Source: an uncultured Pelagibacteraceae bacterium (lineage in GTDB: Bacteria > Pseudomonadota > Alphaproteobacteria > Pelagibacterales > Pelagibacteraceae). Taken from it: DNA of 64,000 bases. The DNA is taken from the NCBI GenBank assembly GCA_902586485.1, contig CACIHO010000001.1, positions 1 to 64,000 on the forward strand, in the 5' to 3' direction. This document shows, one piece after another, positions 1 to 64,000 of this stretch. Position 1 is the first letter of the stretch. The number at the start of each line of letters is the position of its first letter. The position numbers and the translations under genes were made by a program. The notes beneath the pieces are model-generated. The model worked only from the letters and a program-made list of their open reading frames with translations, made no database searches and was not told the origin of the DNA.

Positions 1-237
1 AAAAAATCTAGAACAGGTTATTCGATAGGAATTGGTTATCCTCCTGATTGGGGTGAACATACACTTAATATTTACAAGGGAGATATGACAGTACTTGAGC
101 CCAATGTTTGTTTTCATATGATAGCAGTGATGCAGTTCGGTGATTGGGGTGTTGAGGCATCTGAGGCAATAAGAGTTACAGAGAATGGATCAGAATTGTT
201 CTGTAATTTTCCAAAAGAGCTTCATATTAAGAGTTAA
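1..237 (+). CDS. M24-family metallopeptidase / ectoine-hydrolase-like, C-terminal fragment
   Basis: The reading frame is open from base 1 and stops with TAA at 235-237, so only the last 78 residues are in the window. The fragment begins KKSRTGYSIGIGYPPDWGEH and later carries VEASEAIRVTENGSE. That tail is typical of the pita-bread M24 fold (Xaa-Pro peptidase, creatinase, ectoine hydrolase DoeA), in which a Glu before the final strand binds metal. The GYPPDWGEH stretch suits the DoeA/EutD-like branch, but the N-terminal half needed to separate peptidase from ectoine or creatine hydrolase lies outside the window. It precedes the polyamine-type transporter by 45 bases on the same strand. Family is fairly sure; substrate is unknown. 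Confidence 0.7.
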   Translation, partial: KKSRTGYSIGIGYPPDWGEHTLNIYKGDMTVLEPNVCFHMIAVMQFGDWGVEASEAIRVTENGSELFCNFPKELHIKS

Positions 238-282
238 TTAGCTATTGAAATCTATTTACACAAATGTTTTATATGCACTTTT

Positions 283-1368
283 ATGTCTAAAAATCCAGAA
301 TTTGTAAAATTCGATAAAGTAGATAAAAGTTATGACGGTAAAGTTCTTGTCGTAAAAGATCTTCAATTAGATATTGCTGAAGGTGAATTCATAACAATGC
401 TTGGTCCATCTGGTTCAGGTAAAACAACGTGTCTAATGATGTTGGCTGGTTTTGAAACACCAACTCACGGTGAAATATTATTAGATGGAAATATAATTTC
501 TAACATTCCACCACATAAGAGAGGTATAGGTATGGTTTTCCAAAACTATGCCTTGTTTCCACATATGACAGTTTATGAAAATTTAGCTTTCCCATTAAGA
601 GTAAGAAAAGTTGAAAAAGATGAAATAGATAAAAAAGTTGATAAAGCTTTATCAATGGTTTCACTTAACGGTTTTGAAACTAGAATGCCAGCTCAGCTAT
701 CAGGTGGTCAACAACAAAGGGTAGCAGTTGCTAGAGCTTTGGTATTTGATCCAGCAGTTGTTTTGATGGACGAACCATTAGGAGCATTAGATAAAAATTT
801 AAGAGAAAGCATGCAATATGAAATTAAACACATTCATGAAAGCATCGGTGTTACAGTAGTATATGTAACCCATGATCAAAGTGAAGCATTAACTATGTCA
901 AATAGAATTGCTGTATTTAATGATGGAAAAGTTCAACAACTTTCAAATCCTGCTGAGCTTTATGAAAAACCTGTAAATTCATTTGTTGCAGAGTTTATTG
1001 GTGAAAATAATACTTTTAATGGAGAAATAGTAGATATTGATAAAGATAAATGTAAAGTTAAATTAGCTAATTCAGAAATATTAGCTAATCCTATATCAGT
1101 AAAGTCTAAAGGTGAAAAAACTACTGTTTCATTGAGACCTGAAAGAGCATTGATAAATCCAAGTGAAAAAATGGATAATATGTTTACTGGTAAGATTGAA
1201 GAGGTAATTTATCACGGAGATCATACAAGAGTTAGGTTAAATCTTTTAGGTAGCTCTGAGTTTATTCTTAAGGTCCCAAACAGTACATCCAATTTAGAAT
1301 TAAAAGTTAGTCAAGATATAAATATTGGATGGAATAGTATTGATGCTAGAGCATTAGACCCAAAATAA
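283..1368 (+). CDS. potA: Polyamine-type ABC transporter ATP-binding protein (PotA-like)
   Basis: ATPase subunit that would drive uptake of spermidine/putrescine or a related amine across the inner membrane. In 361 residues the nucleotide-binding domain shows Walker A GPSGSGKT (41-48), Q-loop FQNYALFPH (from 86), signature LSGGQ (139-143), Walker B VVLMDE (159-164) and switch His197. A C-terminal TOBE-type region follows at about 240-355. Length matches the PotA/FbpC family. The binding-protein gene lies 129 bases downstream and two permease genes follow, the usual potABCD set, although in this order the ATPase comes first. PotA, PotF/PotG and iron(III) ATPases are hard to tell apart by sequence; the PotD-like neighbour supports a polyamine substrate. 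Confidence 0.88.
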   Translation: MSKNPEFVKFDKVDKSYDGKVLVVKDLQLDIAEGEFITMLGPSGSGKTTCLMMLAGFETPTHGEILLDGNIISNIPPHKRGIGMVFQNYALFPHMTVYENLAFPLRVRKVEKDEIDKKVDKALSMVSLNGFETRMPAQLSGGQQQRVAVARALVFDPAVVLMDEPLGALDKNLRESMQYEIKHIHESIGVTVVYVTHDQSEALTMSNRIAVFNDGKVQQLSNPAELYEKPVNSFVAEFIGENNTFNGEIVDIDKDKCKVKLANSEILANPISVKSKGEKTTVSLRPERALINPSEKMDNMFTGKIEEVIYHGDHTRVRLNLLGSSEFILKVPNSTSNLELKVSQDINIGWNSIDARALDPK

Positions 1369-1422
1369 TCTCATTTAAAAATATGTATATTTAATACAAG
1401 TATCTAACGACAAAATCAGCTG

Positions 1423-1451
1423 TTGACTTAATCATTCCTATTTGTTGTACT
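1423..1451 (+). promoter_or_regulatory. Likely sigma70 promoter for the PotD-like gene
   Basis: A TTGACT box at 1423-1428 is followed after 17 bases by TGTACT at 1446-1451 (4 of 6 matches to the -10 consensus). It sits in the 129-base gap before the binding-protein gene, which also has a strong ribosome site (GGAGG, 8 bases before ATG 1498). A separate promoter here would let the binding protein be made in excess over the ATPase. The tmoX gene has a similar TTGACT/17/NNTACT layout. This is motif evidence only. Confidence 0.5.
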
Positions 1452-1497
1452 TTTACTTATATAAATTAATTTATATCAACGTTTAAACGGAGGAATA

Positions 1498-2613
1498 ATG
1501 AGAAAAATAAGTAAATTATTACTTGCTCTTTCTTTTGTTGTATCTCTAACATCTTCAGCCTTTGCTGTTACTGTAGCATCATGGGGTGGAGCTTATACAG
1601 AGTCTCAAAAGCTAGGGTATGGTGATCCAACTGCGAAAGCACTTGGAGTAGAGATCAATTGGGTTGACTATTCTGGTGGTTTATCAGAGATCAAAGCACA
1701 AAAAGAGGCAGGTGCTATAACTTGGGATATTATAGATTTATTTGCATTCGATACTATTAATGGATGTGATGAAGGTTTATTTGTTAAATTTGATTTTGAT
1801 AAAGATTTCCCAGCAGCACCAGATGGAACTCCAGCGAGTGAAGATTTTTTTGCTCCAATGCCTAGCGAATGTGCTGTAGGTAACATTCTATATTCTTGGA
1901 ACTATGCTTACAACAGTAACAATGTTAAAGGTACGCCAAAAACTATTAAAGATTTCTTTAATACTAAAAAGTTCCCAGGAAAAAGAGCTATTTATAATGG
2001 TGCTTTAACTAATTTGGAAATTGCTTTAGCAGCTGACGGAGTTAAGTTAGGTGATGGAGGCACAAGAGTTTATAGAAAACTTCTAGAAGACGGTGGAATC
2101 GATAGAGCGATGAATAAAATCAAAGCTTTATGTACAGATCCAAATGGTGGATGTGTTTTCTGGTCTGCAGGTGCTCAACCACCTGAACTTTTAATGAGTG
2201 GCGAAGTTGTAATGGCAACTGGCTGGAACGGAAGATTCTTCAATGCAATAGTTGGTGAAGGTGCACCACTTGTACAAGTATGGGATGGTCAAGGTCTAGA
2301 TTACGAATACTTTGCACTTGTAAAAGGTGGACCTGATGAAGCAAATGCTAAAAAAGCTTTAGCTATGATGACTAACACAGAAATGTTAGCTGGTAGCGCG
2401 AAGTATATTGCTTATGCACCATATAGAAAATCATCACTTGATGTAATTACTGCCGGTGAGCCATGGTATAAAGATGGTAAAACTGAAATGATGCCAGCAA
2501 TGCCAACTGCTCCTGCAAACACTAAGAACTATTTCTTAGTAGACCCATTCTTCTGGGCTGATAACAATACTGAAATCAGCGAGAAGTGGGAAGCAATGAA
2601 AGCAGGACTATAA
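1498..2613 (+). CDS. potD: Polyamine-type periplasmic binding protein (PotD-like)
   Basis: Extracytoplasmic solute-binding protein of the PotD/PotF type, 371 residues. A signal peptide with a basic start, hydrophobic core and SSAFA cleavage site ends near residue 23, and the mature protein starts VTVASWGGAY, a classic opening of spermidine/putrescine-binding proteins. The start at 1498 is preceded by GGAGG at ideal spacing, and its own promoter-like sequence lies upstream. A strong terminator-like hairpin follows (2651-2680), so this gene is probably expressed above the permeases, as expected for a periplasmic binding protein in an oligotroph. Ligand cannot be fixed from sequence; spermidine, putrescine or another amine are all possible. 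Confidence 0.85.
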   Translation: MRKISKLLLALSFVVSLTSSAFAVTVASWGGAYTESQKLGYGDPTAKALGVEINWVDYSGGLSEIKAQKEAGAITWDIIDLFAFDTINGCDEGLFVKFDFDKDFPAAPDGTPASEDFFAPMPSECAVGNILYSWNYAYNSNNVKGTPKTIKDFFNTKKFPGKRAIYNGALTNLEIALAADGVKLGDGGTRVYRKLLEDGGIDRAMNKIKALCTDPNGGCVFWSAGAQPPELLMSGEVVMATGWNGRFFNAIVGEGAPLVQVWDGQGLDYEYFALVKGGPDEANAKKALAMMTNTEMLAGSAKYIAYAPYRKSSLDVITAGEPWYKDGKTEMMPAMPTAPANTKNYFLVDPFFWADNNTEISEKWEAMKAGL

Positions 2614-2650
2614 TTTCAGTTTTAAACACTGAATTTATATAATATATTTA

Positions 2651-2680
2651 GGGCGGTTATTTTTAACCGCCCTATTTTTT
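2651..2680 (+). terminator. Hairpin and T-run between binding protein and permease
   Basis: A perfect 9-bp stem GGGCGGTTA/TAACCGCCC (2651-2659 with 2664-2672) and TTTT loop are followed by TATTTTTTT (2673-2681). This is the strongest GC-rich hairpin nearby. It looks like a partial terminator setting the ratio of binding protein to permease. The permease start codon (2682) directly abuts the T-run. Confidence 0.88.
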
Positions 2681-2681
2681 T

Positions 2682-3947
2682 ATGAGCTCTGAAACTAAAC
2701 AAATATTAACAACTGACGGAATACCTTTAGAGGTTAGTTTAAAAAAAGCAGAAAAGAAGAATAAAATAAAAGCATTTCTTCTTGTAGCTCCATTACTATT
2801 ATTTCTTGTTATCACTTATATATTTCCAATTGGCGATATGTTTATGAGGAGTGTTGATGACAGAATGGTGACCAATATGCTTCCAAAAACTTTCAAAGCA
2901 ATGGAAAAATGGGAAAACCTTGAGGAATTACCACCCGAAGAAGTATACAGAGGATTTTATGAAGATTATAAAGTACTTGTTGAGAAGCAAGAGCATGGAA
3001 AATTAGGACAAAGGTTAAATAAAGAAAAAAATGGTTTTAACACAATTACTAAAAGACTTTTTAGACAAATAAAAAGAAATAAAATTGATGAAAGCATTAG
3101 TATAAAAGAACAAATTAACAAAATTCATAAGAGATGGAGAAATGTAGAGTTTTGGTTAGCAATTAAAAGAACTGCCCCTCCTTATACAATGGCGAAGTAT
3201 TTGAAGGGTATGGACATGTATGTTGCTTCTGATGGTAGTATAGCTCAAGTAGATGAAGACAGAAGAATTCACAGAATTTTATGGCTTAGAACATTGGAAA
3301 TAGCGTTTTTTGTTACACTTTTTAGCTTTTTTATGGGCTATCCAATAGCTCATTTATTGGCAACACTTCCTATGAAGTACAGCAATCTATTAATGATTTG
3401 TGTATTACTCCCATTCTGGACATCTTTGCTAGTCAGAACTGCAAGTTGGATGATTTTATTGCAGCAGCAAGGAGTGGTAAATGATTTTTTTGTAATGATT
3501 GGTTTAGTTGGAGACGATAACCGGCCGGAGATGATGTACAATAAAGTTGGAACTTACGTTGCGATGACACAAATATTATTACCTTTTATGGTTCTACCTT
3601 TATACAGTGTCATGAAAACAATTTCACCAAGTTTAATGAGAGCAGGAAAATCATTAGGTGGAACACCTTTTGTTGCTTTTTGGAAAGTTTACTTTCCTTT
3701 AACTATTCCAGGAATAGGAGCTGGATGTTTATTAGTTTTTATTTTGGCGATAGGATACTACATAACCCCAGCTTTAGTTGGTGGAGCATCAGGAACTTTA
3801 ATAAGTAATCAAATTGCATTTCATATGAAGACAACTCTTGATTGGAGCTTTGCATCAGCAATGGGATTAATGCTTTTGACAGGAGTTCTGGTTATTTATT
3901 GGATTTATAACAAATTAGTTGGAGTTGATAATATTAAATTAGGATAA
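2682..3947 (+). CDS. potB: Polyamine-type ABC transporter permease 1 (PotB-like, with large insert)
   Basis: Inner-membrane permease subunit of 421 residues; classical PotB is about 280. One membrane segment at about 28-50 is followed by a hydrophilic, highly charged region of roughly 150 residues (about 53-200). The usual block of five or so membrane helices follows, with an EAA-type loop SLMRAGKSLGGTPFVAFWKV before the last helices. The extra region sits in the first loop, between TM1 and the core. ATG 2682 abuts a terminator T-run and has no visible Shine-Dalgarno site, but the next in-frame Met residues fall inside or after TM1, so this start is kept. It is followed after 2 bases by the second permease. 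Role is secure by context. Confidence 0.83.
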   Translation: MSSETKQILTTDGIPLEVSLKKAEKKNKIKAFLLVAPLLLFLVITYIFPIGDMFMRSVDDRMVTNMLPKTFKAMEKWENLEELPPEEVYRGFYEDYKVLVEKQEHGKLGQRLNKEKNGFNTITKRLFRQIKRNKIDESISIKEQINKIHKRWRNVEFWLAIKRTAPPYTMAKYLKGMDMYVASDGSIAQVDEDRRIHRILWLRTLEIAFFVTLFSFFMGYPIAHLLATLPMKYSNLLMICVLLPFWTSLLVRTASWMILLQQQGVVNDFFVMIGLVGDDNRPEMMYNKVGTYVAMTQILLPFMVLPLYSVMKTISPSLMRAGKSLGGTPFVAFWKVYFPLTIPGIGAGCLLVFILAIGYYITPALVGGASGTLISNQIAFHMKTTLDWSFASAMGLMLLTGVLVIYWIYNKLVGVDNIKLG

Positions 3948-3949
3948 TT

Positions 3950-4804
3950 ATGGCATTACCAAGTTATACAGAAACTAGATATAGAATTTGGCATTATATT
4001 TATCTTACAATTTGTACCTTTGTTTTTTTCTTTTTGATTGCACCTTTATTTGTAATTTTTCCTTTATCATTTAATGCAGAAGAATTTTTAGTATTTTCTG
4101 AAGGAATGAAAAATCTTGATCCAGATGCATTTTCTCTAAGATGGTATAAAGATATGATCTATGGAACAAAAAATCCCTGGGGTCTAGCTGCAAAAAATAG
4201 TTTTATAATAGCAATATTTGCAACTATTGGATCAATTATTTTAGGAACACTTGCTGCTTTAGGATTAAGTAGCAGACACATGCCTTATAAAGGATTAATA
4301 ATGGCAACTTTAATATCACCCATGATTGTTCCTTTAATTATTTCAGGTGTTGCAATTTTCTTTTTTATGGCAAAAGCTGGTTTGGCAGCAACTCATACAG
4401 GAATAGTATTAGCTCATATAATACTTGGAACACCGTTTGTAGTTATAACAGTAACAGCCACACTTTCTGGTTTTGATCATAGTGTTACGAGAGCTGCTGC
4501 AAGTTTAGGCAGCAATCCAGTTAATACATTTATGAAGATAACACTCCCTTTAATATTACCTGGAGTAATATCTGGTGGGCTGTTTGCATTTGTAACATCT
4601 TTTGATGAAGTTGTAGTTGTACTATTCTTAGCAGGTTTAGAAAATACAACTATTCCAATACAGATGTGGACTGGTTTAAGAGAACAACTAAGTCCTACAA
4701 TTCTTGCAGTTGCAACCTGTTTAATTCTTTTATCTACCTTGATATTAATTAGTGCAGAGTTATTACGAAGAAGATCTGAAAGATTAAGAGGAATAAATAG
4801 ATAA
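3950..4804 (+). CDS. potC: Polyamine-type ABC transporter permease 2 (PotC-like)
   Basis: Second permease subunit, 284 residues, close to the normal PotC length. It shows about six hydrophobic helices and the EAA loop (TRAAASLGSNPVNTFMKITL) that docks on the ATPase, followed by LPGVISGGLFAF. It begins 2 bases after the first permease and is surely cotranscribed with it. A weak all-AT hairpin (4801-4808 with 4815-4822) overlaps its stop codon. Together with the preceding three genes it completes a full importer. Substrate as for the binding protein: probably a polyamine, not proven. Confidence 0.86.
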   Translation: MALPSYTETRYRIWHYIYLTICTFVFFFLIAPLFVIFPLSFNAEEFLVFSEGMKNLDPDAFSLRWYKDMIYGTKNPWGLAAKNSFIIAIFATIGSIILGTLAALGLSSRHMPYKGLIMATLISPMIVPLIISGVAIFFFMAKAGLAATHTGIVLAHIILGTPFVVITVTATLSGFDHSVTRAAASLGSNPVNTFMKITLPLILPGVISGGLFAFVTSFDEVVVVLFLAGLENTTIPIQMWTGLREQLSPTILAVATCLILLSTLILISAELLRRRSERLRGINR

Positions 4805-4840
4805 TTTACCCAAATAAATTATTCATATATAGAGTTCTTT

Positions 4841-7063
4841 ATGGAAATTAAAAAAGTTGTAGTTATTGGATCTGGCACAATGGGAAGTGGTATAGCAGCA
4901 CATTTATGTAATGCTGGTGTTCCAGTTACTCTTTTAGATTTGACTACTGAAATCAGCGAAAAAGCTAGAGAAAGAATTCAAAAATCTAGACCTCCTTTGC
5001 TAATAGATAAAAGTAAAATTAACAATATTAATGTTGGAAATATTGAAGAAAATTTTGATGTCGTAAATGATGCAGATTGGGTTGTAGAGGCGGTAGTAGA
5101 AAGAATTGATATTAAACACAATATTTACGAAAAAATATTCAAGAATAGAAAAAAAGGTGCAATTGTCTCATCAAACACATCATCAATTCCAATTAAAGTT
5201 TTATCGGAAAAACTAACTGATGAAGAAAAAAAAGATTTTTGTATAACTCACTTTTTTAATCCAGTTAGATATATGGGGTTATTAGAAATTGTTAAAAATG
5301 AAAATAACGACTTAAATAAAATTAATTCTTTAAAGAAATTTTGTGAAGAAGAGCTTGGTAAGGGAGCTATAATTTGTAATGATACTCCAGGTTTTTTAGG
5401 TAATAGAATTGGTGTCTATGCTATGCAAGTTGCGATGACAGAAGCATTCAAAATGAAACTTTCAATAGAAGAAGCTGATGCAGTATTCGGTAGACCAATG
5501 GGAATTCCAAAAACGGGAGTCTTTGGATTATATGATCTTATAGGAATTGATTTGATGGCTGATGTATTAAAAAGCTTTATCAAAGAACTTTCTGAAAAAG
5601 ATGAATTTCAAATTGTTGCAAAAGAAATTCCATTAGTAAAAAAATTAATTGAGACTGGCTACACTGGGCGAAAGGGAAAAGGTGGCTTTTATAGAATGAA
5701 TAAAAGCGGAGATCAAAAAATTTTAGAAGCAATTAATTTAGAAACAGGAGATTATTCAGCAACAAAAAAAATAGATTTAGGAATAGAGACTGTTGATATA
5801 AATAATTTAATTAATCGAAAAGATAAGTTCGGGGAGTACGCTTGGATTGTGATTTCAAAAATAATAAAATATGCATCTTCACTTGTTCCAGGAATTACTG
5901 AAAAATTTAATGATATTGATGAAGCCATGAGACTTGGTTTTAATTGGGCAATGGGTCCTTTTGAAATGTTGAGATCTATAGGGGTTAAGAGTTTCTTTGA
6001 AAGAATTGATAACTTTGAAAATAATAAATTTTTAGAAAATTTGTCAAAAACAAAAGATGAAAATTTTTATGGTGAAAGACAACTTTATACAGATATTCAA
6101 ACTTTAGGAAAAGTAAGACCCTTAGCAAGTAAACTAGATAAAAATAATTCAGCTGAAATTCATCGTTTTAAAGATTTTAATATTGTTGAATTTACAACAA
6201 AAGCTTGTGCATTAGATTATGATTCTATGGATGCACTGAAAAATGCAACCGACAAACCTTTAATTGTAATAAATGAAAGTATGCAATTTTCGGCAGGTGT
6301 AAATTTAAGTTATACAATGAATTTTGTTGACAAAAGTGATTTTAAATCAATTGAAAAATTTATAAAATATTTTCAAGATACTTGTAAAACTTTAAAATAC
6401 TCAAAATATCCAGTTGTATCAGCTCCATCTGGACTTACTCTTGGAGGAGGATTTGAAGTTTTGGTTCAAAGTAATTTTGTTGCCTCACATACAAATTTAG
6501 TTATTGGATTAGTTGAACCTGTTGTTGGTTTAGTTCCAGCAGGAGGAGGATGTAAAGAAATGTTATGGAGATGGTCACAAACAGATGAGGCAAAATCAGA
6601 TCCAGATTATGCGCCACTAAAAGTTTTTGATATTATTGGTTATGCTAAAACAGCTACATCACCAATTGAGGCTGAGCCATTAAAATATTTAAGACCAGAG
6701 GATAAAAAAATAATGAACAGAAATAGCCTTTTTGAGGAAGCAAAAAAATTAATTGATCAAAATACTGATTTTCTTCCCCCAGAAGAGTGCAATTTCAAAC
6801 TTTCTGGACAACCATTGAAAGATAAAATGATCAAGGTTTTAGAGAAATTATATAATGAAAAAGTGATCTTTGATCATGGCATGTATGTTGGAACTGAGCT
6901 TGCAAATGTTTTGAGCGGCGGAGACACAACTATTGAAAAAGTATTATCAGAGGATGATTTATTCAAATTAGAACTAGATTCTTTTATGAGATTAATAGAA
7001 ACAAAACAAACTCAAGACAGAATTAAGCATACATTGCTAACTGGTAAACCTTTAATTAATTAG
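4841..7063 (+). CDS. 3-hydroxyacyl-CoA dehydrogenase / enoyl-CoA hydratase fusion
   Basis: Bifunctional enzyme of beta-oxidation type, 740 residues, cytosolic. The N-terminus is an NAD-binding Rossmann domain (GSGTMGSGIAAH from residue 10) with THFFNP around His137, the catalytic His of hydroxyacyl-CoA dehydrogenases. Two helical C-terminal dehydrogenase domains follow (about 190-440). The C-terminal third resembles an enoyl-CoA hydratase/isomerase, with LTLGGGFEV and VEPVVGLVPAGGGC, so both acidic catalytic positions seem present. The dehydrogenase-first order is the reverse of E. coli FadB/FadJ but is known in other bacterial fusions. It starts 36 bases after the transporter and overlaps the convergent cyclophilin gene by 8 bases. 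The acyl substrate is not evident; no thiolase or acyl-CoA dehydrogenase is nearby. Confidence 0.85.
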   Translation: MEIKKVVVIGSGTMGSGIAAHLCNAGVPVTLLDLTTEISEKARERIQKSRPPLLIDKSKINNINVGNIEENFDVVNDADWVVEAVVERIDIKHNIYEKIFKNRKKGAIVSSNTSSIPIKVLSEKLTDEEKKDFCITHFFNPVRYMGLLEIVKNENNDLNKINSLKKFCEEELGKGAIICNDTPGFLGNRIGVYAMQVAMTEAFKMKLSIEEADAVFGRPMGIPKTGVFGLYDLIGIDLMADVLKSFIKELSEKDEFQIVAKEIPLVKKLIETGYTGRKGKGGFYRMNKSGDQKILEAINLETGDYSATKKIDLGIETVDINNLINRKDKFGEYAWIVISKIIKYASSLVPGITEKFNDIDEAMRLGFNWAMGPFEMLRSIGVKSFFERIDNFENNKFLENLSKTKDENFYGERQLYTDIQTLGKVRPLASKLDKNNSAEIHRFKDFNIVEFTTKACALDYDSMDALKNATDKPLIVINESMQFSAGVNLSYTMNFVDKSDFKSIEKFIKYFQDTCKTLKYSKYPVVSAPSGLTLGGGFEVLVQSNFVASHTNLVIGLVEPVVGLVPAGGGCKEMLWRWSQTDEAKSDPDYAPLKVFDIIGYAKTATSPIEAEPLKYLRPEDKKIMNRNSLFEEAKKLIDQNTDFLPPEECNFKLSGQPLKDKMIKVLEKLYNEKVIFDHGMYVGTELANVLSGGDTTIEKVLSEDDLFKLELDSFMRLIETKQTQDRIKHTLLTGKPLIN

Positions 7064-7706
7064 AACTCAACAATTTAAATGTTTTAATATAATCAGGTCT
7101 TAAAACATAAATCGCTTTGTTCCCTGTTTTAATTTTAGTTAAAATATCTAATCCATAAACAACCCTACCTACAGGAGTATACTCGCCTTGATAAATTGGA
7201 ATTTCTTTCAATGTAATAAAGAATTCACTATCCTCTGTATCAAATTCTGTTGTTCTAGCAAAACCTACACTTCCTTCTGTAAATTTAAAATCTTTATTTA
7301 GTTCAGATTTTAACAAACCTAATCCAGACTTACCGCTTCCAATTTTGGAATAATCTAAATTATTTATATTTCCATATTCAATATCTCCAGCTTGTACAAA
7401 AGTATTTTCCGAAACTTTATAAAAAGTAGAACCATCATACATTTTTTTCTCAATTAAAAATTTAAATCTTTCTACAGTTTTAGGAGAAATATCTGGATAA
7501 AGTTCAATTATTACATTTCCACACTCAACATTCATTACTACAATATTATTTGTTTCATTAAAATTAAGATTAGTTAAATTATTTTTTTCAACAAATAGAC
7601 ATTTATTTTTTAATAAAAAAAAAGATGTAAAAGCAAAAATTGAAAGACAAATCAAAAATAAAAACAAAATTTTTTCTGATTTTGAGGGTTTAATAGTTTT
7701 GATCAT
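7056..7706 (-). CDS. Membrane-anchored cyclophilin-type peptidyl-prolyl isomerase
   Basis: A 216-residue protein with an N-terminal hydrophobic segment (about 12-33) that would anchor it or act as an uncleaved signal, then a cyclophilin domain from about residue 54. Family marks are IELYPDISPKTVERF, FVQAGDI, SEFFITL and the late GRVVYGLDIL. The catalytic FHR of canonical cyclophilins reads FYK here, so the key Arg is replaced by Lys; activity may be low or the role more chaperone-like. It overlaps by 4 bases the next minus-strand gene upstream (7703-8431), so both are one unit aimed at the envelope. The 3' end overlaps the convergent hydroxyacyl-CoA dehydrogenase gene. Confidence 0.8.
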   Translation of the reverse strand: MIKTIKPSKSEKILFLFLICLSIFAFTSFFLLKNKCLFVEKNNLTNLNFNETNNIVVMNVECGNVIIELYPDISPKTVERFKFLIEKKMYDGSTFYKVSENTFVQAGDIEYGNINNLDYSKIGSGKSGLGLLKSELNKDFKFTEGSVGFARTTEFDTEDSEFFITLKEIPIYQGEYTPVGRVVYGLDILTKIKTGNKAIYVLRPDYIKTFKLLSSN

Positions 7707-8431
7707 AAAATATTTTTATCTATTTTAGCTAAGTTTAATTTTATAAAATTCACTTTATTACTTAGAACTTTGTCATTATCAATTTTATCTTTAATTGTTT
7801 TTTTATCAGTCATTAAAAATGAAAAAATTTCTGCCATATCCTCAGATGGTATAGATTTAGAATATTCTGTCAAAAAGCCATTGGTTTTTTTATATAGATC
7901 TAAATTCAATCTATTAGAACAAGTTGAACATTCAGCATAATTAAATGATGTTGGATTAAAAGAAGAAAATTTATCCTCATCAAAATATTTATTATGAGTA
8001 TTTTGAATCATATGAAAAATTTCATGGTGTATCATTCTCTCAAAATATTTTTTATTAAAATTAATATCTAGAATTAAAGTTCTGTTTTTGTTATCAGGTA
8101 TCCCTCCGGTATTAATTTCAGAGATGAATAAATTTTCACAAAGTACGACATATTTTAATTTTATCTTATTAAGAAAATTAGAATTATATCGATTAAGATT
8201 TTTTTCAATTAAAGGAAATTTTGAATTTAAATTATTTATATTAACTTTATCGCAAGCAATGTTTTTATTTACACCAATTTTAAAATTACCTTTAGTGCTC
8301 AAATAACGAATATTATTATCATTTTTTAATTTATAAATTTCTAAATTTGGAATTTTTATCAGATTATAAATTTCATCAGCATTTACATGCGAAATATGAA
8401 AAATAAGTATAAATAAAAATAAAATTTTCAT
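7703..8431 (-). CDS. Putative secreted zinc metallopeptidase-like protein
   Basis: Unassigned 242-residue protein with a signal peptide (MKILFLFILIFHISHVNA, cleavage near 18). It carries HEIFH at 136-140, a HEXXH zinc-site motif, and EDMAEIFSFL with Glu201 about 60 residues later, placed like the third ligand of gluzincin-type peptidases. Two close cysteines (ECSTCSN, about 168-171) lie between. It reads as a periplasmic metallopeptidase or a protein with that fold. It is translationally coupled to the cyclophilin gene, so a shared role in envelope protein quality is plausible. Base composition is AT-rich like its surroundings. Family assignment is from motif only. Confidence 0.6.
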   Translation of the reverse strand: MKILFLFILIFHISHVNADEIYNLIKIPNLEIYKLKNDNNIRYLSTKGNFKIGVNKNIACDKVNINNLNSKFPLIEKNLNRYNSNFLNKIKLKYVVLCENLFISEINTGGIPDNKNRTLILDINFNKKYFERMIHHEIFHMIQNTHNKYFDEDKFSSFNPTSFNYAECSTCSNRLNLDLYKKTNGFLTEYSKSIPSEDMAEIFSFLMTDKKTIKDKIDNDKVLSNKVNFIKLNLAKIDKNIL

Positions 8432-8484
8432 TAAATTATTATAGACGAATTAGATGAGATAATATTATCTTAGATTATTTAAAA

Positions 8485-9444
8485 ATGAAAAAAGAAAGGA
8501 ATAAAAACCCAATTCAACCAGTTAGTGGAACTAAAGTTCCAAGATTTGCTGGACCAAGCACTTTTGCAAGACTTCCTGAATTAAGAGATGTAGAAAGCTG
8601 CGATGTTGCAATAGTTGGCATTCCTTTTGATGCAGGAACAAGTTATCGACCTGGAGCAAGATTTGGTCCTCAAAGCATTAGGCAAGCTTCAAGACATTTA
8701 CGAACGAATTATCATCCAAGTTATGATGTAGAACCTTTTAAAATTCAGCAAGTTGCTGATGCTGGCGACATTGCTTGCAATCCATTTAGTATTGATGAAG
8801 CAATTAAACAAATAGAAGTAGGAGCAACTGATTTATTAAATAAGGTTGGTGGTATAATTAGTCTGGGAGGAGATCATACTATTGCTGTACCTCTTTTAAG
8901 AGCAATTAATAAAAAAAATAATGGACCAGTATCTTTGGTTCACTTTGATGCTCACCTAGATACTTGGGATACATATTTTGGAGCACCCTATACTCATGGA
9001 ACTCCATTCAGAAGAGCTAGAGAAGAAGGACTATTTTTAGATGATGCCTCTATGCATGTTGGAATTAGAGGACCACTTTATAGCAGAGATGATATTAAAA
9101 ATGATGAAAGTTTTGGTTTCAAAATAATTCACTGCGATGAATTCCAAACTGAAGGAACAGATAAAATTGCTGAAAGGATTAGAAAAAGAGTAGGAGACAA
9201 TCCACTTTATCTATCTATTGATATTGATGTTTTGGATCCAGCATTTGCTCCAGGAACTGGTACCCCAGAAATTGCAGGAATGACAACAAGAGAAATGGTT
9301 AATGTTCTTAGAGGCTTGTCAGGATTAAATTTAATTTCTGCTGACGTAGTCGAAGTTTCGCCAGCATATGATCATGCTGAGGTAACTTCCTTAGCAGCAG
9401 CAACTATCGTTTATGAGCTTACTAATTTATTTGCAAAATCATAG
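8485..9444 (+). CDS. speB: Agmatinase / arginase-family ureohydrolase (SpeB-like)
   Basis: Mn-dependent ureohydrolase, 319 residues, expected to cut agmatine to putrescine and urea or to act on a related guanidino compound. The ureohydrolase signature is complete: GGDHT (His131), DAHLD (Asp155, His157, Asp159) and SIDIDVLDPAFAPGTGTPE (Asp246, Asp248). GIPFDAGTSYRPGARFGP near residue 45 is typical of agmatinases rather than arginases. It sits 20 bases before an aldehyde dehydrogenase, and a polyamine-type importer lies a few kilobases upstream, supporting a polyamine/guanidine nitrogen pathway. Guanidinobutyrase or guanidinopropionase activity cannot be excluded. Confidence 0.84.
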   Translation: MKKERNKNPIQPVSGTKVPRFAGPSTFARLPELRDVESCDVAIVGIPFDAGTSYRPGARFGPQSIRQASRHLRTNYHPSYDVEPFKIQQVADAGDIACNPFSIDEAIKQIEVGATDLLNKVGGIISLGGDHTIAVPLLRAINKKNNGPVSLVHFDAHLDTWDTYFGAPYTHGTPFRRAREEGLFLDDASMHVGIRGPLYSRDDIKNDESFGFKIIHCDEFQTEGTDKIAERIRKRVGDNPLYLSIDIDVLDPAFAPGTGTPEIAGMTTREMVNVLRGLSGLNLISADVVEVSPAYDHAEVTSLAAATIVYELTNLFAKS

Positions 9445-9464
9445 ATAAAGGATAACGTCTTATC

Positions 9465-10898
9465 ATGTTAGATAAAAAAAATTTTTATATAAACGGTGAA
9501 TGGATAAAACCAAACAGTGCTGAAGAAGTTACAGTTATAGATCCTGCTACAGAAGAAAATTGTGCTGTTATTACTTTAGGTAATAAAATTGATATTGATA
9601 TGGCTGTAAAAGCGGCAAAAAATGCATTTGAGTCATGGGCCTTCTCATCCAAGAAAGATAGAATTGTATTATTAGAGAAACTGTACGAAAATTATAAAAA
9701 AAGATGGGCAGATATTGCAAAAGCCATAACTCTTGAAATGGGTGCTCCAAAAGATTTTGCATCTAAATTGCAAGCAGGTACAGGAGCAAGTCATATTAAA
9801 TCATTCATAAGATATTTAAAAAATTTTAAGTTTGAAAAGCCATTAGGTGAACATGCTCCAAATCAAAGACTAATTTATGAGCCAAAAGGTGTTTGTGCAT
9901 TAATTACACCTTGGAATTGGCCAATGAATCAAGTTTGCTTGAAAGTAATGCCTGCTATGGCAGCTGGATGTACAATGGTATTAAAACCATCAGAACTTGC
10001 ACCCTTGTCGTCTATGATACTTGCTGAGATCGTGGATGAAGTAAAGTTTCCAAAAGGTGTATTTAATTTAGTCAATGGTGATGGAGCAACTACTGGTGAT
10101 GCTTTAACGAGTCATCCAGATATAGATATGATTTCTTTTACTGGATCCACAAGGGCTGGAGTTCTAATTTCACAAAACGCTGCAAAAGATTTTAAAAGGG
10201 TAAGTTTAGAGCTTGGAGGCAAAGGGGCAAATATAATTTTTAAAGACGCTGATACTGAGGCTATAGAAAGAGGTGCTTTTAGATGTTTTAGAAATTCAGG
10301 ACAATCTTGCAATGCGCCCACAAGAATGCTCGTTGAAAAATCTATGTACAACGAGGCTATTGAGAGATTAAAAAAATATACAGAAAATTTTGAGGTAGGT
10401 GATCCAAAAAAAGAAGGAGAGCATATAGGTCCTGTCATTTCAGAAAATCAATTCAAAAAAATACAAGCTTTAATTCAAAAAGGTATTGATGAGGGTGCAA
10501 AATTAGTTGCTGGAGGGATAGGAAAACCAGATGGCCTAGATAAGGGTTATTTTGTTAAACCAACAGTATTTGCTGACGTTAATAACAATATGGAAGTTGC
10601 GAGAACAGAAATCTTTGGTCCAGTTCTATCTGTTATACCATTTGAAACAGAGGAGGAAGCAATTAAAATTGCAAATGATACCACTTATGGATTAACAAAT
10701 TATATTCAATCACAAGATCATGATAAAGTAAAACGAGTTGCTAGAAAATTAAGATCTGGAATGGTTGATGTAAATGGAGCTGGTATTGCAGTTGATGCTC
10801 CATTTGGAGGTTTTAAACATTCTGGAATAGGTCGAGAAGCAGGGGAGTTTGGTATAGAAGAATTCTTAGAAGTTAAAGCTGTAGGTGGCTGGAGTTAG
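9465..10898 (+). CDS. NAD(P)-dependent aldehyde dehydrogenase
   Basis: Class-2 type aldehyde dehydrogenase, 477 residues, full length. It shows the cofactor region ITPWNWPMNQ (Asn151), FTGSTRAG, the general base in SLELGGKGAN (Glu249) and the nucleophile in NSGQSCNAPTR (Cys282). It follows the agmatinase gene by 20 bases in the same direction, so its substrate may be an aminoaldehyde such as 4-aminobutanal from putrescine. That is inferred from context; no aminotransferase or amine oxidase is next to it. It overlaps the convergent M20 deacetylase gene by 4 bases at the 3' end. Confidence 0.83.
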   Translation: MLDKKNFYINGEWIKPNSAEEVTVIDPATEENCAVITLGNKIDIDMAVKAAKNAFESWAFSSKKDRIVLLEKLYENYKKRWADIAKAITLEMGAPKDFASKLQAGTGASHIKSFIRYLKNFKFEKPLGEHAPNQRLIYEPKGVCALITPWNWPMNQVCLKVMPAMAAGCTMVLKPSELAPLSSMILAEIVDEVKFPKGVFNLVNGDGATTGDALTSHPDIDMISFTGSTRAGVLISQNAAKDFKRVSLELGGKGANIIFKDADTEAIERGAFRCFRNSGQSCNAPTRMLVEKSMYNEAIERLKKYTENFEVGDPKKEGEHIGPVISENQFKKIQALIQKGIDEGAKLVAGGIGKPDGLDKGYFVKPTVFADVNNNMEVARTEIFGPVLSVIPFETEEEAIKIANDTTYGLTNYIQSQDHDKVKRVARKLRSGMVDVNGAGIAVDAPFGGFKHSGIGREAGEFGIEEFLEVKAVGGWS

Positions 10899-12094
10899 TT
10901 AACAGTAGACTTATCTTTTATACCATCAAGAAGTTTCAAACATTTTTTTAGTTCATCTAAAATAATAAATTCGTCAATTTTATGAGCTTGTTCAATTGAG
11001 CCAGGACCACAGACAACTGTACTAATACCTATTTCTTGAAACAAACCTGCTTCAGTTCCAAATGAAACTACTTGGCGCGAATTGTCTCCAGTTAAACTGG
11101 ATATTAATTCACATGCATCTGAGTTTCCATCTCTATCAAAGCCTACTATCTCTCCAATAATCTCTTTTTCAATTGAGGAATTAGGAAAAATTTTTTTCAT
11201 TTCTGGCAACAAAACTTCATTTGCATATTTGTCTAACTCTTTGTTTAGAAAAATTGCATCTTCTTTTACTACTGGTCTTGTCTCCCAATTAACATGACAT
11301 TTATCTGCAATTACATTATGAGCTATTCCACCGAATATACCACCAATTGATAAAGTAGAATGAGGAGGATCAAATATAGAATCTTTTGGTGATCTTTCTT
11401 TTAGTTTTTCTCTCAACTCAATTAATTTATTTACATATCTCGAGGCATATTCAACTGCACTTACACCTTTATGGGGTGCTGAACTATGTCCAGCCAAACC
11501 TTTAAAATAAGTAGTGTACTCATAACATCCTTTGTGAGCATCGATAATTTTCATATTAGTTGGTTCACCGACAATACAAATTCCATCTTTGATATCTCTT
11601 TTTTTTAATTCTTCAATTAGAATAGGTGCGCCTTGACATGCAGTTTCTTCATCAAAAGTAAATGAGAAATGTATATCTCTATCTAGATTTGACTTTGAAA
11701 AAATTGGAGCAAAAGCTAAAGTACACGCAATGAAACCCTTCATATCACATGAACCTCTTCCAAAAAGTTTATTGTCCTTAATTGTTGCCTGGAACGGATC
11801 AGTTGCCCAGCCTTTTGATACAGGAACAACATCAGTATGTCCTGATAAAATTATTGGTTTTTTATTACTGGTATTTTTTGCCTTAATTGTAGCAAATAGA
11901 TTTACTCTCTTTTTATCTTCATCAAATGTTCTAAAAGAGCTAGCGCCAAGATCTTTTAAAATATTATCACAATAATCAATTAGAGAATTATTATCTTCTC
12001 CTGAAATAGTTTTGAAACCAATTAGATCGGTTAATATTTTTATTGAATTTCTGAATAAAAGTTCTGAATTATTTTCTGTACTCATAATTTTCAT
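10895..12094 (-). CDS. argE: M20-family deacetylase, probable acetylornithine deacetylase (ArgE-like)
   Basis: Dizinc amidohydrolase of 399 residues, the size of ArgE. Visible metal and catalytic positions are SGHTDVVP (His86, Asp88), RGSCDMKG (Asp117), FDEE (Glu149-Glu150) and VGEPTN (Glu177). The GEPT motif and overall length fit N2-acetylornithine deacetylase, giving ornithine for arginine or polyamines, but DapE-like or other acyl-amino-acid hydrolases share these motifs. Start could be Met1 or Met4 (MKIMSTENN). It is divergent from csaA with only 18 bases between, so its promoter must overlap csaA or lie in that short gap. The neighbouring agmatinase gives a loose arginine/polyamine link. 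Confidence 0.76.
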   Translation of the reverse strand: MKIMSTENNSELLFRNSIKILTDLIGFKTISGEDNNSLIDYCDNILKDLGASSFRTFDEDKKRVNLFATIKAKNTSNKKPIILSGHTDVVPVSKGWATDPFQATIKDNKLFGRGSCDMKGFIACTLAFAPIFSKSNLDRDIHFSFTFDEETACQGAPILIEELKKRDIKDGICIVGEPTNMKIIDAHKGCYEYTTYFKGLAGHSSAPHKGVSAVEYASRYVNKLIELREKLKERSPKDSIFDPPHSTLSIGGIFGGIAHNVIADKCHVNWETRPVVKEDAIFLNKELDKYANEVLLPEMKKIFPNSSIEKEIIGEIVGFDRDGNSDACELISSLTGDNSRQVVSFGTEAGLFQEIGISTVVCGPGSIEQAHKIDEFIILDELKKCLKLLDGIKDKSTVN

Positions 12095-12112
12095 CTATTA
12101 TATATTAATTAT

Positions 12113-12454
12113 ATGAAAGAACAAATTACCTACGATATTTTTGATAAAGTTGATATTAGAGTTGGAACAGTAATTTCTGTAAAAAAAAATGAAAAGGCTA
12201 GAAAACCTTCTTTAGTTGTTGAAGTAGATTTTGGAAAAGAAATTGGAATTAGACAATCTTCTGCCCAAATTACTCACTATTATAATGAAGAAAATCTTAA
12301 AGGAAAACAAGTAATAGGTGTTTGTAATTTTCCAGAAAAAAATATAGCTGGTGTAGTTTCTCAAGTACTTATTCTTGGCTCAATAGACAAGGAGGGCAAA
12401 GTAATTTTGGTCCATCCATCTCAAAAATCTGAGAATGGTTTACCTATTGCATAA
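12113..12454 (+). CDS. csaA: CsaA-like tRNA-binding-domain protein
   Basis: Small 113-residue protein consisting of one OB-fold tRNA-binding domain, as in CsaA and the C-terminus of methionyl-tRNA synthetase. Marks are FDKVDIRVGTVISV at the start, IGIRQSSAQIT, GVCNFPEKNIAGVVSQVLILG and VHPSQKSENGLPIA at the end. CsaA has been proposed to act as a secretion chaperone; a nucleic-acid role is also possible. It lies 2 bases before a LysE-type exporter gene and starts a run of plus-strand genes. Length matches the family. Confidence 0.86.
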   Translation: MKEQITYDIFDKVDIRVGTVISVKKNEKARKPSLVVEVDFGKEIGIRQSSAQITHYYNEENLKGKQVIGVCNFPEKNIAGVVSQVLILGSIDKEGKVILVHPSQKSENGLPIA

Positions 12455-12456
12455 AA

Positions 12457-13050
12457 ATGCATCCAGAAATTTTATCTATAACATTGTTTGGAATTGTAGC
12501 TGCTTATTCCCCAGGGCCAAATAATTTTGTAGCATTTTATTCTGGATTTAATTTTGGTATTACTAGAACTCTTCCACACATTATAGGGGTGACTTTTGGT
12601 TTCCCTTTTTTATTACTATGTGTAGCTTTGGGATTAATAAATGTTTTTAAACTTTATCCACTTATTCAAGAAATATTAAAATATCTTGGAACATTATTTT
12701 TAATTTATCTAGCATATAAAATTTCTTTCTCTAGTTCAAAAAATCAAGAAAACAAAAATAAAAATCCAGTAAAATTTATAGAAACATTTATTTTTCAGTT
12801 TTTAAATCCAAAAGCTGTAATTGCTTCAATTATAATTGTATCAACTTACATTCAAGTAGGTGAAAATTTTGTAAGTCATACGACTCAAATTGTTATATTG
12901 GCTCTGTTAGTCTCAGTAACCAGTATTACATTATGGACATTTTTAGGTAAATTCTTTAGGAAATTCGCGACAAATCAGAAATTTATTAATTATTTTAATT
13001 ATGTTATGTCACTGCTTCTTTTATTAAGCATATTAACTTTTTATTTATAA
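12457..13050 (+). CDS. LysE/RhtB-family amino acid exporter
   Basis: Integral membrane protein of 197 residues with about six hydrophobic helices and the family motif AAYSPGPNNFVAF near residue 15. LysE/RhtB proteins export amino acids such as lysine, homoserine or threonine. Substrate is not predictable. It is packed between csaA (2 bases) and the aconitase gene (1 base), so it is probably cotranscribed, without an obvious functional tie. Confidence 0.82.
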   Translation: MHPEILSITLFGIVAAYSPGPNNFVAFYSGFNFGITRTLPHIIGVTFGFPFLLLCVALGLINVFKLYPLIQEILKYLGTLFLIYLAYKISFSSSKNQENKNKNPVKFIETFIFQFLNPKAVIASIIIVSTYIQVGENFVSHTTQIVILALLVSVTSITLWTFLGKFFRKFATNQKFINYFNYVMSLLLLLSILTFYL

Positions 13051-13051
13051 C

Positions 13052-15721
13052 ATGAAACCAGGAAACAAAAATTCTTATAATTCACTTAAAAAAATTTCAA
13101 TAGATGGTAAAGATTTTAAATATTACTCATTACTTGAAGCAGAAAAAAATGGTCTAAATGGTATAAGTAAACTTCCTAAATCTCTCAAAGTTTTGTTAGA
13201 AAATTTATTGAGATACGAAGATGACTTGAGCGTTACAAAGCCTCAAATAGAAGCTGTAAAAAACTGGTTAAAAACAAAGAAATCTAAAACTGAAATTGCT
13301 TATAGGCCGGCGAGAGTGCTCCTTCAGGATTACACTGGTATACCGGCAGTTGCTGATCTTGCAGCAATGCGAGAAGCTGTAAAAGAAAAAAATAAAGATC
13401 CTAATACTATAAATCCTTTATCGGCAGTAGATCTTGTAATTGACCATTCAGTTCAAGTAGATCAGTCTGCTAAAGCTGATTCATTTGAAAAAAATGTAGA
13501 TATTGAATTTGAAAGAAATGGAGAAAGGTATTCTTTTTTGAAATGGGGACAACAAGCATTTAACAATTTTAGAATTGTACCGCCTGGCACAGGAATTTGT
13601 CATCAGGTAAATCTAGAGTATTTATCAAAGGTAGTGTGGTCAGAAGAATTCAAAGGAGATAATTATTTGTTTCCTGATACTTTAGTTGGAACTGATAGCC
13701 ACACAACAATGGTAAATGGATTATCTGTCTTAGGATGGGGAGTTGGTGGAATTGAAGCTGAAGCAGGAATGCTTGGCCAACCAATATCAATGTTAATACC
13801 AGAAGTTATTGGTTTTGAGATGAAAAATAAAATGCCTGAAGGAACTACAGCAACTGATTTAGTTTTAACAGTTGTTAAAATGTTAAGAGATAAAGGAGTT
13901 GTTGGAAAGTTTGTTGAGTTTTATGGAGAAGGTTTAAAAAATTTAACACTTGCTGATAGAGCTACAATTGCGAACATGGCACCAGAATATGGCGCTACAT
14001 GTGGGTTCTTTCCTGTTGATGAAGAAACTTTGAAATATTTAAAATTTTCAGGGAGAGATCAACATACTGTAAATATAGTTGAAAATTATGCTAAGGAACA
14101 AGGATTATGGGCAAGTAGTGATTTAGAATTTACTGACATCATATCTTTAGACATGTCTAAAGTTGTTCCAACTATTTCAGGTCCCAAAAGACCTCAAGAC
14201 AAAGTACTTTTAACTGATGCAGCAAATTCTTTTAAAAAAGTATTACAGGAAGCTACAAGCAAAAATAAAAAATCTGTTTCAAAAGTGGCTAATACAGACT
14301 ACGATATTAAAGATGGTTCTATATTAATCGCTGCAATCACTTCTTGTACTAATACTTCAAATCCAAATGTTTTGATTGGAGCAGGACTTTTGGCAAAAAA
14401 GGCAATTGAAAAAGGTTTACAAGTTAAACCATGGGTAAAAACTTCTTTAGCACCTGGATCTAAAGTAGTTACAGACTATTTGGCAAAAGCTGGATTAAAC
14501 AAATATTTGGATAATCTTGGCTTTAATTTAGTTGGTTATGGCTGCACAACTTGTATTGGAAATTCAGGACCACTTCCAGAAAATATTGTAGAAGCAATCC
14601 AAAAAGAAAATATTTATGCAGTTTCAGTTTTATCTGGAAATAGAAATTTCGAGGGAAGAATTTCACCTCATATAAAAGCTAACTATCTGGCCTCACCTCC
14701 ACTTGTTGTTGCATACGCGATAGCTGGACATATGGAAGTTGATTTATACAAAGATCCACTAGGAAAAGATAAAGATGGTAAAGAGGTATTTTTAAAAGAT
14801 ATTTGGCCTTCCAATAAAGAGATTGAAGAAACCTTAAAAGATTCTCTAAATGCAGAGATGTTTATACAAAGATATTCCAATGTAACGGAGGGCCCAACTC
14901 AATGGCAAAAAATTAAAACCAGCACAAGCAGCATCTACAATTGGGATGAGGGTTCAACATATGTAAAAAAACCTCCATTCTTTGAATCTTTATCAGACGA
15001 ACCAGAGGGATTTAAAGAAATAAAGGATGCAAGACCATTATTAATATTAGGGGACATGGTAACTACAGACCATATATCACCAGCTGGAAGTATTCAAAAA
15101 GATAGTCCAACTGGCGAATATTTTATGGAACATCAGATTTTGCCAAAAGATTTTAACTCTTACGGTTCAAGAAGAGGAAATCATGAAGTTATGATGAGAG
15201 GAACTTTTGCAAATATAAGAATTAGAAATGAGATGGCACCTGGTACAGAAGGTGGTTTTACAAAGTTATATCCAGAAGAAAAAGTTCTTCCTATTTACGA
15301 TGCTGTAGTTGAATATAAAAAAAGAGACACCGATTTAGTTGTAATCGGTGGAAAAGAATATGGAACTGGATCTTCAAGAGATTGGGCTGCCAAAGGTACA
15401 AAATTATTAGGGATAAAAGCAGTCATCGCTGAGAGCTTTGAAAGAATTCACAGATCTAATTTGATTGGAATGGGTATATTGCCATTACAATTTATTGACG
15501 ATGTAAATAGAAAAAATCTAAAATTAATTGGTTCTGAATTAATCAGCATTTTAAATATAGAAAAAGGTGTTAATCCCTCAGATGAAGTGACAGTCGAAAT
15601 TAAATATGCTTCTGGCGAAATAAAGAAAATTAAAACTTTATGCAGAATTGATACAAAAAATGAATTAGAGTATTATAAGAACGGAGGTATTCTGCAATAC
15701 GTTTTAAGGAATATGATTTAG
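13052..15721 (+). CDS. acnA: Aconitate hydratase A
   Basis: TCA-cycle [4Fe-4S] enzyme that isomerises citrate and isocitrate in the cytosol; 889 residues, the AcnA length. The cluster cysteines are seen in AITSCTNTSNP (Cys432) and GYGCTTCIGNSGP (Cys498, Cys501). Other family marks are the substrate-binding stretches DSHTTMVNGL and GSSRDWAAKG and the swivel-domain start GDMVTTDHISPAGSI. In many alphaproteobacteria acnA is isolated; here it begins 1 base after the LysE-type gene and ends 2 bases before the YfgM-like gene. Confidence 0.95.
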   Translation: MKPGNKNSYNSLKKISIDGKDFKYYSLLEAEKNGLNGISKLPKSLKVLLENLLRYEDDLSVTKPQIEAVKNWLKTKKSKTEIAYRPARVLLQDYTGIPAVADLAAMREAVKEKNKDPNTINPLSAVDLVIDHSVQVDQSAKADSFEKNVDIEFERNGERYSFLKWGQQAFNNFRIVPPGTGICHQVNLEYLSKVVWSEEFKGDNYLFPDTLVGTDSHTTMVNGLSVLGWGVGGIEAEAGMLGQPISMLIPEVIGFEMKNKMPEGTTATDLVLTVVKMLRDKGVVGKFVEFYGEGLKNLTLADRATIANMAPEYGATCGFFPVDEETLKYLKFSGRDQHTVNIVENYAKEQGLWASSDLEFTDIISLDMSKVVPTISGPKRPQDKVLLTDAANSFKKVLQEATSKNKKSVSKVANTDYDIKDGSILIAAITSCTNTSNPNVLIGAGLLAKKAIEKGLQVKPWVKTSLAPGSKVVTDYLAKAGLNKYLDNLGFNLVGYGCTTCIGNSGPLPENIVEAIQKENIYAVSVLSGNRNFEGRISPHIKANYLASPPLVVAYAIAGHMEVDLYKDPLGKDKDGKEVFLKDIWPSNKEIEETLKDSLNAEMFIQRYSNVTEGPTQWQKIKTSTSSIYNWDEGSTYVKKPPFFESLSDEPEGFKEIKDARPLLILGDMVTTDHISPAGSIQKDSPTGEYFMEHQILPKDFNSYGSRRGNHEVMMRGTFANIRIRNEMAPGTEGGFTKLYPEEKVLPIYDAVVEYKKRDTDLVVIGGKEYGTGSSRDWAAKGTKLLGIKAVIAESFERIHRSNLIGMGILPLQFIDDVNRKNLKLIGSELISILNIEKGVNPSDEVTVEIKYASGEIKKIKTLCRIDTKNELEYYKNGGILQYVLRNMI

Positions 15722-15723
15722 TT

Positions 15724-16368
15724 ATGGACGAAGATTTATCAATTATAAATACCAATACTAGAAATGAAAAAATTAAGAATTTTTTTGTAAATAATAAAAA
15801 TAAAATAATTTCAGGTATAATCATTTTAATAATTATCATAGTAGGTGTTTTTAGTTACGATAAATATTTAATTAATAAAAAAAAGGATATCTCAGATAGT
15901 TATAATTCAATAATCATTGATTATTCAGAAAAAACAAAAGAAAAAACAGCTAGCAGTCTAATTGAAATCATAAATAAGAAAGATCCAACTTATTCACCTC
16001 TATCACTTTACTTTATCATTGATAATAATCTTGTAAGTGATCAGTCCAAAATCAATTCATTGTTTGATATATTAATAAAGGATACTTCATTAGACAGTGA
16101 GATTAAAAACTTAATTATATACAAGAAGGCACTCTTTAATGCAGATAACGCTCAGGAGAGCGATCTTCTAAATATGTTAAATCCACTAATTAATTCAAAA
16201 AGCGTATGGAAATCACATTCTTTATATTTAATGGCGGAATATTTTTATGCAAATAGTCAAAAACAAAAAGCTAAAGAATTTTTCAACCAAATAATAGCTT
16301 TAGAAAATTCAAATCCAGATATAAGGCTTCAAGCAGAGAAAAGATTGAACAGAGACTTGAGTGAATAA
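15724..16368 (+). CDS. YfgM-like membrane-anchored TPR protein
   Basis: A 214-residue protein with a charged cytoplasmic N-terminus, one membrane helix (about 28-45, rich in Ile) and an alpha-helical periplasmic part ending in a TPR-like repeat (MAEYFYANSQKQKAKEFFNQ). This build matches YfgM, an ancillary factor of the Sec translocon and periplasmic chaperone network. Gene order supports it: the next gene, overlapping by 8 bases, is BamB-like, the same neighbour as in gammaproteobacteria (yfgM-bamB). Sequence conservation is low, so the assignment leans on architecture and synteny. Confidence 0.66.
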   Translation: MDEDLSIINTNTRNEKIKNFFVNNKNKIISGIIILIIIIVGVFSYDKYLINKKKDISDSYNSIIIDYSEKTKEKTASSLIEIINKKDPTYSPLSLYFIIDNNLVSDQSKINSLFDILIKDTSLDSEIKNLIIYKKALFNADNAQESDLLNMLNPLINSKSVWKSHSLYLMAEYFYANSQKQKAKEFFNQIIALENSNPDIRLQAEKRLNRDLSE

Positions 16369-17659
16369 ATTAATTTTTACTTTCATTGCATTATTTTTTC
16401 TTAATAACTGTTCATTTAATGAAAACTCCAGAATTTGGAAAGATAAAGAAAATAAATTAGAAACAGAAAAAAAAATAACAAAAGTTTTTGCAGAAGAAAA
16501 TATAAGTGTCTCAGAATTTAATAGAGATTTAAAATTAGATCTATCATTAATAAAAATTAATAATAAAAAAAATGAAAATCAAAATAATCTTGGTTTGCAA
16601 AATTACAAAGGTGAATTAACAAAGATTGGTAACTTTAAATTTTCAAAGTTAGAGGGACTTAATCAATTAGATTTCAAACCGATTTTTTTAAACAATGGAA
16701 TAATATTTTTTGATAAAAAGGGTACAATTATAAGGTATGATAATAATAAGAAAGTTATTTGGAAAAAAAACCATTATTCAAAAGGTGAAAAAAAATTAAA
16801 ACCAAAACTTAATTTACTAGTAGATGGTCAAAATCTTTTAGTAACTGATAGTATAGCAAAATATTATTCTGTGAATATTAGTACTGGAGAATTAAATTGG
16901 TCAAGTAATAATGATTATCCGTTTAATTCAAATATTAAAAAGCATAAAGATAAAATATTTGTTATCGATTATAAAAATACATTGAGATGTTTTAAAATTA
17001 AAGATGGTTCCGAATGTTGGAATTTGCAAACAGAGGACTCATTTACAATTTCAAATATTAAATATTCTTTAATTATTTTAAATGATAATGTTATTTTCAA
17101 TAATTCTATAGGAGATATTACAGCTGTAGATATTGAAACAGGTTTAATTACATGGCAACTACCTACACAGAGTAGTTCGATAATAAATGAAACTTATAAC
17201 TTTAAGACTTCTCAACTAGTATCAGATGGAAACTCTGTATTTTTTTCAAATAATAAAAATCAATTTTATTCAATTGATTTAAAAACGGGAACAACCAACT
17301 GGATAAATGAAGTTAATTCTAATGTAAAACCTATTTTGGTTGGAAATCTAATTTTTACAATCTCTAATGAAGGTTATTTATATTTAATTGACAAAAATAA
17401 AGGCAATATAGTTCGAATTACAGATCTATTTCTGAATTACAAAGATAAAAAAAGAAAAAATATTTATCCAATTGGTTTTGTAATTGGAGACAAAAACGTA
17501 TTTTTAACTAACTCAGATGGTAAGATGATCATAGCTGGGATTGAGGATGGAAAAATAATAAAAATTGAAAAAGTTTCTGGTGGATTGGTATCTGAACCGT
17601 TTATATTTAATAACAATTTATATGTAGTAAGAAATGGTTCAATTGTACAATATAACTAA
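16361..17659 (+). CDS. bamB: BamB-like outer-membrane assembly PQQ-repeat protein
   Basis: A 432-residue protein with a short signal segment (about 2-15) ending in NNCSF, a weak lipobox with Cys17 as possible lipid site. Repeated beta-propeller blades follow, with motifs such as VNISTGELNWS, VDIETGLITWQ and IDLKTGTTNWI, the PQQ-like repeats of BamB. It would sit at the outer membrane as a lipoprotein of the Bam complex that folds beta-barrel proteins. The start is a GTG at 16361 inside the end of the YfgM-like gene, an overlap of 8 bases. The N-terminal 90 residues are Lys/Asn-rich and little conserved. Confidence 0.74.
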   Translation: MNKLIFTFIALFFLNNCSFNENSRIWKDKENKLETEKKITKVFAEENISVSEFNRDLKLDLSLIKINNKKNENQNNLGLQNYKGELTKIGNFKFSKLEGLNQLDFKPIFLNNGIIFFDKKGTIIRYDNNKKVIWKKNHYSKGEKKLKPKLNLLVDGQNLLVTDSIAKYYSVNISTGELNWSSNNDYPFNSNIKKHKDKIFVIDYKNTLRCFKIKDGSECWNLQTEDSFTISNIKYSLIILNDNVIFNNSIGDITAVDIETGLITWQLPTQSSSIINETYNFKTSQLVSDGNSVFFSNNKNQFYSIDLKTGTTNWINEVNSNVKPILVGNLIFTISNEGYLYLIDKNKGNIVRITDLFLNYKDKKRKNIYPIGFVIGDKNVFLTNSDGKMIIAGIEDGKIIKIEKVSGGLVSEPFIFNNNLYVVRNGSIVQYN

Positions 17660-17661
17660 AC

Positions 17662-18093
17662 ATGTTCTTAAAATTTTTAGAAAAAATTGGCAGAAAAAGA
17701 GTTGTATTAGATAGAGGACCTTCACATCCTAATTTTAAAGAGGCAAAGCCTTGGATGAACCGTTACTATGTTTTAATGAGGTATCGACCTAAATGGTTTC
17801 CATTCAATATATTAATTCATGAGATGCTAGCAGATGACCATGGAGAAGGAGTACATAATCACACATTTCCTTATATCACTATAATTTTAAGAGGCGGTTA
17901 TTGGGAAACATTAAGCACTGGCAAGTTTTGGCGCCCACCAGGGTATATTGGTTTTAGATCAGCGAATAATTTACATAGAGTAGATTTGGAACCAGGAACC
18001 AAACCATTAACTTTATTTATCTCAGGTCCATTTGGGTTAAGGAAAGGACCAAGATCAGAATATGGTATTGACTTTAAAACTAAAAAAAATTGA
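17662..18093 (+). CDS. Cupin-like conserved protein
   Basis: A 143-residue protein of unknown role with a probable cupin fold. It has GEGVHNH (His65, His67), Glu82 in GGYWETL, a proline-rich turn (RPPGYIGF) and NNLHRVDL (His105), the spacing of a metal-binding cupin site. Small stand-alone cupins include dioxygenases, isomerases and sensors; nothing here selects among them. It starts 2 bases after the BamB-like gene and its stop overlaps the ATG of the ZapE gene (TGATG). Confidence 0.6.
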   Translation: MFLKFLEKIGRKRVVLDRGPSHPNFKEAKPWMNRYYVLMRYRPKWFPFNILIHEMLADDHGEGVHNHTFPYITIILRGGYWETLSTGKFWRPPGYIGFRSANNLHRVDLEPGTKPLTLFISGPFGLRKGPRSEYGIDFKTKKN

Positions 18094-19148
18094 TGTCAAA
18101 AAAATTAGAAAAAGAATTCATATCTTATTGTGAAAATCAAAATTTAGAAGTTAATCATAATCAAATCAAAGTTATTAAAAAATTAGAACATTACCATAAT
18201 AGTAATTACAAATCATTTTTTTCAAAATTATTTTCCAAACAAAAAACTAAAAAAGGATTTTATTTATATGGTGGTGTAGGGGTTGGTAAAACAATGATTT
18301 TAAACTTCTTTTATGATCATCTTGAAGAAAAAAAATTAAAAAATCATTTTAATGAATTTATGTTAGGTTTTCATGATTTTATCCATGAGCAAAAAGAAAA
18401 AAATGAAGAAAATGTAATCAATCAATTTGTTAAAAATTTAAAATCAAAAGCTTCATTAGTTTATTTCGATGAGTTCCAAGTAACAAACATTGTTGATGCA
18501 ATGATTTTAGGAAAACTATTTGAAAAAATGTTTAAAGAAGATATTAAAATTATTCTTACTTCAAATACTAAAATTTCAGAACTTTATAAAGAAGGTCTTC
18601 AACGTGAACAATTTATACCTTTTATAAAAATAATGGAAGATCAATCCATCGAGTATGAATTAAAAATTGAGGATGATTATAGAAAATCTAATGATAATCA
18701 AAAACAAAGATATTTTTTTCCACTTAATCAAGAAACTAATTTTAAGATTAATAAATTTTTTAGAACCATAACAAAAGATAAAAAAAAATCTTCAATAACA
18801 ATTTATGTGAAGGGAAGAGAATTTAAAATAGAAAACTTTTATGAGGGAATTGTTAGATGTGACTTTAATCAACTTTGTGATCAAAATTTAGGAGCGGTAG
18901 ATTATTTAGAAATAGTTAAAAACTGTAAATTTATGGTTATAGATCAAATACCTCAATTTAATGATGTAAATTCAAATCAACAACAACGTTTTGTCACTTT
19001 GTTAGATGTAATTTATGATAAAAATATTTCATTAGCAGTTACATCTGATATAAATTTAGATAAATTTACCTCTTCAAGATTATTAGAAAAACCATTTAAA
19101 CGAACCATTAGTCGTTTGTATGAACTTACATCGAAGGAGTATAATTAA
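18093..19148 (+). CDS. zapE: ZapE/AFG1-like ATPase
   Basis: P-loop ATPase of the AFG1/LACE1/ZapE family, 351 residues from the ATG at 18093. That ATG overlaps the preceding TGA and is preferred to the TTG just before it. Walker A is GGVGVGKT (60-67) and Walker B LVYFDEFQV (about 122-130). FHDFIHE after Walker A and the central SNT motif (LTSNTKISELY) are family hallmarks. ZapE binds FtsZ and affects division in E. coli; mitochondrial homologues act in protein quality control. Coupled by TAATG to the YjbQ-family gene. Confidence 0.88.
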   Translation: MSKKLEKEFISYCENQNLEVNHNQIKVIKKLEHYHNSNYKSFFSKLFSKQKTKKGFYLYGGVGVGKTMILNFFYDHLEEKKLKNHFNEFMLGFHDFIHEQKEKNEENVINQFVKNLKSKASLVYFDEFQVTNIVDAMILGKLFEKMFKEDIKIILTSNTKISELYKEGLQREQFIPFIKIMEDQSIEYELKIEDDYRKSNDNQKQRYFFPLNQETNFKINKFFRTITKDKKKSSITIYVKGREFKIENFYEGIVRCDFNQLCDQNLGAVDYLEIVKNCKFMVIDQIPQFNDVNSNQQQRFVTLLDVIYDKNISLAVTSDINLDKFTSSRLLEKPFKRTISRLYELTSKEYN

Positions 19149-19567
19149 TGAAACAAGAATTTTATAATCTTCAAATTAAGACTAATGGTCAAAACTTATA
19201 TGAATTTACTAATGATACAATTCATTGGATTGGTCAAAATAACTTTAAAAATGGTATTCTTAATTTAAGTATTCAGCACACGAGTGCCTCTTTAATTGTA
19301 CAAGAAAATGCAGATCCAGATGTACAAACTGATTTAATAAATTACTTTAATAAATTAGCCCCTATGGATAATAGGCTTTACGTCCATACGACAGAGGGAA
19401 AAGATGATATGCCTGCTCATATCAAATCATCTTTAACAAATAATCAAATCTCATTGAGTATTAAGGATAGAGAATTATTGCTTGGCACTTGGCAGGGTTT
19501 ATTTTTATTTGAACATCGTTTACAGCACCAAAATAGAACAATTATTCATCATTTTATTGGTGAATAG
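19148..19567 (+). CDS. YjbQ-family (UPF0047) protein
   Basis: A 139-residue protein of the YjbQ/UPF0047 family. Marks are HTSASLIVQENADPDVQTDL (from about residue 47), MPAHIKSSL and the C-terminal LGTWQGLFLFEHR. Family members have been described as having weak thiamin-phosphate synthase activity and a His-rich metal site; the true role is open. The ATG shares one base with the ZapE stop. It ends the plus-strand housekeeping run, 5 bases before the convergent photolyase gene. Confidence 0.84.
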   Translation: MKQEFYNLQIKTNGQNLYEFTNDTIHWIGQNNFKNGILNLSIQHTSASLIVQENADPDVQTDLINYFNKLAPMDNRLYVHTTEGKDDMPAHIKSSLTNNQISLSIKDRELLLGTWQGLFLFEHRLQHQNRTIIHHFIGE

Positions 19568-19572
19568 ATAGT

Positions 19573-20991
19573 TTATTTTTTCAGTGATTGAAAAGCTTCT
19601 AAAGCTGCAGCTCTTGCTTTTTCATGTATCACAATAGGTTTAGGGTAATCTTTACCTATTATAGTTTTTATTGCCTCCTGGTATTTGAACTCCATTTCCC
19701 AAGGTTTATGAATAAATTTTTTAGGAACTTTGTTTAACTCAGGAACCCATTTTTTAACATATAGGCCTTCCTTATCAAATTTTTCGCCCTGTAAAATTGG
19801 ATTAAAAATTCTAAAGTAAGGTGCAGCATCAGCTCCACAACCGGCAACCCATTGCCATTGAGCTACATTATTTGCTTTATTAAAATCTAATAAACAATTT
19901 CTGAAATGTTTCTCGCCCTCTGTCCAATTAATTCTTAAATGTTTTACAAGAAAAGATCCAACCACCATTCTAATTCTGTTATGCATCCATCCAGTTTCGT
20001 ATAATTCTCTCATCCCAGCATCCACAATAGGATAACCTGTCATTCCAAATTTCCATGCTTTTAAAAATTTTTCATTTTTGACCCAAGGAAAATTATCAAA
20101 CTCCTTTCTATAATTGCCTTTCAAGAATTCTGGAAAATAATTAATTAAACTATGTGAAAATTCACGCCAACCTAATTCATTGACATATTTTCTGTAGCCA
20201 ATTCCTTTAGATTTTATATCACTACATTTTTTCCAAATTGTACTTACGTGAATTTGACCATGTTTTATGTATGGAGATAATTTTGACGTACCCTCGATTG
20301 ATGGGTAATCCCTAGCTGTTCCATAATCTTTAATTTTTTTTTCAATTAAATTATTAAGGATTTTTTTCGACTCGTTTTCAGAAACTTTCCAATATTTATC
20401 AAATTTTTTATACCAATTTTTTTTGGGTAGAATACTTTTAGATTCAATATCATTTTTAAAAAAAGAAATTAATTTAGTCTTTTTTTTTACAACATAATTT
20501 TTACTTGGAGGTAGATTTAGATATTTCTCTTCAGCATTTCTCCAGAATGGACTAAATACCTTAAAAGGTGTGCCGTCATTTTTAGTTACTTCTTGAAACT
20601 CATTAAGTATATTACCTTTAAAATATTTGAACTCAATTTCATTTTTTAAAAAAATGTCTCTTATTTTTTTACCTTTAGCAATCACATCTGGTTCATATAT
20701 TTTATTCCAATATACAGAAATATTATCTTTTTTCTTTATTTTTGATAACACATCCAGCTCGTCTCCCTCTAATATTTGAAGATTGATTTTGTATTTAAAT
20801 AATTCTGACTTAAATTCCTCTAAAGATTTATGTAGCCACCATTTTTGTGCTTCTCTTTTTTTATCAAAATCATTTTTATTATAAATAAATAATGCAATAA
20901 CATTATCGTGATTTTGACTCGCAAAAGATAGTGCTGGATTATTTTCAATCCTAAAATCTTCCCTAATCCAAAATATAGCATTTTTTTTCAT
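19573..20991 (-). CDS. phrB: Deoxyribodipyrimidine photolyase
   Basis: Light-driven DNA repair flavoprotein of the photolyase/cryptochrome family, 472 residues. The N-terminal antenna domain begins IFWIREDFRIENNPAL. The FAD domain (about 200-465) has MHNRIRMVVGSFLVKH, NVAQWQWVAGCGADAAPYF and RIFNP. The Trp-rich electron path and Asn of NNVAQWQW fit a class I CPD photolyase. A surface-ocean lifestyle makes UV repair expected. It lies 6 bases downstream of the diaminopropionate-lyase-like gene on the same strand, so is probably the last gene of that transcript. Confidence 0.9.
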   Translation of the reverse strand: MKKNAIFWIREDFRIENNPALSFASQNHDNVIALFIYNKNDFDKKREAQKWWLHKSLEEFKSELFKYKINLQILEGDELDVLSKIKKKDNISVYWNKIYEPDVIAKGKKIRDIFLKNEIEFKYFKGNILNEFQEVTKNDGTPFKVFSPFWRNAEEKYLNLPPSKNYVVKKKTKLISFFKNDIESKSILPKKNWYKKFDKYWKVSENESKKILNNLIEKKIKDYGTARDYPSIEGTSKLSPYIKHGQIHVSTIWKKCSDIKSKGIGYRKYVNELGWREFSHSLINYFPEFLKGNYRKEFDNFPWVKNEKFLKAWKFGMTGYPIVDAGMRELYETGWMHNRIRMVVGSFLVKHLRINWTEGEKHFRNCLLDFNKANNVAQWQWVAGCGADAAPYFRIFNPILQGEKFDKEGLYVKKWVPELNKVPKKFIHKPWEMEFKYQEAIKTIIGKDYPKPIVIHEKARAAALEAFQSLKK

Positions 20992-20997
20992 GTGAAT

Positions 20998-22131
20998 TTA
21001 TCTTCTGCCTTTAGATAGCAGTTGTTTGTAAAGTTTTACATCTGCATTACCTTCGCATCCTATTACTAAAACATTAGAATTTTCGTCAAGTTCTATAAAT
21101 TTTTTAATCTTTGTATTATTACAAGCACCTATCAGACTTATAATTCCAGGTGCAGAGCACTCTCCACCAATTATTGAATATTTACTAAGCTTTTTGTCTT
21201 TCAACATCGCTACAGTCCTAGCAATATTTCGATCACTTACAGACACACAACAATTACTTGCTTTTTTCAATATTTGCCAAGGAATATATGACATTTCATT
21301 ACATGACATACCACCCATGATGCTCTCCTTTTTAATTTTAATTTTTTTTAATTTATTTTGTTTTATGCTTTGAAGAACACAATCAGCTCTATCAGGCTCA
21401 ACAATTATTATCTTTGGAATTCTTTTAAAATATTTTGCAACACCAGTAACTACACCAGCAGCCATACCACCAACACCAGCTTGTAAAAAAATGTGGGTAA
21501 TATATTGATTTGTTTGTTTAGAAATTTCTTTGATCATTATAGAATACCCTGCCATAGTAAGTTGAGGGACTAATTTATAATCTTTTGTTGAAACATCTTG
21601 TACAATTTTCCAATTATTTTTTTTTGATAATTTCTTACATTCGTTGAGTGAATTTTCGTAATCTCCTTTAACTCTTATTACTTCAGCACCGAATTTTTTA
21701 ATTTCTTTAACCCTTGTGTCGCTAACGTATTGACTAACAAAGATTTTACATTTTAACCCCAGCCTTTTCGCACCCCATGCTACAGATCTTCCATGGTTCC
21801 CAGCGGTTGCCGAGGAAACAATTATATTTTTTTTTCCTTTAGATATTTTTTCAACAGCATAAGCACCACCCAAAGCTTTAAATGATTTTAAATGAAATCT
21901 TTTAGATTCATCTTTATAAAAAACATTATTTAGTTTTAAATTTTTTTGTAATTTATCAAGTTTTAATAATGGGGTTGGTTTATAATTTTTCCAACTGGAA
22001 ATTGATTTAAAAGCGTTTGTTAATAGTAATGAAGGAACAAATCTTAAAACATTATTTCTTTTAAAACTAAAATTATTATTTTTTAAAGATTTTGTCAGTG
22101 TCCAGTTTTTAATGCTTTTGAAACTCTTCAC
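20998..22131 (-). CDS. Diaminopropionate ammonia-lyase-like PLP enzyme
   Basis: Fold-type II PLP enzyme, 377 residues. The Schiff-base Lys is Lys85 in LKSFKALGGAYA; SSATAGNHGRSVAWGAKRLG (from 106) is the substrate loop and a Gly-rich AGVGGMAAGV binds the cofactor phosphate. LxxFKxLGG and the KPTPLLKLDK start match diaminopropionate ammonia-lyase (YgeX) better than threonine dehydratase or serine racemase. YgeX converts 2,3-diaminopropionate to pyruvate and two ammonia. It is one base downstream of a type III glutamine synthetase gene, so ammonia released could be captured directly. Substrate is an inference; related amino acids are possible. Confidence 0.68.
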   Translation of the reverse strand: MKSFKSIKNWTLTKSLKNNNFSFKRNNVLRFVPSLLLTNAFKSISSWKNYKPTPLLKLDKLQKNLKLNNVFYKDESKRFHLKSFKALGGAYAVEKISKGKKNIIVSSATAGNHGRSVAWGAKRLGLKCKIFVSQYVSDTRVKEIKKFGAEVIRVKGDYENSLNECKKLSKKNNWKIVQDVSTKDYKLVPQLTMAGYSIMIKEISKQTNQYITHIFLQAGVGGMAAGVVTGVAKYFKRIPKIIIVEPDRADCVLQSIKQNKLKKIKIKKESIMGGMSCNEMSYIPWQILKKASNCCVSVSDRNIARTVAMLKDKKLSKYSIIGGECSAPGIISLIGACNNTKIKKFIELDENSNVLVIGCEGNADVKLYKQLLSKGRR

Positions 22132-22132
22132 T

Positions 22133-23458
22133 TTAACAGTCTAAAGTATTTTGTCTTTCCCATTGAGTTACAGGTTTGGACTTATCGAAGTTTTCTTTAT
22201 TATCAAATTCATCAATTTCAGATTTTCTAAGTTTTATATAACTATTGATTGTTTCTTTTCCAAAAGCCTCATTCATTTCTTTATTATTTTGTAATAAATT
22301 TAAAGACTGTGTAAGTTTATCAGGCAGTGTTGGTAAGTCAGGATACTTTGCATGGTCTTCATACATATTACAATCCAAAGGTTCACCTGGATTAACTTTA
22401 TTTTTTAAACCATATAAACCCGCTGCTAAAACGCTTGCTTGTAACAAGTAAGGATTAGCAGAACCATCCATTAATCTTAATTCAAACCTTCCCGGATCAG
22501 GTATTCTAATCATATGTGTTCTATTATTACCCGTATAGGATATACTACTTGGTGACCATGATGCTCCAGACTTAGTTGGTGGTGCGTTAATTCTCCTGTA
22601 GCTATTTATTGTTGGGTTAAAAAAAGCAGATAAAGATGAAGCATTTTTAATTACTCCACCTAAAAAATTATACGCCATTTTACTTAAACCTAGTTTATCT
22701 TTATTGTCTAAGAATTTATTTTTACTACCTTGCCAAACAGATACATGGGCATGACAACCATTACCTGTCAGGTTTTCGAATGGTTTAGGCATAAATGTTG
22801 CTCTCAATCCGTGCTTTTCAGCAATTGTTTTTACCATAAATTTAAAAAAAGTATGTCTATCTGCTGTTTTTAAGCAATCTGAATAATCCCAATTCATTTC
22901 AAATTGTCCATTAGCATCTTCATGATCATTTTGATATGGGCCCCATCCCATTTCAATCATACAGTCACAAATTTCCTTAATAAGATCATACCTTCTCATT
23001 AATGCTGATTGATCATAACAAGGCTTGGATTGTATATCTCTTAGATCTGCAATTGAGTTGCCATCAGGTGAAATCAAAAAATATTCACACTCAACACCTG
23101 ATTTCATTATTAAATTTTGTTTTTTAAGTTTTTTTATTTGATTTTTTAACATTACTCTTGGGGAGGCTTCCACAGGTTTGCCGTCCATCCACAAATCAGA
23201 TGCAAGCCATCCTACTTCTTTATTCCAAGGTAATTGAATTAAACTATCTGGGTCTGGAATACCAAACATATCACTATCTGCAGGAGACATATCTAGCCAT
23301 GCTGCAAAACCAGCAAATCCTGCCCCAGCAGTTTGCATTTCTTTAATAGCATGAGCTGGAACAAGTTTTGATCTAAGTACACCAAAAAGATCAACAAAAC
23401 TTATTAAGAAGTACTTTATTTTTTTTTGTTTTGCTATTTTAAATAAGTTTTTAGCCAT
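22133..23458 (-). CDS. glnT: Type III-like glutamine synthetase (GlnT family)
   Basis: ATP-dependent ligase of the glutamine synthetase superfamily, 441 residues from ATG 23458; a GTG at 23473 would add five residues. GS marks are VECEYFLISPDG, NDHEDANGQFEMNW, GNGCHAHVSVW, NSYRRINAPP, NNRTHMIRIPDPGRFELR and a C-terminus in TQWERQNTLDC. This pattern closely matches rhizobial GlnT and is also seen, in its EDANGQFE stretch, in gamma-glutamylmethylamide synthetases (GmaS). So ammonia or methylamine could be the amine. It lies between a 50-residue membrane protein gene and the diaminopropionate-lyase-like gene, downstream of amt. No Shine-Dalgarno site is evident; coupling to the short upstream gene is likely. 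Confidence 0.8.
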   Translation of the reverse strand: MAKNLFKIAKQKKIKYFLISFVDLFGVLRSKLVPAHAIKEMQTAGAGFAGFAAWLDMSPADSDMFGIPDPDSLIQLPWNKEVGWLASDLWMDGKPVEASPRVMLKNQIKKLKKQNLIMKSGVECEYFLISPDGNSIADLRDIQSKPCYDQSALMRRYDLIKEICDCMIEMGWGPYQNDHEDANGQFEMNWDYSDCLKTADRHTFFKFMVKTIAEKHGLRATFMPKPFENLTGNGCHAHVSVWQGSKNKFLDNKDKLGLSKMAYNFLGGVIKNASSLSAFFNPTINSYRRINAPPTKSGASWSPSSISYTGNNRTHMIRIPDPGRFELRLMDGSANPYLLQASVLAAGLYGLKNKVNPGEPLDCNMYEDHAKYPDLPTLPDKLTQSLNLLQNNKEMNEAFGKETINSYIKLRKSEIDEFDNKENFDKSKPVTQWERQNTLDC

Positions 23459-23475
23459 TGCTAAGGCTACCACAA

Positions 23476-23628
23476 TTATTTGAAAAATGAAAAGATAGTT
23501 TCTTTATAATAAATAAAATTAACTAAAATTATCAGGATAATTGCAAGAATTACTCCATACTTTGCTTTTGGAAAAGCTACACCTCTCATTTTACTCGGTC
23601 TTAGTTGTTCGTTTTTGTCTTCACTCAT
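23476..23628 (-). CDS. Small single-helix membrane protein (50 aa)
   Basis: Short gene starting at ATG 23628 and ending with TAA at 23478-23476. The protein begins MSEDKNEQLRPSKMRGVAFP, has one membrane helix (about 24-41, YGVILAIILIILVNFIYY) and ends in FSFFK. It lies directly after the hairpin terminator that follows the Amt companion gene, and 17 bases before the type III glutamine synthetase ATG (2 bases before its alternative GTG). A strictly open frame with normal amino-acid make-up, exact fit between terminator and next gene, and a clear helix support a real gene. Function unknown; position suggests a partner of ammonium or methylamine assimilation at the membrane. Confidence 0.6.
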   Translation of the reverse strand: MSEDKNEQLRPSKMRGVAFPKAKYGVILAIILIILVNFIYYKETIFSFFK

Positions 23629-23638
23629 TTAAATCATT

Positions 23639-23668
23639 AAAAAAGGGCGCTACAATTTTGTAGCGCCC
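23639..23668 (-). terminator. Intrinsic terminator downstream of the amt companion gene
   Basis: On the minus strand GGGCGCTACA pairs with TGTAGCGCCC (23668-23659 with 23654-23645), a 10-bp stem extendable by one A-T pair, followed by TTTTTT. It follows the 76-residue membrane protein gene by about 10 bases and precedes the 50-residue gene, whose ATG is only 17 bases beyond the stem. It could act as a partial terminator lowering expression of the glutamine synthetase unit relative to amt. Confidence 0.88.
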
Positions 23669-23678
23669 AAATTTTATT

Positions 23679-23909
23679 TTACCATTCAGTAATATTACTT
23701 TTATGGTCGTTAGCACCGTGTCTTTTTCTGGATAATGCGTTCAGCTCATCACTTTCAGATTTGCTTGTAATTACAGTCCATCCTATCCACACAGCAATTA
23801 ACAAAAGAACTAGTATAAATTCACTAGATCCAGCTCCAGGATAAACCGATCCGCCAACTTCTTCGGCTGGTTTATTAAGATGATCTATCCAGTTTGATAC
23901 TGTTGCCAT
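23679..23909 (-). CDS. Small membrane protein downstream of amt (76 aa)
   Basis: A 76-residue protein with one membrane helix (about 29-47, SEFILVLLLIAVWIGWTVI). The N-terminus is MATVSNWIDHLNKPAEEVGG and the C-terminal tail is polar, with KSESDELNALSRKRHGAND. A good ribosome site (AGGAG, 7 bases before ATG) is visible. It begins 11 bases after the Amt gene and is followed at once by a strong terminator, so amt and this gene form a two-gene unit. No family is recognised. A small accessory or regulator of the transporter is the simplest idea, because no PII protein gene (glnK) accompanies amt here. Confidence 0.72.
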   Translation of the reverse strand: MATVSNWIDHLNKPAEEVGGSVYPGAGSSEFILVLLLIAVWIGWTVITSKSESDELNALSRKRHGANDHKSNITEW

Positions 23910-23920
23910 ATTTTTCTCCT

Positions 23921-25321
23921 TTACCTGGTTGCTGATGAAACTGCTTTTTCATCTCCTTTAGCACTTTCCATCATTTCATAGTCTAGTCCAGCTATTTCAA
24001 CTTCTCGCGGGATTCTTAATTTACCCATACCATTAAGAACTTTAGCGATGATATAGCCAGGTATTAATCCTAAAACAAAGAACATTATTATTGCTCCAAT
24101 AAATTGTCCTAGTGGATTAATTGTTGCATAAGTTGTTCCATCAAACATAGCTCCAACACTGTACCCAGATGAAGGATAACCATTTAAGACGAATCCACAA
24201 ATTACAAGACCTACAAAACCAGCATAACCATGTACAGCTACTGCACCAACTGCATCATCAATTTTGAACTTTCGTTCAACCCAGTAATGAAGTTTGTAGG
24301 CAATAACAACTCCGATCATACCAATAATCAATGCTTGAATTGGATGATATAAGTCGTTTCCTGCAGACGCACATATAATGCCAGCAAGTCCACTTGAGTA
24401 AGTCCAGAAAGGATCACCTTTAGCAATGACATATCCAGCCAATAAACCTCCTGACAATGACATCAAAAAGTTCATTGTAATTCCACTTAAAGTAGTAGGT
24501 GTTAAATAGATATTAGTTGCTGTCCAGAATGATATACCTTCCATGCCATACTCTGGGCCCAGATCATATATTGGAACGTTACAAGCGGCATAAAATCCCC
24601 AAAATCCAGTGTAAATTAAGAACAATCCAATTGTTACTAACCAAGGATTTCGTGGACCAATGTTTCTTGGCTCACCACTTGATGAAAATTTTCCAATTCT
24701 TGGACCTAAAACCATAAGTACACCTAAGGCAAATCCACCAGCAATAGCGTGAATTACACCTGATGCATATGCATCATGATAACCTAAGATTTTAAGCATC
24801 CAACCATCAAAGTGCCATCCCCATGAAGCATCTATTGACCAGAAAACAGATCCTATTGCAATTGCTAAAACTCCAAATGCAAAAGTTGTTATTCTTTCAA
24901 TAACTGCACCCGAAACTATAGAAGCTGCGGTCCATGAAAATAAAAGGAATGCTGCCCAGAACACACCCATTATATGGTCATTAAGATTGATTGCCATAAG
25001 AGCATTTGTAGGATTAGCAAGATCATTTCCTCCAAATCCTCCACCTAGTACAAGCCCTGTACTTTCTGTCATTATTGATGGAGCTAATCCAGGTCCAGTT
25101 GGAAAAGCCCAATAAATCCACCAACCAAACAAAAACCAAGTTACTGTTACCAATGGTATCAGCATTGTGTTTTTCATAAGAGTATGTTGATGGTGTTTGT
25201 ATCTTGAAGCTCCGACCTCATACATACAGAAACCAACGTGAATTAAAAACATTAGTACCACTGTTGTCCAGTAGTAAAATTCTGTAAATATTGTAGTAAG
25301 AGCACCTAACTGATCAGTCAT
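23921..25321 (-). CDS. amt: Ammonium transporter (Amt family)
   Basis: Inner-membrane ammonium (and possibly methylammonium) channel, 466 residues, with about eleven helices. The pore twin histidines are present: His191 in SGVIHAIAGG and His364 in AVHGYAGF. Asp183 (HDAYASGVIH) lies eight residues before His191, like Asp160 of E. coli AmtB. A GGAGAG ribosome site precedes the ATG. Upstream is a 127-base gap that must hold the promoter; I see no GlnK gene and no clear sigma54 site. Downstream is the 76-residue membrane protein. Its place between the glutamine synthetase and the methylamine-type synthase operon fits nitrogen scavenging from amines. Confidence 0.92.
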   Translation of the reverse strand: MTDQLGALTTIFTEFYYWTTVVLMFLIHVGFCMYEVGASRYKHHQHTLMKNTMLIPLVTVTWFLFGWWIYWAFPTGPGLAPSIMTESTGLVLGGGFGGNDLANPTNALMAINLNDHIMGVFWAAFLLFSWTAASIVSGAVIERITTFAFGVLAIAIGSVFWSIDASWGWHFDGWMLKILGYHDAYASGVIHAIAGGFALGVLMVLGPRIGKFSSSGEPRNIGPRNPWLVTIGLFLIYTGFWGFYAACNVPIYDLGPEYGMEGISFWTATNIYLTPTTLSGITMNFLMSLSGGLLAGYVIAKGDPFWTYSSGLAGIICASAGNDLYHPIQALIIGMIGVVIAYKLHYWVERKFKIDDAVGAVAVHGYAGFVGLVICGFVLNGYPSSGYSVGAMFDGTTYATINPLGQFIGAIIMFFVLGLIPGYIIAKVLNGMGKLRIPREVEIAGLDYEMMESAKGDEKAVSSATR

Positions 25322-25448
25322 ATTCTCTCTCCATATTTGTTTATTTAAACCCTATTAAATTTTATGAGTCGTTACAAATATAAAGAGATTGAAAAAATCC
25401 AGTTATGAACACCAGATTTACAAAAATAATCAACTATTGATTGTAATA

Positions 25449-25859
25449 TTAAAACTTTAAATATGCTTTTTTCAAATCAACAAGGGGATGTTTTGGAGAC
25501 ATTTGAAACTTAACTAAAAGCTCTCTTGCAATCATATCTCTATCTTGTTGATTGTTAGGTAACTTTATTGAACTTGGAATAGTAACCCAACCATTTGCAT
25601 TTCTACAGAAAACTGCAGGTCTATCCTCTTCATAACCCATATGCACATCTTCCAGCCAATTAAGATCATCCCATCCCATTGCCTCAATGTATTTTTTTAG
25701 AAAAGGGGTGATTTTGCTGTAATCAGGCAAAAGATTAACATCGTATCTATAACCAATAGACTGACCAATCATTTTTTCTCTGGCTGTCTCTTTTTTTTTA
25801 CCTAATTGACCTTTGGTCTCTTTTGATTTTGATACTTTTTTATTTTTTTTCTTTGGCAT
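25449..25859 (-). CDS. Conserved companion of the glutamate-synthase-like operon (136 aa)
   Basis: Unrecognised soluble protein of 136 residues. The first 25 residues are very Lys-rich (MPKKKNKKVSKSK), nearly the same opening as the preceding FMN subunit (MPKKKSKKIKK). The rest is mixed alpha/beta with YIEAMGWDDLNWLEDVHMGY and NANGWVTIPSSIKLP. It starts 8 bases after that subunit, so it is translated from the same mRNA as the three synthase subunits and is the last gene of that operon. A structural or assembly role for the complex is inferred from position only. Confidence 0.62.
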   Translation of the reverse strand: MPKKKNKKVSKSKETKGQLGKKKETAREKMIGQSIGYRYDVNLLPDYSKITPFLKKYIEAMGWDDLNWLEDVHMGYEEDRPAVFCRNANGWVTIPSSIKLPNNQQDRDMIARELLVKFQMSPKHPLVDLKKAYLKF

Positions 25860-25867
25860 ATCTATTT

Positions 25868-27280
25868 CTATATTTTGTGGTAGTTATCAACACCAACAGT
25901 GTAGTTAGTTCCAGCTAGTGGAACTTTAGCTAATGCTGATGCCTCTGATGTTAAAGCAGCTAAATCTTCTGGCTCTAAAGAGTGTATATTAGTTTTACCA
26001 CAAGCTCTCGCTAATAGCTGAGCCTCTAAAGTCATTGAGTGAAGATAATTGTAAACTCTTAATGCTGCATCATCAGGGTTTAATCTTGCTCTTAATTTAG
26101 GATCTTGAGTTGCAACACCAACTGGGCAACGTCCTGTATGGCAGTGATAACATTCACCTGCTTTTACTCCCATCTCTTTTTCAAAGTCAGCTTCTGGGAT
26201 ATCTTTGTTACAGTTTAATGCAATCATTGAACCAGTACCAATAGCGATTGCATCAGCTCCAAGAGCTAAAGCTTTAGCCATGTCTGCACCGTCTCTTACT
26301 CCACCAGCATAAATTAAGGTTACTTTTCCAGTTTTACCAACATCATCGATCGCTCTTCTAGCCTCTCGAATCGCAGCTATACCTGGGATTCCAGTGTTTG
26401 CAGCAGCGATATGTGGGCCAGCTCCAGTAGAACCTTCCATTCCATCTAAGTAAATTGAGTCAGGGTCACATTTTGCAGCCATACGCACATCATCATAAAC
26501 TTTAGATGCACCTAATTTTAATTGTATTGGCACTTTATTTTTTGTTAACTGTCTAAGCTCTTCTACTTTTAAAGCTAAATCATCTGGTCCTAACCAGTCA
26601 GGGTGTCTTGCTGGAGATCTTTGGTCGATACCAGATGGTAATGATCTCATCTCAGCAACTTGGTCAGTAACTTTTTGACCCATTAAGTGTCCGCCCATTC
26701 CAACTTTTTGACCCTGTCCAATAAATACTTCAATACCATCTGCTAATTGTGCATGATGAGGATTAAAACCATATCTCGATTGAATACATTGGTAGTACCA
26801 TTTTTCAGAATATCTTCTTTCATCAGGTATCATTCCACCTTCACCAGAACATGTAGCACTACCTGCCATAGTTGCACCTCTTGCTAAAGCAGTTTTTGCT
26901 TCATAAGATAGTGCACCAAAACTCATACCTGTAATATAAACTGGAATATCTAACTCAATCGGATTTTCACATCTTGGACCGATCACAGTTTTTGTTTCAC
27001 ATTTTTCCCTGTAACCTTCGATTACAAATCTAGTTAGGGTTCCAGGCAAGAAAACCAAATCATCAAATGTAGGAATTTTTTTCATTAATGCCATTCCACG
27101 CATTCTGTATCTTCCTAATTGAGCTTTTATATGAATGTCGTCTATTACTTCAGGAGTGAAGATAGCATTATGTCCTAATAAACTTTTATTTCTTTTACCT
27201 TCCTCGTGCGCGTGGACATCTGCTTTCCCACCAACACTTTTTCCATTTTTTTTAATTTTTTTGCTTTTTTTCTTAGGCAT
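25868..27280 (-). CDS. mgsC: Glutamate-synthase-like FMN subunit (N-methylglutamate synthase MgsC / GlxD type)
   Basis: The FMN/iron-sulfur synthase domain of glutamate synthase as a separate 470-residue protein. Marks are PVYITGMSFGALSYEAK (substrate loop, from 113), LKLGASK, GMEGSTGAGP (280-289), IYAGGVRDGADMAKALALGADAIAIG (FMN phosphate) and cysteines 377, 380 and 385 in CYHCHTGRCPVG for a 3Fe-4S cluster. In N-methylglutamate synthase this subunit makes N-methylglutamate from the methylamine released by its partner. The start overlaps the upstream GXGXG subunit stop by one base. The Lys-rich N-terminus is unusual. Ordinary glutamate synthase activity is the alternative; the ligase and methylamine context favour Mgs. 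Confidence 0.82.
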   Translation of the reverse strand: MPKKKSKKIKKNGKSVGGKADVHAHEEGKRNKSLLGHNAIFTPEVIDDIHIKAQLGRYRMRGMALMKKIPTFDDLVFLPGTLTRFVIEGYREKCETKTVIGPRCENPIELDIPVYITGMSFGALSYEAKTALARGATMAGSATCSGEGGMIPDERRYSEKWYYQCIQSRYGFNPHHAQLADGIEVFIGQGQKVGMGGHLMGQKVTDQVAEMRSLPSGIDQRSPARHPDWLGPDDLALKVEELRQLTKNKVPIQLKLGASKVYDDVRMAAKCDPDSIYLDGMEGSTGAGPHIAAANTGIPGIAAIREARRAIDDVGKTGKVTLIYAGGVRDGADMAKALALGADAIAIGTGSMIALNCNKDIPEADFEKEMGVKAGECYHCHTGRCPVGVATQDPKLRARLNPDDAALRVYNYLHSMTLEAQLLARACGKTNIHSLEPEDLAALTSEASALAKVPLAGTNYTVGVDNYHKI

Positions 27281-28134
27281 TAAATTGCTCCCTTCTTCTC
27301 TGTAGGTTCCAAATTGTCATAATTCCAAAGTTTCTTACCTGCTACAATTTTTTTCATTTTACTGACGTCAAAATTTTCACCAATCTCAGCAACTTTTAAT
27401 TTTCTCTTTAGCCAATCTTGATCACTTGGTGTTAATTCCGAATCTACAGCATCACTACCATATGAACCAATTTCTCCACCTACGAAAATTGTCCCATCAT
27501 ACATAGAGTCACCCAGGTTAATTCCAACGTCTCCAAGGATAATTATTCTTCCTCTCTGCATCATAAAACCTGTGAACGCACCAGCATCTCCACCAATAAT
27601 GATAGTTCCACCTTTCATGTCAATTCCAGTTCTAGCACCAACACTACCTTTACAAATCAAATCCCCACCTCTAATTGCCGCACCAAAACATGATCCAGCA
27701 TTTTTTTCAATTACCACTTTACCAGCCATTAAGTTTTCTGCACATGACCATCCAACTCTTCCATTAATTCTGACTATTGGACCATCACAAGAACCCATTC
27801 CAAAGTATCCTAAACTTCCTTCAAAAATTAAATTTAGTTTATTTAAAATACCAACTCCAAGACTGTGTTTACCTTGTGGATTTTTTATAACTATTGTTCC
27901 ATATCCTTGGCTCATTAAGTTATCAATTTCTTTATTAGCTTCTGGAGCTGTCATGTCTTTAACATCAAGCTCTGTTCTTTTATTAAAATCAACATCATAC
28001 GTACCAAAGTAGTAAAAGTTTTCTGCTTCATCAGGATTAAAGAATTTTTGTTGAGTTCTTCCTGTTAAAACCTCAGTGTGCATACCCATTGATTGGGCTT
28101 TTGACTTTTTAGATACTGTTTTTAGATTTGCCAT
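27280..28134 (-). CDS. mgsB: Glutamate-synthase-like GXGXG subunit (MgsB / GlxC type)
   Basis: A separate GXGXG beta-helix domain equal to glutamate synthase domain 3, 284 residues. Tandem turns such as GMGSCDGPIVRINGRVGWSC, GSVGARTGIDMKGGTIIIGG and GAFTGFMMQRGRIIILGDVG form the structural helix between amidotransferase and synthase sites. It overlaps the amidotransferase gene by 13 bases and the FMN subunit gene by 1 base, so the three are translated in strict order. In methylotrophs this trio is N-methylglutamate synthase; in rhizobia it is called GlxBCD. Confidence 0.82.
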   Translation of the reverse strand: MANLKTVSKKSKAQSMGMHTEVLTGRTQQKFFNPDEAENFYYFGTYDVDFNKRTELDVKDMTAPEANKEIDNLMSQGYGTIVIKNPQGKHSLGVGILNKLNLIFEGSLGYFGMGSCDGPIVRINGRVGWSCAENLMAGKVVIEKNAGSCFGAAIRGGDLICKGSVGARTGIDMKGGTIIIGGDAGAFTGFMMQRGRIIILGDVGINLGDSMYDGTIFVGGEIGSYGSDAVDSELTPSDQDWLKRKLKVAEIGENFDVSKMKKIVAGKKLWNYDNLEPTEKKGAI

Positions 28135-29066
28135 ACTTTTACCTCCCCATCAAACGGATCATATGTATCAATTTCTTGTGGCAACACAGACCTAATTGCA
28201 ATTTCCTCTGATCCCATTGCTACTAAATCATCAGACTCATACAAAACCAAAGGTTTTGCAGCCATTGTATCTTTAGCCATGCCTAATGAATCTTTAGTTG
28301 CAACAAAGTATGTAAAAACTCCATCAAGACCAGTTAATGATTCTTTCATACCTTCTTCTAAAGTTGCTCCATGTCTCATTTTTTCTGCAATATAAACTGC
28401 AATTAATTCTGAGTCACATTCAGACATAAATCTCATTCCCTTGTTTTCTAAAACTCTTCTGTTATTCCAATAGTTAGTTAATTGCCCATTATGTACTACA
28501 GATACATCACTAAATGGATAGCCCCAGAAAGGGTGAGCTGACTTAATATCCACACCTGATTCAGTTGCCATTCTAGCGTGACCGATTGCATGTGTTCCAA
28601 CTACTTTATCTAAACTATATCTGTCACAAACCATTTTAGCATTTCCAAGATCTTTAATTACTTCTAAAGATTTTCCCATAGATAGAATTTCAACACCTGG
28701 AATACTTTCAATTCTCTGTGAAAAGTCTAACAAATCTTTTGTATCATAGTCAATCTCATATCTTAGTGAGTAGGGAAGAGTTCTCTCCTCTTTAACAATT
28801 TTAGCTCCCATCTCAGCCAGAGTTTCATCTACAATTTTTTTTCTTTCATCGTATACAGATACATCTTCCATAACTGATGAACTTCCTTCTCCTACGTTTT
28901 CTCCAACTTTAAAACGCATAATGAAGTTTTTTCCATCTGTATCTCCATATAAAGCGTAACCTGTAGAGTCTTCGCCTCTGTGTTTTAATGCTTGGAGCAT
29001 ACCTTGTAGTTCGCTTCCAACATTTGAAGATTTACCTCTATGAATTAAACCTGCTATTCCACACAT
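28122..29066 (-). CDS. mgsA: Class II glutamine amidotransferase subunit (MgsA / GlxB type)
   Basis: N-terminal-nucleophile amidotransferase, 314 residues, beginning MCGIAGLIHRGKSSN so that Cys2 becomes the N-terminal catalytic Cys. HRGEDSTGYALYG, HARMATESGVDIKSAHPF and VVHNGQLTNY are the substrate-binding motifs of glutamate synthase and amidophosphoribosyltransferase glutaminase domains. In an Mgs complex it would hydrolyse gamma-glutamylmethylamide to glutamate and methylamine rather than glutamine to ammonia. It begins 32 bases after the GS-like ligase gene, which would supply that amide. The four genes read as one minus-strand operon. Confidence 0.82.
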   Translation of the reverse strand: MCGIAGLIHRGKSSNVGSELQGMLQALKHRGEDSTGYALYGDTDGKNFIMRFKVGENVGEGSSSVMEDVSVYDERKKIVDETLAEMGAKIVKEERTLPYSLRYEIDYDTKDLLDFSQRIESIPGVEILSMGKSLEVIKDLGNAKMVCDRYSLDKVVGTHAIGHARMATESGVDIKSAHPFWGYPFSDVSVVHNGQLTNYWNNRRVLENKGMRFMSECDSELIAVYIAEKMRHGATLEEGMKESLTGLDGVFTYFVATKDSLGMAKDTMAAKPLVLYESDDLVAMGSEEIAIRSVLPQEIDTYDPFDGEVKVWQI

Positions 29067-29098
29067 ATATTTATACCCTTTCTATCTATTTCTGTGAC

Positions 29099-30568
29099 CT
29101 ACGGTAGACAATCAAGATAAGTATCCAGATCCCATTGTGTAGTTGCACCAAGAAATCTTTCCCACTCATCGTTTTTGTACCAATGGAAAACTTTATACAT
29201 TTCATCTGGCATTGCAGATTTGATGACTTCATCCTCTGCCAATCTATCTAAAGCTTCACCTAAACTTAATGGAAGTTTTTTAACATCTTTACCAGCTTTT
29301 TGAGCTTCATAAATATTTCTAGACTCTGGGGCTGCTGGTTTCATTTTCTTACTTATACCCTCATCGCAAGCTTTTAATAAAGCAGCACCTAATAGGTAAG
29401 GATTGTGCATCGAGTCTACTGATCTATATTCAAATCTTCCTGGAGCAGAAACTCTTAGACCACAAGTTCTGTTTTGATATCCCCAATCAGCGTAAACAGG
29501 AGCCCAAAATCCTTGATCCCATAATCTTCTATAAGAGTTTACTGTTGAAGATCCAAGAGCTGTTAATGCAGGTAAGTGCTTCATGATACCTGCAATTGAT
29601 TGCAAACCAATTTTACCTGGTAATTGCATATCTTTCGTGTCAGGCATAAAAGTATTAGTCCCACCTTCAACATAACTAAAAACTTCTTCTACACCTGGTA
29701 GGGTTTTATTTCCAAGTTTGTTTAGTTTAATTTTTCCACCTTTCCATAAAGACATATTTGTATGACAACCACTTGCAGAAACACCCATAAATGGTTTTGT
29801 CATAAAGCAAGCTATTAAATTATTTTCTCTTGCAACTTGAGCACAAATTTGTCTGTAGGTTGACAATCTATCTGCATTTCTTAAAACGTTATCGTAAGTC
29901 CAGTTTAATTCTAATTGGCCCGGAGCATCTTCGTGATCTCCTTGTATCATATCAAGACCCATTGCTTTTGCGTACTCAATAACCTTCATAAATACTGGTC
30001 TTAATGATTCAAATTGATCAATGTGATAACAGAATGGTTTAGAAAAACCTTTACCTGTAGGAGTTCCATCCTCATTTTTTGTTAACCACATCATTTCAGG
30101 CTCTGTTCCAACTCTTAATTCTAGACCATGTTTTTTCTTGAATTCATTCATGAAAATTCTTAGATTTCCTCTACAGTCTGAAGTTAAATGACCGCCTGGA
30201 TTTTTTCTTTCTTCTCTGTTTCTAAAACAAGTTACAAATACTCTTCCAACTCTTTTATCCCATGGTAATTGAACAAAAGTTTCAGGATCAGGTATTCCAA
30301 CAAGTTCCATAGCTTCTGGACCATAGCCAATGTAATTATTGTGACGATCTAAAAATAAGTTTGCGGTTGCTCCGTAAACTAATTGAAATCCTTTTTCTGC
30401 AGTTCTTTCCCAATGATCTGCAGGTATACCTTTACCAACAACTCTACCTGTTACAGAAATGAATTGATAATAAATATACGTGATGCCTAGTTCATTAATT
30501 TTTTCTCTAACTTTTTTAACTAATTTTGCTCTACCTGGCTGATTAACGTGTTTCTCTAGATCTGTCAT
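29099..30568 (-). CDS. gmaS: Glutamine-synthetase-like ligase, candidate gamma-glutamylmethylamide synthetase
   Basis: A 489-residue GS-superfamily ligase distinct from the 22-23 kb paralogue. GS marks are GTEPEMMWL, QGDHEDAPGQLELNW, GVSASGCHTNMSLW, STVNSYRRLW, QNRTCGLRVSAPGRFEYRS and a C-terminus TQWDLDTYLDCLP. It lies directly upstream of the mgsABC-like trio, the place expected for GmaS, which joins methylamine to glutamate with ATP. A GS making glutamine or another gamma-glutamyl amide is the alternative: the EDAPGQLE stretch differs from the EDANGQFE reported for many GmaS proteins. So the family is sure, the amine substrate is inferred from operon context. Ribosome site AGGGGTG lies before the ATG. 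Confidence 0.72.
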   Translation of the reverse strand: MTDLEKHVNQPGRAKLVKKVREKINELGITYIYYQFISVTGRVVGKGIPADHWERTAEKGFQLVYGATANLFLDRHNNYIGYGPEAMELVGIPDPETFVQLPWDKRVGRVFVTCFRNREERKNPGGHLTSDCRGNLRIFMNEFKKKHGLELRVGTEPEMMWLTKNEDGTPTGKGFSKPFCYHIDQFESLRPVFMKVIEYAKAMGLDMIQGDHEDAPGQLELNWTYDNVLRNADRLSTYRQICAQVARENNLIACFMTKPFMGVSASGCHTNMSLWKGGKIKLNKLGNKTLPGVEEVFSYVEGGTNTFMPDTKDMQLPGKIGLQSIAGIMKHLPALTALGSSTVNSYRRLWDQGFWAPVYADWGYQNRTCGLRVSAPGRFEYRSVDSMHNPYLLGAALLKACDEGISKKMKPAAPESRNIYEAQKAGKDVKKLPLSLGEALDRLAEDEVIKSAMPDEMYKVFHWYKNDEWERFLGATTQWDLDTYLDCLP

Positions 30569-30637
30569 TTACACCCCTCAATGAATTTAATTTATTCAAA
30601 AGTAGCTGAAAAATTTATTTGTGTCTAGGCTTAGAGT

Positions 30638-31966
30638 CTAGCTCCAAGGAAACGGACTGTTTGAAGTAGGGTGAAGTTCTCCCTTCTCGTAACGGTTGAA
30701 TCTAAATGGTTTTAACAAATCACTTTCAGTACCAAGAATTTCTTTTGCAACAAGCTCACCAACACCGATCATCTTGTATCCGTGGTTTGCATCTGCAATC
30801 ATGTAAACGTTTTCAAAAAACCTATCAAAGATTGGAAAAGAGTCTGGTGTCATACATCCAAGACCACCTGATGGTCCTTTTCTATACAAATCAGATTTAC
30901 CTTCAAATCTTTTTTGACAATGTGCTAAAGCTGAACACCACATTTCGCTAAATGCATCAGTTGTTTGATACTCAGGAGACTCAATTCCATAAGGATCAAC
31001 ATTAACTTGATCAAAATGCTTTTTAACTATGTATGGTGAAGTTCCACCTTGAACACCTAATCCATCTATATCAGGTTTATAATAAATTCCCCAAATTTTA
31101 TCTGTTAATAATTTTTTAGTTTTGTCTGAATATAACGGAGCAGTCGAGTCTACATGAACCACAGGTGGTTGTTTTCCATCATTTGTTTTTAAAAAATCTG
31201 ACTCTACACCAATCACACCCTCTTGTAGCATCCAATATGTCCACATGTCAGTTTCATGCATTTTACCATCTTTGCCTTTGATGTTTGCTGTTTTAGGTAG
31301 TTCTAACATGTTCCAAAAATCTCTCGCCCAAGGTCCTGCTCCAATAACAACCTGTTCACATTCAATTATACCTTTGTTTGTTTCTACTCCTGTAACAGCT
31401 TGACTGTTACTTCCTTTTTTAAATCCTGTTACTTTCACACCTTTCATCACTTGCACACCATTAGATGTAGATTTACTCTCTAGTGCTTTAATAGAATCTT
31501 TATTAAATGCGTATCCACCTTTTTTTTCATGAAGCACAGAAGTGATACCTTGTGCTTGCCAATCATCAAAAATACCCTTCATGTAATTTGAACAATCTTT
31601 TTCACCTTCTATAAATACTGACTCGTATCCAATAGCTTTTTGTTGCTCGTAAATAGTTGCAACGTCTTCGTGCATTACCTCAGGCGATATTTGCATATAA
31701 CCAACTGGGTTATATTTAAATGCTTTAGGATCGCTCTCCCATACAGAAACTGAGTGAGCCATTAACTCTCTCATTGCTGGTTGAAAATAATTATTCCTTA
31801 CAACACCGCAGGCAATTCCACTTGCACCAGCTGCAGTATCTTTTTTTTCTAATACAATTATATCACCAGGATTTTTGTATGTTTCAGAAAGTTTCCAAGC
31901 AGTACTTAGTCCGTGAATTCCACCACCGATGATAACTACTTTTGCCTTCGAAGGTAATGTCGTCAT
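30638..31966 (-). CDS. FAD-dependent amine oxidoreductase (DAO / sarcosine-oxidase-beta-like)
   Basis: Single-chain flavoprotein of 442 residues with an N-terminal dinucleotide fold KVVIIGGGIHGLSTAWKL (from residue 9), VLEKKDTAAGASGIACGVVR for the FAD pyrophosphate region and a late GYKMIGVGELVAKEIL. It belongs to the D-amino-acid/sarcosine/dimethylglycine oxidase superfamily and is only distantly like the SoxB-type gene at 47.7 kb. It lies 69 bases upstream of the GS-like ligase on the same strand, at the head of the methylamine operon. An N-methyl amine or amino acid substrate is likely. Whether it has a role in dimethylamine or N-methylglutamate oxidation cannot be read from sequence. Confidence 0.72.
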   Translation of the reverse strand: MTTLPSKAKVVIIGGGIHGLSTAWKLSETYKNPGDIIVLEKKDTAAGASGIACGVVRNNYFQPAMRELMAHSVSVWESDPKAFKYNPVGYMQISPEVMHEDVATIYEQQKAIGYESVFIEGEKDCSNYMKGIFDDWQAQGITSVLHEKKGGYAFNKDSIKALESKSTSNGVQVMKGVKVTGFKKGSNSQAVTGVETNKGIIECEQVVIGAGPWARDFWNMLELPKTANIKGKDGKMHETDMWTYWMLQEGVIGVESDFLKTNDGKQPPVVHVDSTAPLYSDKTKKLLTDKIWGIYYKPDIDGLGVQGGTSPYIVKKHFDQVNVDPYGIESPEYQTTDAFSEMWCSALAHCQKRFEGKSDLYRKGPSGGLGCMTPDSFPIFDRFFENVYMIADANHGYKMIGVGELVAKEILGTESDLLKPFRFNRYEKGELHPTSNSPFPWS

Positions 31967-32067
31967 GTAAAAACATTATTTTTTGGCAGAGGTAATTAAT
32001 ATAATTATTTATAGAACTAAAATTTATATATAAAAAATAGATACTTCGATTTTACTTAAAAATTTGG

Positions 32068-32418
32068 CTAATAACTTATGTTTTTTAAAGTAATTAAATA
32101 ATCATTGAACTCTTTAATAAAAGACTCACTTGGCATTATATTTTTAATTCTCTGATCAGTTGAAGTTTTTTCAAGCCTAAAGAATCCTTTTTCACAAGCC
32201 TCTGTAATTATTAAAGCAGATTTAGGTCTAGAAGTTTTAAAAAGTTTTGTTTTTAATTCCTCTACAGATAATTTTTTATCTTCTTTATAAGCAGACATTA
32301 CCAACAACATCATATGATAATGTGAAGGCGATTTTCTAAAAAAATAATTACTTGACGTATGAGATTGTCTCATTTGATCTTCCCAAAAATCTAAGAGTGT
32401 TTTTTTTTCTTTGGGCAT
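32068..32418 (-). CDS. Winged-helix (MarR-like) putative regulator next to tdm
   Basis: A 116-residue protein with a probable winged helix-turn-helix: helix LSVEELKTKLF, recognition region TSRPKSALIITEACEKGFFRLEK and wing KTSTDQRIKNIMPSESF, the layout of MarR-type regulators. The N-terminal MPKEKKTLLDFWEDQMRQSH is polar. It begins 9 bases after the Tdm gene on the same strand, so is cotranscribed with it. A regulator of the TMAO/methylamine genes that also responds to their substrate is a reasonable guess. Sequence similarity to typed MarR proteins is low, hence modest confidence. Confidence 0.6.
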   Translation of the reverse strand: MPKEKKTLLDFWEDQMRQSHTSSNYFFRKSPSHYHMMLLVMSAYKEDKKLSVEELKTKLFKTSRPKSALIITEACEKGFFRLEKTSTDQRIKNIMPSESFIKEFNDYLITLKNISY

Positions 32419-32427
32419 GATCTTTCT

Positions 32428-34767
32428 TTATGCTCTAACTCTTGACTTTGTTGGATCGTAGAATGGAAATCCAACTACCTTTGCATTAATTCGTTTTTGG
32501 TGTCCGTCTATTTTTCCAACTTCTACCTCTGTTCCAATTTCAGAATACTGTAAATCAATTCTGCACAAAGCAATATTTTTATTTAAAGTAGAAGACAAAC
32601 ATCCACTTGTAACTATACCAACTTGAGACCTTCCTATATGAACACAGTCTCCATGACCGGCTATTTCTTTGCCAGCAAGTTCCAATCCTACTAATTTTTT
32701 TTGAGGGTTTGCTTTTCTTTTAACTAATTCCTCTTTACCAATGAAATTTTCCTCTTTTGTTTTCAATGGGACAGCAAAACCTATACCAGCTTCAAAGGGA
32801 TCTTGTTCACCGTCAAACTCAGCACCAAATAAGATTAAACCCGCCTCAATTCTAAGTTTATCCAGAGCTGCAAACCCAGCTGGAATAAGCCCATCATTTT
32901 TACCCGCCTCCATTAATTTATCCCAAACCTCAGGAGCATGTTTTGGATGACACCATATCTCATAACCTAACTCACCAGTATAACCTGTTCTTGAAACAAT
33001 TAATGGTATACCTTGAAGTTCTTCTATTCTACAAATTGTAAATCTGAACCAGCCCAACTCATCTATCGAAGGCTGTGTTGGTGGTGTAAAGATGATTTTT
33101 TTTAAAATTTCTCTACTTTTAGGACCTTGTAAAGATACATTGCTAATTTGGTCAGTAGAGTTTTTAACAATAGCATTAAAATTCTTTTTGTTCGCAACTT
33201 CTTTTAGCCATTCACCACCATACTCATCACCACATATCCATCTAAAACCTGTTTCGCTTAATTTTAAAAGAGTTCCGTCATCGAACATCATTCCATTTTC
33301 GTAACACATTGCAGAATACACAACCTGTCCAACAGAAAGTTTTTTAATATTTCTTGTAAGAGTGTAGTTCATTAACTCTTCAGCATCAGGACCAATTATT
33401 TCAAATTTTCTTAAAGAAGATAGATCAATTAATACAGCATCATTTCTACAAGCATTGTACTCATTAACCAAACCATGTTTGGTGTAATCATTTGGAAGCC
33501 AAAATCCTCTAGCATCAACAAAGTTTCTAGTTAATTTTGAAGTTCTTTCATAAAAGCCAGAATTTCTGGTAAGTTTGTTTTCAGAGTCTGTTTTCATTCT
33601 AAAACCAAATGACTTTCTAAATTCTTTATTTTTATCGTAAGTTCTAACAAATATATTTGTAGGATTCCATGAATTACAAGGATCTATATCGCTTGGACAT
33701 GCTGTTGTTCCTATTGTTAAATCCTTTAAAGCCTTAAACATTACATAATCGCCTGGTCTTGAATAAGATTCATCAGAAATAACAGAATTTAATCCTCCAG
33801 CAGAAGTGTTAAAAAACAAATTAATTGCATGCCAACCTTTTTGTCTCTGAACACCATATTTCGACATACTCTCAGTTAAATTATCCGAACAGTTTGGGTG
33901 ACCAAAATATCCCGCATCTTCATAGTACTTTGAAGTACATGCAAGATTAAAAGTATCGTGTTTTCCAACAGTATCTCTTATTACTTCAACAAGTGGTTCA
34001 TGATCTGTGTCATAAAATTTAGAGAACAAACCTGGTCCTGGGAAAGTATTACCCATGAATGTTCTCGTAGTTTGCCAGTCTAATCCTTTTTCAATTCCTT
34101 TTTCTAATTTTCTTGTATCGAATGCCACAAAGTCAGAACATTGTCTGCCAGTTGGGCTTATGACTTGAATATAATCTCCTTCTTTAACCTCATAAGATAT
34201 ACAACTTTCTTTATTTATATTTTCTTCATAAACAGGTTCGAAAACAGGATCAGGAATTACATTTAATTCCTTATCATTAACAATTTTAGCTCTTTTAACA
34301 AATATGGTTAAATCAGTTGGTGGATCTTGTTTTGTAACATCCATATCTTTACCAGGTGCTGAAAATATTACATAACATTTATCTTTTGATTTTAATTTAA
34401 TTTTTTCACTGGGTTTTGTGTCTAGATCAAATAAAATTGATGATTTTGAATTTGAAATTTTTAAATTTCTTTTTTTTAATTGATAGTTGGTTGCTAAAAT
34501 TGTTTCATCATTGCCGCTTAGGATATTTCTTACGAAGTTTTTTTCATTATTTGATTTGAGATTTAATATTCCAAGATCTGAATTTCCATCTTTATCAAAA
34601 CAAATAATCTCACATATTTGATTACCTTCGCTATTGACAATTTCTATTTCATCATCTGGGAAAAGTTGAATACCTGTTAGACCACCACCATTAATAATAT
34701 GTCTTTCAACTCCAGGTGGTAAAACATTCAAACCAGGATATTTAATCTCTTTGCTTGTTCCTAACAT
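32428..34767 (-). CDS. tdm: Trimethylamine N-oxide demethylase (Tdm)
   Basis: Cytosolic enzyme that splits TMAO into dimethylamine and formaldehyde, with a THF-binding domain that can take up the C1 unit; 779 residues. The N-terminal half (about 15-390) is a DUF1989-type domain. Cys277, Cys293 and Cys357 (ACTSKYY, HPNCSDNL, TTACPSD) are spaced 16 and 64 residues, the spacing I recall for the zinc ligands of characterised Tdm. The C-terminal half (about 410-775) is GcvT-like, with QGPKSREIL, SRTGYTGELGYEIW and RIEAGLILFGAEF. It is divergent from the TMAO-type transporter gene tmoX, with a 95-base shared upstream region. Naming is well supported by architecture, cysteine spacing and context. 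Confidence 0.92.
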   Translation of the reverse strand: MLGTSKEIKYPGLNVLPPGVERHIINGGGLTGIQLFPDDEIEIVNSEGNQICEIICFDKDGNSDLGILNLKSNNEKNFVRNILSGNDETILATNYQLKKRNLKISNSKSSILFDLDTKPSEKIKLKSKDKCYVIFSAPGKDMDVTKQDPPTDLTIFVKRAKIVNDKELNVIPDPVFEPVYEENINKESCISYEVKEGDYIQVISPTGRQCSDFVAFDTRKLEKGIEKGLDWQTTRTFMGNTFPGPGLFSKFYDTDHEPLVEVIRDTVGKHDTFNLACTSKYYEDAGYFGHPNCSDNLTESMSKYGVQRQKGWHAINLFFNTSAGGLNSVISDESYSRPGDYVMFKALKDLTIGTTACPSDIDPCNSWNPTNIFVRTYDKNKEFRKSFGFRMKTDSENKLTRNSGFYERTSKLTRNFVDARGFWLPNDYTKHGLVNEYNACRNDAVLIDLSSLRKFEIIGPDAEELMNYTLTRNIKKLSVGQVVYSAMCYENGMMFDDGTLLKLSETGFRWICGDEYGGEWLKEVANKKNFNAIVKNSTDQISNVSLQGPKSREILKKIIFTPPTQPSIDELGWFRFTICRIEELQGIPLIVSRTGYTGELGYEIWCHPKHAPEVWDKLMEAGKNDGLIPAGFAALDKLRIEAGLILFGAEFDGEQDPFEAGIGFAVPLKTKEENFIGKEELVKRKANPQKKLVGLELAGKEIAGHGDCVHIGRSQVGIVTSGCLSSTLNKNIALCRIDLQYSEIGTEVEVGKIDGHQKRINAKVVGFPFYDPTKSRVRA

Positions 34768-34806
34768 TTTTAAATTTTATTTTTAGAATAATATAATCAA
34801 AACGAG

Positions 34807-34835
34807 TTGACTATAACTTTAAATAAGAACATACT
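34807..34835 (+). promoter_or_regulatory. Likely sigma70 promoter for tmoX
   Basis: TTGACT at 34807-34812 and CATACT at 34830-34835 are 17 bases apart in the tdm-tmoX divergent gap. A strong ribosome site GGAGGG (34852-34857) follows before ATG 34863. The layout repeats that upstream of the PotD-like gene. Motif evidence only; an alternative -10 is TATAAAT slightly downstream. Confidence 0.5.
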
Positions 34836-34862
34836 TTAACTATAAATAATTGGAGGGTTAAT

Positions 34863-35837
34863 ATGAAAAACAAAAGTTTACCGTTAATTATCGGTGCTGT
34901 AGTAATAATTGCTGCTGCAATCTTCTTTATGCAAGGGGGCGATAAAACGGCAAAGAAATCAGGTGACAGTAGTCAACCTATAGTAATACCAACTCATAAT
35001 TGGTCAAGTCAAATTGTAATGGCTTATGTAATTGGTGGAATTTTTGAAAGCATGGGTAACAATGTAAGTTATGTAAACGCTGACTCTCAAGCAGTTTATG
35101 AGTCAATAAGAATCGGAGATGTAACTTTATCTCATGAAGTTTGGGAATCTGCTTTTGGTAAATCATTCACAACTGCTTTAGATAAAGGTGGTTTGTTAGA
35201 TTGGGGTGATCATGAAGCAAGAACTCTAGAAGATATGGGATATCCAAATTGGGTTGTTGATAAAGGATTATGCCCAGGTCTACCTGATTGGACTGCTTTA
35301 AAAAATCCAGATTGTGCTAAAAACTTTACAACACCTGACTCACCAGATGGAAAAGGAAGAATGTTGGAAGGACCACAAACTTGGCATGGTGATTTGATAC
35401 CTCAAAGAGTTGAAGCTCTTGGTTTGGGCGATCTTTGGTGGGTGAAATTTGCTGGAAGCGCTGATGCACTTTGGGCAGAATTAGCGGCAGCTGAAAAAGA
35501 AGGAAGAGGAACAATTATATTTAACTGGACACCTAACTTTACTGATGGTGCTGGTTTTACTTTTATTGACTTTCCTCCTTACACAGCTGGCTGTAGACCA
35601 GAAGATGGTGGAGATGGAAAATGTGGTTCACCAGATGGTTATTTAAAAAAAGCTGTGCATGAAGATTTTCCAAAAACACATCCTGCAGCAGCTGCAGTCT
35701 TTAAAAATATGTCATTCTCTACAAGTCAAATCGGAGCAATGGCTGCTTTAGTTGATGTTGACAAAATGACCCATGAGGACGCTGCCAAAAAATGGTTAGC
35801 TGATAACGAGTCGGTTTGGAAAGCATTTATTAAATAA
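34863..35837 (+). CDS. tmoX: TMAO/betaine-type periplasmic binding protein (TmoX-like)
   Basis: Substrate-binding protein of the ProX/OpuAC type, 324 residues. An N-terminal hydrophobic stretch (about 6-24) serves as signal or anchor; the mature part has PIVIPTHNWSSQIVMAYVIG and many Trp and Tyr residues (DLWWVKF, FNWTPNF) that would form an aromatic box for a quaternary amine or TMAO. It is divergent from tdm, which matches the known pairing of tmoXWV with tdm in marine bacteria. A strong promoter-like sequence and GGAGGG ribosome site precede it, and a terminator follows, consistent with high expression. Glycine betaine or choline remain possible ligands. Confidence 0.84.
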   Translation: MKNKSLPLIIGAVVIIAAAIFFMQGGDKTAKKSGDSSQPIVIPTHNWSSQIVMAYVIGGIFESMGNNVSYVNADSQAVYESIRIGDVTLSHEVWESAFGKSFTTALDKGGLLDWGDHEARTLEDMGYPNWVVDKGLCPGLPDWTALKNPDCAKNFTTPDSPDGKGRMLEGPQTWHGDLIPQRVEALGLGDLWWVKFAGSADALWAELAAAEKEGRGTIIFNWTPNFTDGAGFTFIDFPPYTAGCRPEDGGDGKCGSPDGYLKKAVHEDFPKTHPAAAAVFKNMSFSTSQIGAMAALVDVDKMTHEDAAKKWLADNESVWKAFIK

Positions 35838-35860
35838 GGATAAAAATTAAAATTTAAAAT

Positions 35861-35893
35861 CTCCCCCAACACTGTTGGGGGGGATTTTTTTTT
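35861..35893 (+). terminator. Intrinsic terminator after tmoX
   Basis: TCCCCCAA (35862-35869) pairs with TTGGGGG (from 35875), then GGGA and nine Ts (35885-35893). This is a strong GC-rich terminator right after the binding-protein gene. The rest of the transporter lies about 1 kb further on, so the two parts are probably transcribed at different levels. Confidence 0.9.
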
Positions 35894-35918
35894 GATAAAT
35901 TTTGTGTAAAATATATTA

Positions 35919-36296
35919 ATGAAAAAATATTTTCTTATAATATTTTTTAGTTTTTTAATCTGCTCATCAGTTTTAGCAAGAAGTACCGGATGTAAAGAAG
36001 GTAATTGTGAAAATGGTTTTGGTAAATGGGTATACACTGATAAAACTACTTATGAAGGGGAGTGGGTTAATACAAAAAAACAAGGTCAAGGTATCGAAAC
36101 CTGGCCTAATGGCTATATCTATAAAGGGGAATTTAAAAATAGTGAATGGAGCGGACAAGGAATTCTAACCTTTCCTGACGGATCTAAGTATGAAGGAGAG
36201 TGGTCTAAAGGTTTTATGAATGGACAAGGAACATTTACTTGGGCAGATGGAAAACAAAAATCAGGTATTTGGAAGAACGGTACGTTACAAGAATAA
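35919..36296 (+). CDS. Secreted MORN-repeat protein
   Basis: A 125-residue protein with a signal peptide (MKKYFLIIFFSFLICSSVLA, cleavage near 20) and about four MORN repeats, seen as YEGEWVNTKKQGQGIETW, YKGEFKNSEWSGQGILTF and YEGEWSKGFMNGQGTFTW. MORN repeats form elongated beta sheets that bind proteins or lipids. A periplasmic location is expected. It is inserted between tmoX and the other transporter genes and shares one base with the next gene (TAATG). No link to TMAO transport is evident apart from position. Confidence 0.8.
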   Translation: MKKYFLIIFFSFLICSSVLARSTGCKEGNCENGFGKWVYTDKTTYEGEWVNTKKQGQGIETWPNGYIYKGEFKNSEWSGQGILTFPDGSKYEGEWSKGFMNGQGTFTWADGKQKSGIWKNGTLQE

Positions 36297-36847
36297 TGTC
36301 AAAAGAAAATTATTTTAATAAAATAAAAGATTTACCCGAATCTTCAAGGCAGTTTATTGGTTTGATAATAATTACACTGATAGTAATCATGTCTTTTAGT
36401 ATTTTAAATGGAATTTTTGGTCAGGGAGATGACTTGGTAAAAAGAATGAAGTTAGAAGAAGAGAGAATTGCTGAAGAAAAAAAACTTAGTGAATTAATTT
36501 CTAAATTACCTTCTGGAATACTAGTTTCCTTTGATGGTACAGATCATTATAAGTTGACTGACGAGGTATATGAGCAAGTATGTAAGGCTACAAAACTAAT
36601 TCCACAAAGAGCAATTATGGGTGCTAATTTTTTAAATTTCAGAGCGCATGAGCTTTATACAATTAATGGAAATAAAATTGATGAAACTTTCGTAAAATGG
36701 GACAAAGAAAAAAGTAAATGTTTTGCTGGTTTTACAGTTAGTGGAAATAATGTAGGTGTTGACGAAAGTATAACTATAAGTGGAGAAGCTTTAAGTTTTT
36801 TAAGTACTGGAATTGATACTAGAGTTTATTTTATTAAAAATTTTTAA
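36296..36847 (+). CDS. Unknown membrane-anchored protein (183 aa)
   Basis: No family recognised. From ATG 36296, which overlaps the MORN gene stop (TAATG), the 183-residue protein has a cytoplasmic start, one membrane helix (about 21-41, FIGLIIITLIVIMSFSILNG), a charged coiled-coil-like stretch (KRMKLEEERIAEEKKLSEL) and an extracytoplasmic domain with two cysteines (QVCKATK and SKCFAGF). This start is preferred over an upstream in-frame one inside the MORN gene because of the coupling. It probably works with the MORN protein in the envelope. Confidence 0.66.
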   Translation: MSKENYFNKIKDLPESSRQFIGLIIITLIVIMSFSILNGIFGQGDDLVKRMKLEEERIAEEKKLSELISKLPSGILVSFDGTDHYKLTDEVYEQVCKATKLIPQRAIMGANFLNFRAHELYTINGNKIDETFVKWDKEKSKCFAGFTVSGNNVGVDESITISGEALSFLSTGIDTRVYFIKNF

Positions 36848-36911
36848 TGAAGAAAGGTAACATTATTAACATTTTAATTTAATTGAATTTAAGATAACTT
36901 TAAAAAAATTT

Positions 36912-37943
36912 ATGTCTGAAACTGTAATCAAATGTGAGTCGGTGTACAAAATCTTTGGAGCAAATGCCAAAAAGATGCTTGAGGAGTCTAATGGCAATGT
37001 AGATGCAAAAACTTTTCAGGAAAAAGGATGTATAGTTGGAGTTAATAATGCTTCTTTTGAAGTTGTTAAAGGAGAAATGTTAGTAGTGATGGGATTATCT
37101 GGTTCGGGTAAATCAACTTTGCTTAGATGTATATCAAGACTAACAGATGCAACAGGTGGAAAAATTTTCATAGAGGGTCAAGATTTACTTGAGTTAAATA
37201 ATAAAGAATTAATTGAACTTAGAAGAAATAAAATGGGAATGGTGTTTCAAAGTTTTGCTTTGCTGCCTCATAAAACGGTTGTTGAAAACATTGCTTTCCC
37301 ATTGCAGATAAAAGGTATTGAGATTGAAGAGAGTATTAGTAGAGCGATGGAAATGGTTAAATTAGTTGGACTTGATGGAAGAGAAAACTATTTTCCAAGA
37401 GAGCTTTCAGGCGGGCAACAACAAAGAGTAGGGATTGCAAGATCATTAGCAGTAGAACCTGATATATGGTTTTTGGATGAGCCTTTTTCTGCATTAGATC
37501 CATTAATAAGAAGAGAAATGCAAGATGAGTTTTTAAGACTTCAAGAAAAATTACAGAAAACTATTATGTTCATTACCCATGATTTTGATGAAGCATTAAA
37601 GTTAGCTGATAGAATAGCAATTATGAAAGATGGTATAATTGAACAATTAGATACACCTGCCAACATAGTATTAAATCCAGCAACTGAATATGTAAGAAAG
37701 TTTACTGAAGAAGTACCAAGAGAGAAAGTTTTGGTTATTGAGGATGTAATGGATTCTTCAAAAAAAGATAACTTGGGTGATTTAAAGGTTTCAAAAGATG
37801 ATATTATAGAAAATGTTGCAGAAAAAATTCTTACTCAAGAAAAAATAGTAGGAGTAGTAGACTCACAAAATAAAATAGTAGGTTCAATTAAACCCTCAAA
37901 AATAATCGATACAGTATTTGGAGGAAGAAAAAACGGTAGTTAA
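36912..37943 (+). CDS. tmoW: TMAO/betaine-type ABC transporter ATP-binding protein (TmoW/ProV-like)
   Basis: ProV/OpuAA-type ATPase, 343 residues. It has the family's N-terminal part (VYKIFGANAKKMLEE), Walker A GLSGSGKST (about 61-69), signature LSGGQQQRVGIARSLA, Walker B IWFLDEPFSALDP and switch His in THDFDEA. The C-terminal 70 residues are a shortened CBS-like region (KILTQEKIVGVVDSQNKIVG) of the type that senses ionic strength in osmoprotectant importers. Three bases separate it from the permease gene. With tmoX it forms a TMAO importer candidate; glycine betaine is the main alternative substrate. Confidence 0.85.
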   Translation: MSETVIKCESVYKIFGANAKKMLEESNGNVDAKTFQEKGCIVGVNNASFEVVKGEMLVVMGLSGSGKSTLLRCISRLTDATGGKIFIEGQDLLELNNKELIELRRNKMGMVFQSFALLPHKTVVENIAFPLQIKGIEIEESISRAMEMVKLVGLDGRENYFPRELSGGQQQRVGIARSLAVEPDIWFLDEPFSALDPLIRREMQDEFLRLQEKLQKTIMFITHDFDEALKLADRIAIMKDGIIEQLDTPANIVLNPATEYVRKFTEEVPREKVLVIEDVMDSSKKDNLGDLKVSKDDIIENVAEKILTQEKIVGVVDSQNKIVGSIKPSKIIDTVFGGRKNGS

Positions 37944-37946
37944 AAT

Positions 37947-40100
37947 ATGGAGTATTTAAAAAAATATCCAAAATTATTTCAATGGTTATTTTTATTAATT
38001 GTATTTTTTGCTTTATGTTTTGCAATTGATGTTCCTGAAACTTATAAATTTATAAGAGGCCAGGCTGAATTTGTTAAAGATCCAAACCAAAGTGTTTACT
38101 TTTTTCTAGGTAAAGAGGTTAGGTATTATGCCTTTGATGTATTTTGGAGATTGCCTCCACTTCTAGGATGGCTGCCTATTTGGATAAACGACTCTTTATT
38201 TTTCTTAATGAATGAATGGATGCCAATGGAGTTTTGGAACGAAGATACCCAAGAATTTAAAACTCGACCACTGCTTTTACAAATAAGTAGAAATTTAACT
38301 GCATTTATGACTTTTTTAATCGAATTAATTAGGGAAATTTTACTTGGAGGTTTAGAGACTATTGTTGCATTTACTAGCTGGGATTTTATCGATGCTTATC
38401 CTTGGTTAGAATTGCCGGGTTTACCTTGGACAATTGTTGCAGCAGGAGCAGCGATACTCTCTTATAAATTAAGTGGAAAAGGATTGGCTTTGTTTGCAGG
38501 TTTAACAATGATCTATATTTCTATATTTGGTCAATGGAAACCTTCAATGCAAACACTTTCTTTTATACTTGTTGCAGCTCCACTTTCATTTATTTTTGGT
38601 TTAGGACTTGGTATTGCGGCATACAAAAGTAAACGTGTTGAAAAAGCATTGTACCCAATTCTTCTAGTGATGCAGACTATGCCACAATATGCTGTATTAG
38701 TTCCTGCACTTGTTCTATTTGGAGTTGGTGATCACGCTGCTGTAATTATTACTATGGTTGTTGCAGTTCCGCCAATGATATTGCTTACAATTTTAGGCTT
38801 AAGAGCCATACCACCGGAAGTAATTGAAGCAGGAAGAATGAGCGGGTGTACTAATTGGCAACTAATGCTTAAGGTATTAATACCTACAGCAAGACGAGAT
38901 ATTTTAATTGGAGTTAACCAAGTTATTATGGTTTGTTTTTCAATGGCAGTTATATCTGCTTTCATTGGTGCTAAAGGTTTAGGATTTAATTTATTATTAG
39001 CTTTGAACCAACTTAATATTGGATTAGCATTGGAAGCAGGATTGTGTATTAGTCTAATTGCAATTCTTCTTGATAAAATGTCTTTGGCTTGGGCAAATAA
39101 ACAAACAGATTATTTTGGAAACCTGACATTTTTCCAAAGAAATAAAAACGTAATATTTTTCGCAGCTTCATTCCTAATTGGAATAATTCTTGCATATGTT
39201 GGGACTTTTATTTTCAAAGGTAGTTTTAATTACTTGTTTGAAATTCCACATAACAAAGGAATATCAACAGCAGATTTTTGGAATAAGGGGGTTGATTGGA
39301 TTTTTGATACTTTTTTCGTGTATATAAAAGCATTTAATACATGGTTAATTCAAGATGTGCTTCAGCCGATGAGAGCTTTATATTTAAGAATGCCTGCTGT
39401 TGCCACATTGGTACTGGCGGTTGGTGCAGGATATTTAATTGGAGGAATTCGATCAGCATTAGTTGTTGCTGCTTTGACTTTATTTATAGCATTAAGCCCA
39501 TGGTGGGATAGAGCGTTAGTTACATTATATATGGCAACTTTTGGGGTAGTTATTTCTTGTTTAATAGGATTTACAGTCGGAACATTATGTTTTCAAAATA
39601 AAAAATCAGCAGCGTTTATGCTGGGTGTTTGTGATATATTTCAAACATTCCCATCATTTGTATATCTAATTCCGGTAATGATGCTTTTTGGAATTACAGA
39701 TACTTCTGTATTAATTGCAGTAATTGTTTATGCCACAATTCCTGCAACAAGGTATACAATTGAAGGTTTAAGAAGTGTTCCAGTTGGCTTACATGAAGCA
39801 GCAACAATGTCTGGTGTAAATAAATTTCAAAGATTAACAAAAATTGAGTTTCCATTAGCATTTCCACACATGATGCTTGGTTTGAATCAAACAATAGTTT
39901 TTGCTTTATTTATGGTGATAATTGGAGCCTTCATAGGGACGGAAGATCTTGGTCAATACATTTTAAAAGCACTGTCAGATAAAAATGGAGCCGGAATTGG
40001 TTTAACTTTAGGTATCTGTGTTGCATTTATAGGATTGATCTTTGATAATTTGATTAGAACTTGGGTTGGAAAAAGAAAAAAACATCTTGGTATAGATTAG
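37947..40100 (+). CDS. tmoV: TMAO/betaine-type ABC transporter permease, double-length (TmoV/ProW-like)
   Basis: Inner-membrane permease of 717 residues that contains two ProW-like permease domains in one chain. The first EAA loop is PPEVIEAGRMSGCTNWQLML (about 290-310) and the second is PVGLHEAATMSGVNKFQRLT (about 610-630). Each is flanked by five or more helices, with additional hydrophobic segments at the N-terminus and between the halves. Such fused permeases would allow one polypeptide to replace the usual homodimer. It follows the ATPase gene by 3 bases and precedes the glycerol kinase gene by 4 bases. Confidence 0.85.
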   Translation: MEYLKKYPKLFQWLFLLIVFFALCFAIDVPETYKFIRGQAEFVKDPNQSVYFFLGKEVRYYAFDVFWRLPPLLGWLPIWINDSLFFLMNEWMPMEFWNEDTQEFKTRPLLLQISRNLTAFMTFLIELIREILLGGLETIVAFTSWDFIDAYPWLELPGLPWTIVAAGAAILSYKLSGKGLALFAGLTMIYISIFGQWKPSMQTLSFILVAAPLSFIFGLGLGIAAYKSKRVEKALYPILLVMQTMPQYAVLVPALVLFGVGDHAAVIITMVVAVPPMILLTILGLRAIPPEVIEAGRMSGCTNWQLMLKVLIPTARRDILIGVNQVIMVCFSMAVISAFIGAKGLGFNLLLALNQLNIGLALEAGLCISLIAILLDKMSLAWANKQTDYFGNLTFFQRNKNVIFFAASFLIGIILAYVGTFIFKGSFNYLFEIPHNKGISTADFWNKGVDWIFDTFFVYIKAFNTWLIQDVLQPMRALYLRMPAVATLVLAVGAGYLIGGIRSALVVAALTLFIALSPWWDRALVTLYMATFGVVISCLIGFTVGTLCFQNKKSAAFMLGVCDIFQTFPSFVYLIPVMMLFGITDTSVLIAVIVYATIPATRYTIEGLRSVPVGLHEAATMSGVNKFQRLTKIEFPLAFPHMMLGLNQTIVFALFMVIIGAFIGTEDLGQYILKALSDKNGAGIGLTLGICVAFIGLIFDNLIRTWVGKRKKHLGID

Positions 40101-40104
40101 TATT

Positions 40105-41583
40105 TTGAAAAAATTTATTGTCTCTATTGATCAAGGAACAACCTCGTCAAGAGTTGTTTTGTTTGACACTAAAGGGAACATTAAATTTATTTCTCAATAT
40201 GAATTTAAACAATACTTTCCTAGAAATGGCTGGGTAGAGCATAATCCAAATGAAATTTGGTCGACAACACTTAAAGCATTAAAACAAACAATTAAAAAAG
40301 CTACAAGTTTGAAAGGTCATATACTTACAATTGGAATTACAAATCAGAGAGAAACTACAATTTTGTGGAATAAAAAAACTGGAAAACCCATTTATAATGC
40401 AATCGTTTGGCAAGATAGAAGAACGCAGGAATATTGTAAATATCTAAAGAATAAAAATTACGAAAATACTTTTAGAAAAAAAACAGGTTTATTTATAGAT
40501 CCTTATTTTTCTGCCACTAAAATAAAATGGATTTTAGACAATATAAAAATTTCTAAAAAATTACTTAAATCAAATAATTTATTATTTGGTACGGTAGACA
40601 CCTTCTTAATCTGGAAATTGACAAAAGGTAAACATCATTTAACTGAAGCTACAAATGCAAGTAGAACTATGTTGTTTAATATAAATAATAATAAATGGGA
40701 TAATGAAATTTTACAGAAATTAAAAATTCCAAAGAATATTTTGCCAGAGGTAAAGAATTCTGCAGATAATTTTGGAAAAACAAACAAGAAAATTGTAGGA
40801 AAAGAAATACCCATTTCAGCTGTTTTAGGAGATCAACAAGCAGCTGCTGTAGGACAAGCTTGTTTTGACAGAGGATCCATAAAAAGTACGTATGGTACTG
40901 GTGCATTTATAATAATGAACACTGGATCAAAAAAAATTAATTCAAAAAATAAGTTATTAACAACAATTTGTTATAGATTGAATAACAAGACTACTTATGC
41001 TCTTGAAGGATCTATTTTCATAGCAGGAGCAGGTATACAATGGTTAAGGGATAAAATTAAATTAATAAACAACGCTTATGAAACCGAAAAAATAGCTAAA
41101 TCAACAAAAAGCAATAATGAGGTATATATAGTTCCAGCTTTTAGTGGAATAGGTGCTCCTTATTGGAGACCTGATGCTAGAGGTTTAATAACAGGACTTA
41201 CAAGAGATACAGATTGGAAAACTTTGGTGAGAGCAACAGTCGAGTCAGTTGCTTATCAAAGTTATGACTTATTTTATGCAATGAATAAAGATGGTTTAAA
41301 GCCTAGAATAGTTAAAATTGATGGTGGTATGGTAGCTAATAATTGGTTTTCTCAATTTTTGGCAGATGTAATTAATTTAAAAGTAATTCGACCTAAAGTC
41401 TTAGAAACCACTGCTCTTGGAGCAGCTTTGTTTGCAGGTTATCAAGTAGGAGAATTCAAGTCATTAAATCAGATCAAAAATACATGGAAAAAAGATAATG
41501 CTTTTAAGCCTAAAATTAATAAAAAACTTAGAAATCATATATTGCATGGTTGGAAGCAAGCGATTAAAAAAACTTTAGCATAA
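40105..41583 (+). CDS. glpK: Glycerol kinase
   Basis: FGGY-family kinase, 492 residues, that makes glycerol 3-phosphate from glycerol and ATP. Family marks are VSIDQGTTSSR at the start, ITNQRETTILWNKKTG, YNAIVWQDRR, STYGTGAFIIMNTG and DGGMVANNWFSQFLAD. Start is a TTG at 40105, only 4 bases after the permease stop; no closer ATG keeps the DQGTT motif. It is followed after 10 bases by the glycerol-3-phosphate dehydrogenase gene. Placement after a transporter operon raises the idea that glycerol or glycerol-linked compounds enter the same pathway, but this is not shown. Confidence 0.93.
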   Translation: MKKFIVSIDQGTTSSRVVLFDTKGNIKFISQYEFKQYFPRNGWVEHNPNEIWSTTLKALKQTIKKATSLKGHILTIGITNQRETTILWNKKTGKPIYNAIVWQDRRTQEYCKYLKNKNYENTFRKKTGLFIDPYFSATKIKWILDNIKISKKLLKSNNLLFGTVDTFLIWKLTKGKHHLTEATNASRTMLFNINNNKWDNEILQKLKIPKNILPEVKNSADNFGKTNKKIVGKEIPISAVLGDQQAAAVGQACFDRGSIKSTYGTGAFIIMNTGSKKINSKNKLLTTICYRLNNKTTYALEGSIFIAGAGIQWLRDKIKLINNAYETEKIAKSTKSNNEVYIVPAFSGIGAPYWRPDARGLITGLTRDTDWKTLVRATVESVAYQSYDLFYAMNKDGLKPRIVKIDGGMVANNWFSQFLADVINLKVIRPKVLETTALGAALFAGYQVGEFKSLNQIKNTWKKDNAFKPKINKKLRNHILHGWKQAIKKTLA

Positions 41584-41593
41584 ATATAAAAAA

Positions 41594-42550
41594 ATGAAAA
41601 AAATATTAATTGTTGGTGCGGGAGCTATGGGAGCTGCCTTCTCAATACCATTGTTGGATAATGGTCACTCAGTTGCTCTAACAGAGCCATACAATTTTAG
41701 ATTACTAGAAAAATTGAATTCAAAAAAAAAAATTCACCCATCATTAAATATAAATTTACCAAAAAAATTGAAAATAATTAAGTTTTCAAATGAAACTTTA
41801 AGTCGCAAATGGGACTTAATTGTAATTGCTGTGAGTTCTTTAGGAATAGACTTGATTGGAAAAAATCTATCAAAAATTAAAAATAAAACACCTATTTTGG
41901 TATTAACAAAAGGTCTTAAATTAGACGGTAGAAATTTAATTTCAATGTCTAGCTTATTAAAAAAGTATAATAAAAATTTAAATGTTTCAGTTTTGAAAGG
42001 TCCATGTTTAGCAAATGAATTAGCTAAAAAAGTTAGAAGCTTCACAGTGATCGCAAACAAAAATATTAATACTACCAAAAAAATTGGAAAATTAATTTCT
42101 ACAAATTATTATCAAACTGAATTTAGTAGAGATGTTAATGGAGTCGAATTTTTGTCAGCTATAAAAAATATTTATTCTATGATAATTGGGTCTGGACAAT
42201 GGCACAATACATCATCAGCATTATTTAGAAAATCAATAGATGAAATGAAATATCTTTCAAATTATTTTAAGGGCAAAAAGGAAACTGTTTATGGTTTGGC
42301 AGGTTTAGGAGATTTATACGTAAGTGCAATGGGGGGAAGAAATAGTAAAATGGGAGAGTACCTTGGCAAAGGATATACTTTTACCCAAGCAAAGAAAAAA
42401 TTTATGAGAAATGATACAGTAGAAGGTGCTGATTTAGCAACAGAAATTGCCCCTTTTGTATTTAAAAAAATTAACAAAAGAAGAATTCCTTTAATGATCT
42501 CTTTATTAGAGGCAATTGTTAAAAATAAAAAATTAAAAATTAAATATTAA
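41594..42550 (+). CDS. gpsA: Glycerol-3-phosphate dehydrogenase [NAD(P)+]-like
   Basis: A 318-residue GpsA-type dehydrogenase linking dihydroxyacetone phosphate and glycerol 3-phosphate, cytosolic. NAD site ILIVGAGAMGAAF at the start, LKGPCLANELAK, the catalytic Lys in EFLSAIKNIYSM and GLAGLGDLYVSAMGGRNSKMG are all present. Slightly short (GpsA is usually about 330) but complete. Paired with glpK, it forms a glycerol-to-triose-phosphate route or supplies G3P for lipids. Most SAR11-type genomes would also have a housekeeping gpsA elsewhere; whether this is a second copy cannot be seen here. Ends 4 bases before the convergent tmm. Confidence 0.84.
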   Translation: MKKILIVGAGAMGAAFSIPLLDNGHSVALTEPYNFRLLEKLNSKKKIHPSLNINLPKKLKIIKFSNETLSRKWDLIVIAVSSLGIDLIGKNLSKIKNKTPILVLTKGLKLDGRNLISMSSLLKKYNKNLNVSVLKGPCLANELAKKVRSFTVIANKNINTTKKIGKLISTNYYQTEFSRDVNGVEFLSAIKNIYSMIIGSGQWHNTSSALFRKSIDEMKYLSNYFKGKKETVYGLAGLGDLYVSAMGGRNSKMGEYLGKGYTFTQAKKKFMRNDTVEGADLATEIAPFVFKKINKRRIPLMISLLEAIVKNKKLKIKY

Positions 42551-42554
42551 TATT

Positions 42555-43886
42555 TTATTTATTTAAAAAAGTTTCCATAGAGTCATCCATCGCTGTTTCC
42601 CAAGGTGTATGATGAATTGGTGCAACTGATCCAGTCACAGGAGATGAAAACGATTTATTTCTATAAGTTAGAATATCCTCTACTTTATGATGTTCCCATT
42701 CTTTGAAATGTTTTCTAATTAATTCAAAATCAATTTTAGGATAATCAGACATATCATGAAGCTCTTTGGTATATTCTGTTTGAAAATCAATCATTTGATC
42801 AGGATTTTCTAATTTTTCCTCCATAGAAACCCACTTATTAATATCTTTATCTATTTCGTCATTACCAGGCATTTTTATTTTACCCATTATCACATCTCTT
42901 GCGTACCAAGCCTGACAGTCAAACATGTTAAATGTGTGAAATTGATCCTGCATTCCTAAATATAAAAGTTTATGATTATCTTGCCACACAACTCCTTTAT
43001 AAAGCTTTGGTGGATATAATCTGTTATGTGTTTTTAATTTTAAACTTTCATCTAAAAAAGGAAAATGATGCAGATACCCAGTACACAAAATGACTACTTC
43101 GGCATTTTGCTCTGTTCCATCTTTAAATATAGCTTTTTTTCCATCTAATTTTTCTAAATAATGTACTTCTTTCATGCCATCTGGCCATTTAAAACCCATT
43201 GGATTATGTCTGTAACCAATTGTTACGCTTTTAGCTCCGTATTTATTACATTGCAGAGCTACATCTTCAGCTGAATAACTGCTACCTAAAACAATTACAT
43301 CTTTTCCTCTAAATTCTTCTGCATCTCTGAAATCATGCGAATGCATTATTCTTCCAGGGAAAGAGTTCATTCCCTCATATTCAGGAATAAAAGGTACAGA
43401 AAAATGTCCTGTACTGACCACCAAATAATCAAAAGTGTCACTTAATATTTTATTATTAACTTTATCTTGATAGCTAATCTCAAACTTATCATTTTTGTAA
43501 ACAGTATTTGTGACCCTAGTATTAAATTTAATTTTGCTTTTTATATTACCTTTACTAACTCTTCCCAAAATATAATTTTGAAGGACTTCTCTTGGCGGAA
43601 AAGATGGAATTGGCTTACCAAAATGTTCATCAAAAGAATAATCAGCAAATTCCAAACACTCTTTAGGTCCATTAGACCACAGGTATCTATACATACTGTT
43701 GGGAACAGGATCTCCATATTGATCTGAACCAGTTCTCCAGTTGTAGTTCCATAAACCACCCCAACTTTCTTGTTTTTCAAAGCAAACTATTTCAGGAATT
43801 TTTTCTCCTTTTTTTTCTAAATGCTCAAATGCTCTTAAAATTGAAAGTCCACATGGACCAGCACCAATGATTGCTACTTTTGACAT
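42555..43886 (-). CDS. tmm: Trimethylamine monooxygenase (Tmm), bacterial FMO
   Basis: NADPH- and FAD-dependent enzyme that oxidises trimethylamine to TMAO, 443 residues from ATG 43886. This start is chosen because MSKVAIIGAGPCGLSILRAF opens the FAD fold and an AGGA site lies upstream; a further in-frame start would add 16 residues without support. Marks match characterised Tmm: FEKQESWGGLWNYNWRTG, MYRYLWSNGPKECLEFADY, FGKPIPSFPPREVL, the FMO-type signature near GHFSVPFIPEY, and NADPH fold VIVLGSSYSAEDVALQC. It is separate from tdm by 9 kb but in the same island. Divergent from the Fe-alcohol dehydrogenase gene. Confidence 0.92.
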   Translation of the reverse strand: MSKVAIIGAGPCGLSILRAFEHLEKKGEKIPEIVCFEKQESWGGLWNYNWRTGSDQYGDPVPNSMYRYLWSNGPKECLEFADYSFDEHFGKPIPSFPPREVLQNYILGRVSKGNIKSKIKFNTRVTNTVYKNDKFEISYQDKVNNKILSDTFDYLVVSTGHFSVPFIPEYEGMNSFPGRIMHSHDFRDAEEFRGKDVIVLGSSYSAEDVALQCNKYGAKSVTIGYRHNPMGFKWPDGMKEVHYLEKLDGKKAIFKDGTEQNAEVVILCTGYLHHFPFLDESLKLKTHNRLYPPKLYKGVVWQDNHKLLYLGMQDQFHTFNMFDCQAWYARDVIMGKIKMPGNDEIDKDINKWVSMEEKLENPDQMIDFQTEYTKELHDMSDYPKIDFELIRKHFKEWEHHKVEDILTYRNKSFSSPVTGSVAPIHHTPWETAMDDSMETFLNK

Positions 43887-43963
43887 AGAATTTTTCCTAT
43901 CATTAATAAATTTATAAATATATCTTAATACCAATTTTTAAAAAAATAAAATTATATTTTGTT

Positions 43964-45124
43964 ATGGGTGTTAATTGGAATTATCCAACCACTATGTGGA
44001 TAGGAGAAAATAGAATTGAAGATTTACCCTTAGCCTGTAAAGAGTTAAATATATCAAATCCATTATTTGTAACGGACAAGGATTTAATTAAATTAGATTT
44101 AATAAAAAATATAATATTAAGATTAAAAAAAAGTTTTGAAAGTTTAGCTATCTTTTCTAATTTTACGGGAAATCCAATTGGAGAAAATGTAGAAGAAGGC
44201 GTTAAAGTTTACAATAGCGCAGACTGTGACGGCGTAATAGCTTTAGGAGGCGGAAGTGGTTTAGATGTTGGAAAAGCTATAGCATTTATGTGTAATCAAT
44301 CTAGACCGTTATGGGATTTTGAAGACATCGGTGATTATTGGACAAGAGCAAATAGTTTTAAAATTTCAAAAATTATCGCAGTTCCAACTACTGCTGGGAC
44401 TGGATCAGAAACTGGAAGAGCGTCTGCAATCATAAATAAAAAAACAGGTACAAAAAAAATTATTTTTCACCCAAAAATGTTACCTTCAATTGTGATTTTA
44501 GATCCTTTACTCACATTAGATTTATCTCCAAGATTAACAGCAGTGACAGGTATGGATGCACTAGCTCATAATTTAGAAGCGTTTTGTGCACCAGGATATC
44601 ATCCAATGGCTGATGGTATGGCAATAGAAGGAATGAAGTTAATTAAAAAATCTTTGATTAAAGCATTTAAAAACGGAAAAGACATCAATGCAAGAATGGA
44701 TTTACTTTCTGCAGCTTCAATAGGCTCGACTGCATTTCAGAAAGGACTGGGTGCTATTCATTCATTGAGCCACCCTGTAAATGGTAAGTTTAATGTTCAT
44801 CATGGTTTATCAAACGCAATATTTATGCCTTATGTTTTAACATTTAATAAACCCTCAATTGAAAATAAAATAATATCAATATGTGATTATTTAAATTTAG
44901 ATAAAAGTTTTAAGAGTTTTTTAAATTGGATTTTAGAATTAAGAAATAATTTAAATATTCCACATAAATTGTCAGAAGTAATGGATTGTAATAATATTGA
45001 TTTAGATGAACTTTCCTTAATGGCATTTGAAGATCCATCAACAGGAGGAAATCCTAGAAAATTAAGTCAAAATGATCTAAAAGAAATATATATAAAAAGC
45101 ATTTCTGGAGAACTATTTTTATGA
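43964..45124 (+). CDS. Iron-containing alcohol dehydrogenase (class III)
   Basis: Fe-dependent NAD(P) alcohol/aldehyde dehydrogenase, 386 residues. ALGGGSGLDVGKAIA binds the cofactor, VPTTAGTGSETGRASAI follows, and metal ligands lie in GMDALAHNLEAFCAPGYHPMAD and GAIHSLSHPVNGKFNVHHG. The physiological substrate is unclear: in an island that generates formaldehyde it might handle a short alcohol or aldehyde. Its stop overlaps the ATG of the amidotransferase gene by 4 bases (ATGA), so both are translated together. A GTG or ATG further in is unlikely because the N-terminal strand is intact. Confidence 0.84.
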   Translation: MGVNWNYPTTMWIGENRIEDLPLACKELNISNPLFVTDKDLIKLDLIKNIILRLKKSFESLAIFSNFTGNPIGENVEEGVKVYNSADCDGVIALGGGSGLDVGKAIAFMCNQSRPLWDFEDIGDYWTRANSFKISKIIAVPTTAGTGSETGRASAIINKKTGTKKIIFHPKMLPSIVILDPLLTLDLSPRLTAVTGMDALAHNLEAFCAPGYHPMADGMAIEGMKLIKKSLIKAFKNGKDINARMDLLSAASIGSTAFQKGLGAIHSLSHPVNGKFNVHHGLSNAIFMPYVLTFNKPSIENKIISICDYLNLDKSFKSFLNWILELRNNLNIPHKLSEVMDCNNIDLDELSLMAFEDPSTGGNPRKLSQNDLKEIYIKSISGELFL

Positions 45125-45909
45125 AAAAAATATTAATAGTAGAAGGAAACTTGCGAGAAGAAAATCAAAGTTTTTCTGCAGCTGGAATTCAAACACACAC
45201 AGAAAGTCTAAAAGATAGTTTAGCGTATTTTACAGATAAATTAGAAACCCATATTGTTAATCCTTCTTCAGATGAAAATATCAATAAAAATATTGATGCA
45301 CTTGAAAGCTACGATGGTCTTATTTGGGGAGGTAGTAGTTTAAACATTTATAACAATACTCCAGAAATAAAAAGACAAATTGATTTCATGAAAGAGTGTC
45401 AGAAAAAAATAAAAAAAATTTTAGCAATATGCTGGGGAATGCAAGTAGCTGTGACTGCAGCAGGAGGGGAAGTAAAAAAAGCGATTAAAGGATCTCATAG
45501 AGGTATTGCATCAAATATAGAAATTAATGAAAATGGTTTAAACCACCCACTTTATAAAAATAAAGATCAAAAATTTAATACACCAGCGTTTAATTTTGAT
45601 GAGGTAGTTACAATGCCAGAAAATTCTACCTTGTTAGCTTCAAATTCAATAAACAATGTTCAAGGATTAAACTTTAGTATTGGAGATTGTGATATTTGGG
45701 GATTACAGTATCATCCTGAAATTACTTACAATAAAATGATCAATTTGATTATTTTTAGAAAAAAAAGATTGTTAGAAAGAGGAGCTTTTAAAGATAAAAA
45801 TGAGATCGATAGTCACATCGAACACATTGAAAGAGAAAATAAAAAATTAGATAAAATTTCAAGAATGAGAGAATTAGAGAATTGGCTTGATTATCTTAAT
45901 TTAGAATAA
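45121..45909 (+). CDS. Class I glutamine amidotransferase-like protein
   Basis: Stand-alone GATase1 domain of 262 residues with a complete catalytic triad: Cys104 in [10 protein letters not shown], His198 and Glu200 in GLQYHPEIT. No synthetase domain is fused, so it may act as a glutaminase subunit or hydrolyse a gamma-glutamyl compound, as PuuD does for gamma-glutamyl-GABA. Coupling to the Fe-alcohol dehydrogenase and location among gamma-glutamyl and methylamine genes make a gamma-glutamyl amide substrate worth considering. The charged C-terminal 50 residues are outside the core fold. It overlaps the convergent fhs gene by 9 bases. Confidence 0.76.
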
Positions 45910-47583
45910 TCCTTCAATCTCACCTTTATCGTTTAATTTTATAGAGTCTGCCGCAGGAACTCTAGGAAGGCCTGGCATAGTCATGATTTCACCGCACACA
46001 ACAACGATAAACTCAGCACCAGAAGAAAGTCTTACTTCTCGAACAGGCAAAACATGACCTGTCGGAGCGCCTTTTAAATTTGGATCTGTTGAAAAACTAT
46101 ATTGTGTTTTTGCAATACAAACAGGTAACTTTCCATAACCCTTTTCTTCAAATTCTTTAAGTTGTTGTCTTACTTTTGTGTCTGCCACTACCTCAGAGGC
46201 ACTATACATTTCTTGAGCAATTTTTTCTATTTTTTTGAATAACGGTAGATCATCTTCATATAAAAATTTGAAAGTATCTTTTTTATCTTCACAAATTTCT
46301 ACAACGTTTTTAGCCAGTTCAATAGTTCCTTCACTTCCATTTGACCAATGAGTGCATTTAGAAGCCTTCACTCCTTGTGTTTCACAAAAATCTAACAAGG
46401 TTTTCATTTCATCTTCTGTATCAGTAATAAAATGATTAACTGCAACTGTAACAGGTAATCCAAACTTTCTAATATTATTTATATGTCTACGTAAATTCAC
46501 CATTCCCTCTTTTAGTGCTGATACATTTTCTTTTTTTAAATCTTCTTTATTGACTCCTCCATGCATTTTAAGCGCTCTTATAGTTGCTACAATGACTACA
46601 CAGTCTGGTTTAAGTCCAGATTTTCTGCATTTAATATCTAAAAATTTTTCAGCTCCTAAATCTGCTCCAAATCCTGCCTCCGTTACAACATAGTCAGATA
46701 ATTTTAAACCTGCTTTTGTTGCAATTACAGAATTACAACCATGAGCTATATTTGCAAAAGGTCCACCGTGGATTATTGCTGGATTATTTTCTAAAGTTTG
46801 AGTTACATTTGGTCTGATTGCTTCTTTAAGTAAAACAGTCATTGGACCTTGTGCATTTAAATCTCTTGCATATATAGATCGTTTGTCTCTAGTGTATCCA
46901 ATCGTAATATTTCCAATTCTATTTTCTAAATCTTTTAAGTCTGAAGCTAAACAAAAGATAGCCATCAATTCGGATGCAACTGTGATGTCAAAACTATCTT
47001 GTCTTGGATAACCATTGGCTACCCCTCCTAGATCTACAATTATTGATCTTAAGGATCTATCATTCATATCCATTACTCTTCTCCAAACAACTCTTCTAAC
47101 GTCAATATTAAGTTTGTTACCCCAATAAATATGATTATCAATTAATGCAGATAATAAATTATGAGAAGATGTAATAGCATGAAAGTCACCTGTAAAATGA
47201 AGATTGATTTGTTCCATCGGTACTACTTGCGCATAACCACCTCCAGCAGCCCCTCCTTTCATTCCAAAAGATGGACCAAGACTTGGCTCTCTTAAACAGA
47301 CAATAGATTTTTTTCCAATTTTATTTAACCCGTCATTTAAACCAACTGAGGTTGTGGTTTTACCCTCACCAGCAGGAGTAGGGGTAATAGCGGTAACTAA
47401 AATTAGTTTGCCGTTTTCTTTTTTAAGAGTATTTAAATATTCCAGATTTATTTTGGCTATATGTCTTCCCATTGGACTAAAAGCAAAATTTTCATCTGGT
47501 ACACCAACTTTTGATAAAATATCCTTTATGGGTTGCATCTTTGCTTCTCGAGCTATTTGGATGTCAGATTTTACTTCAGCCAT
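45901..47583 (-). CDS. fhs: Formate-tetrahydrofolate ligase
   Basis: ATP-dependent enzyme that links formate to THF as 10-formyl-THF, or runs in reverse to yield ATP, 560 residues, cytosolic. The P-loop [11 protein letters not shown] is at 68-78, with [24 protein letters not shown] just after, then NIAHGCNSV and [14 protein letters not shown]. In this island it would process C1 units from TMAO and methylamine demethylation for energy or purines. It is divergent from the sox/mgd operon across 128 bases, which must hold promoters for both. Confidence 0.94.
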
Positions 47584-47711
47584 AAATAATCAAATAAATT
47601 AAAAGTTTTTATCTGTGACTTCTTATCCTTTTTTGTTATTTTTGGAAACTTCTAAAAAATATATATAAAAAAAATAAGCACTATTTAAATTGATTGTTAT
47701 AAAATTAAATA

Positions 47712-48968
47712 ATGCAAAAATATTCTATATTTAACTTAGTTAAAAACGCTTTTTCTAACCATGAGAATTGGGATTTGGCATGGAAAGACCCAACACCAAA
47801 AGAGCAATATGACGTTGTAATTATAGGTGGTGGAGGCCATGGACTGGCTACAGCATATTATCTCGCTAAAGAACATAATATTACTAATGTTGCAATTATA
47901 GAGAAAGGTTGGATAGGTGGTGGAAACGTTGGACGTAACACAACGATAATTAGATCAAATTATATGCATGATGAAAATGGTCTTTTCAGTGAGTTTGGAA
48001 TGGATTTATGGAGAAAGATGAGTCAAGATTTGAACTACAACGTAATGTTCTCACCAAGAGGAATAATTAATCTTGCACACTCCGATGCACAAATGAACGC
48101 TTATGCCAGAAGAGGAAATTCAATGAGATTAAATGGCATTGATGCAGTTTTACTTAATAGAGAACAAGTTAAAGAAATAATTCCAATGGCTGATTTTTCT
48201 GAAAATGTGAGGTTTCCTATTTTTGGAGGATTGATGCAGCCAAGTGCTGGCACAGCAAGACATGATGCAGTTGCTTGGGGTTATGCGCGACAAGCAGACT
48301 CAATGGGTGTCGATATAATTCAAAACTGCGAGGTAACAGGGTTCGATGTTGTGGCAGGTAAAATAAAAGGAATAAGAACCTCTAGAGGAAATATTAAAGC
48401 TAAAAAAGTTGGCATTTGTGTTGCTGGAAGCACAAATATTTTAGCAGAAAAATTAAACATGACTTTACCGATTGAAACTCATTTACTTCAAGCATGTGTT
48501 TCTGAACCAGTTAAACCCGTATTAGATAATGTAGTTACATTTGGTGCGGGACATTTTTATGTTAGTCAATCAGATAAAGGTGAGATGGTAATGGGTGGTG
48601 ATCTTGATGGATATAATAGTTATGCTCAAAGAGGAAATTTACCAACATTGCAACACGTATTAACTGAAGGAATAGCAATGATGCCGTTTTTGAGTAAATT
48701 AAAAATGCTTAGAACATGGGGTGGTATTATGGATATGTCAATGGACGGTTCTCCAATTATTGATAAAACACATATAGAAGGCTTATATTTAAATTGTGGA
48801 TGGTGTTATGGAGGATTTAAAGCTACACCTGCTTCGGGTTGGACATTCGCTCATACGATTGCGCAAGACAGAGTTCATGAGTTAAACGCTGGTTATAGTT
48901 TAAATAGATTTAGTACAGGTAATCTTATTGATGAAAAAGGACTTGGTACTAAAACTTGGATATCATAA
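47712..48968 (+). CDS. soxB: Sarcosine oxidase beta / N-methylglutamate dehydrogenase subunit A-like
   Basis: FAD/FMN-bearing beta subunit of a heterotetrameric sarcosine-oxidase-type enzyme, 418 residues. YDVVIIGGGGHGLATAYYLA (from 33) is the FAD fold; EKGWIGGGNVGRNTTIIRSNY and the C-terminal NCGWCYGGFKATPASGWTFA match SoxB, in which covalent FMN attaches to a His of the NVGRNTT-type region's neighbour. The next three genes are the other subunits. Two roles fit: sarcosine oxidation from glycine betaine, or MgdA of N-methylglutamate dehydrogenase (MgdABCD). Nearby synthase genes favour the second without proof. I give the sox name because the fold family is certain and the substrate is not. 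Confidence 0.83.
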   Translation: MQKYSIFNLVKNAFSNHENWDLAWKDPTPKEQYDVVIIGGGGHGLATAYYLAKEHNITNVAIIEKGWIGGGNVGRNTTIIRSNYMHDENGLFSEFGMDLWRKMSQDLNYNVMFSPRGIINLAHSDAQMNAYARRGNSMRLNGIDAVLLNREQVKEIIPMADFSENVRFPIFGGLMQPSAGTARHDAVAWGYARQADSMGVDIIQNCEVTGFDVVAGKIKGIRTSRGNIKAKKVGICVAGSTNILAEKLNMTLPIETHLLQACVSEPVKPVLDNVVTFGAGHFYVSQSDKGEMVMGGDLDGYNSYAQRGNLPTLQHVLTEGIAMMPFLSKLKMLRTWGGIMDMSMDGSPIIDKTHIEGLYLNCGWCYGGFKATPASGWTFAHTIAQDRVHELNAGYSLNRFSTGNLIDEKGLGTKTWIS

Positions 48969-49238
48969 ATGCTTTATATAAATTGCCCACATTGTGGAAT
49001 GAGATCCCAAAATGAATTTTCATATGGTGGAGATGCAAGTGTGAAAAGGCCGGAGTTAAATAAAGAGGTTTCTGATCAAGAATGGGATGATTTCGTTTAC
49101 AATAGAAAAAGTTTAAGAGGTAAGCATTTAGAGCTGTGGCAACATATTTCTGGATGTAGACAATGGATAAAAGTTGAAAGAGATACCTCAACGCATGAAA
49201 TTTTCAGAACCTTTAAAGCCGAAGAGGAAGTTGCTTAA
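48969..49238 (+). CDS. soxD: Sarcosine oxidase delta / N-methylglutamate dehydrogenase subunit B-like
   Basis: Small zinc-binding subunit, 89 residues, the usual SoxD size. The N-terminus MLYINCPHCGMRSQNEFSYGG supplies Cys6 and Cys9; His59 and Cys63 (WQHISGCRQW) complete a zinc site. SoxD bridges the alpha and beta subunits. It follows soxB with no gap (TAAATG) and shares one base with soxA (TAATG). The MgdB equivalence applies if the complex oxidises N-methylglutamate. Confidence 0.88.
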   Translation: MLYINCPHCGMRSQNEFSYGGDASVKRPELNKEVSDQEWDDFVYNRKSLRGKHLELWQHISGCRQWIKVERDTSTHEIFRTFKAEEEVA

Positions 49239-52234
49239 TGAATCAAGCTTTTAGAATTGGAGATGGAGGATTAGTAAATAGGGATAAAAAATTATCTTTT
49301 AAATTTAATGGTAAAAGTTACTTTGGTTTTGAAGGTGATACATTGGCATCTGCTTTATTAGCAAATGGTGTTCATTTAGTTGGAAGAAGTTTTAAGTATC
49401 ATCGACCTAGAGGTTTCTTTGGGGCAGGAGTTGATGAACCATATGCAATAGTTCAGCTTTACAGAAATGGTGAAACAGAACCTAATATAAAAGCAACAGA
49501 ACAGGAACTCTTTGAAGGTTTGGAAGCAAAAAGTGTTAATTGTTGGCCTAGTGTAAATTTCGATATTGGCGCAATAAATAATTTTTTAAAAATTTTCTTG
49601 CCGGCAGGATTTTATTATAAAACATTTATGTGGCCAAAAAGTTTTTGGTACAGAATTTACGAACCTTTTATTAGAAAAGCTGCGGGTTTAGGTGTTGCTT
49701 CAACAAAACACGATAATGAGAGGTATGAGCATAAATATGAATACTGTGATTTACTTATTGCAGGATCTGGTCCTTCAGGATTGTCTAGTGCATATGCTGC
49801 TGCAAAAAATGGAGCGAGAGTTATTCTTGCTGAAGATAAACCAAGGTTTGGTGGATCTTTACTAACTAGTGATGTCAATATTGGGAATCAATCAGGAAAA
49901 GATTGGGCCGAGGGAATAATTGCTGAACTCAAAACTATGCCAAATGTAGTTGTGAAAAATAGATCTCAAATTTTTGGATATTATGATCATAACATGCTTG
50001 TAATGTCAGAAAAAGTTAGTGATCATCTTCCAAAAACAAAAAAATATCATCCTAATAAAAGACTTTGGTACATTAGAGCAAAAGAGGTTTTAATATCCTC
50101 AGGATCAATAGAGAGACCAATAGTTTTTGGTAACAATGATACACCTGGAGTTATGCTATCATCTGCTGCAAAAGAGTATTTAAAAGTTTATGGAGTACTA
50201 GTTGGAAAAAAGCCTTTAGTATTTACAAATAATGATAGTGGATATGAGACAGCAATTGAGTTTAAAAAGCATGGAGTTGATCCAATTGTTCTAGATTCAA
50301 GAAAAAACCCAAAATCAGAAATAATTGATGAAGCAAAAAATTTAGGAATTAATATTAAAAATTCATATGTTGTGGTTGCCGCGCAAGGTTATAAAAAAGT
50401 AAAATCAGCTGAAATTGCGAGCATCTCAGATGATAAAAAAAAACTTGGAAAAATTGAAAGTATAAATTGTGATTGTATATGTGTATCTGGTTTTTGGACA
50501 CCAACAATCCACTTAGCCTCTCAATCAGGAAATAAGACAAAGTTTAAAGAAGAAATTGATGCATTTGTTCCTGGAGTGTCTAAACAAAATGAAACTACTT
50601 TAGGATCAGCTAATGGAGTATTTTCACTAGAGGAAACTTTAAAAACTTCATTTTCTGCAGGTAGTGAATTATCAAAAAAAATTACTAAAAATGATAACAA
50701 TATAGCTATTCCGAATGTTGTTGAAAAGAAATCCTCTCAACATGATAAGTTTTGGTGTGTTCCATTGCCAAAAGGTAAAAATTATAAAAGATTTTTAGAT
50801 TTTCAAAATGATGTAGCAGTATCTGATGTAGAAATTGCTTTAAGAGAAGGATATCGATCAATAGAACATGTTAAAAGATACACCACTCTAGGAATGGCAA
50901 CAGACCAAGGAAAAACAAGTAATTTAAACGGATTGCAATTAGTATCTGAAATTGAAAACAAAGTTGTTCCTGCAGTAGGTCATACCACTTTTAGACCACC
51001 TTATACTCCTGTGTCTATTGGCGCAATAGTGGGGAGAGAGGTTGGAAAACACTCAAAACCAACAAGAAAATCTCCAATGCATTCATGGCATGAAAAAAAT
51101 AATGCAGTTTTTGTTGATGCAGGTGTCTGGTTAAGACCTAGATATTATAAAAGAGGAAATGAAACCTTATTTGAGGCATCTAAAAGAGAGGCTAAAAATG
51201 TAAGAACAAATGTTGGAGTTTGTGACGTAACAACTTTAGGAAAAATTGATGTCAAAGGTCCTGATTCAGCTGAGCTTTTAAATAGAGTTTACACTAATGC
51301 ATGGTTAAAGTTACCAGTTGGAAAAGCTAGATACGGAGTAATGTTAAGAGAGGATGGAATTGTAATGGATGATGGTACAACAACAAGAATTTCTGAAAAT
51401 CATTATCATATGACAACTACTACAGCTCAAGCAGCAAACGTTCTCTCTCATTTAGAATATTATTTGCAATTAATTTGGCCTGAATTAAATGTGAATGTAG
51501 TTTCAACTACAGAACAATGGGCTGGAGCAGCTATCGCTGGACCTAAATCTCGAGATTTATTACAAAAATTATTTCCAAATTCTGATGTATCAAATGAAGG
51601 CTTACCTTTCATGGGCTATATGGAAGGAGATTTTTTTGGTATTAAAGCAAGAATATTTAGAATTTCGTTCTCAGGAGAGCTTGCATATGAGGTAAATGTT
51701 GAATCTGACTATGGAAACTTTATGTGGGAAAATATCATGAAAGTTGGTGAGGAATTTGGTATTCAACCATATGGAACTGAAGCATTATCTACTCTTAGAA
51801 TTGAAATGGGACATGTTGCTGGATCAGAACTTGACGGTAGAACAATTCCATATGATAACGCTTTAGAAGGTCTTGTTAGTAAAAAGAAAGATTTTATTGG
51901 AAAAAGATCATTACAACGATCTGCATTTACTGCTGAAGATAGACAAAGAATAGTTGGGGTAGTTCCTTTAGATAGACAAACAAGTATTCCTGAGGGCTCT
52001 CATTTAGTTAAGGATGATAAAGCGCCATTACCAAATCCTAAATTAGGTCATATCTCTGCATCTTGTTGGAGTGTTGAATATGATAATCCTTTTTCTTTGG
52101 CAATTTTGAAAGATGGAAAAAACATGATAGGTCAAAAGCTTTTTGCAATGTCGCCACTTAAAAATAAAGTAATACCAGTTGAGATAGTTTCATCACATTA
52201 CGTAGACCCAAAAGGTGAAAGAGTTAGGTCATGA
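49238..52234 (+). CDS. soxA: Sarcosine oxidase alpha / N-methylglutamate dehydrogenase subunit C-like
   Basis: Large subunit of 998 residues, normal for SoxA/MgdC. Domains in order: a ferredoxin-like N-terminal domain ([20 protein letters not shown], about 22-110), an NAD-binding fold ([21 protein letters not shown], from about 169), a middle region with [11 protein letters not shown] and a C-terminal GcvT-type THF domain (about 620-990, with [22 protein letters not shown] and [11 protein letters not shown]). The THF domain catches the methyl carbon as methylene-THF, which connects this enzyme to fhs next door. Flanking genes overlap by 1 and 4 bases. Confidence 0.88.
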
Positions 52235-52818
52235 AATTAAACTCAGCTTTATCAAATGTTTATGCAAAAGGTCAATTTGGAGATTATGAAGGTAAAAATG
52301 AAAATGATTTACTTAAAATAACTGAAATCAAAAATTTATTAATTGTTCAAATAGTTAAGTATAAAAATTCCTCAGTTTCATTTGAAGGTATTGATATTGA
52401 TGGTTTAAAATTAAAAAATGAACCTTTATCTGTAGTATTTAATGAAACTACAAGAATTATGTGGAATGGACCAAAAAACTGGCTCTTAGTTTCAACAAAA
52501 AAAGATTTAATTAAAAATGTATCAGATAATTTAAAACATACAGATTTTGCCATAACAGATTTGTCTCATTCTAGAGCTATTATTGAAATCGAGGGAAATG
52601 ATACGATGGAAGTTTTGAAAAAAGGATGTCCTTTTAATTTTAATACATTAGATAAAAATAATTCAATAAACTCAACTTATAATGGAATATCTTTTACTGT
52701 TGATAGGTTGGGTGAAAATCCAAATAAGGTGAGGTTATTTGCATTAAGAAGCTTTGGCGAATCTTTATATCATTCTGTCACAGACGCATCTCTAGAGTTT
52801 GGCTTTAAATCTCTATAA
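52231..52818 (+). CDS. soxG: Sarcosine oxidase gamma / N-methylglutamate dehydrogenase subunit D-like
   Basis: Fourth subunit, 195 residues, GcvT-like fold of the SoxG type: [27 protein letters not shown] and [17 protein letters not shown] near the C-terminus. Sequence conservation is low, but length and position are exactly as in soxBDAG and mgdABCD operons, and it overlaps soxA by four bases (ATGA). It closes the operon, 10 bases before a convergent permease gene. Confidence 0.82.
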
Positions 52819-52828
52819 ACTTAAATTT

Positions 52829-53680
52829 TCAATCTCTTGTTGCAATATAAACACCTACAGAAGTAATTAGAAATCCAATTAAATCTAAGCTAGTTAAACT
52901 TTCATTTAAGAAAAGCCATGCCATAAAAGCAGATGTTGCTGGAATTAAAAAAAATATAGAAACTGTTTTGCTTGCTGAATTATTTTTAATTAAAAACATT
53001 AATATTGTAAATGCCCCAAATGATACCAAAAATATTTGATGGCCCATTGCAATAATAAATGTTTGTGAGAAATCAATATATGGATCAACAAGGAAAATAA
53101 TTATTGATAAATGAAATATACATCCACCAATGGCTTGATTCATGTTGCTTACAGATAAAGGTAATTTGTTGCTTAATTTTTTTTGCCATAAAGTTGAGAA
53201 TGTAATTGCTAATAAAGCTATTATTGTTGCGATCAATCCTGTTAGAGGTATTTTAGAACCGACATCAAAACCTAATACAAGTACTGCACCAGCAAATCCC
53301 AATAAAATACCTATCCGTTGTTTGGTGGATACTTTTTCATTTAGTATGGTACCACTTAATGCATTTGTGAGAACTGGTTGAAGAGTGACAATTAAAGCTG
53401 CTATTGCTGTAGGCATGCCTATTGAAATTGAGTAAAAGACTCCCCCAAGATAAAAACCATGAAACAAGACACCACTAAAAAAAGATTCAAAAAAGTTTCT
53501 TTTGCTTACCAAAACTTTTTGTTTTGAATAAACAGAAAATAAAAAAAAACCTAAAGCAACCAAACCAAATCTAAAAGCTAGAGCAGCAAATGGATCACTG
53601 TTGTCTATTATAGGTTTTGTTGTTATGAAAGCAGAAGACCACAGAAGTATAAATATAAAGGGAAATATTTTAACCATCAT
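52829..53680 (-). CDS. EamA/DMT-family membrane transporter
   Basis: A 283-residue integral membrane protein with about ten helices in two EamA repeats. FILLWSSAFITTKPIID opens the first repeat, and ALIVTLQPVLTNALSG plus LNEKVSTKQRIGILLGFAGAVLVL are typical of drug/metabolite transporters. Substrate unknown; members export amino acids, nucleotides or toxins. It stands alone on the minus strand between the sox operon and a divergent small gene 100 bases upstream. Confidence 0.82.
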   Translation of the reverse strand: MMVKIFPFIFILLWSSAFITTKPIIDNSDPFAALAFRFGLVALGFFLFSVYSKQKVLVSKRNFFESFFSGVLFHGFYLGGVFYSISIGMPTAIAALIVTLQPVLTNALSGTILNEKVSTKQRIGILLGFAGAVLVLGFDVGSKIPLTGLIATIIALLAITFSTLWQKKLSNKLPLSVSNMNQAIGGCIFHLSIIIFLVDPYIDFSQTFIIAMGHQIFLVSFGAFTILMFLIKNNSASKTVSIFFLIPATSAFMAWLFLNESLTSLDLIGFLITSVGVYIATRD

Positions 53681-53780
53681 GTTTAATAAACAAATAAATT
53701 AAACAAAATCAAACAAATCAGTACCTATTATGAACAAATTAGATGTAGAAACAAAATGCCAAATCACTTAAAGTTCAGCT

Positions 53781-54167
53781 ATGAACTCTAGGTTATTTAG
53801 AATTTTAACAATTACACTGTCTTTTTTCTTTTTGACAGGTTTTGTACCCATTCTTTCATTTGTTGGTCCAGGAGTAACAGCTCTTACTTCGGGCAATATT
53901 TATAAAGCTAGTGCTCAATATATAATTAATCAAAGAATAGAAAAAGAAACTGGTAAAAATTCTTTAACTTTAATTAAAGAAACGTTAGTTGAAGAAAAAG
54001 ATAAAAATATAAAAAAAAATTCGTTTGATGAAGACTTAAAACAATTAGTTGAAACAAGAATTAAAATCACAAGACAAAAACTGGAAAATCAAAATTTGCA
54101 AAAATTACTTAAAAAAAGAATTGAGGTTACTAGATCAATACTTGATTTAAATAATACTACTCAATAA
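53781..54167 (+). CDS. Unknown small membrane-anchored protein (128 aa)
   Basis: No family recognised. It has one N-terminal hydrophobic segment (about 8-35, including FFFLTGFVPILSFVGPG) followed by a Lys/Glu/Gln-rich helical tail with two repeats of a VETRIKITRQKLENQ/KKRIEVTRSILDL pattern. It could be membrane-attached with a coiled tail. The 100-base upstream gap shared with the permease gene holds its promoter. The 3' end overlaps the convergent 146-residue hypothetical by 11 bases. Confidence 0.6.
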   Translation: MNSRLFRILTITLSFFFLTGFVPILSFVGPGVTALTSGNIYKASAQYIINQRIEKETGKNSLTLIKETLVEEKDKNIKKNSFDEDLKQLVETRIKITRQKLENQNLQKLLKKRIEVTRSILDLNNTTQ

Positions 54168-54597
54168 TATTTAGATATATTAGTTTTTCTTGTTTAGTTT
54201 CTTTGCACCACATTTCATAGCTTTCACAAACTCTCCACAAATGATCAAAAGCTCTCTGTGAAATTTCTAGTGGAAAATGACTTTTAGTATAATAAAGCTT
54301 TGGTATCTTCATTAAAAATTTTACCATCGAGTCTTTTTGAAGCTCTAAAAGCCTTAAAGTTTCTTCATTAATTTTTTTTTTCGATATCTTGTCAATAAAT
54401 TTATTATTCTTAAGTTCTAAGAACCATTTATCATGAAATTCCCCAGAACTTAAAATGTCGTATTCCTTAGTAGTCATGAAAATTTCAAAAGCTTGTATAT
54501 TATTGATTTCGGGATTTTGTTTTTTTATTTCAATTATATTTGAATAAACAAATTCAGCAGCTCTTAAAACATATGGCTTTTCAGAATTGTTAGACAT
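54157..54597 (-). CDS. Unknown soluble protein (146 aa)
   Basis: No family recognised. Mostly helical, no signal or membrane segment; features include RAAEFVYSNIIEIKKQNPEI near the start, SSGEFHDKWFLELKNNKF and FDHLWRVCESYEMWCKETKQ near the end. It starts 3 bases after the racemase gene on the same strand and is probably cotranscribed with it. Base use is like its neighbours. Confidence 0.6.
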   Translation of the reverse strand: MSNNSEKPYVLRAAEFVYSNIIEIKKQNPEINNIQAFEIFMTTKEYDILSSGEFHDKWFLELKNNKFIDKISKKKINEETLRLLELQKDSMVKFLMKIPKLYYTKSHFPLEISQRAFDHLWRVCESYEMWCKETKQEKLIYLNIIE

Positions 54598-54600
54598 AAA

Positions 54601-55347
54601 CTAATTTTTATGCTTAACCATTGCTGAATGAGCCAAAATTAAGTTAGGATCTAAAAATACTTTTGAAGATTTTACATTTTCAAATGATTTGAATGCAAAA
54701 ATCGCAATGGGGAGTTCTGTACAACCTAAAATAATCTTTTTACACTTCAATTTAAGTAAGGAGTCAATTGCAGGTTTAATTGCCTTTGCAGCAGCTTTAA
54801 CATTTCCCATTTTAACTAATTTAATAGCTTTATTAACGGACAATTTTTGTATTTTTTTAGATGGCTCTATTAATTGATAATCTTTGTCAAAAAATTTTCG
54901 ATAAACTCCAGTTTTAAGAGTACCCTCTGTTGCTAAGAGACCAATTTTAGAGTTTTTCTTACATTTTTTTTTAGTAAATCTGAATACTTCTTTTGGCATA
55001 TTGATTATTGGAATATTAATTTTATTTTGTAAATCATCAAACCAATAATGAGCAGTATTACAGGGTATAACTATAAATTTACATTTATTCTTCTCTAAAA
55101 GCTTACAACCTTTAAGCAAGCTTTTTAAAACTTTGTTATATTTTTCCCTACTTGTTTTATTTGTGGTTTTGTTTGAAAGATTTTTAGTTTGAGAGCCTAT
55201 AGATTCAGGTCTACCAGGAATATTCGATTTATTATAAAGTAAAAATAATGGATACTCTTGATCAATTTTTCCTCTATTAAGTACAGCAAGCTTGTTACAA
55301 AAATCAAGACCAGCTTGTGTTCCCATTCCACCTAAAATTCCAATCAT
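54601..55347 (-). CDS. Aspartate/glutamate racemase-family protein
   Basis: Cofactor-independent racemase fold, 248 residues. GILGGMGTQAGLDF opens the protein; the two catalytic cysteines are Cys96 in VIPCNTAHYW and Cys209 in LGCTELPIA. This pattern fits aspartate racemase-like enzymes rather than MurI. Substrate might be aspartate, glutamate or a hydantoin-type compound. Its upstream side is the long stem-loop after the cold shock gene, so it may be read partly from there or from its own promoter in the 140-base gap. Confidence 0.8.
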   Translation of the reverse strand: MIGILGGMGTQAGLDFCNKLAVLNRGKIDQEYPLFLLYNKSNIPGRPESIGSQTKNLSNKTTNKTSREKYNKVLKSLLKGCKLLEKNKCKFIVIPCNTAHYWFDDLQNKINIPIINMPKEVFRFTKKKCKKNSKIGLLATEGTLKTGVYRKFFDKDYQLIEPSKKIQKLSVNKAIKLVKMGNVKAAAKAIKPAIDSLLKLKCKKIILGCTELPIAIFAFKSFENVKSSKVFLDPNLILAHSAMVKHKN

Positions 55348-55424
55348 AATTTTGAATAACTTATTAATTTTATAATTTAAATTTATAATTAATAAATATG
55401 TTTAAAGGTTGTTATTTTATAAGG

Positions 55425-55475
55425 TATTGGCTGAATAATAAATTTACTAAAGTAAAATAAATTTTTCAGCCAATA
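55425..55475 (-). other. Long inverted repeat downstream of the cold shock gene
   Basis: TATTGGCTGA (55425-55434) pairs with TCAGCCAATA (55466-55475). The AT-rich inner arms, ATAATAAATTTAC and GTAAAATAAATTTT, also nearly pair. It starts about a dozen bases after the csp stop. It lacks a T-run on either strand, so it looks more like a transcript-end stabiliser or a bidirectional stop than a classical terminator. Confidence 0.7.
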
Positions 55476-55487
55476 GGAAGTGTGAAA

Positions 55488-55694
55488 TTATGCAGTTTTT
55501 AAGTTAACTGCTGAAGGACCTTTAGGACCATCTTCAACATCGAAAGTCAAAGCTTGACCCTCATCTAAACCGTTCATACCAGCATCTCTTACTGCTGAAA
55601 CATGTACAAACACATCTTTTTCTTTATCTTCTCTTTCAATAAAACCAAAACCTTTGGTTGGATTGAACCATTTTACTTTACCTTGTAGACTCAT
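55488..55694 (-). CDS. cspA: Cold shock protein (CspA family)
   Basis: Single OB-fold RNA chaperone, 68 residues, cytosolic. RNP1 is KGFGFIE (from 14) and RNP2 VFVHVSAV (from 28); the C-terminus [13 protein letters not shown] is standard. The 5' region (55695-55810) holds a near-perfect inverted repeat and a TTGACA box, consistent with a structured leader as in other csp genes. A stem-loop follows the stop. Highly likely to be strongly expressed. Confidence 0.95.
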
Positions 55695-55724
55695 ATTTAT
55701 CTTCTTACTTTATGTTATATTAAA

Positions 55725-55781
55725 TTATTACTTATAATTAAGTAATAATGGATTTCTTTAAGTTTTATTGGGTTTTGTCAA
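55725..55781 (-). promoter_or_regulatory. Leader of the cold shock gene: inverted repeat and -35-like box
   Basis: TTATTACTTA (55725-55734) and TAAGTAATAA (55739-55748) form a perfect 10-bp inverted repeat with a 4-base loop, 31 bases before the csp ATG. Upstream on the minus strand is a consensus TTGACA (55781-55776), though the -10 region is weak. The repeat may be an operator or a temperature-sensitive leader hairpin. Low-GC sequence makes chance repeats common, so this is tentative. Confidence 0.42.
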
Positions 55782-55810
55782 CAAAATAGATCATTAATTA
55801 AACAATTATT

Positions 55811-56278
55811 TTAAATATCGTTAATAAGCTTAGTTAAATAAACAGAATTAATATCTTCTTTATAGTGCGCAAAAGGTTCGCACAGTGTAAAACCAGTTTT
55901 TTTGAAAAGTTTTCTTGCTGGTATAAAAAAATCCCCTGCACCTGTTTCAATACTTAATCTTTTAATTTTAAGCTTTTTGGCTTCATTGATTAAATGATTA
56001 ATTACATTAATTCCTTTACCTTGCTCTCTAAAATTGTCGTGAATTCTTATAGATTTAAATTCTCCATGTTGTTTATCTAAAAATTTTAAAGCACCACAAC
56101 CGATAAGTTTTTTATCATCCCACAAACTCCAAAATTTAATTGATGGTACTTTTAAGCCAGAAATATCCAATACATGCGCACTTCCTTCTGGAGAGGCAGC
56201 TCTAAGCTCAACAAAATGTTTAGTTAGAAGCTCATTAACCTCTGGATTTTCAAAATTACCTTCTATTGAATTTAACAT
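55811..56278 (-). CDS. GNAT-family N-acetyltransferase
   Basis: A 155-residue GNAT protein with the acetyl-CoA motif IRIHDNFREQGKGINVINHL, then RLSIETGAGDFFIPARKLFKKTGF at the C-terminal half. It resembles the YhfO/PanM-like small acetyltransferases; the acceptor is unknown. It is directly downstream of purK (0-base gap) in the same operon. Confidence 0.8.
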   Translation of the reverse strand: MLNSIEGNFENPEVNELLTKHFVELRAASPEGSAHVLDISGLKVPSIKFWSLWDDKKLIGCGALKFLDKQHGEFKSIRIHDNFREQGKGINVINHLINEAKKLKIKRLSIETGAGDFFIPARKLFKKTGFTLCEPFAHYKEDINSVYLTKLINDI

Positions 56279-57325
56279 TTATACTAAAGTTGTGATATGA
56301 CCCATTTTTCTTTTTTCTTTTATATCTTTTTTTAAATAATCAAAGAAAAATTCATTATCATTAAATTTTTGTATGTTTCTATACTGAGTAATTTGATCGC
56401 CAAGCAAATTCATCATTTTAGCATTAGATATTTTTTTTAAAGGAATTTGCTCTAAACCACATACAGCTCTTACATGATTTTCAAATTGACTCACATTAAA
56501 AGCATTTATTGTTAAATGTCCTGAGTTATGTACTCTTGGTGCAATCTCATTAACATAGAGATTATCATTTCTGTCAATAAAAAATTCTACACATAAAGTT
56601 CCTACATATTTAAGCTCTTCGGCAATTAGCATTGCCCAATCTTTAGATTGATTAAAAATCTTTTCATTAATCTCAGCAGGTATTTTTGAATATTTTAAAA
56701 TTTGATCTTCGTGCAAGTTTTCTATTGGTTCATAAATTTCATATTTATTATTACTAAACCTTGTAATTATAATTGAAATCTCTTTTTTTAATTTAACAAG
56801 TTTTTCAAGAATATATGCTTTTGAAAAATCAATATTCAATGAATTAAGTTCATCGCCTGATTTAATTGGATATTGACCTTTACCGTCATAACCTAGTGTT
56901 GTTGTTTTTAATATTCCTGGTAAAAAATCTTCTAAAGCATCTATGTCAGATTTTTTTTCAATTGAAACATATCTTGTTGTTCTAATATTTAAATTATTAA
57001 CAAAATCTTTTTCAGCCAATCGATGTTGAATTAATCTGTTAACTGAAGGCTTTGGCAAAACAGGTTTAAATTTGTTTATTTCATTTAATGTTTCAAATGG
57101 AATATTTTCAAATTCAAAGGTTACTAAATCAACTTGATTAATAAATTCTGATATTTTTTCTTTATTATCATAACTTCCTGTAACAAATTGATTGCAAAAA
57201 TTTTGTGCTGGCGCATCTATATCATCACAAAAAACAACAGTTTTAACATTTAATTTTTTAGCTGCTATTGCAAGCATACTTCCAAGTTGACCACCCCCAA
57301 TGATACCAAGAGTAATTTCTGACAT
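56279..57325 (-). CDS. purK: 5-(carboxyamino)imidazole ribonucleotide synthase
   Basis: ATP-grasp enzyme of purine synthesis that carboxylates AIR to N5-CAIR, 348 residues. The N-terminal GIIGGGQLGSMLAIAAKKL, then TRYVSIEKKSD and GYDGKGQYPIKS (nucleotide loop), EKLVKLKKEISIII and NEIAPRVHNSGHLTINA are diagnostic. Its start follows purE by one base. The conserved order purE-purK confirms the call. Confidence 0.95.
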   Translation of the reverse strand: MSEITLGIIGGGQLGSMLAIAAKKLNVKTVVFCDDIDAPAQNFCNQFVTGSYDNKEKISEFINQVDLVTFEFENIPFETLNEINKFKPVLPKPSVNRLIQHRLAEKDFVNNLNIRTTRYVSIEKKSDIDALEDFLPGILKTTTLGYDGKGQYPIKSGDELNSLNIDFSKAYILEKLVKLKKEISIIITRFSNNKYEIYEPIENLHEDQILKYSKIPAEINEKIFNQSKDWAMLIAEELKYVGTLCVEFFIDRNDNLYVNEIAPRVHNSGHLTINAFNVSQFENHVRAVCGLEQIPLKKISNAKMMNLLGDQITQYRNIQKFNDNEFFFDYLKKDIKEKRKMGHITTLV

Positions 57326-57326
57326 T

Positions 57327-57818
57327 TTATTTTGGAGATTTCTTTACTGATTTAGTTTGTGATGTTCTAAAATTTTTAAGTTTTTTTCGAACATTTGAAT
57401 TATTATTAGCAATTATTGCTGCTGCTAATAAAGCAGCATTAATAGCGCCGTCCTCTCCTATAGCAAGCGTTCCTACAGGAATTCCTTTAGGCATTTGTGC
57501 AATTGATAACAAACTATCCAAACCTTTAAGTTTTTTACTTTCAACAGGAACACCAAGTACTGGTACATGTGTAAGAGCTGATACCATACCTGGAAGATGA
57601 GCAGATCCCCCAGCACCTGCAATAATTACTCCTATATTATTTTGTTCAACTTTTGCAGCATATTCATACATTCTTTGTGGTGTTCTGTGAGCAGATATAA
57701 TTTTTGTTTCAAATGAAACTCCAATTTTTTTTAAGGTTTTTTCGGCTAGTTTCATTACTTTATGGTCAGATTGACTTCCCATTATGATTGAAACTTTTAA
57801 TTTACTATTTTTTTTCAT
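57327..57818 (-). CDS. purE: 5-(carboxyamino)imidazole ribonucleotide mutase
   Basis: Class I PurE, 163 residues, which converts N5-CAIR to CAIR. The active-site stretch IMGSQSDHKVM (from 12), SAHRTPQRMYEYA and GAGGSAHLPGMVSALTHVPVLGVPV are complete. Lys-rich tail at the C-terminus. First gene of the purE-purK-GNAT unit, divergent from the dipeptidase-like gene across about 95 bases. Confidence 0.96.
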   Translation of the reverse strand: MKKNSKLKVSIIMGSQSDHKVMKLAEKTLKKIGVSFETKIISAHRTPQRMYEYAAKVEQNNIGVIIAGAGGSAHLPGMVSALTHVPVLGVPVESKKLKGLDSLLSIAQMPKGIPVGTLAIGEDGAINAALLAAAIIANNNSNVRKKLKNFRTSQTKSVKKSPK

Positions 57819-57912
57819 GAAAATTGATCAATCTGTTTATTTCAAAATTAACTTAAAATTTCAATAAAATTAATAGTATTTAAAATACATATTGATTAGA
57901 GTTAAGCCTACT

Positions 57913-58878
57913 ATGAATTATAAAATCGATAATCTTCAATATTGTAATTGGTCTAGGAAAATCTTTGAGATCAATAGATCTGCCGGATTAGATGCTGTAC
58001 ATGTTACCATTGTCTACCATGAAGATTTTGATGAATTACAACTTGAAATTAAAAAATGGGAAAAATTATTTCAAGAAAATTCTGATTTAATTTTTCTTGG
58101 TAAGAATTCCCAAGATATTGATAAAGCTAATAAAGAAAACAAAACTGCAATATTTTTTGGTTTTCAAAACTGTTCACCAATTGAAGATGACATAAATCTT
58201 GTTGAAAAGGTTCATCAATTAGGATGCAGATTTATGCAACTTACTTATAATAACCAGTCTTTGCTAGCAACAGGTTGTTATGAAAAAGTAGATAGCGGAG
58301 TTACAAATTTTGGACGTGAGGTTATAAGAGAAATGAATAGAGTTGGCCTCGTGGTAGACATGTCACATTCTGCAGAAAAAAGTACTCTAGATGCAATCGA
58401 ATTCAGTGAAAAACCAATAGCAATTACTCATGCGAATCCTTCTTTTTGGCATCCAGCTAAAAGAAATAAATCCTCAGATTTATTAAAAATTTTGAGTGAT
58501 AGTGGTGGTATGTTGGGTTTATCATTATACCCTCATCACTTAAAAGATAACACAAATTGTACTCTGGATAGTTTTTGTGAAATGGTGGCAAAAACAGCTG
58601 AAATAATGGATGTAAAAAAAATAGGAATAGGATCAGATCTTTGTTTAGATCATCCAGATACTGTTGTTGAATGGATGAGAAATGGTTCTTGGTCTAAAAG
58701 TAAAAATTATGGTGAAGGTTCGAAAAATAAACCAGGTTTTCCTAAACAACCCGAATGGTTTCCTGATGCAAGAGGGTTCTCAAATATTGAAAAAGGTCTA
58801 AAAAAAGCAGGTTTTTCAGATACCGAGACACATGGAATACTTGGAAATAACTGGTACAGTTTTTATAAAACTATTTAA
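57913..58878 (+). CDS. M19 membrane-dipeptidase-like protein
   Basis: Amidohydrolase-fold protein of the renal dipeptidase (M19) family, 321 residues from ATG 57913; a TTG at 57892 could add seven residues. DMSH (His152), THANPSF (His173) and GIGSDLCLDHP are typical. Two usual metal ligands look altered: the N-terminal HxD is absent, and the Glu-containing motif reads GFQNCSPIED. This GFQN subgroup seems distinct from true dipeptidases. It starts an operon with an unknown 553-residue protein, a DUF3726-like protein and a 55-residue CxxC protein, with gaps of 2 bases or less. Related M19 genes sit in dimethylglycine catabolic clusters of Pseudomonas, as I recall. Confidence 0.76.
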   Translation: MNYKIDNLQYCNWSRKIFEINRSAGLDAVHVTIVYHEDFDELQLEIKKWEKLFQENSDLIFLGKNSQDIDKANKENKTAIFFGFQNCSPIEDDINLVEKVHQLGCRFMQLTYNNQSLLATGCYEKVDSGVTNFGREVIREMNRVGLVVDMSHSAEKSTLDAIEFSEKPIAITHANPSFWHPAKRNKSSDLLKILSDSGGMLGLSLYPHHLKDNTNCTLDSFCEMVAKTAEIMDVKKIGIGSDLCLDHPDTVVEWMRNGSWSKSKNYGEGSKNKPGFPKQPEWFPDARGFSNIEKGLKKAGFSDTETHGILGNNWYSFYKTI

Positions 58879-58880
58879 TT

Positions 58881-60542
58881 ATGAAAGTTCAATTAAGAGA
58901 CCCGAATAAGATAATGAAATTATCAAGGCTAGGATCTTTTCATCAATCAAAATTATCTTTTTTAAGAAGTTTTCTTAATGAATTTAAAGAGTGGGATTAT
59001 AAGAGAGATTTGTTTAATTTAAATGAAAATGGTTTTGGAGAAGCTGTTTATTCATTAACAAAAAATAAAAGAGTTTATTCTTTAATTTGTTTTGCAAATG
59101 AAATCAAAGATAAAGAAAGATCAGACAGAGTTATTGCAACAAAATGGGATGCAGCTTTTACATTACATGATGGAGTTCCTACAAAAAAAGACATTGAAAG
59201 ATTAAAAAATGAAGTTCCAAAACAAGAAGTTGGAAGACTTTCTTATAAAGAATTAACTTTATCGAGAGCAAACAAATCAATAAGAATTTATAATCATGTA
59301 CTTGAAAGTTTGAGCAAAGGTAAGCAGCCAGATTTAAACTTATTATCAAAAGTAGGCTATTTATATAGGACTACAGCAGTATATGGCTCAGGCAAATTTG
59401 GTCTTGCAGATCGATTCAGAATTAAAAATCGTGAAGAAATTAATGGTCCATTCAGATTAGAAATGATGTTGGTTTATTTGGTAAGACAATTTACTTTTGA
59501 TCAAGTTAATCATGTTGCTTATCATAAAAATCCAAAAACAGCTGTTAAGCTAGATGATAATATTTGTAAAAACTTAGGAATAGGTAATTCCACAGGCTTG
59601 GGTATGGCTCCATTTATAGTCAATCATCCAACTTTATTAAATAATTGGATTTTAAGTAGAGAAAAAGCACTTAAGAAAATTAGAGAAATCAAAGATGTAG
59701 AAAGTCAAGATAGCGATTTGTTTATAGATTGTGTAAAAAAATCATTAAAAAATATTACAAGCTGGAATACTGATAGCGAATATCAGCAAAAAAAAATTTC
59801 TTCATTATTAAAGGATGTTGAAAAATTCTTAAATTTTATAGATAAAGATTTTAATTTTAAGAGCGAATATCCTTTTAACAAAATATATCAATGGTTAGAG
59901 GACAATACTTGTGAGGAATGCATTGAATACATAGTGTCAATAATGATGGAACCTTACAACGATATTATAAATCCTTTGGTAAAAGAAATGAGTTCAGACG
60001 AAGAAAAATATTTTAATATTCCAACGTATAGAAAAGTTGAAGAATTGCGTAATATAATTGAAGCAAAGTATCCTTATATTTTAGATATTAATTTTGAAGA
60101 AAAAGAAAATAATAAAAACTTTTGGTTTATTTCAAAAAATAAAGAAGAACCTAGATTGGCGGATCGTTTTGAAGAACATGGATCAGAATTAGAACAGCCT
60201 TTAGCAATAGCAAGAGATATAAAAAAACTTTATGACAAATTATTAGTTTCAAAAAATAGTTTAACTATTGCTGAGTTTTTAACATCAAATTCTGAGTTAA
60301 GACATGTTGTAAGAAGAGCGTTCATTGCAGAAAAATTTCCTTATTCAGAAATACAAGATAATACAATTGGTAAAGATTTAATGCCAATTGATATGCTAAG
60401 ACTAAAATTATCTTTTTTTGGGGCATTAAAATTTGATCCACGATCTGACAAATGGTTAAGAATTTGCATGTTCCAAGGTGCTCCACTTCCAAATGAGTTA
60501 AAAAGTTATGACGAGCAGTGGGTATATAAAACCAATATTTAA
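58881..60542 (+). CDS. Unknown large conserved protein (553 aa)
   Basis: No family recognised. Soluble, mostly helical, no signal peptide. Ordered features: MKVQLRDPNKIMKLSRLGSF (1-20), a strand-rich part with VIATKWDAAFTLHDGVPTKK, VYGSGKFGLADRFRI (basic, Gly-rich loop), a helical centre, GIGNSTGLGMAPF, and a C-terminal EPRLADRFEEHGSEL. The short Gly-rich motifs and charged pairs suggest an enzyme or nucleotide-binding protein, but no known loop fits. It starts 2 bases after the dipeptidase-like gene and ends 2 bases before the DUF3726-like gene, so the three products are likely functional partners. Confidence 0.66.
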   Translation: MKVQLRDPNKIMKLSRLGSFHQSKLSFLRSFLNEFKEWDYKRDLFNLNENGFGEAVYSLTKNKRVYSLICFANEIKDKERSDRVIATKWDAAFTLHDGVPTKKDIERLKNEVPKQEVGRLSYKELTLSRANKSIRIYNHVLESLSKGKQPDLNLLSKVGYLYRTTAVYGSGKFGLADRFRIKNREEINGPFRLEMMLVYLVRQFTFDQVNHVAYHKNPKTAVKLDDNICKNLGIGNSTGLGMAPFIVNHPTLLNNWILSREKALKKIREIKDVESQDSDLFIDCVKKSLKNITSWNTDSEYQQKKISSLLKDVEKFLNFIDKDFNFKSEYPFNKIYQWLEDNTCEECIEYIVSIMMEPYNDIINPLVKEMSSDEEKYFNIPTYRKVEELRNIIEAKYPYILDINFEEKENNKNFWFISKNKEEPRLADRFEEHGSELEQPLAIARDIKKLYDKLLVSKNSLTIAEFLTSNSELRHVVRRAFIAEKFPYSEIQDNTIGKDLMPIDMLRLKLSFFGALKFDPRSDKWLRICMFQGAPLPNELKSYDEQWVYKTNI

Positions 60543-60544
60543 TA

Positions 60545-61156
60545 ATGAAATCACTGAGTGAAATTGAAACTACTGTTAAAAGAGCTTCAAAGGCAGCAGG
60601 ATATTCTTGGGGAGTTTCTGAGGAAACAGGAAAAAGTATAAGGTTGTTAGAGTTATTTAGTTTACCGGGTATTAAGCACCTTAATGAATATTTTAATGAA
60701 AAAAACAAAAGTAAATTTGAAAATTTAAATTTAATTAGTGAAGATAACTCTTCATCAAAAAATCCTTACTGCCCAATTACTTTAGGTGTTAGTTTTTTAG
60801 ATCAAATAAATGTTTTAGAAAATTTAAAAAAAATTGAATTCAAAAATGTTGCTTATCCAATAATTTTTATTTCCTTTATAAGTCGTTCATCAGAAATTAT
60901 TGGAAAAAAAATTTATGTAAAAATGGATGAAAAAAAAATTTTACTAAATTTAAATGTAAATATAAGTTCAAATTTTATTGAACAAGAATTTCCAAAATTT
61001 GTGAATACAATTGAGGTAAATCTACTCGAAAATGAAGACAACTTTACAGACGATGAATGGAATAATTTATACAAGTTATCTGAAGAAACCTTTGTCGAAG
61101 AAAGCGACAGTTTAAAAGAAGGTGCGGCAGGTGCTGGTTTGACTGATAATGACTGA
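60545..61156 (+). CDS. DUF3726-like protein
   Basis: A 203-residue protein whose start, SEIETTVKRASKAAGYSWGVSEETGKSIRLLELF, fits the DUF3726 pattern (helix, AxGxxWGxxEEAG, helix). It ends in a Gly/Ala-rich EGAAGAGLTDND tail. No signal peptide or membrane segment is seen. Function unknown. It overlaps the 55-residue CxxC gene by 8 bases and follows the 553-residue gene by 2, so is tightly coupled to both. Confidence 0.66.
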   Translation: MKSLSEIETTVKRASKAAGYSWGVSEETGKSIRLLELFSLPGIKHLNEYFNEKNKSKFENLNLISEDNSSSKNPYCPITLGVSFLDQINVLENLKKIEFKNVAYPIIFISFISRSSEIIGKKIYVKMDEKKILLNLNVNISSNFIEQEFPKFVNTIEVNLLENEDNFTDDEWNNLYKLSEETFVEESDSLKEGAAGAGLTDND

Positions 61157-61316
61157 TAAAACTGATGAAAAATATCTTAATACAGATACTGAAGAATTAA
61201 ACAATATTTGTGATGAATGCAAAGAGGAAGACGAGAGTGTCACTCAAAATTTAATTCTTACTGGATTTAAATTATGTAAATCTTGTAGAGTATCTAAGAC
61301 GATTTTTCCTCTTTAA
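61149..61316 (+). CDS. Small zinc-ribbon-like protein (55 aa)
   Basis: Short gene, ATG at 61149 inside the DUF3726-like gene's end and TAA at 61314-61316. The 55-residue product is acidic at the start (MTDKTDEKYLNTDTEELNN) and contains two CxxC pairs, Cys21/Cys24 (CDEC) and Cys43/Cys46 (CKSC), the pattern of a zinc ribbon. The four cysteines in so short a protein, exact overlap with the upstream gene and shared reading direction argue for a real gene. It ends 4 bases into the convergent Yip1-like gene. No assigned function. Confidence 0.68.
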   Translation: MTDKTDEKYLNTDTEELNNICDECKEEDESVTQNLILTGFKLCKSCRVSKTIFPL

Positions 61317-61858
61317 CTGATTTGACTAACTGGAAGCATATTCATTCTACTCATCACAAACGAGATAGATAAAAATGCAATAATTAAAAAAGATAAAAGT
61401 ACAATCCCAAAAGATTTAAAATTAGATTTTAAACTTAGCATTTGTTTTGTTGAAATTATTAAACCTGCAAAAATCCAAAACTGGGTAAGAAAAATTATTG
61501 GTATCATTAAATCCGGTGTGACTGCAAAAAATCTTAATAAACCAGGAGCATGCGCAAATCCAACAGCTGTTAAAACTTTTTTGAATGAAACTTTGGTTTG
61601 TTTATCAGGAAATAATTTCACTCCAATTACAAAAATAAAAATCGCCCATATTAGCCAAGTAATTATTGCAGTTAGACCAGACATTGCAATGGCTGTTTTA
61701 ATAATCGTATTTGCTGCTACTGCTCCAGCAATACCATCTAGTATCATTATTATCCCAGCAAAGTAAATTGACGCTTCTCCAAAATTTTTATTATCTGAAT
61801 AAAGAGTTTTGTCTAATTTTATTGACTTAAAAATTATATTTAAAAATTCAGCAAACAT
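61313..61858 (-). CDS. Yip1-family membrane protein
   Basis: A 181-residue integral membrane protein with about five helices (for example SIYFAGIIMILDGIAGAVAA and ITWLIWAIFIFVIGVKLF). The motif KVLTAVGFAHAPGLLRFFAV is typical of bacterial Yip1-domain proteins. Function unknown. The start overlaps the stop of the 36-residue gene upstream by one base (TAATG), so it is translationally coupled to it. Confidence 0.72.
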   Translation of the reverse strand: MFAEFLNIIFKSIKLDKTLYSDNKNFGEASIYFAGIIMILDGIAGAVAANTIIKTAIAMSGLTAIITWLIWAIFIFVIGVKLFPDKQTKVSFKKVLTAVGFAHAPGLLRFFAVTPDLMIPIIFLTQFWIFAGLIISTKQMLSLKSNFKSFGIVLLSFLIIAFLSISFVMSRMNMLPVSQIS

Positions 61859-61968
61859 TATTTTTTTCTGTTTTTATTTTTTTGAGCTTTATATGAAACA
61901 ATTAATGGAAATATTATTAAAGCAATAGCGATGATAATGCAAACTGCTATTAAAAAACTTTTGGTCAT
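61858..61968 (-). CDS. Small membrane protein coupled to the Yip1-like gene (36 aa)
   Basis: Short gene from ATG 61968 to TAA 61860-61858; the A of the stop is the A of the next ATG. The product has one hydrophobic segment (about 4-25, including FLIAVCIIIAIALIIFPLIV) and a Lys-rich tail (KAQKNKNRKK), which predicts an inner-membrane protein with positive tail inside. It lies between the terminator of the GcvT-like gene and the Yip1-like gene. Coupling and clean composition support it, but proteins this short need direct evidence. Confidence 0.52.
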   Translation of the reverse strand: MTKSFLIAVCIIIAIALIIFPLIVSYKAQKNKNRKK

Positions 61969-61976
61969 TAGAATTG

Positions 61977-62003
61977 AAAAGGGGAGCTGAAATTAGCTCC
62001 CCC
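61977..62003 (-). terminator. Intrinsic terminator after the GcvT-like gene
   Basis: GGGGAGCT (minus strand, 62002-61995) pairs with AGCTCCCC (61988-61981), loop AATTTC, followed by TTTTC. The T-run is short, so termination may be partial. It sits 10 bases after the GcvT-like gene stop and 13 bases before the ATG of the 36-residue gene. Confidence 0.82.
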
Positions 62004-62013
62004 ATAATAAATT

Positions 62014-63372
62014 TTAGCCTTTTACAACTTCTCTTGTATTTGCGTTAAAAGACTCTTTGAATGGAATATCCACAACTACAGCATCTACAGGTGTTCCTGG
62101 AGTATCTGAGTATTTTTCTGGAAGATGAACTTTAAACTTAGTTCCAACTTTATTTTTTGGAAATCCATTAGGGTTTAAAGTTCCATCAAACGGAACGTAT
62201 CCCATAGCAATATTGGTTTTCTTTTCAGGATGCCACCATGGTGAAGTAAGAAATCCAACTGGATCTCCACCACTTTCTGGTGATACAAGCCAAAAGTCTG
62301 GCGCATAATCATCGATTGGTTTACCGCCTAACTCCATTCCAACTAATTGAAGTTTATATGGTTTTTTTCCAGCTTTAATATCTGCTCCCATTTTCTCTAA
62401 AGCAGCTTTACCAACATAATCAGCTTTTTTATTCCATTCACCTTTACCAGATAATGAAACTTGATAACCTAAATTACATTGAAATGGATTATGTTGTTGA
62501 TCCATGTCTTGCCCCCAAGAAAGAATACCTGCTTGTATTCTTCTATGGTGTGCAGGTGCAATCACCATCAATTTATGTTTTTTTCCTGCATCTAATACCG
62601 CATTCCACATATCTTCAGCATATAAAGTAGCATTTCTTAAATATATCTCATAACCAGCTTCTCCTGAAAAACCAGATTGAGAAATTACACAACTTCTTCC
62701 CCCAACTGTTGCTTCCGCTAATCCATAGAAAGGCATATTATCAAAATCAACTTGGTCACCACAAAGGTCTTGCATTAAAGCTTTTGACTTAGGACCTTGA
62801 ATTTGTACTGGACATGCATCAATTTCTTCAATTGTACAATTAAATCTTCCATCTGCATTTACACCCTGTAAATACATTCCGATATCAGAGTCTGATAATG
62901 AAAACCAAAATTCATCTTCTGAAATTCTTAAAAGAATTGGATCGTTTAAAACACCACCATAAGTATTACACAATATTACATATCTTGCTCTCATAGGAGA
63001 AATTTTTGTTGCGTCTCTAGTTATAACGTAGTCGGTAAATTTTTCTGCATCTGGACCTTTAACTCTTATTTGTCTTTCAACAGCCACGTTCCACATTGTT
63101 ACATGATTAACAATAGCGTCGTACTCAACCATTGCTCCACCATCTTCAGGTTTTACATAACCTCTTGGATGATAAATTCGATTGTATACTGTTGCTCTCC
63201 AACAACCAGCCTGCATTGATAAATGCCAATAAGGTGATTTTCTTACCCTTGTTGAAATTAGCATTTCAACTTTAGTTGGCCCACTTTGTCTTAAATTATA
63301 TGGTACTTCTCTATCTGATTGATCAACAGAAGTAACATGTTTTAGTTTAGTATAGTCAAATTCATTAGACAT
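62014..63372 (-). CDS. GcvT-like THF-dependent methyltransferase / demethylase
   Basis: A 452-residue protein of the GcvT/DmdA/LigM superfamily that would move a methyl group from an unknown substrate to THF. Marks are VKGPDAEKFTDYVITRD, VQIQGPKSKALMQDL, SQSGFSGEAGYEIYLR and RRIQAGILSWGQDMD. It is longer than DmdA (about 370) and lacks its N-terminal pattern. Size and a MetF-like partner resemble LigM-type O-demethylases, whose gene also sits beside metF. The start overlaps the MetF-like gene by 8 bases, so the pair is one unit. Substrate is open: a methylated osmolyte, sulfonium or methoxy compound. Confidence 0.78.
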   Translation of the reverse strand: MSNEFDYTKLKHVTSVDQSDREVPYNLRQSGPTKVEMLISTRVRKSPYWHLSMQAGCWRATVYNRIYHPRGYVKPEDGGAMVEYDAIVNHVTMWNVAVERQIRVKGPDAEKFTDYVITRDATKISPMRARYVILCNTYGGVLNDPILLRISEDEFWFSLSDSDIGMYLQGVNADGRFNCTIEEIDACPVQIQGPKSKALMQDLCGDQVDFDNMPFYGLAEATVGGRSCVISQSGFSGEAGYEIYLRNATLYAEDMWNAVLDAGKKHKLMVIAPAHHRRIQAGILSWGQDMDQQHNPFQCNLGYQVSLSGKGEWNKKADYVGKAALEKMGADIKAGKKPYKLQLVGMELGGKPIDDYAPDFWLVSPESGGDPVGFLTSPWWHPEKKTNIAMGYVPFDGTLNPNGFPKNKVGTKFKVHLPEKYSDTPGTPVDAVVVDIPFKESFNANTREVVKG

Positions 63373-64000
63373 AACTATTCTCCTTCAACCACTTGTTAGT
63401 TTCCTTCAAGCCGCCGAATGTATAAATGTGGAAGTTATCAGTGTGCGATTTAACTTTCCCAATTAAATCATTAGGGTCTTTAGGTTTCAATAAATCTAAT
63501 GCCTTACTAAAATTAGATTTAAGAAAGTTTAAGGAATTTTTTGTCCCAACAATATTAGCAAATTTAATTAAACTAGATATTTTTAATGGCCCAGTAATTC
63601 CCACATGCACTGGTACGCTTTGCTTAGAAATAAAATCTATAATAGGCTGAGGATCTAGCAACCACTGTGTTACAATATAATCAGCATAAGGCTTTTTATC
63701 TATCATAGCTTTTTCTAAATCTGAGTCGGATATATCAGGACTCCCCTCGGGATGTCCAGCAATTCCTATTTTCATTTTTTCAAAATAACCTGTCTCTAAA
63801 AGTTGAAATGAACTATCAAATTTACCTGCTGGCTCTCTTCCACCTCCAATAATTAAGGCTTGCTTCACCCCTCCATCTTTGCATCTAGAGACGTAATCTT
63901 TTAGTTCTTTTTCATCATACATTGATCTAGCAGGAAAATGAGGCACAGGGTTAAATCCTTTTTTCACAAGCTCAACTGCTTTATCAGCAGTCTCTCTATA
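63365..64000 (-). CDS. Methylenetetrahydrofolate reductase-like protein (5' end beyond window)
   Basis: The frame is open to the window edge, beyond the GTG near 63967: upstream codons read YRETADKAVELV before KKGFNPVPHFPARSM, with no stop, so the N-terminus lies outside. The visible 212 residues show IGGGREPAGKF, IGIAGHPEGSPD and ADYIVTQWLLDPQPIIDFI, the barrel motifs of MetF. The expected reaction interconverts methyl-THF and methylene-THF. Overlap with the GcvT-like gene suggests it oxidises the methyl-THF formed there. MetF-like proteins without FAD ligands exist, so activity is inferred. Confidence 0.78.
   Translation of the reverse strand, partial: YRETADKAVELVKKGFNPVPHFPARSMYDEKELKDYVSRCKDGGVKQALIIGGGREPAGKFDSSFQLLETGYFEKMKIGIAGHPEGSPDISDSDLEKAMIDKKPYADYIVTQWLLDPQPIIDFISKQSVPVHVGITGPLKISSLIKFANIVGTKNSLNFLKSNFSKALDLLKPKDPNDLIGKVKSHTDNFHIYTFGGLKETNKWLKENSYV

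Follow-up and report, generated by a model that had tools for sequence, protein, structure and literature searches.

Genes A, B and C (Table 1) lie in the 64,000-nucleotide stretch of Pelagibacteraceae contig CACIHO010000001.1 analysed here (the window) and appear to make up the conserved core of an operon that catabolises a betaine-like, N-methylated heterocycle, which is most probably homarine (N-methylpicolinate). Breakdown would end in N-methylglutamate and then, via N-methylglutamate dehydrogenase (Mgd), in glutamate; the probability of this reading is put at about 0.65. The window cluster is probably a reduced form of the homarine operon, homABCDER, without the genes for aldehyde dehydrogenase (ALDH) and type II malate/lactate dehydrogenase (Ldh_2 family; Ldh). 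Homarine is a nitrogen compound made by algae and a common algal osmolyte, and SAR11 cells are among the most abundant in the sea. If correct, the assignment places a wholly unannotated protein family, a domain of unknown function and a misannotated “dipeptidase” in a single flow of carbon and nitrogen.

Table 1. Genes discussed in the text, numbered from the first letter of the window.
Feature	Positions	Strand	Description	Basis
A	57913..58878	+	321 aa from ATG; M19-family, variant active site	Pfam, alignments
B	58881..60542	+	553 aa, family-less	Pfam, NCBIfam, AlphaFold2, PDB fold searches
C	60545..61156	+	203 aa; DUF3726, predicted shrunken Ldh_2 fold	Pfam, fold comparison
D	61149..61316	+	55 aa, two CxxC motifs	SAR11 locus counts
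soxBDAG-type genes, probable mgdABCD	47712..52818	+	proposed partner 5 kb upstream	family models

The ORF positions at 57913-61316 bear out the tight packing of four genes described in the initial annotation, with gaps of 2 bases between A and B and between B and C, and an overlap of 8 bases between C and D. An in-frame TTG is present at 57892. That the products are partners, as had been supposed, is now very probable. The order A-B-C is consecutive on the same strand in 110 of 111 SAR11 loci, all fetched for holding B, and in 106 of 107 after removal of four duplicates; the single locus without A (L151) is cut at a contig end. With more diverged sequences, A-B-C is found again in Gammaproteobacteria and other Alphaproteobacteria, often in one operon with ALDH, Ldh and LysR genes and betaine-type transporters. 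Because the genes are consecutive in 106/107 loci and keep their order in other alphaproteobacterial families where B is only ~37–46% identical, the arrangement is more than chance.

Co-occurrence across genomes follows the same pattern, with the proviso that the genomes are related and association tests are therefore not independent. Among 289 genomes every one that holds C also holds B (32/32). An M19 gene lies near B in 50 of the 53 loci outside the SAR11 set. These loci include close relatives and were mostly retrieved through B (L208 and L213 through A), and L212 was dropped because it has no B. An A-like gene was found in 15 of 17 B-positive genomes checked, chosen for weak, partial or A-less B matches along with some in which A had already been seen. 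It is missing from G124, a genome 68% complete, and from G328, whose B match has an E of only 4e-4; the best A of G182 shares 38% identity. The initial annotation had staked the idea of a system on B and C homologues not being widespread apart from the M19 gene or from each other. These counts do not refute the system, while on the other side A-type M19 genes outnumber B (308 vs 168 plasmid records) and L212 has an M19 gene 62% identical to A without B. The small protein D carries two CxxC motifs, as first described, but it is doubtful as a fixed member: in counts covering SAR11, 89 of 107 distinct loci have it after C, and none of the 8 f2 loci does. It has no Pfam match over the cut-off, the best being a ZZ finger (E 0.054).

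Protein A belongs to Peptidase_M19 (PF01244; E 7.3e-69, 232.8 bits vs a gathering threshold of 26), matching profile positions 38-315 only. It was rightly singled out as noncanonical. Like membrane dipeptidase it has the family score, two His and an Asp; it differs in LxY for HxD and Gln for the bridging Glu, the residues that define the binuclear zinc site of an active M19 dipeptidase. In a 58-protein alignment of A proteins, whose metal-ligand columns were set by the A alignment (2i5g search) and general M19 knowledge, Q of GFQN occupies the bridging-Glu position in 57/57 rows with a residue there, and the HxD place reads L-Q-Y (L 57/57, Y 52/57). The remainder of the metal site is kept (His 56/57, second His 58/58, Asp 58/58). 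The variant active site is thus uniform across the aligned subfamily. The closest solved structure, 2i5g (E 2.7e-57), which we take to be P. aeruginosa PA5396, has the same GFQN and likewise no HxD at the aligned place.

No significant match to B was found in Pfam, NCBIfam or the PDB by sequence and fold searches, in agreement with its initial description as a protein of unrecognised family. Its AlphaFold2 model (pLDDT 86.9, pTM 0.89) gave in whole-chain searches of the PDB a best Foldseek E of 1.1 and a best VIA Z of 5.4 over 104 residues. Weak matches are to JetC-head and V-ATPase-C. No cofactor site was recognised in B; a P-loop was considered for AVYGSGKFG and rejected, as the spacing does not fit.

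Protein C matches DUF3726 (PF12525; E 4.4e-23, 81.4 bits vs a gathering threshold of 22.1), a domain for which no paper was found in the literature collection searched. It had been described as a domain of unknown function, and its model now gives it relatives: the predicted fold is that of a shrunken Ldh_2 enzyme. In VIA comparisons of the model the 15 best entries score Z 8.8–10.3 and the next one 4.2, with 27 chains at Z of at least 8. These 15 are malate/lactate, ureidoglycolate, sulfolactate, YiaK and piperideine-carboxylate enzymes, one being titled “dehydrogenase” (3uoe). The best Foldseek E is 0.023, and hhalign of C against Ldh_2 gives E 2.6e-5 and probability 75 over 63 columns. Members of the Ldh_2 family (YiaK, AllD, DpkA) have ~330 aa whereas C, with 203 aa, is without ~100 middle residues; by VIA ~107 of the 267 chain residues of the Ldh_2 structure have no partner in it. 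The SHG motif, which six Ldh proteins (operon-type and related) share without exception, is absent from the C alignment. The C tail, GAGAGLxDND, is conserved and disordered in the model.

The genomic setting is that of methylated-compound catabolism, as initially proposed, with mgd-type genes and betaine-type transporters nearby. The soxBDAG-type complex upstream of A is a probable mgdABCD, an assignment from family models (soxA etc.) that do not distinguish Mgd and sarcosine oxidase. Transporter genes of the ProW and ProX types are found at 64153-66106, and a BCCT or ProX-type transporter lies near 24 of 46 loci. In the 53-locus set ALDH is near A-B-C in 25 loci, Ldh in 19, a LysR gene in 23 and, as a point against the homarine reading, mgd-type genes in only 6. 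ALDH, M19, C and B occur together in 25, with LysR too in 22 of these, and ALDH, M19, B, C, Ldh and LysR are all near in 8 (L161, L162, L167, L173, L187, L193, L209, L213). Genes of the soxA family are present in 37/40 B-positive vs 75/249 B-negative genomes. The window-type mgd gene is found in 18/23 B-positive genomes of genus g1 and, again unfavourably to that reading, in only 2/17 in f2; the remaining f2 B-positive genomes have a 46–50% paralogue, and one has none. Genome G039 holds A, B, C, Ldh and ALDH together, yet only the mgd paralogue. In G050 the genes Ldh, C, B and A share a stretch of 11 kb with an ALDH of another type and with divergent soxBDAG-type genes; gmaS was not found in this genome (87% complete). 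On two Roseobacter plasmids the operon adjoins soxBDAG-type genes and a helix-turn-helix regulator, an arrangement like the tmaR-mgdABCD described in PMC13390433. That paper also states, by citation, that Mgd takes part in the catabolism of homarine, and has Ferrer-Gonzalez et al. 2026 (Nat Microbiol 11:1531) among its references.

The pathway is inferred, as are its substrate, what each protein does in it and the ring opening by B with C; it would run as follows. B, aided by C, would reduce the pyridinium ring and open it with O2, giving N-formyl-N-methyl-2-amino-5-oxopent-2-enoate (C7H9NO4), from which A, as an amidohydrolase-fold enzyme, would remove the formyl group. The C5 aldehyde would be oxidised by ALDH, an Ldh_2-type imine reductase would yield N-methylglutamate, and Mgd would convert this to glutamate and methylene-tetrahydrofolate. 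Masses balance at every proposed step. The best-scoring model for the Roseobacter operon ALDH is 2,5-dioxovalerate dehydrogenase (470 bits against a cut-off of 750), in keeping with a C5 semialdehyde as its substrate. RidA genes, found near 16 of 53 loci, agree with intermediates of the enamine/imine kind. In the window other ALDH and Ldh paralogues would serve, with the small CxxC protein D added. Against the homarine reading, the best ALDH matches in the window's genus reach no more than 37% identity (at E 1e-80) and those for Ldh no more than 35%. The window ALDH at 9465-10898 was rejected as the missing enzyme, scoring 213–217 bits against the f32 operon ALDHs, themselves 55% identical to the Roseobacter one.

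The trigonelline pathway tgnABCDE proceeds by N-methylpyridinium ring opening, an N-formyl intermediate, an ALDH and a hydrolase, the same logic as the proposed A-B-C route, in which B would have to stand in for a TgnA/TgnB-like oxygenase. The homarine operon is spread among marine Alphaproteobacteria. Ferrer-Gonzalez et al. are said to have reported it in 2026 as homABCDER, with five structural genes and a LysR regulator. Compared by this reported make-up, A-B-C operons share with it a probable Mgd link and the marine alphaproteobacterial spread. The fullest Roseobacter-type operons match in count (five genes and LysR), whereas the window operon, with ALDH, Ldh and LysR all absent and D present, does not have the full set of five structural genes plus LysR. 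Read as the homarine operon core, A-B-C is therefore probably one form of a system that reached print in 2026; what had been called undescribed is most probably the homarine operon reported then. The name homABCDE occurs in none of the papers that a literature search turned up.

More tentatively, B may found a new-fold enzyme family that, with the DUF3726 shrunken dehydrogenase and the Gln-variant M19 amidohydrolase, acts on N-methylpyridinium rings by opening and deformylating them, in SAR11 without dedicated ALDH/Ldh and in a distant rhizobial and haloarchaeal branch on another ring, e.g., trigonelline. If the homarine reading is right, the window's genus would run the pathway without dedicated ALDH and Ldh, and B would possibly represent a new fold for ring opening with no recognisable cofactor site.

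It is rather unlikely that the core acts on another betaine-type N-heterocycle (trigonelline, proline betaine or similar), with homarine used only in some lineages. Distant rhizobial-type B-C-M19 clusters, whose B is ~24–30% identical, have other transporters and RidA, some also an aminotransferase and a succinate-semialdehyde dehydrogenase, and some Roseobacter-type genomes carry two B genes. Neither ALDH nor Ldh is nearby in 12 of 46 loci (among them L179, cut at a contig start), so substrates may vary. For the window itself homarine is favoured over such a ring by the tree topology, which places its B with f32 operons whose neighbourhood includes ALDH, Ldh and a betaine transporter, and by the mgd-type genes close to A-B-C.

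That A-B-C are accessory genes of glycine betaine/dimethylglycine demethylation is improbable. The initial annotation mentioned related M19 genes beside dimethylglycine demethylation genes in Pseudomonas, and indeed, according to PMC12093977, a dipeptidase gene precedes dgcAB in P. aeruginosa and Vibrio natriegens. The nearest solved structure to A, presumably PA5396, points the same way, as do Rieske-, homocysteine-methyltransferase- and FAD-oxidoreductase-like genes at 66380-71015 (named by eye). The link is doubtful all the same: no gene is named dgcA or dgcB in the annotated loci inspected, even if the NADH:flavin oxidoreductase and ETF genes of the Shinella L209 region could be such. Moreover, A is 60–62% identical to plasmid M19 genes (40 of 308 matches listed) whose loci, where inspected, are nearly all of the ALDH-M19-B-C type, L212 being the exception. 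Likewise improbable is a maturation or modification system (for a metal, cofactor or enzyme) serving a neighbouring dehydrogenase, in which A-B-C would not be nutrient enzymes. It would suit the lack of a recognisable enzyme family for B, the resemblance of C, with its conserved flexible tail, to an Ldh_2 remnant that is no longer catalytic, and a D that may bind zinc. Against it, A keeps a uniform site, and betaine transporters, ALDH, Ldh and a LysR regulator keep company with A-B-C.

An operon of four genes at 57913-61316 had been proposed in the initial annotation and was confirmed at exactly these coordinates (see the table below). Its first three genes, coding for the M19-variant protein A, the 553-aa protein B and the DUF3726 protein C, are best explained as the core of a catabolic operon leading, most probably, from homarine (N-methylpicolinate) through N-methylglutamate to glutamate. 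A homarine operon, homABCDER, is reportedly already in print, and we take A-B-C to be most probably its core. The window operon would then most probably be a reduced SAR11 form of this core with the small two-CxxC protein D added. The earlier interpretation stands where it saw real partners and probably falls where it saw an undescribed system, as the operon has most probably been published.

Genes of the four-gene operon and the searches used to name them
Gene	Position	Strand	Source
A (M19)	57913-58878	+	Pfam
B (no Pfam name)	58881-60542	+	Pfam search
C (DUF3726)	60545-61156	+	Pfam
D (no Pfam name)	61149-61316	+	Pfam search

The partnership is borne out by gene order and co-occurrence. A, B and C are consecutive in 110 of 111 SAR11 loci (106 of 107 distinct loci), and D directly follows C in 92 (89 of the distinct ones); D is absent from 17 SAR11 loci with room for it, eight of which come from f2, a family of the window's order. 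Genome searches detected B in 40 of 61 members of the genus and order, in 40 of 289 genomes from the class, and in 22 of 299 from a phylum sample that partly overlaps the class set; among plasmid records it occurs in 168 of 72,556. Its best 80 named-contig matches are SAR11-type, nearly all labelled Pelagibacteraceae or Pelagibacterales. DUF3726 was detected in 32 of the 289 class genomes, all 32 being among the 40 that carry B; the other eight include fragmentary or weak B matches, and in one of them (G318) a custom model search found a weak C adjoining B (locus L043). A is present in 15 of the 17 B-carrying genomes examined (E 1e-30 or better). A and B do not depend on each other equally, however, since plasmid records with an A-type M19 gene (308) outnumber those with B. 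One such gene, on a Paracoccus jeotgali plasmid (L212; 62% identical to window A), has RidA and LysR genes but no B or C nearby and appears to be a lone or decayed operon relative.

Outside the main SAR11 set, 53 B loci were compared (one SAR11 locus, L205, counted in). An M19 gene is found near B in 50 and a recognisable C after B in 48, accompanied by genes for aldehyde dehydrogenase (ALDH; 25 loci), LysR (23), Ldh_2-type dehydrogenase (Ldh; 19), RidA (16) and mgd/sox products (6). ALDH, M19, C, Ldh and LysR all occur near B in eight loci. When L205 and six distant rhizobial/haloarchaeal-type loci are set aside, 46 remain; a BCCT or ProX-type transporter accompanies B in 24 of these, and 12 lack both ALDH and Ldh nearby. 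Annotated examples come from Phaeobacter, Aminobacter, Aliiroseovarius, Sulfitobacter, Shinella and a record labelled Roseateles; the order in Vibrio campbellii (L163) is LysR, then RidA-ALDH-M19-BCCT-B-C. In the tree of B, the window's protein groups with other SAR11 rows and family f32 of the same class, both loci of which carry ALDH-M19-B-C with a betaine transporter and Ldh. Because of this grouping, and since the closest ALDH and Ldh matches in the window's genus are only distant, we regard reduction as the best description of the window operon. The absence of the dedicated ALDH and Ldh from this genus may be new.

Six distant B-C-(M19) clusters (rhizobial-type and Alloyangia L165, L166, L185, L210, L211; Natrinema L164), whose B is about 24-32% identical, have other transporters and RidA, some with an aminotransferase and succinate-semialdehyde dehydrogenase; they may encode a similar pathway that opens the ring of a different compound. 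Roseobacter-type M19-B-C or B copies of family f24 (L171, L172, L175, L176), some being second copies within one genome, have no ALDH or Ldh nearby and may serve a different substrate. In f2 (L278, L281, L282, L285) a conserved 199-aa gene, whose product starts MYTPINQYIERLENIS, adjoins A-B-C.

The proposed chemistry is our own, patterned on the trigonelline pathway. B and C would convert homarine (C7H7NO2), with 2H and O2, to an N-formyl aldehyde (C7H9NO4), from which A would release HCOOH by addition of H2O (C6H9NO3). ALDH would add H2O and remove 2H (C6H9NO4), Ldh would add 2H to yield N-methylglutamate (C6H11NO4), and N-methylglutamate dehydrogenase (Mgd) would produce glutamate. This scheme would explain why an amidohydrolase and RidA genes occur together with a reductase that belongs to the fold family of DpkA and with an ALDH whose Roseobacter operon form scores best with 2,5-dioxovalerate dehydrogenase (470 bits, cut-off 750).

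The M19 peculiarities previously described for A are correct and common to its whole subfamily. Among 58 aligned proteins the bridging Glu is replaced by Gln in all 57 rows having a residue there, LxY takes the place of HxD (L 57/57, Y 52/57), and the site retains both of its His residues and its Asp. This uniformity, new as far as we have seen, points to altered function rather than decay. GFQN is also present in 2i5g, the closest solved structure.

The model of B is confident (pLDDT 86.9, pTM 0.89) and had no significant PDB match in a whole-chain search, which is not proof of a new fold; B would be new in this respect, as far as seen. The model of C (pLDDT 87.4, pTM 0.77) strongly matches Ldh_2-type enzymes only (best 15 entries Z 8.8-10.3, next 4.2), with a Foldseek E-value of only 0.023 and weak agreement to Ldh_2 sequence profiles over the N-terminal 63 columns. 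DUF3726 is thus predicted to have the Ldh_2 fold, also new as far as seen, without the enzymes' middle part and SHG motif. Its GAGAGLxDND tail is among the best-conserved parts yet disordered in the model, suggesting that it docks into a partner protein, which may be B.

In Phaeobacter porticola and Aliiroseovarius crassostreae, soxBDAG-type genes, whose family models do not separate Mgd from sarcosine oxidase, adjoin the operon with a helix-turn-helix regulator, an arrangement much like tmaR-mgdABCD of Ruegeria pomeroyi described in PMC13390433. The same paper cites a 2026 report for a role of Mgd in homarine catabolism. Within 11 kb, genome G050 (f2) combines C, B and A with an operon-type Ldh, another type of ALDH and genes of the soxBDAG type; the search for gmaS in this genome found none. 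In genus g1 the window-type mgd gene occurs in 18 of 23 genomes with B versus 6 of 14 without; in f2 only 2 of 17 B-carrying genomes have it, which argues against this type of mgd being strictly required. Ten g1 genomes with window-type mgd, most of them incomplete and seven of them carrying B, gave no gmaS match. The window itself has a methylated-amine island (25868-30568 and 32428-43934; names partly by eye) with gmaS-type (glutamine-synthetase-like) and mgs-type (glutamate-synthase-like) genes, a TMAO-demethylase-like protein, a transporter and a flavin monooxygenase.

Past the window end, the contig carries ProW- and ProX-type transporter genes (64153-66106), followed by Rieske oxygenase-, homocysteine methyltransferase- and FAD oxidoreductase-like genes (read by eye). 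Downstream of the operon, a DmdA-like GcvT-family gene (62014-63372; 224.6 bits, below the 410-bit DMSP demethylase cut-off) overlaps a short MTHFR-like gene (63365-64093); both are also neighbours of the operon in several relatives.
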